This document shows positions 1 through 64,000 of a stretch of DNA of 64,000 nt, in pieces. Under the pieces are notes generated by a model. It ran no database searches. It was not told where the DNA came from and saw only the letters and a list, made by a program, of their open reading frames with translations. Made by a program: the position numbers and the translations under genes. The stretch covers positions 33,237,001 to 33,301,000 of the forward strand of contig NC_072807.1 in the NCBI RefSeq assembly GCF_028583425.1, written 5' to 3'. This DNA comes from Eublepharis macularius. Taxonomy: Eukaryota; Chordata; Lepidosauria; Squamata; Eublepharidae. Each line of letters begins with the position of its first letter. Position 1 is the first letter of the stretch.

Positions 1-831
1 GGGCGTAGATATCCACCATTAAATACAAGCCACTAGGTCAATTGTCAATTACCATACAATTAATTGATTTAAAGACATATCAGTACCAGGTACATTTATT
101 TCAAATGACTAATGTCTGAGTGGGACCTTAGCAAGGGAAGGGGGGGGGGGAAGGAGAGACAAAAGAAAAAGAAAAGCAAGAAAGAAAAAAGAAGGAAGAA
201 AAAAGAAAAAACAATATAAAGAGAAAAAGAAACAGAAGCCAGAAAGGGGGGGAGCAAGGAGAGAGGGGGGAGGGAGGGGGGAGAAAACGGAGAAAAAGAA
301 AACGAGAAGAGAGAAAGCCAAAAACCAGAAACGGGAGGAAAGAGGAGCGGGGGGAAGGAACGCCAGTTCATACTTACAGTTAATCAAAGTATTTTGTATC
401 CAAACTCAAAAAGCATTCTGGTTTACATTCAGGTTTACACTTAGAAATCCAGCTCTCGAGTTAGGTGCGGGGGGCGTGGATATCCACCATTAAATACAAG
501 CCACTAGGTCAATTGCCATACAATTAATTGATTTAAAGACATATCAGTCCCAGATACATTTATTTCAAATGACTCATGTCTGAGTGGGACCTAAACAAGG
601 GAAGGGAGGGGAAGGGAAAACCAAAAGAGAAAGAAAAATAGTAAATAAAAAGAAAAGGAGGGAAGAAAGAAAAAACCAGTAGAAAAAGGAGCCAAAAAAG
701 GGGGAGGGAGAGGGGAGACAGGGGGGGGAGGGAGGGGGGAGAAAACGGAGGAAAAAAAGGAGAAAAAAAGGGGCGAGAAAAAGGGAAACCAAAAACCAGA
801 AACGGGAGGAAAAGGGAGCGGGGGGAAGGAA
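1..831 (-). repeat. Two ~360-bp direct repeats downstream of the Penelope-like ORF
   Basis: Bases 1-360 and 472-831 are direct copies of each other. Both begin with the same AT-rich segment (GATATCCACCATTAAATACA, with one difference near the start) and run into long purine-rich tracts; a 111-bp unrelated spacer separates them. They lie 3' of the reverse-transcriptase frame that reads on the - strand and ends at 892. Penelope-like elements often carry partly tandem pseudo-LTRs, so these are probably the terminal repeats or a second, truncated tandem copy. Reading frames seen in the purine tract are low-complexity artefacts. Confidence 0.7.
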
Positions 832-891
832 AGGGGTGGACAAATGTTGATCTGGAAGGAGGGAGATGCTTATATGTTTTACGCATGAAGT

Positions 892-2421
892 TCAGAGGAA
901 CACCGAGTAGTCAATATCGTTATTCAAACCCTCTGGGAGCATAGTATCTAACCTAAAAATCCATCTTATCTCTGCTTGGAGGAGCATACGTTTGTTGAAA
1001 CCAGGGTTCTTTACTACTTCTAAAACAGAGAATCTGAAACTTCTATCCCCTCCGTGTTTCATTCGGAGATGTTGGTAAAGGGGTGTGTCTTCACTATGGG
1101 TTTTAACCCTTGAGAGGTGTTCCTGAATGCGAAGGCGCACAGAGCGGCTAGTGCAGCCTACGTATGACATTGGACAACAGCATTGTAAAAGGTACACTAC
1201 ATTGTGTGTATTGCAAGTAGAAAAGTCTCTAGATTTTATTGGATACTGAATCTTGGGGAATTTTAGCGTGTTAAGATCTGCACTGAGAGCACACACACTA
1301 CAGTGGCCGCAAGGAAAGTGACCAAGTGGTAAATTGGTTTGTTTAGCTCGGTCCGTAAGGTCCGAGTGTACTAGAAGGTCTTTAAAACTCCTAGTTCGCC
1401 TATACCCAATGCGGGGCGGAGTTGAACAGCCAGGGATACCTGCCAGGACGCGCCAATATTTCCTGATGATTTTAACTATCGAATCCGCTAATGGGGAATA
1501 GTCGATGGCCCAGGGAATACCCCGCCCATCTACCTCACGCTGTCTATAGGATAGCAACTGTGAGCGGGTGCAACGATCCGCTCTTTGTTTCGCACGGGAA
1601 ATTACCCAAGTTGGATATCCACGTGCTTTAAAGTCATTACTCATCCTATTAGCTTCTTGTTGGTAATGAAATTGAAACGATGCATTTCTCCTAATGCGTA
1701 AAAATTGTCCCACCGGGATGTTCTTTTTAAGCGCCATCCTATGGTAAGAATTATATTGCAAGTATGCGGCTCTATCAGTGGGTTTCCGAAAGGGCTTAAC
1801 ACCCAGGGACGTGTCTGTCCTCTTGAAGACCACTACATCCAAAAAGGGGATACTCTGATGGCTGCCTTGGTGTGTAAAGCGTATGTTTTCATCTAATCCA
1901 TTTAACCAAGCCACAAAATCCTCTACTACTGATGACGTGCGCATTATGCAAAAAATGTCGTCAATGAATCTTCTCATGCAAATCATCTGTTTCAAGAACG
2001 GGTTCATCTCTGGGTCATACAGGAATCTATTTTCTAAAGCTGCCATAAACAGGATTGCCACGCTAGGGGCCGCGGGGCAACCCATCGCGACCCCTTTTAT
2101 TTGATAATAGTACTGGGTCTCAAAACGAAAGTAATTTTTCTCCATAATAAGGTCCAGGAGGTCCAACAAAAAGTAGGTGGGCGGAAAGGGGTTATGTCTA
2201 TTATTTAAAGTCTGTTCTATGACTGTTCTGGCTTCGTTATGGGGGATTGACGTGTAGAGAGATTGTACATCTAGGGTGAGTAAGTATGCCCCCGTAGGGA
2301 CCACCATGTCTTCAACTAAGTTTATGAAGTCAGTAGTATCTTTAATAAAGGATTTAACTGACCTCACGGAAGGCTGCAGAAAACTATCTAAATAGATCGC
2401 TAGTGGTTCCAGGACTGAATT
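892..2421 (-). CDS. Penelope-like element protein: reverse transcriptase plus GIY-YIG endonuclease, 5'-truncated
   Basis: An uninterrupted - strand frame of about 510 codons, with no start codon of its own: the frame stays open upstream of the GTG at 2365-2367 up to about 2421, where the element is cut off. RT motifs are clear: TLDVQSLYTSIP (finger/palm motif), KGVAMGCPAAPS, then RRFIDDIF, where the DD pair would bind the catalytic metals. The C-terminal third holds VVYLLQC followed by SYVGCTSRSVRLRIQEHL, the GIY-YIG-type nuclease signature, with a downstream H and E. This RT plus GIY-YIG order is specific to Penelope-like elements, probably the Neptune-type branch. The N-terminal part of the family protein (200 or more residues) is missing. 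The intact frame suggests a young insertion or selection until recently. Confidence 0.9.
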   Translation of the reverse strand, partial: NSVLEPLAIYLDSFLQPSVRSVKSFIKDTTDFINLVEDMVVPTGAYLLTLDVQSLYTSIPHNEARTVIEQTLNNRHNPFPPTYFLLDLLDLIMEKNYFRFETQYYYQIKGVAMGCPAAPSVAILFMAALENRFLYDPEMNPFLKQMICMRRFIDDIFCIMRTSSVVEDFVAWLNGLDENIRFTHQGSHQSIPFLDVVVFKRTDTSLGVKPFRKPTDRAAYLQYNSYHRMALKKNIPVGQFLRIRRNASFQFHYQQEANRMSNDFKARGYPTWVISRAKQRADRCTRSQLLSYRQREVDGRGIPWAIDYSPLADSIVKIIRKYWRVLAGIPGCSTPPRIGYRRTRSFKDLLVHSDLTDRAKQTNLPLGHFPCGHCSVCALSADLNTLKFPKIQYPIKSRDFSTCNTHNVVYLLQCCCPMSYVGCTSRSVRLRIQEHLSRVKTHSEDTPLYQHLRMKHGGDRSFRFSVLEVVKNPGFNKRMLLQAEIRWIFRLDTMLPEGLNNDIDYSVFL

Positions 2422-2470
2422 ACGTGAATTAGAATTACACTATTATTAGAATTATTAGAATTACTGAATT
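2415..2470. repeat. AATTAGAATTAC-type AT-rich simple repeat
   Basis: Short degenerate iterations of gaattac/attattag mark the junction between the truncated Penelope-like element and the inverted repeat that follows. Confidence 0.6.
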
Positions 2471-3724
2471 ACACTTCTGAGTGCCAGCTGGTCCCTGTGA
2501 AAGAGCACCTGAACCACAGACACCCTCCCTCAAATTCCCCCACCACCTACAGAGATGGCTGGCCAGCCAGCCCCATTGTTCCCTATGATGGGAACCAACT
2601 GCACAACAAAGAATAAAACAAGAACAACACAAAATAAAGTTTTAAAAAAATTATTTTCTCCCTTCCAAAGTACAAGTAGGCAAAGCATTATGACACATTA
2701 CACCAGCAGTCCCCCACACAGAAAAATTAAAACAAAACTCACTTAACATCAGAGAATCACAAAACACGATTCCTGTCAAAAACACTTTATTTCTTGAACA
2801 GCTTTAGGTTACACAGCAGGGGGGAACACCAAAGGGCATGGCAGCACTATCTTACACAAAAATAACACAACTCACTTAACATCAGAGAATCACAAAGCAC
2901 AATTCCTGTCAAAAACACTTTATTTCTTGAACAGCTTTAGGCTACACAGCAGGGGGGGAACACCAAAGGGCATGGAAGCACTATCTTACACAAAAATAAC
3001 ACAACTCACTTAACATCAGACAATCACAAAAACACAATTCCTGGCAAAAACACTTTATTTCTTGAACAGCTTTAGGTTACACAGTAGGAGGGCGCAACAG
3101 GGCATGATAGCAATGTACTACAAAAAATAATACAACCCACTTCACCGTTTTTGACAGCAATTGTGTTTGTGTGATTCTCTGATGTGAAGTGAGTTGTGTT
3201 ATTTTTGTGTAGTACACTGCTTTCCTGCTCTGTGGTGCCTTCCTACTGTGTAACCTAAAGCAGTTACAGAAATAAAGTGCTTTTGACAGCAATTTTTTGG
3301 GGTGATTCTTTAATGTGAAGTGAGTTGTGTTATTTTTGTGTAAGATAGTGCTGCCATGCCCTTTGGTGTTCCCCCCTGCTGTGTAACCTAAAGCTGTTCA
3401 AGAAATAAAGTGTTTTTGACAGGAATCATGCTTTGTGATTCTCTGATGTTAAGTGAGTTTTGTTTTAATTTTTCTGTGTGGGGGACTGCTGGTGTAATGT
3501 GTCATAATGCTTTGCCTACTTGTACTTTGGAAGGGAGAATATAATTTTTTTAAAACTTTATTTTGTGTTGTTCTTGTTTTATTCTTTGTTGTGCAGTTGG
3601 TTCCCACATAGGGAACAATGGGGCTGGCTGGCCAGCCATCTCTGTAGGTGGTGGGGGAATTTGAGGGAGGGTGTCTGTGGTTCAGGTGGTCTTTCACAGG
3701 GACCAGCTGGCACTCAGAAGTGTG
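2471..3724. mobile_element. 1.25-kb long inverted repeat with internal tandem units
   Basis: The left end (ACACTTCTGAGTGCCAGCTG) reappears reverse-complemented at the right end. The two arms of roughly 600 bp match closely throughout, including a gene-like stretch around 2540-2640 and 3590-3680. Inside the left arm a ~132-136 bp unit repeats three times, starting near 2773, 2905 and 3041; the right arm holds about two reversed units. No coding domain is seen. It could be a foldback-type DNA transposon or the palindromic part of the larger element that ends at 5076. Confidence 0.75.
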
Positions 3725-3974
3725 CCCACCATTGTGGCACCCCTGGGCTGTGCAGAATTGCCCAGGGAAAGAGAGTTTAGAAGTTCCCAGCATAGGGAAC
3801 AAAGGGAGAGGGCTGGCCTTTGCCAGCCTGTTCCTGGGGTTATGGGTGTGGGGCAGGTGGGGGTGGATTTGGGTCTGTGAGGGGCTAATGTGGGGATTTG
3901 GGTCTGTGTGTGGCAGCTGGGGGGGAATTGGGTTTGTGTGGGGCTGTAAGGGGTGGACTTTAGGGGCTGAGAGG
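3725..3974. mobile_element. Unclassified G/T-rich segment linking inverted repeat and tandem array
   Basis: Low-complexity GGGG/TTTGGG-rich DNA with no recognisable gene. It probably belongs to the same composite element as its neighbours. Confidence 0.35.
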
Positions 3975-4680
3975 ACCTACTTGGGGAGGCCATGAAATGC
4001 CCCCCCCCAAGTGGGAGCAGTCTGAGCCTTGGTGGGGAGTGGGAGGAAGGGTGGGAGAAGGGCCCCAGAGGGCTGGGGGGCATTTTGCATGCAAAATGCC
4101 ACCCCTGGCAAGACAAGCCTTCCCCAGCTGTCAGTGGTAGAGAAAAGAGGACCTACTTGGGGAGGCCATGAAATGGCCCCCCCAAGTGGGAGCAGTCTGA
4201 GCCTGGGTGGGGGGTGGGGGGAAGGGTGGGAGAAGGGCCCCTGAGGGCTTGGGGGCATTTTGCATGCAAAATGCCACCCCTGGCAACACAAGCCTCCCCC
4301 AGCTGTCAGTGGTAGAGATGAGAGCAGAGCACCTACTTGGGGAGGCCATGAAATGCCCCCCCAAGTGGGAGCAGGCTGAGCCTTGGTGGGGGGTGGGAGG
4401 AGGGGTGGAAGAAGGGCCCCAGAGGGTTGGGGGGCATTTTGCATGCAAAATGCCACCCCTGGCAACACAAGCCTCCCCCAGCTGTCAGTGGTAGAGATTA
4501 GAGCACCTACTTGGGGAGGCCATGAAATGGCCCCCCCAAGTGGGAGCAGGCTGAGCCTTGGTGGGGGTGGGAGGAGGGGTGGGAGAAGGGCCCCTGAGGG
4601 CTGGGGGGCATTTTGCATGCAAAATGCCACCCCTGGCAAAGGAAGCCTGCCTCTTCATTTTTTCCCCATAGGAAATAATG
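3975..4680. repeat. Four tandem ~177-bp units, each with a 20-bp perfect palindrome
   Basis: Units begin at the motif ACCTACTTGGGGAGGCCATG near 3975, 4151, 4331 and 4505, spacings 176, 180 and 174 bp. Every unit contains the perfect palindrome GCATTTTGCATGCAAAATGC (4080-4099, 4255-4274, 4434-4453, 4608-4627). A diverged fifth relative of the unit start lies at about 4748, so the array looks like an internal expansion of a transposon segment. The long open frames across it on both strands follow from the unit length and base bias and are not taken as genes. Confidence 0.85.
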
Positions 4681-5076
4681 AAGAAAGATCAGCAGCAGCA
4701 TGCTAACAATATGCTGCTCCTTCGCTTTCTTATGGGAGGATGGGGGGACCTGCTTTGGGGGGCCATAACATGGCCCCCCAAAGTCCAATCTGTCTGAAAC
4801 TTGGGTGGTTGTTAGAGAAGGGTTAGAGGAAGGTCCCCACCAATTTTGGGCTTATTCGGTGGGAAAATGCCTCCCCCAGACGTCCGGGAAGACGGAGGCA
4901 TTTTCCCATTGAAAAGCCGAAAGAAAGCCGAAAGAATCCCGAAACGTTTCGGCTTTTTTCTTTCGGCTACCCGAAACGTTTCGGCATTCCCCGAAACGTT
5001 TCGGCATTCCCCGAAAGAAGCCGAAACACTTTTGTTTCGGCATTCTTTCGGCATTCTGAATGCCGAAACGCACATC
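4681..5076 (-). mobile_element. Terminal part of a DNA transposon, hAT-like end
   Basis: Read on the - strand the segment begins TAGGGATGTGCGTTTCGG at about 5076, which resembles hAT-type termini common in vertebrates. Inside are three copies of the 14-bp palindrome CCGAAACGTTTCGG (4939-4952, 4971-4984, 4991-5004) and several GGCATTC/GAATGCC pairs. No transposase is seen. The other end may be hidden in the inverted repeat to the left. Confidence 0.5.
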
Positions 5077-5078
5077 CC

Positions 5079-5260
5079 TACTCTCTACAGAGCCAGGGAG
5101 ATGGCTGCTTAGAGGGTTTGTTAATTTCCTCAAGGCTCTGGCAGTTTCACCTCCCCTTCTAGGAGGCAAAAAGGAAATTAACAAGCCCTCTGAGCAGCCA
5201 TCTCCCTGGCTCTGTAGAGAGGGGAAATTGACAGGGCCTTCCAATCTCTTTTAAAACTCA
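5079..5260. mobile_element. Hairpin element, related to the copies at 25634 and 45384
   Basis: Two arms (about 5079-5135 and 5165-5221) are close reverse complements reading CTCTACAGAGCCAGGGAGAT. The following text (gaaattgacagggcctt, then cttcccggctaacgttgcg) matches the interior of the DNA transposon at 25634-26603. It looks like an end-deleted copy of that family. Confidence 0.6.
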
Positions 5261-6380
5261 GCTTCCCGGCTAACGTTGCGGCTCCCTTCACCTGCTCCTC
5301 CTCGTGTGACTCGTCTCTTTAGCTCTTAGTTCTTGTCTGAGCACCTCTGTGGACCCCACCTCCTTAATTCTGCAAAGGAATGGAGTCTTCTTTGCTAGCT
5401 GCTGCTTTTAGCTGTTCTCATCTTCCTGGTTTGCTTTGTTGTGCAACCGCATGACGGGGCAGGGAGTGTCAGAATCTAGGCTGTTTGTCTGAAGTTATTC
5501 ATTAAACGGGGAGCTTACTGCATGTGCTGAGAAATGAAAGCGGAGATGACACCCGGGTTGATCCTGCCTCTAGAATCAAAACCGGAGCTCTCCTTGCTTG
5601 CCCAGCCCTATAAGGATTTTATTTGCTGGATGCAAAGGCCAAAGATTTTTGGCACGATTGAAAGGCTATGGAATGTGCAGAAAGAATGAGATTCCTCCTA
5701 TAAACTGCAGGGGTCTTCAGTCTGTTCTAGCTTGGTATTGATCACACAGTGAAAACCTGCATGATTGGCCCTGCTCAGGTGTTGTTAAAAAAAATGTTGG
5801 CTCAGTGGCACTCTGCAATGAATATGAAAAAGCGGCTCCATTATAGTTTACAACATGGTACCTGTGGGCACCATAGCATCCATGAATGTGGGGTCTGGAA
5901 TGGAACGTGGGGGACAGGGAGCTGGGGGATCATTCCCTATTGGCTGAATTACTAGACAAGTACTGAGTTCATTCCAGGCGGCGCATCACATCCATGTGCT
6001 CTCAGCTTGGCCCCTAGACCTGGCCTTCCTTATTTCTCTGGGCTTGGTAACTTCTGACTGCGACCCCTCACAGGAACCAAGCCCCCCCCCCTTTATTTTA
6101 AACCAAAGCCGCACTGAATCTCTTCCTGAAAGCAATGATCCAGAGGAAATGATTATTTTGGTCAGGCGATTTCCTTTCTGTTTAAAATTGTAGCGAACCT
6201 TCACCCGTTGGAACAGGCTATGGTACTTGAGGTGGGAACAGGCAGGGTCTCTTTGGGGAGGAAGGAATTTGTCTTTCTGCCCCTGGCCTCCCTGCATGCA
6301 CGCCCAGGTCTAGATTCTCCCTCGAAGGTATGGGTATTAAACCATCTCTGTTCCCCCACCCATCCCCCCTTCTCTTTCAG
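5261..6380. other. SCAMP2 intron 1, right part
   Basis: No gene, RNA or clear repeat recognised. The first SCAMP2 coding exon (expected to start MSAFDTNPF in vertebrates) was searched for by eye and not found, so it should lie left of the window. Confidence 0.5.
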
Positions 6381-6461
6381 GATCCTTCAGTCACCCAGTT
6401 GACAAATGCTAACCAGGGAGGCCTGGATGAATTCAATCCCTTCACTGAGAGCTCTCGGCTG
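6381..6461 (+). CDS. SCAMP2: SCAMP2 coding exon 2
   Basis: Acceptor tctctttcag, donor gtaagt. 27 codons from DPSVTQL to TESSRL, phase 0 at both ends; carries the NPF motif. Confidence 0.93.
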
Positions 6462-9400
6462 GTAAGTGCAGACTCCGATCAAGTCCTGTGGCAGCTGGTG
6501 CTGGGAGGTGCCCCGGAAGGGTTTACTTAGAGTGGTAGGAAATGGGGGCATTGAACTGTCTGGAGCCAGAAAGTGTTTGATGTTAAACCACTCTTCTTGG
6601 GAAACAGCGGTATTTCTACGCTATTCAGGCAAGAGGAAGGCAGTTAGAGGCCAAGGGGGCTTTCAGGCCCTTCCCTCTGCAGTTGGAACGATGATATGGC
6701 AGGGCACTAGGGATCCCATTCCCCTGGTGGGGGTGGGAGATCCCCCACTCCCACCTTTGGCCTTCCCCACTGCTTACCTGGCCAATGGGGGGAAAGCCAG
6801 GGAACGGGCCTCCCAGGTGTGCTCCCGGGGCTGGCGCGGCAATGTCACTGATGTCATGGGACTGCCCCGAGAGTGCTCCCATGCTTCGTAGCACGAGGAG
6901 CATCCCTGGAGCACCAGAAAGGTAAATGTTGGGTCCCCACACTCCTGCTGGGAGGATAAGGGGACCTGGCAATCCTACATGGAACATTGCAAGGCTGAGG
7001 GAGCAACCGTGGTTGGAATGAATGATCTTGAGCCTCATGATGTTTTCCAAGCTACTGACTGTTGAATTATTTAGCTAGGACTAGAATCTGGGAGACCACA
7101 AAGGATGCAGTCGAATTTCTCACATATGGGGTAATCGCAGGGGTCAGGACCCCCAAAATGCACTGGGTGAACCTCACCCTGGGAGCCCCAATTTGCGGAT
7201 AGTGAGAGAATCTCCCCAGTTCAAATCCCCATTCTTCCAGAAACTTGTTCTTTTCACTCTTTGAGCCTGATAGGGTCATTGCAAAGATAAAACGAGGATC
7301 GGGAGAACCACATATGCTGGTCTGAGCTCCTTGGAAGAAGAGCACGGCAAAAATATATTCATTAAATAGGTTTTAATCTGTCTGTGGCATTTTTATCCTG
7401 CCAAGGTATCTATGGTATCTCTCCCCCCATTTCATCCCCACAACAACCTTGCGAAGTAGGTCAGACCAAGAGTAATCGGCCTAACATCAGCTAGTGAGTT
7501 TCATGGCAGCCCAGCCCTCTCAAATCCTAGGCTAGCATTCTAAGCACTGTACCAGGCTGGTTTTCCATGAGCTTACCAGATTTCTAGACTGTCGCAATGC
7601 AGTCCTCTAACAGTTTGATGTTCCCAAGGGGGTTTTGTTTGTTTTTTAGGGTGATTGTTCTCTAAATTCCAGTATGGGGAGATCCTTGGAAATACATCCC
7701 TGGAAAGACAATACATCTGACCCACGCTGATAAGGGCATCCACTAATGTATTTGATGCTTTTTGTCTGGTCTTCACTTGGGAAACCCACTGAACACTGCT
7801 GTGGCAGTTGCGGAACCAGGTGTTGACATCCTCTTCTGACCTTTTACTTCTCTCTCACATAGACAAATGTGGCTCAGACCACTCCAGCAACACAAACCAC
7901 GGGGACTTCACAACCAGCTGTACTGCAACCATCTGTGGAGCCAACTCCCCAGGTATCACTCCCCACTGTGCCCCTCCTAAGGTTCAGTTGCATCTCCAGA
8001 GAGAGAGAATGAGAGACGGAAGTTTATCCCTAATAGGCAGCACTGTTATCCATGCAGTTTAGCACTGAACATTGCGTCAGTCCCCCTCCTGGTTGCTAGG
8101 GAAGATACTTTGACTTTTCCTGTGGCTCCGTATGCAAGAACCCGAGAAAGGGAAACTTTACAAGCATGACACCTGGAACCAAAAATCAGCAAGTGGATTA
8201 GTTGAAATCCACCTGAGACATTCACCTCTTTGGTGGTGTTGGAGAGAGCCATCAAGTTATAGCTGACTTATGGCAGTTGCTAGTGGGGTTTTCAAGGCAA
8301 GAGCTAAAAGGTGGTTTGCTATTGCCTGCCTTTGCAACCCTGGTCTTCATTGGAGGTCTCTCATCCAATTACTAACCAAGGTTGATCCTCCTTAGGTTCT
8401 GAGATCTGATGAGATCAAGTTTGCCTGGCCTATCCAGGTCAAGGCACACCTCTTTAGGGTCCACATTCTTACAGCCTTTACCGTTCCTGTCACTAGATAT
8501 ATGAAAGGTTTTACTTACTCAGCTCTACTTTCTCTTCCTCAGCCTCATAACTTTTTGCCTCCTGCATACAGGCTTCCCTAAGTCCATTGCCCATTGAAGC
8601 CCACGCCTCCGGGCCGCCTGTATCTTAGCCCCATTCCCCTTTATTTTACCAGCCTCATACTTTTGCAACAGCCCTTCTAACAGCACAGATCTCACCTGGT
8701 CCCTTGGCCAAGAATCAGCATTTCCCATTTGACCTTTCACTTCTTTCTCATAAAACAACTAACTTGTCAGTATTCTAGTGCTGGCACTCTTACATTTTTT
8801 TCAATGAAAAGAGTCTTAGATTGTTTTTAATTAAAATTTTAAAAGGGAGTGTTTGAATGCGTTTAAAAAAATGTGAACCCTCCCCACCCTTTCCCTTGTG
8901 TGTGTGTCACCCTCATGACCTGTTAACAATGTGAGTAACTTAGTTTCACCCAGTGACAGGATGACCCCCGACCTGTGAGCCTAGATACAGCGTAGTTGTG
9001 TGTTGCAGTTGCTGCTTAAACAGGCCAGCAGGTACCTGACTCCTAAGTTCATCTCAGCAAGCTCAGAAGGTTCAGAGAGGCAAAGGTTGCTAGGAGAAGA
9101 CACCAGCTCTTGGAATAAGCACCAGGTACAAAGGGTAGCGAAAGGGTAGGAAAATGAGCAGGAAGGCAAGAGCGTTTTTCTGTTCTGTAACAGATGCAGA
9201 TTTTGCCGCCTCCTGGCTTCCACTTGCCAAACTCCCGGAGCTCTCTCCTCTTTCAAATGGGGGTGGGATGGGAGGAGAAGTTCCCGTACTGGAAGCTCTA
9301 AAGTGTCCATTCACAGTATAATCAACGTGGCCTCAGTTTTGCTGTGAGTCATGAAACACAGCCCGAGGGAATCGGCTGATAGCTGTGGTAGGATCCCTAA

Positions 9401-12400
9401 GATCTTGGACCTTTAAAAAAAGTTTCTAGACCTCATGATTTTTAGGAGCAATTAGAAAAGCCAGTTTATATGGTCTCGTAAACTATTAGACTGTTGAAGG
9501 TGCTTAAGTGGTGGTTTCAGCCGTCTGTTCATTCAAGAATGCTTCTATTTCTTGTCGCATCCACCACACAGAATCTAGAATTGACATTTTTTTCCATTTT
9601 AGAGAAACACCCTCCCCCTTTGCTTTGCTGTCTTTCATTTTCTTCCTTCCCACGTAGGCTGCAGCCTCAGCTGCGCACGCTGGACTCCTTCGGCAGCAGG
9701 AGGAGCTGGAAAAGAAAGCTGCGGAGCTGGAGAGAAAGGAGCGTGAGCTGCAGAGCAGCGCGGCAGGCTTCGACCGTGAGTGGCGCCCCTTGCTGCTGCC
9801 CTGAGAGCCGGGCCAATGTCATCATGTCTTGTGTTAGGAGCAGGGGTAGCGAGCGCTTGAGTTCAAACCTGCCTATTGAAGCCCTTTTGGCTGGTAAACA
9901 GTTTGTGCGCTGTGACTCGCCAAATGGACCCGATCTTCATCCTGACATAGCAGGCCACCAAAGAACAGTCTTCAGTGGCACAATGGAAGTCCCTATTTCT
10001 CCTTGTGTGCACAGTGCCCCCCCCAACTTAATCATACATGTTTATCAATAGTTGTCAATCCGTATTTCTCCTGACAAAATTGGGACCCATGGCGAGTGAA
10101 GCAAAACCAATCAAAGAAACAGACAGAAAAACCCAAACAAGAAATTGCTCATCACAGGCAGGCTCAATGCAGAGCAGAGTAGCCAGCAAACAAAATCACT
10201 GCCAGAGCCCAAATAAATCCACAATATCTCCTGCGATATTCAACTGTCCATTTGGCCCCATAGATTGTTAATTACTAAGCCCCAAACATCCTCCTAAATA
10301 ATTCTGTCTTAACAGCTGTTCCGGAATGGGAGCCTTTTGTGCCTCTTCCAGAAGACTGTTCCACAGAAATGGGGGCAAGTCCCGAGCATGGCCAAGCATG
10401 GGCTGCAACAGAACGTACCCTGGGAAGAAGGGGAACAGAGAGGAAGATTTGCATAGATTGGAGCTGCCACACAGATTTGTGCAGGGAGAGGTGGTCTTAA
10501 GCAGGCTCTGGGTACTTTGGAATAGACTCTGTAGTTCCCCTCTCCTCCCCCATCTAAGCAGCAACAGCAGTTCCTGCACAGAAAACCTGCAAACTTTGCT
10601 GTATGCATCATGGGGTCTGCCTAGCATCTTGCTTGCCTTGGATGGTCAGCCTTGTAGCTTCAGACTACCGGATTTGACTTCCTCTGTGTATTTTAGGTTG
10701 TTGCAGAATGTGTGTGTTTTAAACTGTATCTTGGTCTCCTGTAGTTCAGGGTCATGTACTTTTCATCAAAATAACCATGCAAAACAATACCCAAGTTGTG
10801 TAAAAACATTACGGAGGTGGGATGCACTGCACGATAGCCTGAAGAGAAGGCCTCCGTGGACCTTTCTGGAGTCTTTTCTCTCCTCTCTCTCTGTCTGTAC
10901 AGCAAAACAGAACAATTGGCCCCCGCTCCCCAAGTTCTGTCCTATTAAGCCCTGCTTTTATCAGGACTTCTCTGCAGACATCCCTGCCGACTACCAGCGG
11001 ATTTGCAAGATGCTGTATTACCTGTGGATGTGTGAGTGAAAACTGTCCAGGGGTGGCTAAGGAACATTCTTCGGGAAAGCGACTTGAATATCCCCAGGCC
11101 TGATTGCGATCCTCGTAGAAGTCCCGAGATTGTTTTTAAATACTCATCTTTCTTTTCCAGCTGACACTGCTGGGGGTCGTGTTTCCAAGGAGGGGAATGA
11201 CATGAGGGAATGGGGGCTCTCAACTTTTCCCCCTCCTCCTCTTCCTGTTGTTCTCCTGCTTTAAAAACTCCGCCCTCCACGCTGTTTTCACCCTCACTGG
11301 GTTGCGGGTGGCATACGCAGGCTTCCTACAGGCACACATACCCCTGCCGTGCTTGATCCTCGCAACAACCTTGTGAGGAAGGTTAGACTTAGAGAGAAAA
11401 ACTGGGCAAAGGTCACCTGGGAAGGTTCACACCCAAGGGGGGATTTGAACCCGGGACTTGCCAGTTCTGGTCCAAGCATTGTAGCCGTCACCGGCTCTGC
11501 TCGTTTTGGCGGAGGGTGCATGGGGCCCTGTTTCCATCTGTCACTCTCCTCCCAAAGGCTTGTTCCAGAGGTCCTCAGTCCTTGCCTGCCTAACCACTCA
11601 CTCCTTCTTCTTCCCGAGCAGTTCACTCGTTCACACTGCTGCTCAACTTGCTTGCCTGCCTCTCTTGGTTCTCGGTGAGCGCAGACAGAGGCGTGGACTT
11701 CGGCCTCTCCATTCTGTGGCTCATTCTGTTCACCCCTTGCGCGTTCCTCTGTTGGTATCGGCCAATTTATAAGGCTTTCAGGTGCGTACCATGTCCTCGA
11801 TGGTGGGGTCGGGATGGAGGAAAATGTTCTTAGTTACACTTATGGGACCTTTTTTTAAAAAAGAAAAAATCCTTCAAGCATCGAGTTCACCTCTGCTTCT
11901 GTGTATCTGGCTCGTTAAAGGGTGATTTCCCACCCACCCTTATGGTCCCATGTTTCTTACGTCTGCAGCCTACCTGTCTGCCAAGGACCATTGAGCATTA
12001 TGTTAAACTCAACAACCCTGTGAGGTAGGCTAAGCTAAGACAGGGGAGGCTGCTCACAGCCACCTCTTGGGATTTCGTAGCTGGCAAGGTTTCGATCCTG
12101 TGTCAAACTCCAGTGTGCCGTTTACCGATTCCTAGATGACTCGGTTTGTTCCCTGCCCCCCGCCAAGCCAAAACAGCCCATGCAATGGCCTGTGATCAGA
12201 AGTAAATCCCTGTGGCATGTGTGTGTGTGCTCCTTGCGCCAGTGTCCTTGCTCCAATGCCATTGGCGTATTTTCAGATGAAGAAGCTGGAATCACTTGCG
12301 TATTTGGTTCTGCTAGTTTCTTCCATTGACAAGCTCTAAGCAATTATAAAGTGGGCGATGGGGTTTCATAGTCGGCTGCAGCCTTGGTCAGCATCCCTGT

Positions 12401-15400
12401 CAGTTCAAGTGTAAGTGCAAAGCGATTGCTCCATTGTCCCTGTGTTTGGCTCTAACCATGGTTTAAAGACACAGCTGAGCTTAGAGATGGTCCAATTCCC
12501 CACTAGAGAATCGGGATCAGTTAGCAGCAGAGCTCCCTTATCTTCTGTGCAACACACACAACTCACACCAGGCCCTACTTAAGAGGTTCCCCATGGTTGG
12601 CTGCCCGCTTCTGAGAAAGTCTGGCTTGAAACGTTCCCTCTCTCTTGGCAGGTCTGACAGCTCCTTCAGCTTCTTTGTCTTCTTCTTCGTCTTCTTTTGC
12701 CAAGTAGCGATCTACATCATCCAGGCCGTCGGCATCCCTGGATGGGGGGACAGGTAAGCCCTATTTTCTACAGTCCGCGCGATGGTGGCAAACGGCAGGG
12801 TCTCTTGCTGCCAGCTGGTGGCTGCACCTAAGGCTTCCGTAATGTGCCCTTCTAAAGCTCTTTCTTTTTCTCTCCTGTTCCACGGCTTCCAAAGATCCCA
12901 GCCGAAGCGCCTCTAACTCCAAGCTTCCTGCTCTAGTCCTTCGCCAAAAGGCACGTATCTCGTGTAACCTTTCCTAACACCACCTCCTTTCCGTGCTTAC
13001 CCCTCGCATGCCGCTCGTGCCCGTGACAGTCCTCTCTTTCCTCTCTGCTTTCTCTTGCTTGACGGAAGCTCTTTCCTTCCCCTTCTCATTCTTCTCCACA
13101 GCAGAGACAAAAAAGCAAAAGATAAATTCATTTGCGTAATTCACTTTTAGCTGGTTTTCTCTAGAAGCCACTTCGTGCTGTTTGAAAAATGGTATATAAA
13201 TATCTTAAATAAGTCTGCAATAAGAACAGGGCAATGCCAGTCTTATGAGCAGTGGTAAATTCTAGGAAGGCACGGTAGCCTGTGCGTTCTTCTTGAATAT
13301 CTACAGGCACTAGCTGTCCTCAGAAAGCTTGGGTTTTTTTTCCCCCTTCCTGTTTGACTGAGGCCATGTGAAAGATTGATGGATCCACAAGAGTGCGGGA
13401 GTGGGGATAAGCCACTAACGGCAGTGTTGATTCCGTAATCCTGAATGCACATACGTGTTTCATTGCAAAAATAAACTCGGGGCCTCTCGTAAAACCTGTG
13501 CGGGATGCATTCTTAATGTCCCAATGCAACAGCGTTAAATGATTGTTGTAAAACAGTCTAACACTGTTCTGCAGGAGTCAGAGCGCATAGGCGCTGTCAA
13601 AGAAAATACAGTCGGTTACTCCGTGCCTGTGCAATTGATATCCAAGCATATCCCTGATCACCAAACTGAGAAAGGGGGGAGCAAATATATATATATATAT
13701 ATATGGTATTTTGGGCTACATCCTAACCTGTCTGTATTGTTGTGTGCCTCTTCCCTTCCTCCCCTCCTGCCGACGCAACCCGGCTTCCTGCTCCTTGTCC
13801 AAATCTCCGGCGCCTCTCCTGCAGTGGTTGGATTGCCGCACTCTCCGAGATTAAGCAAAACTTGGCCGTGGCGGTCATCATGATGGTGGCCGCCTCCTTC
13901 TTCACAGTCTGCTCCGTTCTCTCTCTCTTCCTGCTGAAGCGGGTGAGTTTGTGCATGGAGAGGAAGCCCCCCCCCCCCCAGTGGGCTGCAGTCATTCCTG
14001 TACCAGTTTAACAAAGGGAACAAATAACGGGCGTTTTGTCCTCTTTGGACCTGCTTCTCAGACCTGCGCTCTTGGTCCATGTGCCTCCCATCACAACTGC
14101 CTCATCTTTGGTACCTGCTGCTAAGATCCACTCCCTGCAGAGTTTCCAGCGATGACCTGCTAGGATGGAATTCTTTGGAGGGAGGAAACGAACCGATACG
14201 GGGCCTTTTTTGTTGGTGGTTTCTGTCTTCTGGAACTCCTTTGTACCTGCTGGTTTCCTCCATCGCCAAATGAAAGCAGCCTTGTTGGTTTTCTCGGCCT
14301 TTTAATGGTCTCGAATGTGCCTGGCTGATCTGTCGCTGCCGGTTTTGGCCGCTTGTTTTTTTTTAGTAATTTATTGATGGTGCATGCAAAACAGCGTTTT
14401 ATTGTTCTTGCTCTTTTTACAGTTTAAGTTGTGAGCTGCCTTGACAGCCTGCAACCGAAAGGCAAGATACTAAATACTTTTAAATAAGTCTCTTAAGAAT
14501 CCCCGGAAAGCATTGTTTACCCTTTCCTGTTTGGATCCTCAGAATCACGAACAAGGGGTCTGCCTCCTTGAACAAAAACTATGCAGTGTCTGAATGGTAA
14601 AATGAGGATGGCTGGGCTTCCTGATGTGTCCCAGTAGTGGGTGAGACTTTGCCACCTAGTCGTGATGCGCCGTACTCATTTTCTGATGCACAGGTTTAAT
14701 TTTCCCAGTTCCCTGTTTTTTGTGGTTCTTAAAACCATACAGCCCTAGCCGTCATAAGATACGTCAGTTCTTTCCAACGATCGCTTTGCTAGGAACGCAA
14801 ATGAATTTCAGTGTTAAGACTGCTCCTCCAGAAATCATGAAGATAGCTGTTCCGCGAGTATCTCAGCATTCTGGCAGAACAAGTTTCTGGCTTGCTGGAG
14901 GGGAAGCAATGACAGTGAGTTTTGTTTATGACAACTCACTTTGCAGTGTGGCTGCTTCCTTCACATGGCCGCGCATCTCTGTTCTTAAAAAAAAAAGCTT
15001 TTAAAAATTCCTATGACTCTGCAAAGGGAAGCAACTTAACTCTGTCTGTGGTTTGGTGACTGTTAAGTACCTCCTAGCATCCTGCATGAGAAATTTGCTT
15101 GAGAACCAACAAGGTGCTGTTCTCTTGGGACTCTTCATCACTTCAAAATACAGGTGGGACAGCATGTGTGAAAGTTTCCTTTCTGAAAAGTGGCATGCAG
15201 GAGGAAAGCTAGCTACTCTGGGAGAAGCCTTCTCCCTGGCAGTGGTGGCTTTTGGCGTTCATAAGGACACGGCCGATGCGAGGAAGCATTCGGATGTGGT
15301 CTTTCACCTGCATTTTGAGATGGTACAGTTGCAAGAGGCCTGCACCAGGCTCTGAGAAATAAATGATCTCTCCCAAACATTGGTAGAAAGTCTAGGTTCA

Positions 15401-15807
15401 AATTCTTTGCTGTACATTGAAAAACTAAAGCATATTCCTGCCCAGTGTGACGGGGTTTGTTGACTGCCTTCGTGCTGTAGATGGCTGACGGAGTGGCAAC
15501 CTCAGGTGGGGCATCCCCTACCCTTACCAGAGAAGGGAGTAAAGGAGTAACGGCCGTTGCTCTCCGTCCGTCCCTTCCAAGGTAGCCTCCATCTGTTTTG
15601 GCTGAGGAAGGAGGGGACGTGCAAAAGTGCTCTGACGTCTGTTCTCCTCTTTCCCTCAAGGTCCATTCCTTGTATCGCCGGACAGGAGCCAGTTTCCAGA
15701 GAGCCCAAGAGGAGTTCTCCCAAGGCATCCTCACCAACCGGGGCTTCCAGAACGCTGCAGCCGGGGCGGCTTCTACCGCTGCACAGAGCGCTTTCCGGGG
15801 GAACTAG
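6381..15807 (+). CDS. SCAMP2: SCAMP2, secretory carrier-associated membrane protein 2 (coding exons 2-9; first exon outside window)
   Basis: The spliced exons encode about 308 residues that align from end to end with vertebrate SCAMP2 (about 329 aa in human). In order: an NPF motif (EFNPFTE) for EH-domain partners; a T/P/Q-rich stretch; a coiled coil ([20 protein letters not shown]); then four membrane segments around [50 protein letters not shown] and [20 protein letters not shown]. The [11 protein letters not shown] loop is the conserved cytosolic E-peptide that separates SCAMPs from other tetraspan proteins. The cytosolic tail ends AFRGN. SCAMPs work in post-Golgi recycling and exocytosis. 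All eight exons have GT-AG junctions and matching phases, with no break. ULK3 follows on the same strand, as in other amniotes. SCAMP1 or SCAMP3 is less likely given the sequence and the neighbours. Confidence 0.96.
7425..7565 (-). mobile_element. tRNA-derived Sauria-type SINE relic
   Basis: Contains the reversed SINE core (ccacaacaaccttgcgaag, then the region reading gattTGAG... on the other strand, and a reversed tRNA-like head). Strongly diverged. Confidence 0.5.
7863..7952 (+). CDS. SCAMP2: SCAMP2 coding exon 3
   Basis: Acceptor ctctcacatag, donor gtatca. 30 codons, [10 protein letters not shown] to VEPTPQ, the T/Q/P-rich linker; phase 0 at both ends. Confidence 0.92.
8262..8455 (-). mobile_element. 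5S-rRNA-derived SINE, reverse orientation
   Basis: On the - strand the sequence gives TGATCTCATCAGATCTCAGA, then AACCTAAGGAGGATCAACCT and TTGGTTAGTAATTGGATGAG, which follow the internal-promoter half of vertebrate 5S rRNA. The rest is a SINE body with a CCACC/TTTGCTATTGCC segment. It is too diverged to be a functional 5S gene. Confidence 0.75.
9658..9775 (+). CDS. SCAMP2: SCAMP2 coding exon 4
   Basis: Acceptor tcccacgtag, donor gtgagt. 39 codons plus 1 nt, [10 protein letters not shown] to SSAAGFD; encodes the coiled coil. Confidence 0.93.
9776..10902. other. SCAMP2 intron 4
   Basis: About 1.1 kb without a clear gene. The 10250-10520 part has the composition of an old LINE-derived 3' end, but no family could be assigned. 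Confidence 0.3.
10903..11031 (+). CDS. SCAMP2: SCAMP2 coding exon 5
   Basis: Acceptor tctgtctgtacag, donor gtgagt. Phase 1 in, phase 1 out; [20 protein letters not shown] to KMLYYLWM, the conserved segment just before membrane span 1. Confidence 0.95.
11345..11490 (-). mobile_element. Sauria-type SINE relic, reverse orientation
   Basis: Reversed SINE features: cctcgcaacaaccttgtgag followed by ggatttgaacccgggact, the complement of a tRNA-like B box. Confidence 0.6.
11622..11781 (+). CDS. SCAMP2: SCAMP2 coding exon 6
   Basis: Acceptor cttcccgagcag, donor gtgcgt. Encodes [17 protein letters not shown], the lumenal loop, span 2 and the [11 protein letters not shown] loop; ends with 2 nt of an Arg codon. 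Confidence 0.96.
11990..12120 (-). mobile_element. SINE relic, reverse orientation
   Basis: Carries aacaaccctgtgaggtaggc and a reversed B-box-like block; heavily decayed. Confidence 0.45.
12652..12753 (+). CDS. SCAMP2: SCAMP2 coding exon 7
   Basis: Acceptor ctctcttggcag, donor gtaagc. Encodes [20 protein letters not shown] to GIPGWGD, membrane span 3. Confidence 0.95.
12754..13824. other. SCAMP2 intron 7 with a (TA)n microsatellite
   Basis: A run of about 10 TA steps lies at 13685-13704. Nothing else recognised. Confidence 0.5.
13825..13942 (+). CDS. SCAMP2: SCAMP2 coding exon 8
   Basis: Acceptor gcctctcctgcag, donor gtgagt. Encodes [20 protein letters not shown] to LSLFLLKR, membrane span 4. 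Confidence 0.95.
14285..14490 (+). mobile_element. LINE-like 3' end relic
   Basis: The segment ttgtgagctgccttgacagc followed by a short A/T-rich tail (aagatactaaatacttttaa) looks like the 3' end shared by CR1/L2-type LINEs of squamates. Diverged. Confidence 0.35.
15661..15807 (+). CDS. SCAMP2: SCAMP2 last coding exon (9) with stop
   Basis: Acceptor ctctttccctcaag. 48 codons, [20 protein letters not shown] to AAQSAFRGN, then TAG at 15805-15807. Confidence 0.95.
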
Positions 15808-16260
15808 CCTCCCTTCCCCGAAAAGGGCCTGCGTGGGCGTTCCCTCATCACTCCTTCATCTCTACCGTTCCAGGGTGTGTTTTCCAGGGATACCAGTCTT
15901 GGCTCCCAAATGCCAGCTAGAAGAGGTTCCTGGACTTCCCTCCTGCCTGCATCAGTGTGTTTCTCTTGAGAGGAGGCCACGATTAGGCTCGGCTCTTGTC
16001 TTTTTCCCCCTTCCCTAGTTTGATTACATCTCCTTTTGAAAAGAAAAGAAATTCATGGATGTGTTCACCGTTTCTTCCCCTTCCTGTCTTCTGGGGGCGG
16101 GGCGGCTCTGGAAGCCAATTTTGCACTCGTTAACTTCTCTTCCACTTGGAGTTGCTGTGGAGGATGACTTATTTTTCTTAACACAGCCCCGTTGAAGGTA
16201 CTGTTGGAGTTTGCCGCACTCTTCCCCCCTCCACCTTATTTTTTGGGGTTGGCAAGTTTA

Positions 16261-16266
16261 AATAAA
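16261..16266 (+). terminator. SCAMP2: Possible proximal SCAMP2 poly(A) signal
   Basis: AATAAA about 450 bp after the stop codon. Usage cannot be judged from sequence. Confidence 0.4.
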
Positions 16267-17846
16267 TTGCTGACCTCTCGCTGCCAGCCGATGAGGGATT
16301 TTGGATATGTGTTTGGCACATACTTGCTTTGTGGTGTACGGGATGTGAGCTGAGCATGGCCTTTTCTTTCCCTGCTTAATTTTTCAGTGTGTGAGCTTCT
16401 TCTAAAGGCATGCCCTGTAGAACATGTATCTGCACTGCCCACACCTCCACGAAAGGGGAATTTTTGTTTGTGGACTTACACACTGGCAGTACATCTGTAG
16501 CCTTAAATATGAGGATGATGGCATTTGGGGGGTTATTGTTGGACTCCTCGGCTGTTTAGGGGTAGCAACGTTGAGTAACGCAGCGATTTCTAGCTGAAGC
16601 ATTCTTTTAGGATCCAGAAAGCAGCGGAAAAGCTGCAGGTCAAGGCATGAAACCACCTTGGAGGTAAAAGGATGATTGCCTTCAAGAAATCTGGGTAGAT
16701 TTTTAAAAAATATTTTTGGCAATAATCTCATGCTGATTTTGCTCACTACCCTCCTTTCCACTTTCTAAAAGCTCTCTTCTTTACTCCCTTTCTAAATATC
16801 CTTGGGAGCAAAGGTTTTTGGAAGACTCATCATTAGCTGAAGCACTTTGTTTCCTCAAGTTGGCCTCACAGAAACCTCCTTTTATTCCGCTCCTGATGGT
16901 CTCATTCAGTGTTATCTGGCCAGGGTCCACCTGGAACACCACCTGTCCTGAAACCGTCATGCATTGAGCAAGATTCATACAAAACACATCGATGTGTTTC
17001 TTTGTACCAAACCAATGCTTTTAGATTCTTCCCCTCTCTCTGATCTTCACAAATCCCTGGCATTCAGACTGGTGGTCTCTTTCTCAGTGGACATGGGATG
17101 TGAAAAACACTCTCTTCTCTGCGCGCATGCACTTTGCAGGAGTGAAGTATGTGGAAGGGAGAGAGGCAGCAACGCCCTTGGACTGAAGGTGGTGGGGAAG
17201 GGCGAGAGGGAAGCCTTGGCAATAACTTGATGTGGGGGATGACGTGGAAAAGTTTCAAGAAAGGCAGTGACACGTTACGTGGGAGATCCTGGAGCCATGC
17301 TGTCAAGTCAGGTGGTGGTTTCAGGTGCAACAGAAATATCGAGAATAAGGCAAGGTGTAGCCTGGAAGCAAAAGCGAACACTTGAAATTGCTTGCTTCCT
17401 TGTGTGTTGGGGAGTCTAGATGGCCCAGAGTGGAAGACACTATAGTCTTGCATCTGGCGTCTTCGTTAGCAGGTTCCTTAACCGATCTGAAAGGCCCACC
17501 GAGATCTACCAGGTGTGATGGGCTTGCGGAGTGCTCTTGGTAGGGTAAGAAAGAGGCCATGTTCAGAAAAGATGGCAGCCCTGCTCTGTGATAGGTGTCT
17601 CTTGTTAAACAGTAGCATCCTTTCCCCCTGTTTCCAAACCTCACTTGTGTGAGGTTTGCCATAGCCCAGTACATCCCAGGGCAGCATCTTTTGGCCTCTT
17701 CGTCTCTTTTTGAATGTATGTAATGATGGCAGAACTGAGATTTCTACAACGATTTCTTTCCCTTCTCAGGTGTACTTTAATTCCACCTCTGATTCCCCCC
17801 CCCCAATGTAAAAATGTATATGTCAAACTTTTGTGCTTAAATACAA

Positions 17847-17852
17847 AATAAA
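17847..17852 (+). terminator. SCAMP2: Probable distal SCAMP2 poly(A) signal
   Basis: AATAAA within acaaaataaagatg, followed about 25-40 bp later by T/G-rich sequence (gcttgtcggtttgctttttaa in part). Confidence 0.6.
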
Positions 17853-17870
17853 GATGACAGACTGTTAGTA

Positions 17871-18734
17871 AAAGCTTGTCGGTTTGCTTTTTAAAATAAC
17901 TGCTGTGCAATGAAGACGTGGGTCTGTTCTCAAGACTAGCCCCTGAGTTGAGTGGGGTGGGAATTCTTTTTGGGGGGAGGGGACAGTTCCCTAGATCCAG
18001 GAGCTGAGATAGATCTGAGAGGTGGATAAAAGAATGCCTAGCCTGTGGCCAGGGATGAAGCAAGGAAGGGTGGGTGAAGCAAGCAAAGTAGAGACTAGAT
18101 TGTAAGGGTCACAAATGACCTTATCCTTGCAAGGTATCTTTAGAGCAATATGCAGTTATGGTGAATCTGGAATCCTTGTACGCTTTAATATAAACCTGAA
18201 CCCCCTTTCCTATTGGCCAGCTTGGAGGTAGAAAAGTGGTAATAGAGATTTCCAATAGATGATTTTTTAAAACATGCAACCCCGAGAAACTGAGTATTAG
18301 TGTCTTTTCTACAAAGTAGGTGGACCTGCCTAGCTTCTCGATAAGATGTAACTTTTGACAACTTATTTTTAATTATTTGTATAGCACTTCGCATGTTTTT
18401 ATTCATACCACCTTTTCAGAACTTTTTAAAGAAGTAGTTTGCAAAATCGGAATAACTCCATTAAGGATGGTAGCGCAGCCCTAATAATGTTTTTTGATGC
18501 AAATTTTGCAGGAGACGAAGAGTGTGTGTGTGTGTGTTTTATTTTTTAGAAATGTAGAAGAGACTTCCTTGAAAAAACTCCAGTGGTGTTTTAGTTTACC
18601 AGTCTATATGGGGACTTGATCTAACATTTGACCCAGAGAGGGAGGATGAAATTGAAGGGCAGGTTAATGGAGAGATTGTTGCAGAAATTTGAGCTTAATT
18701 TTAAGGGGGTTTGGGGACTAAGGAATTGAGTCAA
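17871..18734. other. SCAMP2-ULK3 intergenic DNA, left part
   Basis: No gene seen. A short (GT)n run lies near 18520-18537. Confidence 0.4.
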
Positions 18735-19200
18735 ATATGTATTTATTTACATTATTTATAGTTCGCCTTTCTCTGAGACTCAAGACAGATTACACAGAGT
18801 AAGTCAATACAATGACATCTAGGACATTCAGTAAATGAAACAATAGGGTAGAAATCAGCTGAGATTTGAAAATAGACAGAAATCTAATACAGAACTGAAA
18901 CAATGTAGAAACAAACAGGGAATCTGACATATTCAACCGTGGAAGCAACCCAGGAGGAACATACTTAATAACAGAGAGTGCACAGTAATATAGTCGAAAG
19001 TCCCTGTCCTTTTCAAAGCATTGAACCATTTCCTTACAACGCAGCCCTATTACCTGTGTATGAAAGCCCTCCCAAATAATTTTGCACGGTTTGCGGAAAG
19101 CCAGGAGAGTGGGAATTTTCCTAACCTCTCCAGGCCAGGCCATCTGATGAGGGGCCACCACAGTTCAGCCAGATGTTGATTTCTCCGATTTGCAGGGTGG
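18735..19200 (-). mobile_element. LINE-like 3' end, same family as 25374-25630 and 35145-35430
   Basis: All three copies start (on +) with an acattatttatag block, then a reversed gggtctcagtgagaaag-like box and a gattacacag block. The orientation suggests the 3' end of a CR1/L2-type LINE inserted on the - strand. No protein-coding part survives. Confidence 0.45.
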
Positions 19201-19661
19201 TACCTCCTCAACGAGGGGAAGGGGAGAAGAATGTTTTAGGAGGGAGTTCCAGCCCCTGCCTCATGCTAAATACAACATCTCAATGTGTGCAGTGTTTACC
19301 AGGATTAACACGCGGACTGATCTGGCCCCAAGGAGTTCACAACCTAAAATTTGGCACCACCCATTGTTGCTGGCTTGAAGGAGAGGGAAATCCTTGTTGC
19401 CTGTTTCTTCTAAAGAGGTGTAAAAATACAGCAGAGCTGGTGAAGCCAAGCGCTGCAGGTGCAGAAATTGAGAAAGGACTGTCACACAAGGTGGGGAGCC
19501 CAGCACAGACAACCATATCTACGTGCTTCCTAATGTGTAAATAGGCTCTGAGCTTCCAATGCTCACCTCCCCAGGTTCTAACTGTCCCCCTTCCACATTT
19601 GTAGGTTTAAAGCAATCTGTTAAATGTTGCGGCCACCGTTTTCAACCCCGGCAAAAATTGC

Positions 19662-19860
19662 TGGGGGCCTAAGGTTGCCAGCTCTGGGATGGGAAATTCC
19701 TGGAGCTTTGGGGCAGGGGGGGGCTGGAACCTGGGGAGGGTATGGACTTCGGTGGCGTATAATGCCATAGAGTCCACCCAGGGGAACTGATTTCTGCAGT
19801 CTGGAGGTGAGTTGCCATTCCGGGAGATCTCCAGGCCCCAGCTGGAGACGGGCAGCCTTT
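19662..19860 (+). mobile_element. Short ~200-bp repeat with GGTTGCCA-type ends (copy 1)
   Basis: Begins aaggttgccagctctggga and contains aattcctggag, ataatgccatagagtccacc and gggagatctccag. Other copies lie at 20524, 36870 and 46990. Inverted GGTTGCCA-like ends suggest a non-autonomous DNA transposon; class not proven. Confidence 0.6.
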
Positions 19861-19979
19861 CACGCTTGAAAGGGCTCCTCTATGTTTAAGCCTTTTTTAG
19901 TGTCAAGGTTGCATTTAAGGGGCAGGGGGGGTTAGTAAGCATTCCAACCCTAAATGAAATGAAAAGCCCCCTTGCTTTC

Positions 19980-20300
19980 ACGTGTCACTCCTGGGCGGGG
20001 GGTGGGGTCTCGTGTGAACCGGCTCTTGCATTTCCCCTGGGCTGCCGCTTGGGGGGGAAGGAGAGCCGCGTCCTGGGCGGCTTCCCCGCCTCCTGCAGCC
20101 GAGCCAAGCAGGAAGCGCCGCCCGGCCTCCCCTCGCCCTGTCCTCCCGGCCCGCCGGGGCGCTGCATGGGGCGGCCGCGGGATGGCAGGGGCCGGCTGGG
20201 CCCCCCCGCACCTGGAGGACTTTATCCTGACCGAGCGCCTGGGCAGCGGCACCTACGCCACCGTCTTCAAAGCCTACAGGAAAGTAAGAGCAGGGGCGGA
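19980..20300 (+). promoter_or_regulatory. ULK3: CpG-rich ULK3 promoter / first exon region
   Basis: Locally very GC- and CG-rich DNA (for example gggcgctgcatggggcggcc) surrounds the ULK3 start codon, unlike the flanks. No TATA box is seen, as is usual for a CpG-island housekeeping promoter. An ATG at 20165 in another frame would form an upstream ORF overlapping the ULK3 start if transcription begins before it. Confidence 0.65.
20182..20283 (+). CDS. ULK3: ULK3 exon 1 (coding)
   Basis: 34 codons, [14 protein letters not shown] to FKAYRK, donor gtaaga, phase 0. Includes the glycine-rich loop. Confidence 0.94.
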
Positions 20301-23300
20301 TCCGGGCCCGGGCATAGGCAATGGGGGGAGAGCGTTGCTGCAAAGGAGGGGGGTTGCATACAGCTCGGTGGAGCCTCCACGGCCAGGGGCAGTGTACCTC
20401 TGAATGCCAGTGGGAAGGAGCAAACGGGAGGGTGGCTCTTGGGGGCAGCGGGAGAAGCGTTCAGTCTTGGGTCGATGGGTCCTCCCGGGCTGCAGTTGCA
20501 TGCTGCTGGGGACTGGGCTATATCGGGTTGCCAACTCTGGCTTGGGAAATTCCTGGAGATCTGGGAAGGGACCTCAGCTGGGGTGTCATGCCATAGAGGC
20601 CACCCTGTGCCGTTTCCTCCAGGGGAGGTGATTGTGCAATTTTGGGAGAAAGCCCGTCCCTTCCTGGAGGATGGCAACCGTGCCTCTCAGGGGGTTAACA
20701 GCTGTGGTGGGCAGCCGGATTTCTCCCCACCTGGGCAAGCCAACCCATTGGCAAATGGACAGTGTGATCTCTGTGCGAGGGCAGCTGCTAGGCTCCCTTT
20801 CTGTTTGGCTTTCTCGGTTTCTGCCAGCTGCTAGAGACACCTGCCTGTCCCCTGTTGGAAACAGGGTGCTATTTAGTACATTTTTATCCCGCCCTTCCGG
20901 CTCCCTGAGCATATTCTCCGGGCACTGCCATTTTTATCCTTTAGATGCCAGGCTAAGCCAGTCCTGTTTGCCTGAGATTTTAACAGCAACCTACCTTTTA
21001 TCCCGCCCTTCCTCCAGGGAGCTGTGTGCACGGCTGTCCCTCCCCCATTTTACCCTCCCAACCACCCTGTGAGGTATGCCAGGCTGTGAGAGAGCGACTG
21101 ACCTCCAGGTCACCAATGACTGTCATGAGAAGTGAGGATTTGAACTCAGATCTCCCTCATTTTTAAAAACTTTGTCTATACCCCACCTTTTCCCTCAATG
21201 GGAACCCAAAGTGACTTTCAGCGTTCTCTTCTTCTCCATTTTATTCTCACAACAACCCTGTAAGGTAGGTTAGGCCAAGAGGATATGACTAGCTCACTGA
21301 GTTTCCATGGCAAAGTGGGAATTTGAACCTGGATCTCCGAGGTGCTAGTCTGGTGCTCTAACCACTATTCATTGCTCCAGAGAGCAAGAGGCGTTTCTTC
21401 CCTTCTTAAGTATTGTCTACATTGGATGGTAGACCTCCAACGAAAAACAGGATTGCGGATAAAGGCAATGGCAAACCACCTCTGTTAGTGGTTGTTGTGG
21501 ATTTTCTGGGCTATATAGCCATGGTCTTGACATTGTAGTTCCTGACGTTTCGCCAGCAGCTGTGGCTGGCATCTTCAGAGGTGTAGCACCAAAAGACAGA
21601 GATCTCTCAGTGTCACAGTGTGGAAAAGATGTTGGCAGGTCATTTGTATCTACTCAGGAGGGTTGGGGTTGGGCTGAGTCATCCTGTAAGAGTTTCCCAG
21701 GGTGTGGAATGCTAATGGAGGGAGGCTCTGTTAGAGTCTTGCCGTGCAAACCCCACTAGGGGTCGCCATAAGTCAACTATGACTTGAGGGCTGGATTACA
21801 TTTTGGAATGACACCTTAAGACGTCCCAAGTATGCAGTTCAGCATCAGTGGTCCATGTAATTTGTAGGGGGAAAATTCTCAGGATGAAGTTTGAATGGCA
21901 ACAGTTTGAGATATAATTAGGAGCAGGATACTTGGCAGGTTTGTGAGTGCAGGTGAGCTGGCGGGGTAAAAATTAACACCTTGCTTTTCTTAACATCTTG
22001 CTTTTCACCTTGCTTTTCTTCTTGTTAATTTGTTTTATTATTTGTATATTGATTTTAGTCTTTGTTTTTATCGATTTTAACTGTTCACCGCCCAGAGCCC
22101 CTGGGGATGGGTGGTATATAAATTGAATAAATAAAATAAATAAATAAAAACATAAAACTACAGCAGCATGTGAAATATGAAATGACCTTGACAAGAACTC
22201 CGTGTGTACATACAGACCCATTATTTAACAGCAGCCTATCTGAACTTGTTTTGTATGTGAGTGCATCTGTAAGAATTTGTTCCAGGAGAAAAGGTGAAGC
22301 GGTTGGCAGGGGATTAATGCAAAGCCAGGGAAAGACAGGCAGGATAGGTGGAATGACGTACGATCTAGAGTGTGTTTAGAAGGTTGTACAACATGGAGAA
22401 TCAGTTTCTGGGGGGGAAAGAGGAGGAAGATTGTGAGATACAGGTGTGCAGAAGGTGCATTCAAGCTTTGGCAAGCATCGTGACAACCAGGTGAGTCTCG
22501 GTGGGGTAGTCCTCACAGGTCCCAGCAGGAGGTAGACTGCCCTTGCCTGTATCTCCTCCATCCGGGTGCCAAGTCAGCGACTGGGTCTTTGGCAAGAGGT
22601 GGCAGCCTCTGTGGTGTGGAAAACGGATCTGTCTAGATATCTTGGGTCTTGGTCTGCCAGTGTCTTCTGGAAAGTGCCAGATTAAGAGAATTCTTTTTGC
22701 CTCGGTAGAAGAATGCCCGGGAAGTGGTGGCCATCAAGTGCGTCAGCAAGAAGACTCTCAACAAGGCGTCCGTGGAAAACCTCTTGACGGAAATCGAGAT
22801 TCTGAAGACCATTCGCCACCCGCACATCGTGGAGCTGAAAGACTTCCAGGTGGGGAATGATTGGCGGGAGGGTCATTTGAGCCAGACGGGTTTGGTACCT
22901 TGAAACGTTGCAACCTTGTAGGGAACTGCTTGACTGTAACCGATTGAACATTGTCAGCATCCTGAGGGAGTCCGGAGAATTGAACATGGCTTCCAAGTCA
23001 GCGGGGTCCTTGATTTCGAGCGTGTGTACAGAGCTAGGTGTTTGGCCTGTTAAATACCGTACAATATTTTCAACTGCCAAAATGCATCGGTGAGGTCGAC
23101 CAAACGCTTTATTGCACCGGCCAAAGTTCGTTGCACCAACCAAAGAGCCAGTGTGGGATAGCAGTTAGTATCGGACTTGGATCTAGGAGGCCGAGGTTCA
23201 AATCCCCATTCTTTCATGGAAGCTCACTGGGTAACCTTGGGCCTAGCACACTCTCTCAGCCTAACCTACCTTACAAGGTTGTTGTGAGGATAAAATTCAG

Positions 23301-26300
23301 GAGAGGAGAATGATGCATTTTACACTGGCTGAAGGTGTGATATTAGTTAGTGGTACTTGAGAGAAAGAGAGAGAGAGATCCTATTTCTAGCTTCAGGTGG
23401 GTAGCCGTGTTGGTCTGTAATAGAAGAGCAAAATTTGGGTCCAGTAGCCAGGGCCGGTGTCAGGGCTTCAGAGGTGAGATACCTACTTGTGCCCCTTGCT
23501 CCATGCGCGCACGCGTAAGCGTGTGCACACTCCAGCCCTGCGCGATGACGTCACTTGTGACATCATTGTGCAGGAGCGTCCCCCTCATCTGAGGCGGGCG
23601 ACAGCAGTGAAGGGACAGGGAGGTGGCCTGCTTCCCCACTCGCTGCCGCGCCACTCACTGGGAGCTGAGCCGAGGCAGGCAGCAGTGGCTAAGGGGCAGA
23701 GAAGCAAGCGGGGACATGGCCCGTTTCTGGATCGGGGGGGTCATCGGGGGCCGGCACGGCGTCTCCTTCAGAGTTCAGCGCTCGAGGCGGCTGCCGGCAC
23801 CACCTCCATGGACGTGCCGGGCTTGCCAGTAGCACCTTAAAGACCAACTAGATCTCCAGGGTAGGAGCTTTAGAAACTTCGACTCTCTGATGCTGTCTCT
23901 GGCCACTCTGCCTGCCTTGCAGTGGGACAAAGAGCACATCTTCCTGATCATGGAGTTTTGTGCCGGAGGAGACTTGTCTCGCTTCATCCACGCCCGGAGG
24001 ATACTCCCCGAGAAGGTGGCTCGCATCTTCCTGCAGCAGCTGGGTAAGCAAGCGTGGTGCAATGGTTAGAGTGTCTGGCTAGGACCTGGGAGACCCGTTT
24101 TCGAATCCCCGCTCCGCCCTGGAAGCTCATGGTTGGGGGATGTTGGACCAGTTTGCTCTCTCTTGGCCTGGCCCCCCTTACAGGCTGGTGGTTGTGAGGA
24201 TAAAATGGAGGAGAGTGTTGTAAGCCGCTTTGGATCAGTGTTGGGGAGAAAAGAGGGGGTATAAGTATCTACATATATAAGCAGGGGATAGAGATAGTGG
24301 CTCAGTAGCAGAGTAGCAATCTCCAGGGGGGAAGAAATTTTTTTCTGGCAAGAACCACTGGACAGAACTGGGCATATATAAGGAGCAGGCCTTGTACCAC
24401 CCAATACAGAGTAAAACTTTGGTTCAGGCCTCATATCCTGTGTGTCTCTAGCTCGGCCTGTTGGCTGGGAAAGTACAGCCTCTGTTATTTAGCTGTACCT
24501 GGTCTGCTTTCTTCTCCCGAGAGAGTGGCCCTGGGAAGGCCAGCGCTTGGTGCTGATCTCAGCTCTTGCCGTACTCCCTAAACTTCCACAGGGCTGTGAT
24601 ATCCAACTAAGAAACGAGCCCTGACTGGTTCCTTGAGTGGGCTGAGGCCCCCTCCAGATTTCAAGAAGCCTCTCTGTTTCTAGGCAGTTTACCATGCCGT
24701 GCCAGTCTTGACCAGTCTTGCTATCTTGCAGCCATTGCCAACCACCTGCAATGTGAGAACAGAACTCCTGGGCTGTGTGCCCCCAGGATGCCTAGAGTGA
24801 GCTGGCATGAATGGTAAGACTAACCAGCTGCGGAAGCAACTCAGGGAATGCTTAGTCAGTCAGCCAGCTGGTAGTATTTTAGCCAGTTAGAACATATTTC
24901 GATTAGCAAGCCGTTGTTTGTTTTTGGCCGTGCCTAAATGCTTTTCTAAGAGCGGTTTCTGCCTTGCACGCGCTCCTATGGTCTTTCTGTAATAAATTTC
25001 AATATATATTTTACCAGCCTGTGTCCAGCATTGCTTGCTAAGGAGGTACACACACTCAAAAGAACCCAGGAAGCCAGAGTGCTTCAAAATAAACAACCAG
25101 AGGCTCCTAGGGAACCTGAGTGGCCAGGAGAGCCGTCGGGGACCGGGGATAAGAGTCTCTGAGTCGATACAGCATGATTGTTTAAAGTTTATTTTATTTA
25201 CAGTGAGTAGCCACCTCGGTCTGCAGTAGAAGAACAAGATTAGAGTCCAGTTGCACCTTAGGGACCAGCTAGATTTTCTGACAAAGAGAGCTCTGACTCT
25301 CGAAAGCTCGTATCCTTGAAATCTAGTTGGTCTCTAAGGTGCAACTGGAATCAAATCTTGCTATTTTACTTACGTTATTTATACTCCCCCTTTCTCACTG
25401 AGACTCAGGGCAGATTATGCAGTGTAAGTGTATACTATCAGCGACTGGAGCAATCAATTAACAATACAATAGGGCAGTCGATGGGTCGATTATCTGAGTC
25501 TTGCGACCGGGAAGCAAACAAACAGAATTAATTTGGAAATCTGAGACCATAATGCCTTTGCCGTTGGATTGATTGCAATGGAAAATGTTGGAAGGGCCCA
25601 CACAGAACTGATGTAGGAAAAGGCCAGAGCTGAGAGTCTCTCTACACGAGACATCTTACAGGAAGGGAGACACACTGTTAGCCGGGAAGCGTAGTTTAAA
25701 AAGACAGAGACAGAGATCGCTCCTCAGAGGGTTTGTTAATTACATCTTCATCTCTGGCAAGGCTCTGTCAATTTCACCTCCTCTTCCAAGAGGCAAAGAT
25801 GAAATTAATAAACCCTCTGAGGAGTGAAATTGACAGAGTAATTTATTATTACAGCACTTGGCCAGTACGTTAACCATAAAATTTAAGTGCACATTTTACA
25901 ACCATTTGAAACATGAAGCATATAAGTATATACAATTTAAAAACATAATTTCCTAATATCTATCAAAATTTGTAAAAACCAGGAAGTCAGCATAGTTCTA
26001 AGCAAGCAACTGAAATGGAGGCCTAGGCTCTAATGGGCTTTAACGACCAGAGCACAAAATTTCGCTATCTGGTGTAATACAGTAAAATCGGAGTTTGACA
26101 GCAGTTTCTCTAATTTTTTCTTATCCGAATGTTCAGAGATACCATCCAGAAAGGGAATAATAAATCTCATACGTGCTTCCTTATAGAAAGGGCATCTCAG
26201 GAAAACATGTTCCTGGGTTTCGACCTCCCCAAGTATGCAAGGACATAGTCTCTCATTCCAAGGAATCTTGTTAAATCTGCCATCCAGAACAGCAGAGGGT

Positions 26301-28846
26301 AAGGCAGAACATCTGGCCAAAGTAAGCGCTCTCCTGAGATTATTTACCTCCAGAATGGATAAATAAGAAGCAGGTGCAGAAATATATCTGTTACTAGGAG
26401 GAGCTATAAAAGCAGGAGTGCCTTGTAAGTCGGATTGTCGTTCAATATCATCTATCCTTTGCCTAACCATTTGCCTTGCTTGATCGCTTCCTGAAATTGA
26501 CAGATTCTCCGGCTCTGTCTTTTAAAAATATGCTTCCAGCTAACATTGCGTCTCCCTACACTTGACTGTCCTCAAGTAAGATATCTTGTGTAGACAGACT
26601 CTGAGTGGCTCATGCTTTACCTGAAAATCTAGAAGGATTTAAGGCAGGAAAGCTGTAGAAGACTCCTGCTGAGGTTTTGGTTAAAAAGGTCGCTGTGGGG
26701 GAGCAATGCCATGTGATCCCTGCCCTCAGCACCATTCCTCTTTCCCCAACCAGCTTGTGCCTTGAAATTCCTTCACGACAAGAACATCTCTCATTTGGAT
26801 CTCAAACCTCAGAATATCCTACTCAGCTCCCTGTACAAGCCTCACCTCAAACTGGCAGGTCAGTAAGATTTGGCGGCAGCGGCCGGGGTGGTGGTGGGGC
26901 TGGACAGAAGACTTAACATCTGCGTTGGTATTCTTTCACAGTTGCCCCACAGCCAGTTCTCTCTCTTCCTTCTTCTCAGCCTTGCACGGCACGCAGTATT
27001 TAGAAACAAACCTACTGGCCTTGTTCAGACATGACCCCAAACTGTCATTTATTTCAATCATTGTTTGTTTATGAAAATCAAAAAGAGTCCAGTAGCACCT
27101 TTAAGACTAACCAACTTTATTGTAGCATAAGCTTTCGAGAATCACAGCTCTCTTCGTCATGCATCTGACGAAGAGAACTGTGATTCTCGAAAGCTTATGC
27201 TACAATAAAGGTTGCTGGACTCTTTTTGATTTTGCTACTACAGACTAACACGGCTAACTCCTCTGGATCTGTGTTTGTTTATAGGATTCAGCTCATAGAA
27301 GATTCGTTGAATTCTAGTCTTCTCTAAAAAGTGTTAGTTTGACGCTTCCCCCAGTGGAGACCCGGCTGGTGTCCTGGAATTCCCTGCAGTGAGGGTTGCT
27401 CCAGGGAAGAAGTCAGGGTTAAACTAGGATAGCTGTGTTCATGCACCGCACAAAAGCATGGATTAAAGGTGGTAAATAAACCATTTTCTAACTGTGGTTT
27501 CATGCCCTTATTTGGTGGACCCTGAATATACACAATGCATCGAGACAACCTTTCCAAATCCTAGTTGGCTGAATTATGCTGTGGTTTCATAGGGGGTCTG
27601 AACCAAGCCAATAAAACAAAACAAAAACGCAGGTAAAAATGATAAAAGCAGCCCTAAAACTACCTTTATGAACTGACTTGTAACATGTTTCTTGGGCTTG
27701 GGGGCGGGGTCTGTTTTTCCTGCCAGATTTTGGATTTGCACAACACATGTCCCCGTGGGATGAGAAACACGTGCTCAGGGGTTCGCCGCTTTACATGGCT
27801 CCAGAGATGGTTTGCAGCCGGCAGTACGATGCCCGTGTGGACCTGTGGTCTGTGGGGGTGATTCTCTATGGTAAGTTGGACGAGATTTTCAGATGAGGGA
27901 AGAGGTGACTTCTAGAACCAGGGCTCATTTTGAGGGGGAACGCACAGGAATGCAGTTCCGGCAGTTCCCCAAAGAGGTCATGTATCAGGTGGCCCCGCCC
28001 ACCTGACTCTCGGCCATTTTGTGTCTGTTTCTGCCTGGATTGGGGCCGAAATGGCCCGGATCGGGCCTCTGACGGATGGTGGATCACTCTCCCACTCAGC
28101 AGCAGCCTGATCCTGACCATTTTGGACCTCTTCTCAGCCATTTTCAGCCCCTTTTTGCCATTTCGGGCCCAATTTTGGCCCTGAATGGCCAGGATTGGGT
28201 CCAAAACAGCCAGAATAGGTGATGTCAGGAGGTGTGACATATGCAAATCAATTATGCCAATGATACACTTCCAGTGATGGCAAGGGGTGTGGCATATGCT
28301 AATGAGTTATGCTAATGAGTTCCTCCAGCTCTTTTTCTAGGAAATGACCCCTGTCTAGAACTCTATGCTCCAAAGGCAATTGAGGCAGAAAGGTTTTTTT
28401 TCTCCAAAATGGCCTTTTTTCCTTTTGAGGATAGAGAAGTTCATTTGACATTTTGGGGCATTGACTGGGACACCCAGCTCTCCTATATGGCAGAGATCAG
28501 AATTAAAATGCCGCGGCCCTGTTATACTAGCAAACCCTTTCCCCATGGTGACTGTTGCTAAACATTAGGGTGGTGAGAATTCAACACGGAGGTACTGGTT
28601 GTTACAGCTTGTGTAAGGTGCCTTCCCATCTTCTAAGAGCACAGTATTGTGTAGTGGTTAAGGTGTCAGACTAGGATCTGGGAGACCCAGTTGGACTCGC
28701 CACTCTGCCATGAAAACTCACTGGGTGATCTTGAGCCAGCCAGTCATTCTCAGCCTAACCTACCTTACAGGGTTGTTGTGAAGATAAAACAGAGGAGAAT
28801 GATAAATGCTGCTTTGGGGAGAAAGGCAGGGTAGAAATTAAGCAAA

Positions 28847-28877
<31 letters not shown>

Positions 28878-31800
28878 GAGTCTTAACGTGGAGCTTTCTC
28901 TCCCAACCAAGAGGCCCTGTTTGGGAGACCCCCGTTTGCTTCCAAGTCGTTCGCTGAGCTGGAGGACAAGATCCGCAGCAATCAGCCGATCGAGGTAACC
29001 TTAAAGCGGCCGGGATGCTGGCCGAGGCTTCATTTTGACACTGGAGTTGATGGTTGCGGGAGCTGCCACCTAGTTTGGGCCTGTAGCTCAGCCCCCTGTC
29101 CCCGTCCTCTCATTGCCAGCTCCCCAGCCGCCCGCGGCTCTCTTCGGAGTGCCGGGACCTTCTGCAGCGCCTCCTGAAGAGGGACCCCCAGGAGCGCATC
29201 TCCTTCAAGGAGTTCTTCTCTCACCCCTTCGTCGACATGGAGCACATGCCTAGTGCCGAAAGTCTGGACAAAGCAGTGAGTGGTGATGTTACTGGAGGAA
29301 AGGTTACCCCGTTGACCTCTCCTAGTGCGTAAATTGTCTTTCTGATGGTGTCTGTCTACCTGTGGAGGGTTTGGTGGGTTGGGTACCCTTCTGTTCAAAG
29401 AGCAGACGGAAGCAAATCAAAGGACATGTTCTACTTCAGGAGTTAGGTAGAAGCAGGGTTTTTTTTCAGCAGGAACGCGGGGGAACGGAGTTCTGGAACC
29501 TCTTGAAAATGGTCATATGGCTGGTGGCCCCGCCCCCTGATCTCCAGACAGAGGGGAGTTTAGATTGCCCTCCGCGTGAGGGCAATCTCAACTCCCCTCT
29601 GTCTGGAGATCAGGGGGTGGGGCCACCAGCCATGTGACCATTTTCTCCGAGGGCAACCCACTGAGTTCCGCCACCTCTTTCCCCAGAAAAAAAGCCCTGG
29701 GTAGAAGTAACACCGTCCCCATCTCCCAGTGCTGGCCTTGCTTTGGCCTGCGCCCTCTCCAGCCTTCTCTTCCCTTCACAGACCTCACTTGTAACAGAAG
29801 CCGTGAAGAAGGACCAAGATGGGGATTTTTCAGCCGCCCTCTCACTCTATTCCAAGGCCCTGGAGTACTTTGTCCCTGCCCTGCGCTGTGAGTAGCCATG
29901 CCACCATTTTCTCTTTCCAACTGCTCTTCTCCTACAGAGTAAGTAGAAAAACCCGTGGAAGCTCTAGAGCGGATCAAATGGCAGCAGTTTGCCCTCTAGA
30001 AGCACTTCTGTGGTATAGGTGAGTCATGGGTGACTCCACTTTCTCTTTCTAGAGTCATTTTGGTTGTGGTTTGTTCTACTCTTATTGAAGCAATGGTGGA
30101 AATTTTCAAGATTTCAAAGCCGTGTTTTGGCTGTGGCTCCAACAGCTAATGGCCATTGAAAATCAATGTCAAAACTAACCTGTAAATGTGCAGACTGCTT
30201 TCAAAAGACCCATCTGAGAACAGGCCTTCAACATTCGTGGACGCATGTACTCTCTCCCCTCACCATGGCATTTGATATCTAAGCTAGTATTACTATTAAG
30301 AGACTTTATCAAAAATATACAGTTTAAATAGTGATGTAGAGAATGGATATATTAGTGGATTTGATAGAGTATATATAAGAGAATTTGAATATGCTTAGAG
30401 TAAGAGATATAATACATATATGATTTAGAAGAATTTAATGGAAAATAAGTAATAAGATAGGTTAAGGGTTGGAAAGCTGTTGGAAGTCTATAAGGAGGGG
30501 GGAGGGAAAGGGTGGGGGTTGAAATAAATTAGGTATGATGGGGAATGTATGTAATAACTATGTTCTCACCAATAAAAAAAATTTTTTAAAAAAAAAACCA
30601 TGGCGTTTGATATCTTCATGGCATGCAACAAACTGTATCTCGTTGCAATGTTTGAATCAGGGCAAATGTCAAACTGTGGTTTGGTTTTTTGCCTATAAAG
30701 CAGGATTCCAAATCGCCATTTAATCTTGCTTTCAGAGGCAAGAGAATAAGCTACAGTTTGTCATTTTGTCTGGTCTGGGCATCACAGCTACAGAGAAGGC
30801 CCCCGTTTAAATTTTGCTTGAACCGACAGGTCTCTTATTTCTTTGTGCCATCTTCTGTTTCCTTGTGCCCATTTTTTCCCATTAAACTTACACAGTCTGT
30901 AAGATTGCGTTCTTGTAAGTAGCATAAAAATGGAGTCAAAGAAACAAACAGATTGGAAGCACCAGCAACAAAAATGAGCAGCACCGAAAGGCTCACGTTG
31001 AAAACTCCCCCAAAGAAACTAATTAGCATATTCATACATTCTGGCTGTAAAAAATCAAAACCAGTTAACTGAGCTAAGAAATGAAAAAGCCTTCCTACCT
31101 GCAGTGGACGGGCCTACGATGATTTTAGACCTGTTATAATGTTTTTATATCTGTTCATTTTTAAAAAATTTTTATTGGATGGATACATATATAATTACAA
31201 AAATTCATCGTTAATTTCTACATTATAAAATATCTTAATTAACATCAATAAACTACCCTACATTTACCCACCCCCTCCCTGACCCCTTTATTCTGATTGA
31301 CTTCCAGCAGCTTTTGACATCCCCCTAGTCCTAATATCGTTCTCCCTTCTAATTCTTAACATATAACTCATTATACTTTCTATTAACTCTATTTAATAAT
31401 TCTTACCCAATTGTCCATCTATAAGTAAAGACATTTACTATTCTTAACAACTCAAATATTTTCAAAAGACCACAACTTCCCCCTTAAATCCCAATTCTTC
31501 TCTAAGTAGTTTTTAAATTTCTCCCAGACCCCCCAAAAGTCCTTTGGTTGTTCCTCCTTCAAACATCTCGTCAGCTTGTCCATTTCCACCATCGCAAGAA
31601 CTTTCTGAATCCAGTCTTCCATTTTAGGTGTCTCTTCTTTCTTCCAATACTGTGCATAAATTATTCTGGCTGCTGTTACCATATAAAATATCATTATTCT
31701 ATCTTTACAATCATACTTCTCTAAATTCAAACATAGCAATAACATTTCTGGATTTTGATTGATCTTTTTCTGTAAAATCTCTACATTATCTCTACAATTT

Positions 31801-34800
31801 TTGCCCAATAAGCCTTAGCTTTATCACAAGTCCACCACATATGATAAAATGAACCCTCATGTTGTTTACATGTCCAGCACTTATCTGACATTTGATTATT
31901 ACTAAACGCTAACTTTTTTGGAGTTAAATACCATCTATACATCATTTTATATATATTTTCTCTCACTCCAGTGCATGCAGATATTTTTACTGTACTCTTC
32001 CAGAGATATTCCCACACCTCCATCGTAATTTCCCTGTTACAATTTGTTGCCCATTTGATCATTTGAAGGAATAAATAAATCTCTCTCTTGTTTCTCTCAG
32101 ATGAAGTTGATGCTCGCAGGAAGGAGGCCATCAGAGCCAAGGTCAGTCTATATTTACTGGGAGGGGTGGGATTGGCATGAGCAAGAAAGTGTTTGGAGCT
32201 GGGAATTCTGGAAAGGGCACAATCCCTTTGGCAGGTACAGGCAAGATGGAACTGGCAGACGTGCACAAAGCATGAAACGTGCTTCTTTGCCACTTTGGTG
32301 AACATCTCAATACTCCAAATGGTTCAGTTTGAACATCATATTCATTCATTCATTCCCCGTCTTTATCGCACTCTGCTAACTGCGGTTGGTCTGTCAAGTT
32401 GGCTTATTAATCACTTTACAGATTAACCCCTTACTGATGTCAGTTAATTTTCTTAGTACTTCAGACTGCTTCTTCCTGGAATATTTGTTTATCCGACTCA
32501 ATTACATTTTTGTTTCTCTGAACCCCCCGAGAGCAAGGCTAGAATATCTAACCTCTCTCATCATCCATTATATGGAATTTCCTAATTTGATCCAGTCCTT
32601 TACCCAGAGGATCACACCTGATTTACACCAAGCCTCTCTCAGCGCCCAACTCCTCCCTTTCCCCCCTAAGGTAAAGGTAGTCCCCTGTGCAAGCACCGAG
32701 TCATTACTGACCCATGGGGGGTGGGGTGTCACATCACGACATGTTCTTGGCAGACTTTTTGTTACGGGGTGGTTTGCCATTGCCTTCCCCAGTCATCTAC
32801 ACTTTACCCCCAGGAAACTGGGTACTCATTTTACTGACCTCAGAAGGATGGCTGAGTCAACCTTGAGCTGGCTAACTGAACCCGGCTTCCGCCAGGATCG
32901 AACTCAGGTCATGAGCAGAGCTTTGGCTGCAGTACTGCCGCTTACCACTCTGCGCCACAGGACTCCTTCCCTTTTCCCCCTAGCCTTTTGAAATTTTCCT
33001 TAATGCATGGAAATGATTTCCTCTTTGTAGCATCTGAAGAAGTGAGTCCTGTTACACAAAAGCTCAGGCTGCTGTTAGTCTTTAAGGTGCCACTGGACTC
33101 CTGTTTTATTTTGCTACAACAGGCTATCAAGGCTACCCCTCTGGAATTATTAACCACTGTCAGACTTAGCTCTGATGTGGTGTGCTACATAAATGCAGAC
33201 ATTCTAGCTGGTTCATTGGGACTGCCCTTCCCAGACCCAGAACAAAGGTGGCTGTGAGCTGAATCCTCATTTCACAAACTAACTGCGGTTTAAAATAAAC
33301 CATGGTTTTGCATGACGTCTAAACTGGCCATGTTAGGTATTGGTGACTTTCTCTTTGGGTCAATGGCTGTGGCCCTAACAAATCATGCCTGTTGCACCTG
33401 CCATGTTCAAAATTGAGCAGTGAAACCTAGTTTGAAATCCTGCTCCGTTTATGCCCGTCTCCAAATGCAAGGAAGCACCCTACTATATCAAACCAAAAGT
33501 CCGCCTGGTCCAGCATCCCTATTTCTTACAATGGCCAGCCCAAATGCTTCTGGAAAGCACATAAGCTGTGCATGAAGGCAAGTGCCCAGCCTCCCTCCCT
33601 GCCACCCGAAACTGGTATTCTGAGGTATACTGCCTTTGCTCATGGAAGCTTTGTTTGACTATCATGGATAATAGCCCCAGTTCAGCTCTCTGCTCCATAA
33701 ATTTTCCTAATCCTTTAAAAAAAAATTGCCACATCTTGTGGCAATGAGTTCCATTAGCTAATAACTTGCCATGCAAATAGATGCTTTCTTTTGCCTGTCC
33801 TACAAATAGTTGGTGAATTGTGGGTGACCTAGTGTCCTGGCAGCGATTCTGAGCTTTCGTTTTGCCTTGTTTCCCGTGGCTTAGGTGAGCCAATACATCT
33901 CGCGAGCGGAGCAACTGAAAGTCATGGTCACGTCCAATAACAAAACTCTCCTGCAACAGGGCCGCCCTGCAAGGGACATCCTGAAAGGTAAACTCCAAGG
34001 GGGGGAGCTTAGTTGCAGCCCAAACCACCTAGCTGTCCGCAGTCCTTCAAAGGCTAACGTTGGTCAAAAACTCCCTAGAGGAGTAGCCTTGTTAAATCTG
34101 TTGCAGGAAAACAAAAACGAAGTCCAGCGGCAGCTGAAAACCGAACAGTGTTTAGGACAGCATAAGCTTCCATGTGTCACTTCCTCAGATGCTAAAAACT
34201 CCCTGCAAGTAGTGGAGCAAGCAAAAGGGGAGAGGTATAGACTTTCTTCCTGCTGTGCTAGTTTAATGATTGGCATGGGATTTTTTTTTTATATAAAGAG
34301 ACATTCGCAGCTAGAATCCACCCACCTGCATTCTGGACTGGGAAGGGGCCTGTGGCTTTGCATGCAGAAGGTAAAAGGATCAGGGACTAAGTGATGAGAA
34401 GGATGGGGAGAGAGCTGCCACCCATCAGAGTAGACAGTACTGACCTTGATAGACCAAGGATCCAACTTGATAGAAGGCAGCTTCATTTAGGAAGAGGCTG
34501 TGGCACAGCGGTAGAGCATCTGCCTTGTGTCCAGAAGTTCCCAAGTCTGATCTGCAGTTTGGTAGTTCCCAGATTTTTTTTCCCATGGAGAAACCCTATA
34601 ATTAATTTTTCGAAGAAACCCCTATCTATGATGACATCAACAGGTGAGAAAAAGTTGATGGTGGAGAATTGTGAGCCACTTTGGGTCCCTGTCGGGGAAA
34701 AAAGTGGGTTGCAAATATCTGTATCAATCTGTCAATCAGTTCTGTTTTGCAGCAACTTTAGGGAAGGGCGAAAGCAGATTTCTCTACCATGAGCTGGAGG

Positions 34801-37800
34801 CAAGCAGAGGAGGTTAAAGGCTGGCCTATGCATCCTCCAAGATTATTTGCTGTTATAGTTGACTCAAGCCATAGGGTTTATTGCTCTGTAAGCTTTCACT
34901 GGTTAAAGACTGCATCATCATATAAATGAAATTATCCTCCTCTGGCAGACACATGGATGCTGAGGACTAAGCAGTAAACCGTCCAAAGACTACAAGAGAA
35001 GCAGTCTGATTTATTCGTTTGTTTTTGCAAACGTCCGTCATGTACCAATACTTCCGGACAGCAATAATTGACAGTAATGTTGCCTTCTGGCCACCAGGGG
35101 GTGCAGATCCACGGCAATTATCTCCGGAGGTCCAAACCCGATTGAGGATTTTATTTATTTTTTTGTTTACATTATTTATAGTCTGCCTTTCTCACTCAGG
35201 CTCAAGGCAGATTACACAGTGTGTAATCTGTACAGCCAGTACAGTCAATTTCAAAGACATTTCAATACGCATGTAATAGGGTATATACATGCAAATTTGC
35301 AAAGATTTAAGGCTAGGAGAAATCCAAGACAGGGCGGAAGAAACGCTGAAACAGAACAAAAGCAATTCTAAGCCTGACATATTAAACAACATAGGAACTA
35401 CTCAGTAGGATCATACTTCTAACAATAGTAGTAGAGTCTATGATTGTCATACTTACAGAAATGGTAAAATATTTGTGTGTCTGTGTCATATTTACTGTGA
35501 TAGCAGCCCCCGCCACCCACATCTGTATGTTCCTTTCCCAAACAAGCACTGGTTTTTCTTTCCCCTGCCTGGCTGAGTTGGGGTCCAAGAAGCATCCTAT
35601 TTCCCATGACTCGCACAAAAGTTGCGTGTTTACGATTGCATGCTGTCGCAATCTCTGCCAGGTTGCACAACCCTAGAAGATTCTGCTACTGTCGTTCCCA
35701 CAGTTGCTCTTGCATTTGTTGCCAAAGAAAAATAGAATTGGCATGTCCTCAGTTTAATGATGGTGCTATCGGGTCCCCCGGTGTGGATTGGAGCACTGGA
35801 ACGACAGACATCGGTGCTGAACTCTGCCTCGAATAAGACACGTGGATCTTATCCGTGTGTCTTTCTCTTTCTTCCTTAGAGAAAATGAGTTGTGAATCCT
35901 TTGCTTGCTGGCTCATGCTTATTTTCATTTCGTTCCAGAAATGTCAAAGAATAAGCCTCGTCTTTATGCGGCGTTGGAAGTGGCGGATGCTGCTGTGGCG
36001 AAGGTGAGCCACGGGGGGCGGGAACGGCAATCACAGGCATGTGTCCAACCATCCATGCACGTCCTCGAGTGGGATTTTCCTGCTTCCCCCTTCCTGCTGC
36101 AGCGCTCAGGAATTTCATTCCCAGGGGGTCAGTGGCCCCTGTGGAACAGCACAGGGGACAAAGAAAGGGTCTCCACTGGGGGACAGCAATTGACACAAAT
36201 CGCCATGTGTTTTCCACAAATGGAATGCCGTTTTTGCATCCAGACACTTTCAGGTATAATCATAACTGGTTCCCGAGCGTCTGAAGTTGGGGAAAGGCCT
36301 CCTGGCTCCGAAGTCCTGACGGAAACTTCGGCACCTTTTTTTGTTTTGTTTCCCAAGTCTGGCAATGCTTGAATTTCCACACTGGAGCCAGGAATTTGTG
36401 CTGGGTGGGGGCAGGGATGTAAGGACTTTCTGTCCCTGCCTGCTGCTTCTGGGAAGGAGCTATTTCTAATCTCATCCCATCTGGTCCTTTCCTCCACGTG
36501 CATCTTGCTTGGTCGCATTCTGTGCAACTCCATCGCTGGAAGAAGCACTTCTGTTCTTGGCTGTGCCGGAACTTTTCTCTGTCTGTGTTCTAGGAGGAGG
36601 AAGGCGGCGATGATGGGGAGACGCTCGACTTGTATCAGCAGAGCCTGGGGGAACTCTTGCTCATGTTAGCAGGTAAGGGGCAACGTGCCCAGGGAGACCA
36701 GGCAGGGCTGGCTGGAGGATCTTCCTGAACGGGCTGGTCAATGGATACTGTGGACAGATCGCGGCAGCCGGACATCTCCCTCTTGGCTTCTTTGTGAGTT
36801 TCCTGTCTGGTGGCTGTGAAAAGATAAACTGTTGGGCTTGCTGCGCTTTTTGGTTTGGTGTGCCAAAATTAGTGTTGCCAACCTCCAGGTCAGCGCCGGA
36901 GTTGTGCCGGAATTTACAGCTGATTTCCAGAGATGAGTTCCCCTGGAGGAAATAGATCCAGAGGAGTTACCCGTGTTAGTCTGTAGTTGCAAAATAGTAA
37001 ACAGTCCTTTAAGACTAACTCACTTTATTGTAGCATAAGCTTTCGAGAACCACAGCTCTCTTCGTCAGATGAAGAGAGCTGTGGTTCTCGAAAGCTTATG
37101 CTACAATGAAGTGGGTTAGTCTTAAAGGTGCTACTGGACTCTTTGCTATCCTGGAGGAGATGGCAGCTTTGGAGGGTGTAGTCTATGGTATCACACTCCT
37201 GCTGAGCTACCTCCCCCCCCGGCCCGGTTGAAGGAATTGCCCAACCCAGAGTTGGCAACCTTACACGCCATATTAATTCCTTCTGTCTAATGCTTTTGTT
37301 TTTTGTCTCCAGCTGAGCCCACAGGGAGAAGACGGGAGTTGCTGCATGCAGAGGTATGGGCCCGATTTGTCTCTGGAACTGAGCCTGGGGGCTGGCTGGA
37401 AATGTGTCAGCTTACAAAATGGCAATATTCTTAGTTTAAATGTGATTGACAGTTGAACGGGCTTGAAAACCAAAAACCAATATCGCTCTTTTTAAATAAG
37501 AGCTGTTGAAATCATTAGCCACCCTTCTCCCCGTTCCTGAAACCTATGTTTTGTCTTTTTGCCTTATAGGCTTGGTAATCTTTCCCACCCTACCTTCCAG
37601 ACTGTTTTCTCCTGAACAGATGCAAATGACGGCTCTTTTTGTATTTGCAGATTCAGACTCTGATGGGACGAGCCGAATACCTAAAAGAGCAGATAAAGGT
37701 ACGGAAGAACAGACTTGAGGAGGGCATGTGGCACTCGGGCACTGCATCGTGCGGCCTTCAAATTAAGGCAAAGGGTGGCTGGCTTGTGGAACTCAATGCC

Positions 37801-40800
37801 ACAAGATGTGGAGCCGGCAGATGGCTTGGGTGGCTATAAAACAGGGTTGGGCCAATTTATGGAGGATCAGTCTATGGCTGGCTGTAGGCAATGATAGCTC
37901 AATTGGATCTCCTGGGGTTAGAAAGAATGCCTCTGATTGTCTAATTCTGAGGTGCTGTCAGCAGAGGAGGGCTGTGGCCTGTGGCTGTGGTCTGTGCGGA
38001 CTTCCCTGTGGTATCTGACTATCCCCTGTTGGAAACAAGCTACTGGATTGGATGGACTATTGTTCTGGTCCCAGCATGGCTGCTCATGTGTTCTTATGTA
38101 TGTGCCTGGATATTGTCTGAGATAATGGGGAAAGGGGCATCGGTTTAGGGCCTGACGAAGGAGAGGGGACAGGTATATTTCACTGAGGCCCAAAGGGACT
38201 GGTGGGGCTGGTTCTGAGCTACAGGCCTCTTAGCATGATGTGATCGGTTTTTGTCATCTCAGAAGTAAAACAGGGAGAGGTGTCTCTTGTGGCTCGTGAA
38301 TGGGATTGTTATAACAGATTATCACTCTCCTCCTAGTCGGACCTGGAGGGTCCTGCCTCACAGGGTTGGTTTTTGATGGTTCAGATTTTCCTGAGAATCT
38401 TTATTTTTCTTGATGGGGGAGTTGGAATAAAGATGCTCCCAAGTCCCCTTCAATCTTGTCTCATAAGGTGGCAGCTTCATCAACTGTTTTTAAGTTTTTT
38501 TGTCCCTCGGGAAGCATCTTAATTCTGTGGGAACTTGTTGGTAGGACTGCTCTAATCCTATCCGTTGGTTTCAGTTCTTCGAAAACAGTCACTTTGCTTC
38601 CCTCGACCCGTCGATTTAAGGCTGTATCTAAACGACATCCTAATTGTGAATACGTTTCTCCCGGCTTTCTCTTTCTCACAGAAAGCCTTTCTACTTCGTT
38701 TGTCAGACCAAAATGAATCGTGACCGTCTCTTTAAATCTGATAATCTGAGATTTCTTCATTCCTCATTTTGATGCAGATTTCACTAAGACCTCCACGTAT
38801 TTGTGGGCGCAAATTAAGCATTCTAGCGTCATCAGGAATCTGCAGATCTTTACATGTTCTCTCAGAACTAAACAGAAAAGGATGCTTGGGCTCTGGTTTA
38901 GCTGGGATGGGGAAATAATTAGATAATGGCAAAAAAACTGAGATATTACAGAGTGGTAGGTGAGCCCCTCAAGTTCCCTGTAGGATGGAGGACAGGAGCA
39001 TTCAGCCAAGGGTCCAAAGGTGATCAAGCAATGACCTGTCCCTCTTTCTCTCCCAGATGAAGGAGTCTCAATGGGAAGCCGAGGACAAGGAGGGCCTGTC
39101 GGACTCCGTGCGGACCTGTGAGTGCAAAGCTCGGCGTGAGCAATTTTCTGTCCCGTTGGCCTTTTGCACAAATGTGTAGGATACAGACAGGTGGATCTCA
39201 GACTTGCCAGGAAACTTCTGGGAGGGCCTTTGGTGGCTGGGAGCTAGCTGAGCCGAGCCCTGGCGGCGTCCGCTGTGCCTCAGGGCCTGCTGAGCTCAGA
39301 CCAGGAGAGTATCAGTGGGAGAGGGTGTTGAGTAAACCCCTTGTGGTCATCGCTCCTTGCTGGGTCTGAGCTGGGGGGTCCTGACGGGAATTGCTCCTTG
39401 GCCATTTGAACAGTCCGGTCCACCCCCAGGTTGCTCAAGCTTCTTCCTAGGAGTGTTTTCTTGAACCCGTTCTGAATATTCCTCCTCGTCCTTCTCAGTC
39501 AGAGGACTGTCAACATTACCTAATGCTTTTCGCCATCCTCTTACCTCCCTGGGTGAGGGCTCTTAAGATCCGCTGCTGCCGCTGCTAAAGGGAGAGAACA
39601 GGCGAGCGAGTGGCAGGTGCCAGTCTGAGCAGTAGCAGCGGCTCACTTGCCTGGGCGAGCAAATGAAGAAAAAAAAAAGCAAGGCTGGCTGCAGCTGCCA
39701 TTCGGGTGCCCACGACTTCAGATGGCTGCACTTGGGCATCTTCTTGCTCGAGGGCTCCCCCGAACCTGGAACCAGCCCTGATGCTGCCAATGCCGACATG
39801 CTCTTCTTGTCGGAAGGAAATTAGGTCAGCCGCAGCTGTTGTGTGCATGTGCAAATAATATTCATGCTAAGCCTCTCTGAGTGTCAGCTCCGTTTGGGCA
39901 AGCACGAGTCCCTGGTAAAGAGAGAACAAAGGAATCCCCCCTTGGAATAGCAGTGCTTCTTTGGGGGGTGGGGAAGGGTGGCCAACAGCAACACAGCTCT
40001 ATGGAAGGGAGAAACCCCTGTTGTAGTAGGGGTAATGAGGGACGTGTGGGGTATTCAGGGTGACACAGCCCGCCCCCTTCTGAAAGCGGGGTTGATGGTG
40101 TGGGGAGAGGTGGTGAACATCTTGTTGTCGGAGGGGCAAGAGGCCTTTGTTGTGTGTTGCGTACAGCTTGAGAGATTCCCCAGGCAGCTCCTTTTTGCCT
40201 TTGGCTGGTTAATTGCAATAATCTGCCATGTGGGCCCTCCTTTGCGGCCCTGGGAAGCAGAGGGGGGTGGGTGGGAAGGAGCAAGAATCCACTAGGCGAA
40301 CCAGCTGCTTCTGCTCGAATGGTAAGAAAGGGCTGAGAGACGTCCGTACGCTTGACAGATCACAGGGAGAAACCTTGCTGGGATTTATGTGGGACCGTGG
40401 AGGCAAGCAGGTGTCCGAAAGGGCCAAAATAGCACAGTAGCCCCATTAAGACTAACCAACTTTATGGTAGCGTAAACTTTCATGAACCACAGCTCTCTTC
40501 GTCAGCTGCATCTGACGAAGAGAGCTGTGGTTCTCGAAAGCTTACGCTACAATTAAGTTGGTTGGTCTTAAAGGGGCTACTGGACTCTTTGCTATTTTGC
40601 AACTACAGACTAACATGGCTAACTCCTCCGAAAGGGCCAAGAAATGCATCCCTTTGACATAACTTGTTCTGACTTGATGTCGTCCTGGAAGTGGTTGGGG
40701 GAGGGGGAGCGCTCACATAGAAAGGGTGTTTGTAGCATGATTCCGGCACCAAAATCCCACTGTCTGTACTTCTGTTATTGACAGCACTTTTCTAGTCGGG

Positions 40801-41424
40801 GTCTGCCAGTGCGGCCAGAACCTGGCGTTCATGGTTTCCCCATTTTATTCTCATGACCACCCCATGGTTTTGCTGAGTGTGTGGCTGCCCCATGGTCACC
40901 CAGTGTGGGGATTTGCACCCGGGTCTCCCTTCAACCGACACTTCTCCGCACTGGTTGTCCCTCAACCACACCACATGCCAATTCCCCACCACCACAGAGG
41001 GTTCGAGTCAATACAAGCAACTCGGAAAAGCACTCTGCTCTGCCAGACCACAAAGATGCTGAAATTATCCCAGGTGTTTGCTTCAGCTTAGATTTATGAT
41101 GGGAGGAAAAGAGGCTAGAGGCTACCAAACAGGGCACAGTCGCGGGGGGGGAGGGTTTCCAAGCAGGTTGTTAATTCTCCGTTTGGCATAAATCTCTCCC
41201 TAGAGGAACGGAGAGCTCATTTTTATGGTACTGGTTATTATTTTAATCCTTCATCTTCCCTCGCAGTGAGCTCTTCAGCCCAGAAGAGTCAAATGAGGTG
41301 GCTGCAGAATTGCAACAGGCCTTGGGCCCGGCACCACGGAGCAGGGCTGTTTCCTGCACTCTGCAACATAAAACTTGTCCTGTGTATAACAGGGCTTGAT
41401 TGCCAAGTAGCTCCGTGCCCATGA
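20182..41424 (+). CDS. ULK3: ULK3, unc-51-like Ser/Thr kinase 3 (15 clear exons plus uncertain last exon)
   Basis: Exons 1-15 encode 465 residues aligned with human ULK3 (472 aa). Kinase domain: LGSGTYATV glycine loop (about 20-28), VAIK lysine K44, HLDLKPQN catalytic loop with D137 (HLD replaces HRD, as in human ULK3), DFG at 157-159, MAPE. MIT-type repeats follow: [20 protein letters not shown] and the C-terminal [15 protein letters not shown] segment, which in the family bind ESCRT-III subunits and autophagy partners. ULK3 phosphorylates GLI factors and acts in autophagy and the abscission checkpoint. The start is the ATG in GGGATGGCAGGGG, giving MAGAGWAPP as in other species. Exons are phase-consistent. 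The final few residues are unsettled: exon 15 ends with one T of a codon and the best acceptor nearby does not restore the expected SCTLQ ending. Confidence 0.95.
20524..20705 (+). mobile_element. GGTTGCCA-type ~200-bp repeat (copy 2)
   Basis: Begins cgggttgccaactctggctt and ends with aggatggcaaccgtgcc, giving inverted TTGCCA/TGGCAA ends; interior shares cctggagat and catgccatagagg with the other copies. Confidence 0.65.
20885..21165 (-). mobile_element. SINE relic(s), reverse orientation
   Basis: Reversed Sauria-type SINE body (cccaaccaccctgtgaggta, gaggatttgaactcag) preceded by tatcccgcccttcc-like tails, suggesting two overlapping fragments. Confidence 0.5.
21166..21382 (-). mobile_element. 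Sauria-type tRNA SINE, reverse orientation
   Basis: Nearly full reversed copy: tataccccaccttttccctc (3' tail side), cacaacaaccctgtaaggta, gggaatttgaacctgg (B box complement), ggtgctctaaccac (A box side). Confidence 0.7.
21490..21785 (-). mobile_element. Repeat with hammerhead-like motif, possible Penelope-like 3' end
   Basis: On the - strand the segment from 21578 down to 21534 reads CTGAAGA, an extra T, GCCAGC, a loop, GCTGGC, GAAAC, and ends ACTACA. This is the order of a hammerhead catalytic core, with a perfect 6-bp stem II. Further on is the block giving CCATGGCTATATAGCCC. A piece near 21740-21785 (accccactaggggtcgccat) is a separate unclassified repeat. Confidence 0.55.
22000..22150 (+). 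mobile_element. CR1/L2-type LINE 3' end
   Basis: Ends with ttcaccgcccagagcccctg, gggtggtatataaattg and an (AAATAAAT)n tail, the standard 3' terminus of L2-like LINEs and their SINE partners in squamates. Confidence 0.65.
22709..22849 (+). CDS. ULK3: ULK3 exon 2
   Basis: Acceptor gcctcggtag, donor gtgggg (weak but GT). 47 codons, [20 protein letters not shown] to IVELKDFQ; carries catalytic Lys44 and helix C. Confidence 0.95.
23145..23335 (+). mobile_element. Sauria-type tRNA SINE
   Basis: tRNA-like head (agccagtgtgggatagcagt, gttcaaatccccattct), then ctaacctaccttacaaggtt and gttgtgaggataaaattc. Confidence 0.7.
23385..23875. mobile_element. Repeat split by a hAT insertion
   Basis: The left piece (agccgtgttggtctgtaata, up to 23448) and right piece (from 23826, agtagcaccttaaagaccaa) form a single copy of the hairpin-family-related repeat seen at 25202 once the insertion is set aside. 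Confidence 0.75.
23449..23825 (+). mobile_element. Non-autonomous hAT element, 377 bp, 8-bp target duplication
   Basis: Flanked by perfect CCAGTAGC duplications (23441-23448 and 23826-23833). Ends CAGGGCCGGTG and, reversed on the right, CAAGCCCGGCA. The interior is CG-rich, with no transposase. An 8-bp duplication plus CAGGG-type ends is the hAT signature. Confidence 0.85.
23923..24043 (+). CDS. ULK3: ULK3 exon 3
   Basis: Acceptor cctgccttgcag, donor gtaagc. [20 protein letters not shown] to IFLQQL plus 1 nt; hinge region of the kinase. Confidence 0.95.
24051..24277 (+). mobile_element. Sauria-type SINE starting 8 bp after the ULK3 exon 3 donor
   Basis: tRNA-like head agcgtggtgcaatggttaga and ttttcgaatccccgctcc, SINE body gttgtgaggataaaatgg, tail taagccgctttgg. 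Possible duplication TAAGCA at 24045-24050 and 24278-24283; the left copy is part of the splice donor GTAAGCA. Confidence 0.75.
24284..25189. other. ULK3 intron 3, no assignable feature
   Basis: About 0.9 kb with no gene. The 24870-25030 part is AT-rich with an AATAAA-like stretch and might be an old retroelement end, but nothing supports a family call. Confidence 0.3.
25202..25361. mobile_element. Hairpin retroelement, divergent subfamily
   Basis: Inverted arms (agattagagtccagttgcac and its complement gtgcaactggaatcaaatct) flank a centre reading CTGACAA, GAGAG, CTCTC, GAAAGCTCGTATCC. Bounded by TATTTTATTTAC (25190-25201) and TATTTTACTTAC (25362-25373), a 12-bp duplication with one mismatch. 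Confidence 0.7.
25374..25630 (-). mobile_element. LINE-like 3' end relic
   Basis: Same family as 18735-19200: acgttatttatactccccct, ctcactgagactcagggcag, gattatgcagtg. Confidence 0.45.
25634..26603. mobile_element. Non-autonomous DNA transposon carrying a nested LINE
   Basis: The left end GAGAGTCTCTCTACACGAGA and right end (reversed) CAGAGTCTGTCTACACAAGA form terminal inverted repeats of about 28 bp. Interior palindromic arms (gaggcaaagatgaaattaat and its reverse) match the hairpins at 5079 and 45384. A LINE occupies 25838-26491, so the transposon itself is about 300 bp. Confidence 0.75.
25838..26491 (-). mobile_element. 5'-truncated non-LTR retrotransposon (LINE), C-terminal coding end plus 3' UTR
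   Basis: Perfect 13-bp target duplication TGAAATTGACAGA (25825-25837 and 26492-26504). The - strand frame 26030-26470 is open and ends in a zinc-binding pattern ([20 protein letters not shown]) followed by a basic helix, typical of the tail of LINE ORF2 proteins. The 3' UTR ends with a TAATAATAAATTAC tail. The clade (Vingi/Jockey-like or R4/Dong-like) cannot be decided from the tail alone. Confidence 0.85.
26754..26858 (+). CDS. ULK3: ULK3 exon 4
   Basis: Acceptor tttccccaaccag, donor gtcagt. [20 protein letters not shown] to LKLA; carries the catalytic loop HLDLKPQN. Confidence 0.95.
27073..27271. mobile_element. Hairpin retroelement with hammerhead-like core (copy A)
   Basis: Perfect 11-bp duplication TGTTTGTTTAT (27062-27072, 27272-27282). 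The body is a near-perfect palindrome centred at about 27160. On the + strand: CTGACGA 27165-27171, A, stem GAGAA/TTCTC (27173-27177, 27184-27188), GAAA 27189-27192, GC-TTAT-GC 27193-27200, TAC. The 3' end reads gctaactcctctggatc. Confidence 0.85.
27283..27650. other. ULK3 intron 4, possible old repeat rich in AACCATGGTT/CTGTGGTTT motifs
   Basis: Similar CTGTGGTTT/AAACCA stretches recur near 30060, 33290, 43090-43400, 43600-43760 and 51940, suggesting a dispersed ancient family. No boundaries found. Confidence 0.3.
27727..27870 (+). CDS. ULK3: ULK3 exon 5
   Basis: Acceptor ttttcctgccag, donor gtaagt. [20 protein letters not shown] to SVGVILY; DFG and activation segment through helix F. Confidence 0.96.
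27919..28353. mobile_element. Non-autonomous hAT element, 435 bp, 8-bp target duplication
   Basis: Perfect duplication TCTAGAAC (27911-27918, 28354-28361). Ends CAGGGCTCATTTTGAGG and, reversed, CAGGGGTCATTTCCTAG. The interior has no transposase. Its left end lies 48 bp after the exon 5 donor. Confidence 0.88.
28640..28874 (+). mobile_element. Sauria-type tRNA SINE
   Basis: Head tgtgtagtggttaaggtgtc, body ctaacctaccttacagggtt, tail (AAAT)n. Possible TAAGAG duplication at 28634-28639 and 28875-28880. It ends 37 bp before ULK3 exon 6. Confidence 0.8.
28912..28994 (+). CDS. ULK3: ULK3 exon 6
   Basis: Acceptor ctcccaaccaag, donor gtaacc. [20 protein letters not shown] to SNQPIE. Confidence 0.95.
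29120..29275 (+). CDS. ULK3: ULK3 exon 7
   Basis: Acceptor tctcattgccag, donor gtgagt. [20 protein letters not shown] to [12 protein letters not shown]; end of the kinase domain. Confidence 0.95.
29454..29699. mobile_element. Hairpin hAT-type MITE (copy 1), 8-bp target duplication
   Basis: Perfect duplication GGTAGAAG (29446-29453, 29700-29707). Ends CAGGGTTTTTTTTCAGC and, reversed, CAGGGCTTTTTTTCTGG. The arms fold on each other through ctgatctccagacagagggg and its complement. Confidence 0.9.
29782..29887 (+). CDS. ULK3: ULK3 exon 8
   Basis: Acceptor cttcccttcacag, donor gtgagt. [20 protein letters not shown] to YFVPALR plus 1 nt; first MIT-type repeat. Confidence 0.95.
30281..30596 (+). 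mobile_element. 5'-truncated L1 3' end
   Basis: 3' UTR-like sequence ending ccaataaaaaaaatttttta and an A tail. The flanks ACCATGGCATTTGATATCT (30262-30280) and ACCATGGCGTTTGATATCT (30597-30615) form a 19-bp duplication with one difference. The 3' end matches that of the neighbouring - strand L1. Confidence 0.85.
31157..32095 (-). mobile_element. 5'-truncated L1, ORF2 C-terminal part and 3' UTR
   Basis: Two - strand frames give L1 ORF2 C-terminal sequence: [36 protein letters not shown], then [18 protein letters not shown] and the tail. A frame break separates them near 31790. The 3' end (CAATAAAAATTTTTTAAAAA on -) sits at 31157-31176. The truncated 5' end reaches into the last few bases before ULK3 exon 9. 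Confidence 0.88.
32101..32141 (+). CDS. ULK3: ULK3 exon 9
   Basis: Acceptor ctctcttgtttctctcag, donor gtcagt. 41 nt encoding (Y)[13 protein letters not shown], matching human YEVDAQRKEAIKAK. Confidence 0.95.
32667..32965 (-). mobile_element. tRNA-derived SINE, ACA/Squam-type, reverse orientation
   Basis: Reading aggtaaaggtagtcccctgt, gcaagcaccgagtcattact, ggtggtttgccattgccttc, then gatcgaactcaggtcatgag and ccgcttaccactctgcgcca. The last two are the complement of a tRNA-like B and A box. A widespread squamate SINE. Confidence 0.75.
33030..33150 (+). mobile_element. Hairpin-family relative, 3' half only
   Basis: Begins CTGAAGAAGTGAG, then shows the 3' body gttagtctttaaggtgccac and tggactcctgttttattttg; the inverted arm is absent. 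Decayed hammerhead-like core. Confidence 0.6.
33470..33850 (-). mobile_element. CR1-like LINE/SINE relic
   Basis: Contains ctggtccagcatccctattt and ccattagctaataacttgcc, blocks recurring at the 3' ends of squamate CR1-like repeats in reverse. Family and ends uncertain. Confidence 0.4.
33885..33987 (+). CDS. ULK3: ULK3 exon 10
   Basis: Acceptor tttcccgtggcttag, donor gtaaac. [20 protein letters not shown] to ARDILK. The exon itself begins GTGAGC, resembling a donor, but the frame requires it to be exonic. Confidence 0.95.
34085..34205 (-). mobile_element. Hairpin-family relative, reverse orientation
   Basis: Reversed 3' body (aagtccagcggcagctgaaa) and a core relic (cataagcttccatgtgtcac, then tcctcagatgc). 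Confidence 0.5.
34320..34740 (+). mobile_element. tRNA-derived SINE fragments (two)
   Basis: First piece: tttgcatgcagaaggtaaaa to gataagaaggcagcttcat-like end (34320-34490). Second: ctgtggcacagcggtagagc head and gtgagccactttgggtccct tail (34491-34735). Both diverged. Confidence 0.5.
35145..35430 (-). mobile_element. LINE-like 3' end relic
   Basis: Third copy of the family at 18735 and 25374 (acattatttatagtctgcct, tcactcaggctcaaggcaga, gattacacagtg). Confidence 0.5.
35939..36003 (+). CDS. ULK3: ULK3 exon 11
   Basis: Acceptor tttcgttccag, donor gtgagc. (E)[21 protein letters not shown]. Confidence 0.94.
36594..36672 (+). CDS. ULK3: ULK3 exon 12
   Basis: Acceptor tctgtgttctag, donor gtaagg. 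[20 protein letters not shown] then LLLMLA plus 1 nt. Confidence 0.95.
36870..37265. mobile_element. GGTTGCCA-type repeat (copy 3) interrupted by a hairpin element
   Basis: Outer ends: agtgttgccaacctccaggt on the left and cccagagttggcaaccttac on the right. The hairpin retroelement sits inside at 36951-37149. Confidence 0.75.
36951..37149. mobile_element. Hairpin retroelement with hammerhead-like core (copy B)
   Basis: Palindromic arms meet near 37070 (cagctctcttcgtcagatga, then agagagctgtggttctcgaa). Flanked by CCTGGAGGA (36942-36950, 37150-37158), extendable with mismatches. Here the terminal sequence (gatccagaggagtta) is on the left, so this copy is inverted relative to copy A. Confidence 0.8.
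37313..37353 (+). CDS. ULK3: ULK3 exon 13
   Basis: Acceptor ttttttgtctccag, donor gtatgg. (A)[13 protein letters not shown]. Confidence 0.94.
37651..37698 (+). CDS. ULK3: ULK3 exon 14
   Basis: Acceptor tttgtatttgcag, donor gtacgg. [16 protein letters not shown], phase 0. Confidence 0.94.
37740..38105 (+). mobile_element. CR1-like LINE 3' end relic
   Basis: Ends ctggattggatggactattg, tctggtcccagcatggctgc, tcatgtgttcttatgt, a recurrent 3' terminus in squamates; the reversed counterpart is at 43805. Confidence 0.5.
38455..38935 (-). mobile_element. Fossil gag fragment, SCAN-like (Gmr1-like LTR retroelement)
   Basis: Translated pieces on the - strand resemble the SCAN-related capsid domain of Gmr1-like LTR elements: [11 protein letters not shown] in one, [20 protein letters not shown] and [13 protein letters not shown] in the next. 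Only this part of gag is seen; no LTRs, protease or RT are nearby. The copy is broken and looks old. A host SCAN-domain gene is unlikely because it sits inside ULK3 intron 14 with no zinc fingers. Confidence 0.7.
39057..39117 (+). CDS. ULK3: ULK3 exon 15
   Basis: Acceptor tttctctcccag, donor gtgagt. [20 protein letters not shown] plus 1 nt; human continues with SSCTLQ. Confidence 0.93.
39567..39852. mobile_element. Possible hAT-type fragment
   Basis: GC-rich piece whose right side, reversed, reads CAGGGCTGGTTCCAGGTT, like hAT termini. No matching second end or target duplication found. Confidence 0.25.
40428..40626. mobile_element. Hairpin retroelement with hammerhead-like core (copy C)
   Basis: Perfect 14-bp duplication TCCGAAAGGGCCAA (40414-40427, 40627-40640). 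Palindrome centred near 40507. The right arm holds CTGACGA, A, GAGAG...TTCTC, GAAA, GCTTACGCTAC. Confidence 0.88.
40838..40985 (-). mobile_element. SINE relic, reverse orientation
   Basis: ccattttattctcatgacca, then catggtcacccagtgtgggg and gatttgcacccgggtctccc; reversed Sauria-like layout. Confidence 0.5.
41267..41424 (+). CDS. ULK3: Candidate ULK3 last exon, frame unsettled
   Basis: A strong acceptor (tcatcttccctcgcag) is followed by two open readings. With the one-base overhang from exon 15 the frame gives [10 protein letters not shown] and stops at 41422-41424. Another frame gives [20 protein letters not shown] and later SCTLQ at 41352-41366, matching the human ULK3 C-terminus, and stops at 41397-41399, but needs a two-base overhang. 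A poly(A) signal was not assigned. Confidence 0.4.
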
Positions 41425-41669
41425 CCTCTCGTGCTGAGTTGGAGTTCTGCTGGGTTACCTTTGTTCCTTTCCCTGAATGGTGCTCAAAATCCTTTTTCCT
41501 TTTTGACCTCGCTTAACACTTTTTCCCTCCACTGGCTGCGAACCTGCCTTTTCCTGTTTGATACTGGGTCACTGGTACATTTAGCTTGACATTGCTCTAC
41601 CTAGCAGTGGCTGTTCAGAATCCCTACCACAAACACACCTTTCCCAGCAATGCTAATTCCGATTCTTTT

Positions 41670-41745
41670 AAACTGGGGGCACCAGGAACCGAACCTGGGA
41701 CCTTCTGTGTGCAAAGCAAGTGCTCTGCCCCAGAGTCCCAGCCTA
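41670..41745 (-). mobile_element. tRNA-derived SINE head, reverse orientation
   Basis: aggaaccgaacctgggacct and gcaagtgctctgccccagag are the complement of a tRNA-like B and A box. Confidence 0.45.
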
Positions 41746-42069
41746 TCTTTGTAGCTTTGTAGTTGCCTTTTGCGGAATGATTGCCCTGTAGTTACAGGGG
41801 TCTGGCATGTGACGGATGGCTGCCACAAAGTCACCCCAAAGCCAATACATTTTTGTTCTCCCTCCTCGGCAAGACCTGCATCGCAGCCGGGTGGGGCTGC
41901 TGAAGAATTCTTTTAAAGGAACATTTCAAGGACAAAACTTGACTTTGGTGTTCTTTTTCTGCCGCTCCAACATTCTGCATCTTCTACAGTTGTAAGTGCT
42001 TAAAATTATAAGACAACTTAAGAGTGTCAGTGATAGAGCGCAGTACACACCTATGGGATCCAGAATGTT

Positions 42070-42460
42070 GCAATGGATAAGAATGTTGGATTGCAGCCTG
42101 GGAGATCCGAGTTCAGATCCACGCTGTGCTGCGAAGCTTGGGCCAGGCAGTCTCTTCCTATCCTACCTCACAGGGCGGTTCGGAGGATAAGATACCAGTC
42201 TAGAATCTGGGAGACCCAGGTTCAAATACCTGTTATTCCATTGGGTCGAGCCTACCTCACAGGGCTGTTGTGAGGATCAAATGGGGAACGAAACCATGTA
42301 TACCACCCTAGACTCCTTGGAGGACAGGTCTAAATTAGGTGTCTCAACCTGGTGACCAGTATCTGCCATCTAGGGATAATAATAGTCACCTATCTTACAG
42401 GGATTGCTCAGCCTAACCCACCTCATAGGGTTATTGTGTGGATAAAATGGAGTAGAGGGT
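42070..42460 (+). mobile_element. Sauria-type SINE relics, partly tandem
   Basis: Repeated pieces: gagttcagatccacgctgtg, tcctacctcacagggcggtt, agacccaggttcaaatacct, gcctacctcacagggctgtt, then aacccacctcatagggttat. At least two diverged copies. Confidence 0.55.
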
Positions 42461-43414
42461 GAATCGCATTCAGAGATGATGAACTAGGAGGAAAGATCAG
42501 ATTAAAAATGTGTTGGATGAATAGAAAAACCCTTGAATATTTCTGAATAAGATTTCTCTTGACCGTATGGCTGGCATCACACCTTGTGTCTGCATGTGGT
42601 GTTTAAAATTTAGATGCTGAAATTTTTGGAGGGGGAGGGTGAGGGAAGTTGTCCATAATGAACACTTTGAACCTATCCAGGGATGTTTTTGACTCTTTAG
42701 AATGTCCACTTTGCCATTTATAAAGCAAGATTCTTATATGTGAATTTGTTTTGATGCATGTCAAAAATCGCTTTAAGAAAAATTCTTCTCTGTTGCAGCC
42801 TGTACTTTACAGTAACCTACATGCCTGGCTTATGCTCTGTGGATTCAATACTTCAGCTGGTGAGCAACAGACAATCTTCCTACCCAGACACCAATATGCA
42901 GCAAGGAGCAGTGGGCATTTGTACGGAATTGTGTTTAGTTTGTCTCACCGAGTGCACTTAACGACACACACCAGGTTGTAAAAAGTGTGTTTGCTTGTAT
43001 GCAAAGAAGCATTATTTATTGATGTACCCTGTTGTTGTAAAATTAATGTTTGTTGTGCAATTGCTGAGCAAAAAACATGAAGCTTTTAAACACCTGGACT
43101 TGGTTCCAACCTCGTGCGAAATGGTGGTTTAATTAAACGGACTACGGTTAGTGTGGTTGTCTGAATGCAGGTCACTCTGCTGACTGGGATTGGTTAGGGA
43201 CTACCAAGCCAGGTTCTGAAGTCAGTGTGGTAATCCGAGTCTTAACTGTGGTTTCTTCTGGTCTATGAACACAGCCATCCCGGCTTAATTCCAACATATT
43301 TCCCCACACCACCCTCTCTGGCTTTAGGGCAAAGGCCATGAAAACTAGCGTTTGTCGAGGCAAGCCAGGATGACCTTCGGCGAGCTGAATCCTGGTTTCA
43401 TAAACTAGCCATAG

Positions 43415-43584
43415 ATCCAGAGGAGTTAGCCGTGTTAGTCTGTAGCAGCAAAATCAAAAAGAGTCCAGTAGTACCTTTAAGACTAACCAATTTTATTGTA
43501 GCATAAGCTTTCGAGAATCAAGTTCTCTTCGTCAGATGCCTGATCAGTGAGAACTTGATTCTCGAAAGCTTATGCTACAATAAA
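43415..43584. mobile_element. Hairpin retroelement with hammerhead-like core (copy D)
   Basis: Perfect 15-bp duplication ATAAACTAGCCATAG (43400-43414, 43585-43599). Terminal atccagaggagttagccgtg on the left; palindrome around 43545; the arm reads gagaacttgattctcgaaag then cttatgctacaataaa. Confidence 0.88.
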
Positions 43585-43804
43585 ATAAACTAGCCATAGT
43601 TCACATAAACTAACTTCAGACATCATGCAAAACCAGTTTCATTAGATGGAACTATACTTCTTGTGAGTTAAACACTCATCTAATTACACTCAGGGTACAA
43701 TAAGCCAGGATTTTATGTATTAACCAGATTGCCTCTTGACTGTGGTTTTGTGTGATTTATGAATGGGGACAATTCTGGTGTGTTTCCTGGCACTGTCCTT
43801 AATA

Positions 43805-43935
43805 CAATTTAGGCTGGCATAACATAACATAAGAAGACATAATGTGAGAAGAGCCCTGCTCTATCAGACCAGCAGTCCATCTAGTCCAGCATTTGGTCAT
43901 GCACAGTAGCCAACCCGTTACAATGGAGGGCCAAT
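43805..43935 (-). mobile_element. CR1-like 3' end, reverse orientation
   Basis: cataacataacataagaaga, ctctatcagaccagcagtcc, atctagtccagcatttggtc: reverse of the terminus at 37740-38105. Confidence 0.5.
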
Positions 43936-43939
43936 AACA

Positions 43940-45012
43940 GAGCAGTCTCTTGCTATGAAAACCCCACGGGGGGGGGGGGGAGGTCACCATAAGTCAGCTA
44001 TGACTTGTGGGCGCTCTCCACCACCACCAGAACTCTTCATCAGATTTTGGGTAGCACGGAAGCCTGCTTTTTTTGGTCAGCCCTAATAAAAAGGTGTTTC
44101 AGCTAAAGTGCTTGAATTTGTGTGTATGTGTGTGTTATCCACATGGCTGCTTACATTTTATCAGTGTGTTTTCACACCAGCAAGATTTTAGCGGCTCCGG
44201 TGCTGAGGCCAAAAGCCATTGTGATGAGATGCTGAAAACATGAATGGCCATATCTGCATGGTGATGGTTTTAAAGCTAGTTTCCACTTTGGGCCTGGCTG
44301 AGGAATGCTCCAAATCCATATTTCCACACAGGAGCTCCTGAAGACAGATGGAAAGAGTGTGTCATGCTCCCTATCGCTATCCCAAAGGCCGAAAGCATCA
44401 TAGCACACAACAAATACATATTTTCACTTAACTCGAGCGCTTTCCTCTGTATTGAATGCAGTCACGAGTGCAGTACAACACTTGCAGCTGGTTGTTACTG
44501 CTTTGCAGAGTGCGCTTTGGGCACGAACTGGACAAGCCGTTTGCCACGCGCTCTCGGCTGCGCCTCGCACGTCAGTGCCCTGCCCCCACGGAGCGCATAT
44601 CAGAGTTGGGAAGAAGTTCCCAGGACCATCTGCCTCGTCTCTGCCCTAGCCGCTTGCAAGATGTTATTAATAGCTCCCCTATGCCGCTGTATAATCTTTT
44701 CCAAGACCCTGCACATCTCCCAGACCCTGTGGCTGCAGTTGGTCTTGATTTGTGTCTTAAGATTGGGGAGGGGACTTCCAGGTGCCTGGCTTCCTATGGC
44801 CAGCTATGCCTCGGCCATAGAATTCGTCTGGTCTTTCTTGAGCAAGGGTGTGCTACCAGAGCTATCTGTTCTGCTCCATTCTGTTTGGGGCCAGGGAAAA
44901 GACTGTGATATGCAGGAAAAAAGCGGGAAAGTCTGTACGGCCAAAGGGGATGCACGCCGGTGAGGAACGTGCTACCATGTAACCACCAGCTCTTCTGGCC
45001 TCTGTTGCTTTT
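43940..45012. other. Intergenic DNA with unassigned overlapping open frames
   Basis: A + strand frame of 199 codons (44364-44963) and an overlapping 150-codon one (44456-44908) match nothing I recognise, lack domains and have no splice or promoter context. Treated as chance ORFs in GC-rich DNA. A G-run (ggggggggggg) lies near 43970. Confidence 0.4.
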
Positions 45013-45245
45013 TGGTGTAGTGGTTAAGAGCGCAGGACTCTAATCTGGAGAGCCGGGTTTGATTCCCCACTCCTCCGCTTGAAGCCAGCTGGGTGACCTT
45101 GGGCTAGTCCTAGTTTTCTGGAGCTCTCTCAGCCCCACCCACCTCACAGGGTGTTTGTTGTGGGGATAATAATATACTTTGTAAACCACTCTGAGTGGGC
45201 ATTAAGTTGTCCTGAAGGGTGGTATATAAATCGAGTGTTATAATT
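45013..45245 (+). mobile_element. Sauria-type tRNA SINE (young subfamily)
   Basis: tggtgtagtggttaagagcg, gtttgattccccactcctcc, ctcacagggtgtttgttgtg, ggtggtatataaatcgagtg. Confidence 0.85.
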
Positions 45246-45383
45246 ATTTTGAGTCTGTGCAGTTCCTCTCTCTCACACAGAGAGAGAGAGAGAGAGCAGT
45301 AAATTGTTACTGCTCAGTCCACCCATCCACCTCTAGGGTTGAAATTGGCTGTCAAAGAATAATCCTTAGGGCCTTGACCTTCT

Positions 45384-45687
45384 AGAGTCTCTCTACACAA
45401 GACATCTTGCACGAGAATGCTCCAGTATGGAGAGATGCCGTGTTAGCCAGGAAGTGTAGTTTAAAAAGAGAGAGCAGAAGGCAAGGCTCTGTCAATTTCA
45501 CCTCTCCACAGAGCTGTGCAAGAACCTTCTGGAAGGGGAGGTGAAATTGACACAGCCTTCCCAAAGTGATCTTTGCCAGCTCTGTACAGAGGTGAAATTG
45601 ACAGAGCCTTTGGCTCTGTCCTTAAACTATGCTTCCTGGCTAGCATTGCGCCTCCCTCTTCTTGAGTGTTCTCATGTAGAGACTTCT
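45384..45687. mobile_element. DNA transposon of the 25634 family
   Basis: Left end AGAGTCTCTCTACACAAGAC; right end reversed AGAAGTCTCTACATGAGAAC. Interior arms gaggtgaaattgacacagcc and its reverse. Confidence 0.7.
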
Positions 45688-45689
45688 GG

Positions 45690-46985
45690 TCAACAGTTGG
45701 AAGTGAGAATGTGCGTTCCCTGGTAGTTTTACAGGAACTGTTGAAAGGCAGGCTGTCTTGTGCAGGCTTCAGGATAAATTGTTCATCATACAACTTTTCT
45801 CTCTCTTCTTTCCCCCTTTCTTCTTCCAACGAGCTTCCGGGTCCTTTTCTTGCCTCTCTCTCCATTGTTTGCATATTTTCTTCTCAGCAAAACTCCCCCC
45901 TCCTCTAGGACTTGTGCTGGTGGTTTTCTCTCCCCCTTCCTTTCTCAAACTCTCCCCCGAGTCTGCCAGCCCCCCAGCAGCTCCTCCTCTTTGAATCGGA
46001 AGGGCTGCAGGATGAAATTTCACACACATTGTGAACGTACAAAACAGCACAATCTGGGTTAAACCAGCCACTCTGCATGCATTTTAAATGCATCTCCTGT
46101 TCCGCCGCCTTCCTTTGATGCCTTCCAATAGCAACCTCAAGAGATCAGAAGTGAGTCAGGAATGTGGGGGGATGGGGGGCGGAAAAATGCCCAAGAGGAT
46201 GACTGCACACCTGGGCTTTATCACCTGCTGGATCCAATTTAGCTTGAGAAAAGCAGGACATGCTCTAAGCTAGACTGTTCTTGAGTCCATGTACAGGCCT
46301 TGGGCGCACGCTTTCATTATGTGCTCCCAGAGATGCATCTGCCTGCTAGAAAACATGTTTCAGGATGATTTAAGGGGGAGAATAAGGGGACTCCTAGTGG
46401 CTGGCAGCGCATGATTTTGCGCTCTTTGTTTTTGTAATAACCCAAGTTTATACTGGAGAGGGGGGGGTTCTCATGTGCGGGGGGAGAAGTAAAGTGGAGG
46501 AAGGAAACTCAACAGAAGAACTGCACATGATGATCAAAAGGGTAAGCTTTTTAGAGCACAGGAGGAGGCACTGCCCTATTCACCTAGGGAGAGTAGCAAT
46601 CCCTCTTGGGGTGAATATCTGAACTGTAAGCAATGCTGTATTCAAGAAGCCAGAATGTGTGCACGTTTGAGCCCTATAAGACACCTCGGCAGGCCAGTAA
46701 TTCTTAGGTCCAAATGAATCCAGCAACCATTTCCAAAACATGGATGTACTATGGATTCAGGTCAACTAAGTCCACAAGTTTTTTTTAAAAAAAAATACGT
46801 TTTGAAATGCATTTTAATTATCACTTTCTATGGTGAGGCTGCCTGGCCAATTTACACTATTTCCGTTCACAACTAAGTCTTCACTTTTCCCGCTGGGGAC
46901 TTCCCAGGATAAAAGTCTGGAAAGCTGGCAATGGTTTGGGCAAGTAATTGGCCAGTGGCTTTTGGCTTGTGGCAGGGTAGCGGCC
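45690..46985. other. Intergenic DNA, nothing recognised
   Basis: About 1.3 kb without gene or assignable repeat. Confidence 0.35.
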
Positions 46986-46989
46986 AGCA

Positions 46990-47190
46990 GTTGCCAGCTC
47001 CAACTTGAGAACTGCTTGGAGATTTGGGGGGGGTGGAGCCTGGAGAAGCCAGGGTTTGGGAAGGGACCTCAGTGGGATATAATGCCATAGAGTCTCCCCT
47101 CCAAAGCAGCCTTTTTTCCACAGGGGATCGCTGTTGTTTGGCGATCAATTGTCATTCCAGGAAGTCTCTAGGCCTTACCTGGAAGTTGGA
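46990..47190 (+). mobile_element. GGTTGCCA-type ~200-bp repeat (copy 4)
   Basis: cagttgccagctccaacttg, agggacctcagtgggatata, aatgccatagagtctcccct, gtcattccaggaagtctcta. Confidence 0.6.
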
Positions 47191-47597
47191 CCCATAGCAC
47201 TGGAAAACAAAATTGTAAGATGCTCTGAGTCCTCATTGGGAAGAAAAGTGGGTATAAAGAAATATAAACAACCCTATGCAGAGTTACTCCAGTCTAACCC
47301 AATGGATTTAAACGAATTTAAACTGGAATACTTCTGTTTAGGATTGTGCCGAAAGCCCAACAATCCCCCCCTCCCCGGCTACTTAGGTTCCTTCTGTCTT
47401 GACGAGCTGCTAAGTAGGCAAAAATTCGAAAGATCATGCTGGTTCCTATCCTGACGACACCCTTTTGGGGAAATTGACGCCTGTCGGATTGGTCTCTGGC
47501 TGCTCTTAAATGCGCAAGAGCTGTGCCATGAAAAGAAAGATCGGCAACCTCTGTAAAGCGGAAGGAGAAGTCACGCAGCTCCTGGAAGTCAACACTC

Positions 47598-47801
47598 AGG
47601 GCCAAACTACAAGTGACACCTGACACAGGTTGGACACTTGTTAGCATCCCTCAAGTTTTGATGGGAAATGTAGGCATCCTGGTCTTGCAGCTGTAATGGA
47701 GAGCCAAGCTGTAAAACCAGGACGCCTACATTTCCCATCAAAACTTGAGGGAAGCTGACAAGTGTCCAACCTGTGTCAGGCGTCACTTGTAGCTTGGCCC
47801 T
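47598..47801. mobile_element. Hairpin MITE, AGGGCCAAGCTAC-type ends (copy 1)
   Basis: Almost the whole 204 bp folds on itself: AGGGCCAAACTACAAGTGAC on the left returns as gtcacttgtagcttggccct on the right; the arms include tttcccatcaaaacttgagg. Confidence 0.8.
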
Positions 47802-47924
47802 TAGTGCAGCTTAAGGTGCATTCTGTGTATTTCTTAATTTCTAAAATAAAAAACGATGGAGCTAGAAGTCTGGTAACAGCATCTTTTGACCCAGAAACAG
47901 AGGTGGACTTGAAGAATTTGCTCT

Positions 47925-48035
47925 GAAGAAGGGAGCCCTGATTCTCGAAAGCTTACACTCTGAAAATCTTGTTGGTCTCTCAAGTGCCACTGGACTCAAA
48001 TCCTGCTCTTCTATTGCAGACCAAGAGGGCTACCT
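47925..48035 (+). mobile_element. Hairpin-family relative, 3' half
   Basis: CTGAAGAAGGGAGC, ttctcgaaagcttacactct, tggtctctcaagtgccactg, gctcttctattgcagaccaa. No inverted arm. Confidence 0.6.
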
Positions 48036-48474
48036 ACTTAAATTACGCCCCCTCCCCTTTGGGGATCCAGAGTTGTCCTGCAACACTTCAAGCCAAAATT
48101 CAACAGGTATGATCTCTCCCTTTTTTTTAAACACACGAAGCTTTTCGGTCACATTTCTCCCCCACCATCTCCTCCCAGTGGACTCGGACAGTTTACGCAT
48201 AGCAGGGGGAGCCAACATTCCATTTCCAAAGCTTCATCACGAAACGATTTCACTGTCCAGTTGGTGGCCGGCTTCCTCCGGTTGACTGGCCCAGGTTTGG
48301 TTGGGACACAATGCTGCATTTTTTATTGTGAAAAACAGATAACAGGATTATTCCCTCTACAATCACGCACTGTTCCATACAATGCCTAATCCCTGGGGGT
48401 TGTTTTTCTGCGGATGTTATATAACTCTTTGATCTAAGGATAATAAAACCGACAATGCGGGATCGAGTCTTTAA

Positions 48475-48935
48475 AAAGCTGTCTTCGCTGTCAGTTTTTC
48501 TAGGGGGTGGGTGAATGAAGGTATCAGCTCCTTCATGCCCCTCTTTAGGGTTGACCCAATAAAATGGGTGATTTTTCCAAGCTAGATTCGTTAAGGCCCC
48601 AGTCTTTGCAGGTGATCCTTGTGGGAGGAAAGCTAGAAGGAAGTGGCCACCTTTTTATGACTGGAAAGGAGATCATGACTTTTTGTTTTAGGAGCTGTGG
48701 TCGCAGAGGTGGCTGCCAGTCCTCCTTGAGTGTGAGCTCAATTCACTGTGGTCGCGCACAATCCTTGTGTCTGCCTCCCAGACGTGGCATAGACTTAACA
48801 TGAAAGCAAATTCCATGACTTTTTGTAGCTCTATGAGTTCCCCGTGGGACCAAGCCCCCTGGAATGTTGTTGCCCCTAGACCTTCTCTTCAGCCTCGAAA
48901 TGGGGCACAGAATCCTAGAGTTGGAAAGGACCTTA
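48475..48935 (+). repeat. Direct duplication, copy 1
   Basis: Shares long blocks in the same order with 49938-50313: ggttgacccaataaaatggg, ctttgcaggtgatccttgtg, ggaggaaagctagaaggaag, catgaaagcaaattcc, cctggaatgttgttgcc, cctagagttggaaaggacc. Confidence 0.75.
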
Positions 48936-48956
48936 GAGGAAGAAGAAGGGACCTTA

Positions 48957-49200
48957 GAGAGCCAGTTTGGTGCAGTGGTTAAGAGCGCGGGACTCTAATC
49001 TGGAGAGCCGGGTTTGATTCCCCACTCCTCCACTGGAAGCCAGCTGGGTGAGCTCTCTGGAGCTCTCTCAGCCCCACCCACCCCACAGGGTGTTTGTTGT
49101 GGGGATAATAACAACATACTTTGTAAACCACTCTGAGTGGGCATTAAGTTGTCCTGAAGGGCGGTATATAAATCGAATGTTATTGTTGTTATTATTAAGT
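48957..49200 (+). mobile_element. Sauria-type tRNA SINE (young subfamily)
   Basis: agccagtttggtgcagtggt, gggtttgattccccactcct, gggcggtatataaatcgaat, (ATT)n tail. Inserted just after the CR1-like end of duplication copy 1. Confidence 0.85.
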
Positions 49201-49647
49201 AGAAAGTACTGCCAAGGCTGTCTCTTGCCACATAGCCCTACCCACCAAGCCTTGGCTCTAGCCTTCTGCCACTGCTTTTAGCTGTTGGGAGCCAGCGTTG
49301 ATTCATTTCTGGTCTTGTGGCAATTGCTCCCAAAGGTGCTGCATGGCTGTGAGCAAATGCAGTTAAGCGGCTGTTTTGAGAAAGGGATATTTTTCTGCAT
49401 ATCAGGGGTGGGGGATAAAGGGTCTGTCCTCAGTTGAGCGGGCATATATTTGCAGTGATTCATGTGTCTGCAAGGGGCGTTCTGTATTCAAAGATAAACC
49501 TGCTTTCCTGAAATGCAAATCATTCAACTAGTATTCGGTTTTTGCCAGATGGCTCCCCTGCTGTGAGAAAATCTGGGCCTTAAGAGAATGGAACTGATCG
49601 AGATAAGTTGAAAGTCCATCCAATGTGGATGGTGCTTAGGGAATCTC

Positions 49648-49851
49648 AGAGCCAAGCTACAAGTGACGCCTTACACAGGTTGGACACTTGTCAGCTTCCC
49701 TCAAGTTTTGATGGGAAATGTAGGCGTCCTGGTTTTACAGCTTGGCTCTCCATTACAGCTGCAAGACCAGGATGCCTACATTTCCCATCAAAACTTGAGG
49801 GATGCTAACAAGTGTCCAACCTGTGTCAGGCGTCACTTGTAGCTTGGCTCT
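49648..49851. mobile_element. Hairpin MITE, AGAGCCAAGCTAC-type ends (copy 2)
   Basis: Arms agagccaagctacaagtgac and gtcacttgtagcttggctct; close relative of 47598-47801, with the loop in the opposite orientation. Confidence 0.82.
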
Positions 49852-49937
49852 CAGTGCCCATATTCCAGCAGGTCGCTCTGTTATTCAGCTGCACCCCAAA
49901 CCTTTCATTACTTCAATGTGCCCTGTAAGCAAGACTT

Positions 49938-50313
49938 TGCAAAAGCTGTCCTCACTGTTAGGTTTTCTAGGGATGGGGGAGTGGAGATATCAGCTCCTTC
50001 ACGACTCTGTTTACGGTTGACCCAATAAAATGGATGATTTTTCCAAGCCAGATTCATTAAGGCCCGGGTCTTTGCAGGTGATCCCTGTGGGAGGAAAGCT
50101 AGAAGGAAGTGGCCACAGACACTCAGACACTCATGCCTCCATCTCACCACTCAGACCTGGCATAGACTTCATATGAAAGCAAATTCCTTGACTTTTTTCA
50201 GCTCTAGGAGTTCCCCGTGTGACCAAGACCCCTGGAATGTTGTTGCCATAGACCTTCCCTTCAACCTCGAGATGGGGCACAGAACCCTAGAGTTGGAAGG
50301 GACCTTAGAGGTC
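49938..50313 (+). repeat. Direct duplication, copy 2
   Basis: Counterpart of 48475-48935, about 1.45 kb away, visibly diverged by substitutions and small gaps. Confidence 0.75.
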
Positions 50314-50480
50314 CTCTAGCCTCACCCCAACTCCATGCAGCAAATCCAGAGCTGCAACATCCCTGACAGATGGTTGCTTGGCCTCTCCTTGAAGATCTCC
50401 AGAAAAGCACATTCCACCCCCCGAGGAGTCAGTCCTGTTGTTGAATTGCTCTTAATGGCTAGGCAAGCACAAATGAGGAA
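50283..50480 (-). mobile_element. CR1 3' end, reverse orientation
   Basis: cctagagttggaagggacct and ctccttgaagatctccagaa; the reverse complement gives the CR1-type terminus GGTCCCTTCCAACTCTAGGG. Confidence 0.6.
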
Positions 50481-51316
50481 CGTGAGAGCTGGGTCAGCAG
50501 AATAAACCCAAACCTTTTGCTCCACAGAGCGAAAGCAAAAAGGCTCTTGCCCTGAAGGCATTGTGTCTCCTAACTGTCAAAAGGAACGCAAGTGGTGTCA
50601 TGTGCAGGGGGCATCGGGGGCAGCTGTGCCCCCGATGCCTCTTTGGTCAGGTGCCGCTGTGCTTTGGGTTGCAAATTCGGTAGCTTTGTTAATCCATCGT
50701 CGCAAAATAAAAGTCTAGTGGCACCTTAAGGACAAAACACATTTATTTCAATATGAGCATTCATGAGTCATCGCTCGCTTCTGCCGATAGATATGAGACA
50801 AGTACCCTGCTTTGGGGACAAGTTTCCTGCTTCCTCTGACTCTCCTGGGCTCTGGCAACTGGAAAACTCCCCCTGCTAAGAGGTTATAAGGCTGGCTCCT
50901 GTCCGAAGAGATTGCTGTCAGTGTTCATCGAGGCCTGAATTTTTCTTTAAAAAAAAAAGGTTGCAAAATGTCACTGCACATACCCAAGCGAATGATGTGT
51001 CACTTGCAGCAGCGGCATGTGCACCGAAAGCCATGTGCTGTGGAGTCAGCCCAGGTAGATTGAAATCAGGGCTGCTCTTTTCCATGGCCTGTGTGACTGC
51101 CAATCAGGATCAGACCTTTTTTTTTAAAGTCATTGCATGTCGGCCAATTAATGCACAAGCCCTGGAAAAAAGAATGAGGAACTCAAGGGTGGAGGGGAGG
51201 GATGCGCAAAAATCACTGAATGCATTACCCCAGGGGGTGTGACCCTGGATAAAGATTTAATTGGCTAACCAACCAGTCAATGAAACCTACATAAATCTGC
51301 ACCCAGTTTTGAACAG

Positions 51317-51779
51317 CAGGGCTTTTTTTCAGCGGGAGCGCGGTGGAACGGAGTTCCGGCACCTATTGAAAATGGTCACATGACCGGTGGCCCCACCCCC
51401 TGATCTCCAGACAGAGGGGAGTTTAGATTGCTCTCCACACTGCTGAGCGGTGCAGACAGCAATCTAAACTCCCCTCTGTCTGGAGATCAGGGGGCGGGGC
51501 CACCGGCCATGTGACCATTTTCTCCGAGGGCAATTTAAACTTTAAAAAACTCCCCCCTTGTTCCAGCTGACCCAAAGTAACGTCACTGTGCGATCCTGAG
51601 TTCCACCACTGAGGGCCAAGCTACAAGTGATGAATGACACTTGAATGGCAAGTGGATTGAGTGGAGAGCAAGTGGAGGGCAAGTGAACAGGGAGGAATAC
51701 ACTTGCCGTTCAAGTATCATTCGTCACTTGTAGTTTGGCCCTGAGTTCCACCACCTCTTTTCCCAGAAAAAAAGCCCTG
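51317..51779. mobile_element. Hairpin hAT-type MITE (copy 2) carrying a nested hairpin
   Basis: Perfect 8-bp duplication TTGAACAG (51309-51316, 51780-51787). Ends CAGGGCTTTTTTTCAGCGG and, reversed, CAGGGCTTTTTTTCTGGG. Same family as 29454-29699. Confidence 0.92.
51612..51742. mobile_element. Hairpin MITE nested in the hAT-type MITE
   Basis: Ends AGGGCCAAGCTACAAGTGA and its reverse. The flanking tgagttccaccac occurs on both sides (51597-51609 and about 51742-51754), suggesting a ~13-bp duplication. Short relative of 47598 and 49648. Confidence 0.8.
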
Positions 51780-52139
51780 TTGAACAGCAAAAGGGGAGGC
51801 AGTTGAATGACTTAACACACACACAACCTGTACAGCTCCAGGATAAATTGGGGCTGCTGTAGCTTGCGATTTGCCATTTATGGATGGACCAGAACCTGTG
51901 ATCTTCACCCCATCCATTTGAGCTCTAAGCCAGACGTAAACTGTGGTTTGGAATCCTGGTTTGTGGGAAGTCAGCAAACTCCAGTTTAGCCAGGTGCGCA
52001 TTTGTATGCCATTGAGAACCAGAGTATGTTTCAAACCGGAAATTGGGAACAAGAAGGAGGGGATGGGGGGGGGGAGTGCACAGGCACGAAAAGCAATCTC
52101 TACTTGTGCCCATTGCAGCACATTGTGATTTCGCATGAC

Positions 52140-53620
52140 ATCTGATTAGAGCATGTTTAAGAAACCTTGAGAAAGCACCTCTAGATATCCTTGGGTCAGA
52201 GAATTAAAATTGCCATTATACCTGTCTCATAGTCTTTTGTATTTCAGCCCTGTCTGTTCTTTTTTCTCCATGTACTGTCTCCCCCGCCCTCTTCTCCAAC
52301 AAAGCACTTGGTGACATTAACAGATTCTAAATTTAGAGCCAGCTACCCAAAAAGACCCTTTTCAGCATCAGCCGTTTGAATTTGTCTCTGTAAGAGGTCA
52401 GGGTGTCAACTTGCAACAGCAGTCTTTTAAAGGAAGGCCAGCTCGTTTGGCAGCCGCTCCAGCAATACGGAATCTCTGAGTCCGGCCTCGTTAATCCCAT
52501 ATAACATGAAAGTTTTTTGTGGCCTACCGGAACAGAGGCGCTGTAGAGAGAGGCGCTTCTCCAGATCAATGGGCAGCAACTGTTCTCTCCAAATCTAGGA
52601 TATTCCAGCAGACATTCTCTCTCTCTCTGTTTGGCCTACTTCACAGAGTTGTTGTAAAGATAAAATAGGGAAGGCGCTCCTTGGAAAGAGGGTGAGATAA
52701 AAATACACGTGCACTGTGCATGTTGCACTACACACAATCACAACTTTGTTTCTGATCACAGGGCCTGCTGTGGTGCAGCGCCATGCTGCTTTCTGTAGGA
52801 TGCACTGCCCGTACAAAAAGGACACCAGGCAGCAATTCCCTGGGGGCCCTCTGGGGACCTCATTGCCTCTCAAAGCACTGCACCTCTCTGCATGCTACAG
52901 GCCAACATCTGCATGGTCTAGGCCAGCCGGAGCAAGAGCTCATGTTAGATTATAGACATGCCCATGTGCAGCACATTATAGTTCCAGACAGAGTAACTTG
53001 TGCTGGGTGTTTTTCCCCCCTTCTCACGACTGGAGGTCATATTGGCTCCTAAAATAAACCAGGGGAACATCACATGGTCTCTGTAGAGCTGAGGTTTCAG
53101 AGCTAGTTGTTAAAAAGAAGGGGGGTAAACAAGACAAATGGGAAACATGAAAGAGAAGAGGTTTTTTTAAAAGAGAGAGAGAGAGCGCGCTTGCACTCAG
53201 ACTGAATAGATGCTCAGACAATAAGAAATTTTCCCATTTAAGGAAAGAACGACTGCCAAGCTGCAGAAAAAGCATCAGAAAGCCGCGCTTTCTGTCCTGT
53301 TGATGGCAAAAGCGGTGTTTTATTGTAGGGCAGTTCTACGTGAGGCAGCCATTCTTGGTGCTTGCTGGTGCCAAACTGGCTCTCTTGCAAAAGCTTCTCA
53401 AGAATTGCCGCTGATGAGTCCGGAATCGGTATTGTCCAAACCATTAGCAGCTGTTTCCTTGTGAATAAAACACCTGGAGTTGAGTGAGCTGTTGGGATTG
53501 AAACAAGGGAAATCAACAAGAGGGAAGAAAAGAACTTTAAAAAATATTTCATGTTGCTGCCAAGATTAGGTACCGCATCTCACTGCCCTTCTATCTGTCG
53601 AGTGCGTTTTTATCCCGTCC
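52140..53620. other. Intergenic DNA, nothing recognised
   Basis: About 1.5 kb with no gene or assignable repeat apart from short simple-sequence runs near 52615 and 53170. Confidence 0.35.
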
Positions 53621-53624
53621 GTTT

Positions 53625-53790
53625 TCTAAGGTATAAGTGACTTCCCTTTTACCATATTATCCTCATAACAACCCTGTAAAGGAGGATAGGCCAAGAGAGG
53701 TCACCTGACCCCAGGTTAGTTGGCAGGTTTGGTGGCAGACTGGGTCTTCCAGGTGCTAGTCTAACTCTCTACCCGCTATATCACATGGGC
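53625..53790 (-). mobile_element. SINE relic, reverse orientation
   Basis: cctcataacaaccctgtaaa, aggtcacctgaccccaggtt, gactgggtcttccaggtgct; reversed Sauria-like body. Confidence 0.5.
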
Positions 53791-53849
53791 TCCCTTTAGA
53801 CACTTTGGGTAACTTGTTCAAGGTTTTGTACACAATGTCCTTTGGACAA

Positions 53850-54560
53850 GATGGAAGTTCTACTGTTGAGCGGAAAGTCTGGCCTGGAATTTAAAGTGTC
53901 ACCCATTCTGGATGGGGGTGCACTTCCATTGAAGGGGCACATGCATAGTTTGAGGGTGCTCCTGGACCCAGGCTGACTGTATAAGCAGGTGGCAGCTGTG
54001 GCCAGGGGTGCCTTGTACCAGCTTTGCCTGGTTAACCAGCTATGGTCTTTCCTGGGCAGAAAAGATGTGGCCCCTGAGACACATGTCCTGGTTACATCTA
54101 GATTAGACTGCTGCAATGTACTCTCTGCGGGGCTGCCCTTGAGAAGTGTTTGGAAACTTCAACAGGTGCAGAAGGCTGGAGCCAGGATGTTGACTGGAAT
54201 GGGTCAAAGGAAGCATATCGCTCCAGTCTTGGCCAATCTACACTGGCTCCCAATCTGTTTGGGGGCACAATTCAAGGTGCTGCTGTTAATCTTTAAAGCC
54301 CTCTACCTGAAAGACCCCCAACTCCCTTGCAAGCACACCTGACCATTATGGTCATCTTCCAAGGTCCTGCTTTGGGTGCCCCCAGTTTCTGAGATGAGGC
54401 AGGATGCAACCCAGGAGATGGCCTTCTTAGTCATAGCATTGAAACTCAGGAACGCTTTCCCCAGAGAGATTCTCCTGTCCCCTTCCGTTTCCGTCTTCCA
54501 CCAGTGGGTGAGGACCTTTTTGTACCATCCGTCTTTCCTTCAGTGATCTTTCCTTCCTGC
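53850..54560 (+). mobile_element. L2-clade LINE, ORF2 C-terminal region
   Basis: The + strand frame at 53989-54342 encodes LVTSRLDCCNVLSAGLPLRS, VQKAGARMLTG and LANLHWLPICLGAQFKVLLL with IFKALYLKD, the conserved C-terminal block of L2/CR1-type ORF2. 5'-truncated and decayed. Confidence 0.85.
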
Positions 54561-54604
54561 CTGAGGTTTTAATTTCTGCTTTTATGTTTGTGCATTCACA
54601 TCCT

Positions 54605-54790
54605 GATCTGGATAGCCTGAGACTAGCCAGATCTCACCAGACCTTGGAAGCTAAGCAGGGTTGACTCTGGTTAGTACTTTGATAGGAGACCACCAAGAAA
54701 GTCCAAGGTCGCTATGCAGAGGCAGTTAATAGCGAACCACCTCTGTTCATTTCTTGGCATCACTATAAGTCAGTTGTCCCTTGACAACAC
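54605..54790 (+). mobile_element. 5S-rRNA-derived SINE
   Basis: cagatctcaccagaccttgg, aagctaagcagggttgactc, tggttagtactttgatagga, gaccacc follow 5S rRNA positions from about 25 to 100. The SINE body follows (cgaaccacctctgttcattt, tcactataagtcagttg). Confidence 0.8.
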
Positions 54791-55537
54791 TTTACAAAAA
54801 GTGTATTTTAGCTTTGATGTCAGTTGTTTGAATGGTGGTCTTTGGTTTTCATGGTTATTGAGACACATTTTTATTATGTATGTTTTTAATCTCTTAGCCG
54901 CCGCAGTGGCCCTAATGCAAGCAGAAAGACAGGGAATCAATTTTGTGTGAATTTTGCAGGAGAGGCCTGTGCACAGGATACTGAATTCTTGCTATCTTCT
55001 ACCCACAGGTCTTTCCTTCAAAGTCCAGGTGGATTTTCAGTTCTGTCATAACATTGCCCAAATGTATACCTCTCTGAGAATTTGTTCTCAAATCCATTGC
55101 GGTGGAGGAAAATGTCATGTTGGAAGAAGCCCCTGTGTTGGATACCGGTCTGCTCCGAGATGGATTTTTGCTCTGATGTTTGTGGAGTGATTCATATTAA
55201 GAAGTGAGGTCACCGCTATTTTTAGAGCAGAAAATTCTCCCGTTCCCCAAAGGCCATGTTGAATCGCTCGCACTAAACCAGAAAGAGCTTCTCAGCAAAT
55301 GGCTACAGAGCTGGTCTCTCTTTGTGGGCAGGGTTAAGAGAAGTGTGGGAGGCAACGAGGGATGGGATGCCGCCGCCACTATTGGAGCCTGACCACATGG
55401 CACACCTTCCTTTTAAAATCCATTGACCTTGCAGAGGCCATGGCCTTCCATGATCCTAATATGATGGAGGAATAGATCGCCAGAAGGGTTAGCAGCCAGG
55501 GAGGCTCCTTTCTGCAGAGTGCCTCTCTCAAATGCTA

Positions 55538-55752
55538 TGCAGTAAAGAGTCCAGTAGCCCCTTTAAGGCTAACCAACTTTATGGTAGCATAAGCTTTCAA
55601 GAACCACAGCTCTCTTCATCAGCTGCATCTGACGAAGAGAGCTGTAGTTCTTGAAAGCTTATGCTACAATAAAGTTGGTTAGTCTTAAAGGGGCTACTGG
55701 ACTCTTTACTATTTTGCAACTACAGACGAACACAGCTAATTCCTCTGGACCT
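55538..55752. mobile_element. Hairpin retroelement with hammerhead-like core (copy E)
   Basis: Short duplication AATGCTA (55531-55537, 55753-55759). Palindrome centred near 55623; CTGACGA, A, GAGAG...TTCTT, GAAA, GCTTATGCTAC on the + arm; 3' end cagctaattcctctggac. Confidence 0.82.
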
Positions 55753-56249
55753 AATGCTACAGGGGCTGAAACCCAAAGCTTGAGAACAGAAGTGGATGCA
55801 GCCCTTTGCTGTGAGAGGTGACTATTTTTTGAAACTGCTTTTTAATGTCACTCATTTTTCCTAGTCCCCACCATGTCATTTGAATGATGAAATCAGCCCA
55901 GTCAAATGTGGGCCTTTCAATCCATAGGGGAAAACTTTGAAACATAAAATAGGATAGGGGGAACTTCCTTGTTCAGTTGCAATCTACCTGCAAATATCAG
56001 CCACGGGAGATAACAGGGAGGCTTTGGCCCCCGTCACCCCCACCTTTGTGGAAAACAGAACACTGGAGAAGAACACTTGACCCAACAGGCCTCTTCTAAT
56101 GCTCTTATTTACAGAGGATGTTCTTGAAGGGCAGAGTATGACAGAAAGGGTGAGGTAGCTTTGTACTGTTGTTTTCTTTTTAAAAGGCTACATGAGGGTT
56201 TGTGTGTGTGTGCAAGCACATTTTAAAATATCCCCAACCGTTCGAAGTG

Positions 56250-56282
56250 TGAGATGTGTGTGTGTGTGTGTGTGTGTGTCTT
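56250..56282 (+). repeat. (GT)n microsatellite
   Basis: About 14 uninterrupted GT steps at the end of a looser TG-rich tract from 56196. Confidence 0.9.
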
Positions 56283-56899
56283 AGTTGTCATGGATACCGT
56301 CCAATTGGTGCCCACAACAAGCAGATCAAAACATTCATGCACAGCAGTGCTGGTGAAGATTTGACAGGTTTGTGGCTTGGGCTTTTCCAAGGTTCAGCCA
56401 GCATCACTACAGATACCAGCAAAGCCCTTTTGACCTAGAGCGGGATGCCTCGTGCACCATGATGGACTAATGATTTACAGCCTGGATCCCTCCAAACTTT
56501 GGTTCTGGTCCTTTTATATTGTAGCTGGAAGACCTCTTGCCACAATTCTAAATGATTCTGTTGAGATTGGGCATGACGTATATCGAACACATGAAATTGC
56601 TTTATATTAATCTTGTTCACACTGCGCAGTGAATGCACGTACAATCTGCGAACACCGTACACTTGATTTTTCTTTGTATGCACATTGAATTATTCTCATA
56701 TTACATGTACAACTGAATGGGTGATACAAATCCCATATTTATCCAGGCACTGGTTTCAGTTGTAAAATTAACATACACTTGCTGTTCCTTACAAACTACT
56801 CTGTGTGTGTGTGCGCACGCACATGAATGAGTCAGGCCATTGGGCTACAGAGGTCTGTGATGGGCAGCAGCTCTCCAAGACCTCAGGCTCAGGTCTCTG

Positions 56900-57345
56900 A
56901 AAGCCAGTTTGGTGTAGTGGTTACGAGCGGCAGGACTCTAATCTGGAGAGCCAGGTTTGATTCCCCACTCCTCCACTTGAAGTCAGTTCAGTGACCTTGG
57001 GTCAGTCACTTAAGAGTGGCAGGACTCTAATCTGGAGAGCCAGGTTTGATTCCCCACTCCTCCGCTTGAAGCCAGTTCAGTGACCTTGGGTCAGTCACTT
57101 AAGAGTGGCAGGACTCTAATCTGGAGAGCCAGGTTTGATTCCCCACTCCTCCCCTTGAAGCCAGCTGGGTGACCTTGGGTCAGTCACAGCTCTCTCAGAG
57201 CTCTCTCAGCCCCACCCACCTCACAGGGCGATTGTTGTGGGGATAATAATAACATACTTTGTAAACTGCTCTGAGTGGGCATTAAGTTGTCCTGAAGGGT
57301 GTCATATAAATCGAATGTTATTATTATTGTTATTATTATTTCCTA
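56900..57345 (+). mobile_element. Sauria-type SINE with a triplicated tRNA-promoter segment
   Basis: The block caggactctaatctggagag to gaccttgggtcagtcactta occurs three times, starting at 56931, 57020 and 57109, exactly 89 bp apart. Each copy has a B-box-like ggtttgattccccac. A normal SINE body and ATT-rich tail follow. Confidence 0.88.
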
Positions 57346-57419
57346 TCACCTGCTTCCTGATCTTTTTAAATGCCAATGCCAGAGATTGAACTTGGTACTT
57401 TCTGCATGCAAATCAGGTG

Positions 57420-57890
57420 CTCAATCAGATGTGGACACCCGGGCCCATCAGGATCTTCTATCATTTCGGCGGGCCTGCAAGACGGAGATGTTCCACCAGG
57501 CGTATGGTTGAGGCCAGCATGAGACCCTCGCTGAGCCTCCCACCAGCTTCCCACTAAGTGTGGGGTTATACAGTGTCCACCGGCCGGCTGCCCAACATAT
57601 GGGTACAGCATGGGGCTATGTAGTGCCCATTCGTTGCTGACCCACATATGGGTTGCAGTACATTATCTGTCCGCTTCCCTCCTCCTGTATGTTGATGGGC
57701 AGAAATCCGAAATTGTCCCCATCTTGGGACAGTTGTTATCTGTTTGTTGATTTTGTGATGAACTGTTGTTTTATTAATCGTTTTAATATTTGTATTATAT
57801 TTTTATAACTGCTGTACCTCGCCCTGAGCCCGCTTGTGGGAAGGGCAGGTTAGAAATGTAATAAATAATAATAAAATAATAAATAATCCA
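57420..57890 (+). mobile_element. L2-like LINE, last codons and 3' UTR
   Basis: The frame to 57511 ends LLSFRRACKTEMFHQAYG, the typical L2-like C-terminus, then a 3' UTR ending acctcgccctgagcccgctt, gtaataaataataataaaat. Confidence 0.75.
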
Positions 57891-57894
57891 CCGC

Positions 57895-59250
57895 TGAGCT
57901 GTGGCCGTAGATCACTGCAGGTGTTTTTATGGGAGAGAGAAAGGAGACACATAAAGAGAAAAAGTCTGTGCAATAGAACGACGTCTTTCTTTTTCAAAGG
58001 GAAAGACAGGACAACGGAATGCATAGAGAACTCTTGGAATTTATTCCCCCAGTCTCAACAGTACCATGGAATAAGGGGTGTCATAGAAGGTATGGGAACA
58101 CTGCATAGTCACAGTACAACATACAAACCAACTGCCACATTCATTACACATGGGTGGATGTACCCTTTCTCCTGTTGTTGTAAGCAAGGACGATGGGGGG
58201 GGGGGGTCCCACAGTGTCACGTGATCAAAAGAATTCCAACATATGGCACTTGCAGGGGGCTAATGGGCCCCTGACCCATTTGGCTTCTGTTCCTGTCTTG
58301 CAGTGTGGGCTCGAGCAGGCCAGTTGGAGGGTGCCGCCTGCCTCGGTTTTCCCCACCTGCAAAATGGGGAGAGCGTAACAACCTTTTCTTCCATAAAACA
58401 TATGAGCTGCAAGTGGCAGGAAGTGCAACGTTAGAACTGACGTTTCTCCATATTGCTGTGTGGAGGGATGGAGTTGATCTCCCCCTCCCACTTTAACAAC
58501 TTGGAAGACAAAAAGGAGATTTGGTTGTCACTTCAACTGGTGATAGATTTCATTCTTTTTGCAGCAGGGGCACAAATGGCTTGCTTCCCAAAGAACAAAT
58601 TGATGGAGAATGATCTGGGAGGGCCCTGATTTAAATCATACGTTCACCACAACCTCACTAGATGATCTTCGGGAAGTCTCACACAGCCATCTGTCTACAA
58701 TAACGGAGAATAATAATAATTGCCTCCCTTGCAAGACTGTTGTAAGAATTATCATAAAACACACAAATCACTTTGAACATTAAAAGTGTTGTATGTATCT
58801 AAAGAGTTCTTAAATGAACTTCCATTCCCCTGGTGAAAGTCAAGCAGTTAATCCGTCCCATATACAACCAGGTCTGTCACCTTGGGGTACCCCATGCTTC
58901 CCTTTGTGATGACCACGTAAAAGAGGTCTTTTTTGTACACAGGGCTTGATGCATGGGGCTTTGGGGTGGGGAGGACAATATTCTTTCTCTAACCTGAGAC
59001 TGGCAAACACAGCTCATGTTCACAGACGGGGAAAGGGACACGTAAAACATCGTTTGACTCGGGCTCGAGAAAAGGGAAAATGTCTCTAGTAGGTAAGGAA
59101 GACGAACTCAACGGGTGCCTGCCAGATCGTTCCCATAAACTGTTGTCGCCTTCTCACTCCCGCCAGACCACCGATGGCTCGCACCCCTCCCCATAATGCA
59201 ATAGGTTTACGGTTGGAGGGGGTTCAATCCTATGGACAAGGTACCGCTGG
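57895..59250. other. Region 3' of CPLX3, probable 3' UTR and flank
   Basis: No other gene. TTTATT at about 58036 (AATAAA on -) is a possible CPLX3 poly(A) signal but lies 1.2 kb after the stop. A run of G lies near 58196. Confidence 0.3.
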
Positions 59251-59251
59251 A

Positions 59252-59476
59252 TCACATCACAATGCACTTCTCTGCGGATTGCTTCAGGTCATCTAGCGTG
59301 GCCTGGGCCTTGCCCTTCAGGGAATCCAGGTCCAAGTTCTGGATATTGGTCAGCTGTCCGATAACAGAGTCCCTTTCCTCCTCTTCTTCATTATCCTGCT
59401 CGATCATCTTGGCCAGCTCTTTGGGGAGTTCCACGTCACCCCCCACCACTTGGATCTGATTGTCGTCGGTTTCATT
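59252..59476 (-). CDS. CPLX3: CPLX3 last coding exon with stop
   Basis: Acceptor on - reads ccctttag at 59477-59484; the exon starts AATGAAACC and ends TGA at 59252-59254. 74 codons, phase 0 in. Confidence 0.95.
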
Positions 59477-62400
59477 CTAAAGGGAGTGGCGTCATTAGAA
59501 GGGGAAGAGAAGCAGAAGTTAAGGTCAAGCCTTTGGGGACCCCCGAACAAGGAAAAAGCAGAGCTGTCAAAAGGGCAGTTTGGTGTAGTGGTTAAAAGAG
59601 GTGGGACTCTAACCTGGGGAGCCGGGTTTGATTCCCCACTCCTCCGCTTTAAGCCAGCTAGGTGACCTTGGATCAGTCACAGCTCTTCCAAAACACTCTC
59701 AGCCCCACCCACTTCACGGGGTGATTGTTGCGAGGATAATAATAACACACTTTGTAAACCGCTTTGAGCGGGTGTTAAGTTGTTCTGAAGGGCGGTGTAT
59801 AAATTGAATGTTGTTGTTGTTGTTATTATTATAACCTTTCCTCAATCGGTTAGACCTGATGATTAAAAAATCTTTTGATCTGCTTAAACCTTAAGCGTTT
59901 TTAAAAGATCTATGATTCCATTCGGGTTTCGGGGTCCTTATTACAGCGTTACGAGGAATACTGCTCCATACTCTGCCATTTAAAGACACAAGGCCCATGA
60001 AACAGCAGGATTTGAATCCAGTTAGCCCCTTAAAGAGCCACAAGATTTTCAGGGTATGAACTTTTAAGAGTCAAAGCTGTTTCATCCGATACCTGTGGAG
60101 GAGTATGGAGTTTTGCCACATTCCTCTCCATTCTGGAAACCCCTTCTGACTCCCAGGAAGGCTGTGGGACCCACACACAGGGAACCTATGGTTTGAAGCG
60201 CTCAAATGACTTGAAGAAAAGGGAATGAAATTACTGGTGCCTGCTGGAGGCGTACAACTACTTTGGGAACAGCTAGAGCAACCTTGCCTGGGTGAATTTT
60301 GTCCTCCCTTTCTACAGATAACCAACAAAAGGAAGGAAGGAAGTATGCCAAGGAGTGACTCAGTACAATATTATTGTCTGTACCACACTACAATTATCAA
60401 TATATCTACATTGAGTTTTCAATTATCTACAGCAGTTCAATACACATGCATGGAGAGAGAATTAATTCCAATATAGTAGAGTTCTCTCAAAATTTTGCTT
60501 ATGACGCCCGAAGGTACACAGTTCCAAAAAGGTCCAGAATATAGCTGGTTGGTAACATATGGCAGCTGATTTCAGCATCTGATATTGACTGATAGTTGAT
60601 TCTCTACATGAATTTCGCCTGACGAAGTAGATAATTGTGGCCTGACGAAGGACCATTTCTGAAACGAGCCGAAAGGAATGAGACCGGTGTAGCTCGTTGC
60701 CACCTGTTTTGCCACCTGGTTTTTGCAACCTTGCAACTTTTGGATGTTACCAATGTGTGGTACAGACAATAATATTGTACTGAGTCACTCCTTGGCATAC
60801 TTCCTTCCTTCCTTTTGTTGGTTATCAGTAACTCGAGGAAGTATATTCTCCCTCCTTACCGTCCCCCCTCCCTTTCTACAGGCCAACTTTATTCTGGAAG
60901 GCATACATAGTGGAGTAGGGTAAGTTTTGTTCTATTTTCTTGGCTCTGTCGTGTCGAGTTTCTGTGGCTGTGTACATTTTTAACTTTTGGCAGCTCTGCA
61001 CTGCCGCTGTTTTGATTGTTATCTTCATCTGCTGTTTGCAATGTTTGGATTTATTTTTTTTCCCCCAATCGTATAAATGGCTACAAGTGCTAGATGGTGT
61101 GGAAGGGCTATAAATATCCCTAAACAAATGCTTACATATATGACAGATGGCAAGCTCCATCTTAGAGAGGTATTTCCCCTTCAGACTCACAAAGGGGGGT
61201 GGGGGAATCGTCTCTTCTAAGCTGGCGGCGGCTGCACAAGATGCAGGTATTATCTTTGTTTCAAAAAGAAAAGGGAAGATGTTCTTCTTATCATTTGTTC
61301 ATAAACAAACGTATGCCAATGTCATCACTCGATCTCTCCATTGATGGATGGGAGAAAGACGGGCTTCTGGATTTCTTAAATAAATAAATACGATGGTAGC
61401 AAAGACATTTGGCAGCACCTTAACGAATGCAGTTCTGAATTTTTATGAAACGTTCCATATTGCTATGCTGGGAAGCAAATCCTCGTCTTCAGCAGAGATT
61501 TCGGTTCAGCGCACAGCATGACAGACCTTGACAAGAACTTCTCTCCCTCTCGTTTGCATGTCTGCTTTCTCAACGTCACCAAGTGCCACCTGTCTACAGG
61601 CCAATATTTCAATTTTTGCACCTTGTCTGAGATGCCGATGCAACGTAGGCTGAAATGCTAGAATAGTTTCCCACCCCTCTTTTGCTATTTCACAGAGATA
61701 AAACATTTAGGAGGCTCATACCCAGACCACACCACCACCGTATGATTCAGTTATGCTTCCTGATGTATGGAGATCTATGGTAATAAAAGGCACCTATTCC
61801 CTTTTAGGGCTGCGATTTCTTAGAATGAGGTACATCCTTTGAAAATAAGGCCCCTTTCAAATAGTTTGATCTCTGTTGTAGGAAGCAGAATTAATGAATT
61901 AAAAGTGGGTGGATCTGGGAGTACTTAGGGTTACCTCCACCAATTCAGTTCGTTAAAGAGAGAACTGATGTTCATCAGGGGGGCTGTACTAGGCTACAAA
62001 ATCTTTTGGCTAAATGGAACCTTCATGTTCTGAAGCAGTATACCTCCGAATACCCATTGCTGGGGTAACAACTAGAGTAAGGATGCTTGGGTTTCCTTGC
62101 TCTGCTAGTAGGCCTTCCTAGAGCAGCTATTTTCACATGTCTTTACACCACGCAAAACTCATGGAACGAGCATGTCTTCATGGGGCAATTTCTGACTCAC
62201 CCCATCATGATTCGTTTTCGTAGCACGATGATGTCAGAAATCGCGCCATGAAAGATGCCTTCATTCCATGAGTTTTGTGCAATGTAAAGACATGTGAAAA
62301 CCGCCACCATCTGGTTGTGCACTGTGAGAAGCAAGATGGTGGACCACTGGTGTGATCCTGCCGGGTTCTTTTTTTCTGTTCTGGAGCCTGAGAGTGGGGC

Positions 62401-63893
62401 AGGTTAAAAGCCGTTCCCAAAGGACAATGCCCTGCACAAGCTTTTAGTAAATAGCTCCCGGGACCTGGAGGTGGTCCAATACACTCTTGATATCCTCTTT
62501 ATTTCGTTTTTAGCCCACTCTTCCTCCAAAGGAGCTCAGGACAGCATAAATGCATACTCCCTCCCCATTTTATTCGTTGAAATTGGTTGGTCCAGGGTGG
62601 GGATTTGAACTCTAGTCCAGCCCTCTAACCCCACAGCGCCTGGCTCAGCACAGAGAAACAGAAGCCTCCACTTTCATTCCCTGTTCCGGGGCATCCCTGC
62701 AATTGCTACAGGAGTGCCCTAGGGTGAGTGACTTTTGCTTGTGGGTTTTATTCTATGACTCGCTGTCTTTTAAAGCAGTTTTTTTTAATGGTTCTCTTTT
62801 CACTTGGGGACTGTTTTGTGAACATCATTTTAGCAGCCGAATGCTGTTTTTTATTGTTTTTGTTTTAATGTGCTTGGCTTGTTTGATGATTGATTATCTT
62901 ACAGTAAAGAGCCCAGTAGCACCTTTAAGACTAACCAACCTTTATTGTAGCATAAGCTTTCGAGAACCACAGCTCTCTTCGTCAGATGCAAGTGATGTTT
63001 GTTAAAAAGGATTTTATTGTGCTGGATCTATTAGAAAAACCCCTTTTGTATAACAGAATTTCAAAATTGCACCTATTGAACTTAAGACTGTGGATTTAGT
63101 TATTGCTAAGGGGGCTCCCCAGGATAGGTTAGAGCATTTTAATCATTGTATATATGACAAATCGCTGATACTTGGATACATGATTCACTTATTTACGTCA
63201 GATGGGTTTATGTGTTTGGATTGTGACGGCCTTTGGCCACAAACAATAAACTCTACTCACTCACTTATTGTGTGGTTTTTACTCGATGAGTTGCCTCAAG
63301 CTGCTTCACATCAACTAAATAAGTAAATGAGGAATTGGACCTGTAAACCTCAGATCAAGGCAGATGTCTTCCTTGGACCACAGGATTTTCTCCCTCTCCG
63401 TTCTGGCGACACCCTTCTGGTACACAACTCCCGTTTTAGCCAAAAAGGATGCAATCCTCATTTTATAACATGAAAACTCACATGAACACACATGAAGCTG
63501 CCTTATCGGTCCATTAACGTCAGTATTGTCTACTCGGACTGGCAGCAGCTCTCCAGGGTCTCGGGTTCGAGGTCTTTCACATCACTTACTACCTGATCGA
63601 TAACTGGAGATGCCAAGTATTGGACCTGAGGCCTTCTGCATGCCAACGAGATGCCCTCCCGCTGCGCCAACACTACCTCCCTTCATTATTTTGTACTATA
63701 GCTGTCACTTACCCCTCCTCCTAACTCTAGTACCTAGGACTACTCCTACTGAAATCCAGCAAGGCCCCTTAATCCCGTTCTTGCTGCAGAGGCCTGAAGA
63801 CGTACCTTGGGCAGCCTGTATTTGTCTCGGAAGTGGCTCCGCAGCGTCGCCCGCTCCGCTTTGCGCTGGGCAAACTGGGCATCCCTTTCCATT
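59252..63893 (-). CDS. CPLX3: CPLX3, complexin 3 (last two coding exons; first exon outside window)
   Basis: The two exons encode 103 residues of the ~158 expected. The upstream exon gives [20 protein letters not shown] and FRDKYRLPK, the complexin central helix that binds the SNARE complex groove. The last exon gives [20 protein letters not shown], an acidic run (EQDNEEEEE), and [19 protein letters not shown]. The final CIVM is a CAAX box for farnesylation, as in human CPLX3 (CHIM) and unlike CPLX1/2. Complexin 3 clamps and times transmitter release at retinal ribbon synapses. It faces ULK3 tail to tail, as in other amniotes. CPLX4 is the main alternative; the gene order favours CPLX3. Confidence 0.94.
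59578..59835 (+). mobile_element. Sauria-type tRNA SINE
   Basis: gtttggtgtagtggttaaaa, gggtttgattccccactcct, gggcggtgtataaattgaat, (GTT)n/(ATT)n tail. Confidence 0.85.
60000..60095 (-). mobile_element. Hairpin-family relative, reverse orientation
   Basis: tttgaatccagttagcccct, taaagagccacaagattttc, gagtcaaagctgtttcatcc. Confidence 0.45.
60316..60828. mobile_element. Element with ~70-bp inverted ends and hammerhead-like core
   Basis: The left end gataaccaacaaaaggaagg (60316-60390) returns reversed at 60758-60828. Inside, CTGACGA occurs twice (60619-60625 and 60642-60648); the second is followed by A, a short stem GGA/TCT and GAAA (60661-60664). Probably another Penelope-related or foldback element. 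Confidence 0.65.
60830..62130. other. CPLX3 intron DNA, little recognised
   Basis: A decayed hairpin-family fragment may lie at 61390-61500 (agcaaagacatttggcagca). Otherwise nothing assignable. Confidence 0.3.
62136..62298. mobile_element. Imperfect hairpin MITE
   Basis: The left arm cacatgtctttacaccacgc and caaaactcatggaacgagca pairs with the right arm gcattccatgag-like block and tgcaatgtaaagacatgtga; the loop centre is near 62217. Confidence 0.65.
62535..62645 (-). mobile_element. SINE relic, reverse orientation
   Basis: ccctccccattttattcgtt, ggtggggatttgaactctag, cagccctctaaccccacagc. Confidence 0.5.
62905..62992 (-). mobile_element. Hairpin-family element, single arm
   Basis: agtaaagagcccagtagcac, ctttattgtagcataagctt, tcgagaaccacagctctctt, cgtcagatgca. 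The second arm is missing. The hammerhead-like core is on the - strand. Confidence 0.75.
63485..63680 (-). mobile_element. tRNA-derived SINE, reverse orientation
   Basis: acatgaagctgccttatcgg, cagtattgtctactcggact, ggcagcagctctccagggtc, and the reversed tRNA-like head ggccttctgcatgccaacga. Confidence 0.75.
63806..63893 (-). CDS. CPLX3: CPLX3 internal coding exon (SNARE-binding helix)
   Basis: On the - strand: acceptor ttctttgcag, donor gtacgt. One leading nt, then 29 codons [20 protein letters not shown] and FRDKYRLPK. Confidence 0.95.
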
Positions 63894-64000
63894 CTGCAAA
63901 GAACATGGGGGGGGGAATTGCCATTTATTAGTGAGCCAGGCAAGGGCTGCCCTCACCCAGGGGGTGGCTATGAGGGCAGGGGAAGCCTGCCGTTCCGATG

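Follow-up and report, generated by a model that had tools for sequence, protein, structure and literature searches.

The palindromic repeats in a 64,000-nt stretch of the Eublepharis macularius genome (hereafter the window) are short insertions of a Penelope-like element (PLE) carrying a hammerhead-type motif, in which two inverted copies of one unit are placed head to head with their 5' ends facing inward. The unit, the terminal piece of the PLE, measures about 130 nt and has a TATA-like motif approximately 31 nt upstream of its start; by comparison with the Anolis element, PLE reverse transcription would start at its far end. The palindromes are not a new element type, and the reading that we favour, with a probability of roughly 0.6, is that reverse transcription is primed from each strand of a staggered cut, with two neighbouring start sites in use, and that the cDNA ends are then joined. 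PLE insertion is little understood (PMC11167929), and for the frequent inversion of PLE copies PMC3846280 offers a guess, self-priming on an antisense template; the many young copies of a single genome allow the models to be separated by counting, and the counts favour the joining of two cDNAs.

Five head-to-head palindromes and a divergent one occur in the window, all in the places where a preliminary description had put them, and the target duplications that it reported flank them to the base. The palindrome at 27073-27271, with the short arm on the left and the tailed arm on the right (sense +), is enclosed by an 11-bp duplication (27062-27072/27272-27282) and its junction (27152-27173) reads CTTCGTCA-TGCATC-TGACGAAG; the one at 36951-37149 has the tailed arm on the left (sense -), a long arm without 9 nt and a 9-bp duplication (36942-36950/37150-37158). 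The tailed arm is on the right (sense +) both at 40428-40626, flanked by 14 bp (40414-40427/40627-40640), and at 55538-55752, flanked by 7 bp (55531-55537/55753-55759). The palindrome at 43415-43584 belongs to a second subfamily and has its tailed arm on the left, a 15-bp duplication (43400-43414/43585-43599) and, at the junction, TGATCAGGCATCTG, which is also found upstream of the unit at locus L054. The divergent head-to-head palindrome (25202-25361) is a member of a related family, flanked by 12 bp with one mismatch (25190-25201/25362-25373), and the hammerhead head is present in its right arm and missing from the left, longer one. The window also includes a unit without inverted partner on the minus strand (62902-62990), beginning with TGCATCTGACG, and two diverged units on the plus strand, one of a related family (33030-33137; nhmmer 4.5e-15) and one of the GAAAGCTTACAC family (47922-48035).

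The link to Penelope elements, already suggested in the preliminary description, is supported by the position of the unit next to a PLE endonuclease frame. At L054 a GIY-YIG endonuclease frame (5466-5921) is followed, after a gap of about 0.3 kb, by the unit (6235-6354), and a GIY-YIG match of the same strand precedes, according to the coordinates, the unit head at C1:46712152 by about 0.4 kb; these two are the only links between unit and open reading frame. Among 30 GIY-YIG loci there is one strong unit match, at L036, which coincides with L054, and L020 (2.5e-7) and L009 (4.6e-5) each have a weak one. Frames encoding both reverse transcriptase (RT) and GIY-YIG, as expected for a PLE, are present in the genome, and the open frame of the unit, read by eye, is without ATG. 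In the window itself, a PLE RT-endonuclease-like open frame of 515 aa with no internal stop (895-2439, minus strand) shows 52-54% identity over 509-512 aa to the RT plus GIY-YIG frames of L055, L056 and L057, 50% to that of L060 and 46% to those of L058 and L059; only the RT domain is called by Pfam (RVT_1, 4e-9), GIY-YIG not being called at E up to 1, and no unit match adjoins the frame. Inverted repeats at 2471-3723 adjoin it.

Upstream of the unit, copies L098 and L102 share a stretch in which TAAATAT or TATATAT precedes ATGCATCTGACG by about 31 nt; part of this stretch accompanies 1076 heads genome-wide, some of them also in inverted pairs with a wider spacing. ATGCAT is therefore not the sole RNA 5' end, although from the sequences we infer that the element RNA often starts there. 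Among the first 100 of these 1076 promoter-bearing heads, compared by eye with the GIY-YIG matches listed for C1, none has a near neighbour.

The two arms of a palindrome differ in a regular manner. The analysis included 55 palindromes, i.e., the five of the window, leaving out the divergent copy at 25202, and all 50 distinct places among the first 100 matches listed for the exact-arm pattern described below, all on one chromosome. Exactly one arm carries a tail of about 37 nt in 52 of the 55, neither arm is tailed in three (L064, L073, L085) and both arms are tailed in none, approximately 12 two-tailed palindromes being expected under independence. The tailed arm ends at positions 123-130 of the 130-nt unit in 52/55, and the short arm ends at 80-101 in 46/55 and earlier in the other nine. 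This difference of about 37 nt between the arms matches the 30-40 bp tail that PMC11167929 traced to two adjacent start sites of reverse transcription. Duplications of 6-16 bp were found in the flanks of 41/55 palindromes, with a mode at 13 bp and 11-14 bp in 29 of the 41; they are not due to chance, since 37 of the 55 reach at least 9 bp and none of 2970 mismatched flank pairings does. A target duplication of variable length and an inverted terminal pLTR with an optional tail of about 30-40 bp, the latter seen in these 52 palindromes and in five of the nine long inserts considered below, are both features of PLEs.

The same data bear on a foldback or MITE-type DNA transposon, which the palindromic form and the presence of other MITE-looking palindromic repeats in the window might recall. 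Matching terminal inverted repeats with a duplication of fixed length are not found in the palindromes, whose two outer ends differ (tail or none) and whose duplications range from 6 to 16 bp; as the unit, in addition, adjoins a PLE endonuclease frame, such an origin has a negligible likelihood, and retrotransposition rather than a transposase, as first proposed on the basis of the variable duplications, is sustained by both the duplication lengths and the unequal ends. Other palindromic repeats of the window include two near-perfect ones of another family (GAAAATGGTC...GACCATTTTC) at 29505-29645 and 51368-51522, with similar flanks around both; two MITE-like ones of about 210 bp at 47593-47806 and 49645-49854, of a further family (CTCAGAGCCAAGCTACAAGTGACG...); and imperfect ones at 5081-5221, 25717-25827, 45483-45610 and 62130-62300, the first three having a GTGAAATTGACAGAGCC-like sequence in common.

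The head-to-head form is abundant in the genome. A pattern of ten exact bases on each side of the joint (exact-arm pattern) occurs at 1353 places in 2.24 Gb, compared with none for a reversed-letter control, and a 44-base stretch of the unit has 4728 exact copies. Ten unit loci were examined from the first 12 of these 44-base matches listed, two neighbouring rows of the same strand being skipped: seven are head-to-head by alignment, two have upstream sequence and one is a tandem. The figure of 1353 is thus an undercount, because none of the ten fits the exact pattern in spite of the seven that are palindromic by alignment. Of the first 100 exact heads listed, 12 lie beside an exact-pattern palindrome, so that the share of unit copies that are palindromic can be given only roughly and no precise fraction is claimed. 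In a sister family (CTGAAGAAG...ATGC, 1040 exact matches), close minus-plus, that is head-to-head, neighbours are also seen among the matches listed.

The hammerhead-type motif of the unit is a minimal one and, in the first palindrome, occupies 27161-27200 on the plus strand: GCAT (stem I, 5' side), CTGACGA followed by A, stem II (GAGAA/TTCTC), GAAA and GCTT, the predicted cut, and ATGC (stem I, 3' side). The proposal of a hammerhead-type core holds as regards the letters, since CTGACGA, one extra A after A9, a stem and GAAA are present in the unit copies of the window and stem I covaries, but the stems had been misassigned. Stem I is formed by the GCAT just before CTGA, paired with the ATGC after GAAAGCTT; this ATGC had been attributed to a GC-TTAT-GC mini-stem, which is unable to pair in the GTGT/ACAC sister family. 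In the CTGAAGAAG background the genome-wide counts are 1040 for GCAT/ATGC and 270 for GTGT/ACAC versus 13 for GTGT/ATGC and 20 for GCAT/ACAC, i.e., 1310 covarying matches against 33 mixed ones, counted as copies in related families that represent few independent events. Stem I and stem II are both included in the predicted minimum-energy fold of the unit, and one pair of stem II, as read off the copies, is G-C in the ACAC family versus A-U or G-U. Compensatory changes had been anticipated in stems II and III; those counted are in stem I (GCAT/ATGC versus GTGT/ACAC), and stem III is essentially absent, only AGCU lying between GAA and the cut. The earlier assignment of a stem III with a cut after TAC is disfavoured by the stem I covariation and by the free energy, and the cut is predicted between GCTT and ATGC.

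AGCU is self-complementary and, as an idea, might pair as stem III between two molecules; when two units were cofolded, the best dimer was a different one, with no AGCU helix. Hammerhead variants that cleave as dimers were reportedly described by Lunse and co-workers in 2017; the missing helix III of the unit agrees with them, and the difference is that an AGCU intermolecular helix is not the best predicted dimer here. It also agrees with PMC6155905, according to which PLE hammerheads are usually minimal, with helix III missing; they share with the unit the CUGANGA-stem II-GAAA core, stem I and a near-absent stem III with the self-complementary AGCU, and the unit copies of the window differ in the extra A after A9. 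The core in the unit is judged real from its sequence, and the motif is probably of the usual minimal PLE type. The search with covariance models indicated in the preliminary description reported no Rfam hammerhead family: nothing reached the gathering threshold in the whole window, no hammerhead appeared between 20000 and 60000 at E up to 10, where the 30 other matches were mostly to miRNA models and many lay on palindromes, and nothing was found in 62900-63000 or 60560-60760. Inverted ends of 76 bp (98.7%) at 60313-60830 surround a second hammerhead-like motif at 60642 (plus strand), CCTGACGAAGGACCATTTCTGAAACGAGCC, with no Rfam match.

Retrozymes are non-autonomous retroelements with hammerheads, a description which the palindromes share, and the motif with its covariation could suggest that ribozyme-processed RNA circles or cleaved RNA act as the insertion template. 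There is no sign here of cleaved RNA in this role: 28 palindromes in the genome have the cut region at their centre, compared with 1353 that have the head there, the two patterns not being equally strict (14 and 10 exact bases a side, respectively), and none of the 28 has a blunt joint at the predicted cut, 12 being joined exactly at AAGCTT, itself a palindrome. Cleaved RNA is consequently not the usual template, in agreement with the mutation of the hammerhead in PMC11167929, which leaves insertion in vitro unchanged, and a retrozyme-like route appears highly improbable. The 28 palindromes inside the unit are either early stops joined there or later deletions.

The source of the arms was examined in the 42 palindromes with both arms usable, 13 with short or odd arms being dropped. 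Partner arms differ by 3.8%, versus 7.1% for non-partners (minimum 6.1% in 2000 permutations), and long arms differ from each other by 7.0%, no closer than long from short ones, so that long and short arms are not distinct classes. After removal of diagnostic and CpG columns, partners share 12 non-majority states within subfamilies against a null mean of 2.6 (p 2e-4). The individual signal is modest, the own partner being nearest or tied in only 18/42. Taken together, the partner distances and the shared private variants indicate that both arms derive from one source and that the palindrome is not inherited as such. The palindromes had been presented as a family of "hairpin retroelements"; they do not look like an independent family, and the arm distances point to a hairpin made at insertion from a non-palindromic unit.

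These distances bear on the notion of a palindromic master, a source that is itself palindromic and is transcribed and inserted whole in the manner of a SINE. The uniform size, the subfamily variants common to the arms and the recurrence of joints, 19 of the 53 parsed being identical and four other strings also recurring, are what such a source would give; but it predicts that long arms are nearest to long arms, against the 3.8% observed for the own partner and 7.0% between long arms, and arm-specific variants common to many copies were not seen. In the second subfamily, moreover, nine of the ten junctions could be parsed and all nine differ. A palindromic master is therefore very improbable.

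The junctions are variable, with 30 distinct strings among the 53 parsed: the perfect CAGATGCATCTG junction accounts for 19, all outside the second subfamily, TGCATC recurs three times and three other strings twice each. When the 19 perfect junctions, six explained by one substitution and two unparsed ones are excluded, 28 irregular junctions are left, in which, by hand tally, the more complete head belongs to the tailed arm in 10, to the short arm in 10 (L064 and L095 being doubtful) and to neither in eight; some of them could be later deletions at the palindrome centre. This tally is relevant to self-priming, the explanation published in PMC3846280, by which one cDNA, or an antisense RNA, folds back and copies itself into an inverted repeat. 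Palindromic joints and source variants common to both arms would result from such a process, and ATGCAT could give a tight fold-back. A copied arm, however, cannot hold head sequence missing from its template, as it would have to do in the 10 of 28 cases (eight clear) with a more complete short arm, and self-priming does not explain why the second arm should end at the proximal start site.

Long copies provide a further comparison. A search with the endonuclease frame of L054 gave 24305 candidates, the best 150 of which show an identity of no less than 97% in every case and include open frames of 934-936 aa. With this number of candidates and several frames over 930 aa, the PLE family looks young and large. 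The best 150 of the 24305 include 34 head-to-head pairs within 10 kb, no tail-to-tail pair and four same-strand pairs. For 28 of these 34 pairs the open frames together account for the whole span (ratio 0.90-1.04), so that the copies seem to meet 5' end to 5' end. If frame length is taken to stand for the point of truncation, the two partners are unequal by 30 aa or more in 25/34 pairs and lie within 30 aa of each other in nine. Sequence-level data on long copies come from other PLE families of this genome only: at L055 the arms are 99.4% identical over 2.28 kb and separated by 19 nt, and one head extends 767 nt beyond the other. From the long inserts, nine whose ends are inverted were chosen by eye, leaving out L025, L029 and L054 with separated inverted matches; in five of them a duplication of 11-15 bp is accompanied by 32-48 additional nt on a single arm, and no convincing duplication was found in the other four (two with none, one with chance-level 8-mers and one reaching the end of the locus).

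The unequal frames of the 25 long pairs and the 767-nt difference between the L055 heads again speak against self-priming, which, owing to these pairs together with the junctions with a more complete short arm, we consider rather unlikely; the unequal arm heads argue in this sense against the explanation given in PMC3846280. Another alternative is that the two copies were inserted independently, one after the other, with the later insertion favouring the 5' end of the earlier one; AT-rich sites are preferred by PLEs, and PLE sequence may itself be a target (PMC11167929, PMC3846280). This alternative is contradicted by the single duplication that flanks the whole pair, by the presence of exactly one tail per pair, by the private variants common to the arms and by the 34 head-to-head versus 0 tail-to-tail long pairs among the best 150 of 24305 matches, and its probability is low.

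According to the two-cDNA reading, the PLE ribonucleoprotein would make a cut in each DNA strand, the two cuts being offset by about 13 bp, and each 3' end would prime reverse transcription on PLE RNA, the distal start site giving the arm with the tail of about 37 nt and the proximal one the arm without it. As both cDNAs grow they would approach the 5' end of the RNA, and a head-to-head joint would then link their 3' ends. Two cDNAs that had run to the 5' end of the RNA would often give an exact joint, since each would terminate in the self-complementary ATGCAT, while a cDNA that stops early would lead to the joining of two copies with different truncation points. Insertion does not appear to use cleaved RNA. 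What the sequences themselves show is the architecture, the one-tail rule, the common source of the arms, the variation of junctions from copy to copy and the head-to-head arrangement of long copies; the enzymology, the RNA 5' end and the use of one RNA or of two RNAs of one source are what we infer from them. In a more specific form, to which we assign slightly better than even odds, a dimeric complex would prime both strands of one cut, using each start site once, and the first-strand cDNAs would be joined with no conventional second-strand step, the AUGCAU ends sealing the joint. The purified Anolis PLE protein, modelled as a dimer, cleaves and extends both strands, and its two adjacent internal start sites are separated by the "tail" (PMC11167929). 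From this in vitro work, in which the start sites did not differ between strands, one would not obviously expect so strict a one-tail asymmetry. If the mechanism is true, the inverted PLE termini of other animals would be footprints of one process.

Among known systems, the accessible text of PMC3846280 describes head-to-head inverted pLTR pairs in the Penelope elements of Adineta vaga, the typical structure being described as occurring also in fruit flies and fish, with palindromes at the joint as found here; the optional 31-bp tail on one terminus and the inverted terminus shorter by 37 bp resemble the one-tailed pairs, and the target duplications are of 8-10 bp, in contrast to those centred on 13 bp in E. 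macularius. The pairs described here are, by comparison, bare, with nothing between the arms, and number at least 1353 by the exact pattern. Poseidon from Anolis carolinensis (PAc) is similar in its pair of adjacent internal start sites separated by a tail, its terminal minimal hammerhead, its cleavage and extension of two strands and its AT-rich targets (PMC11167929); that study dealt with reactions in vitro, and its main text is silent on inverted pairs, the sole occurrence of "inverted" being a 3' inverted dT. The preliminary description had regarded both the head-to-head form and its abundance as new: the form, with a tail on one of the inverted termini, was already known from PMC3846280, and the abundance of bare pairs appears to be new. 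In the literature searched, largely without subscription papers, no statement of two-sided priming in PLEs was found, and as far as this literature shows what is new is the large number of bare pairs, the one-tail rule with its counts, the common origin of both arms and the two-sided-priming reading.

Other features of the window are a minisatellite with units of about 175 bp (4002-4651), which overlaps minus-strand open frames, and a weak 5S rRNA-like match on the plus strand (54599-54717; 31.6 bits against a gathering threshold of 38), perhaps a 5S-derived SINE. An open frame at 10302-11036 (plus strand) contains the start of a SCAMP domain (Pfam 5e-12), from which the window probably holds an exon of a host gene.
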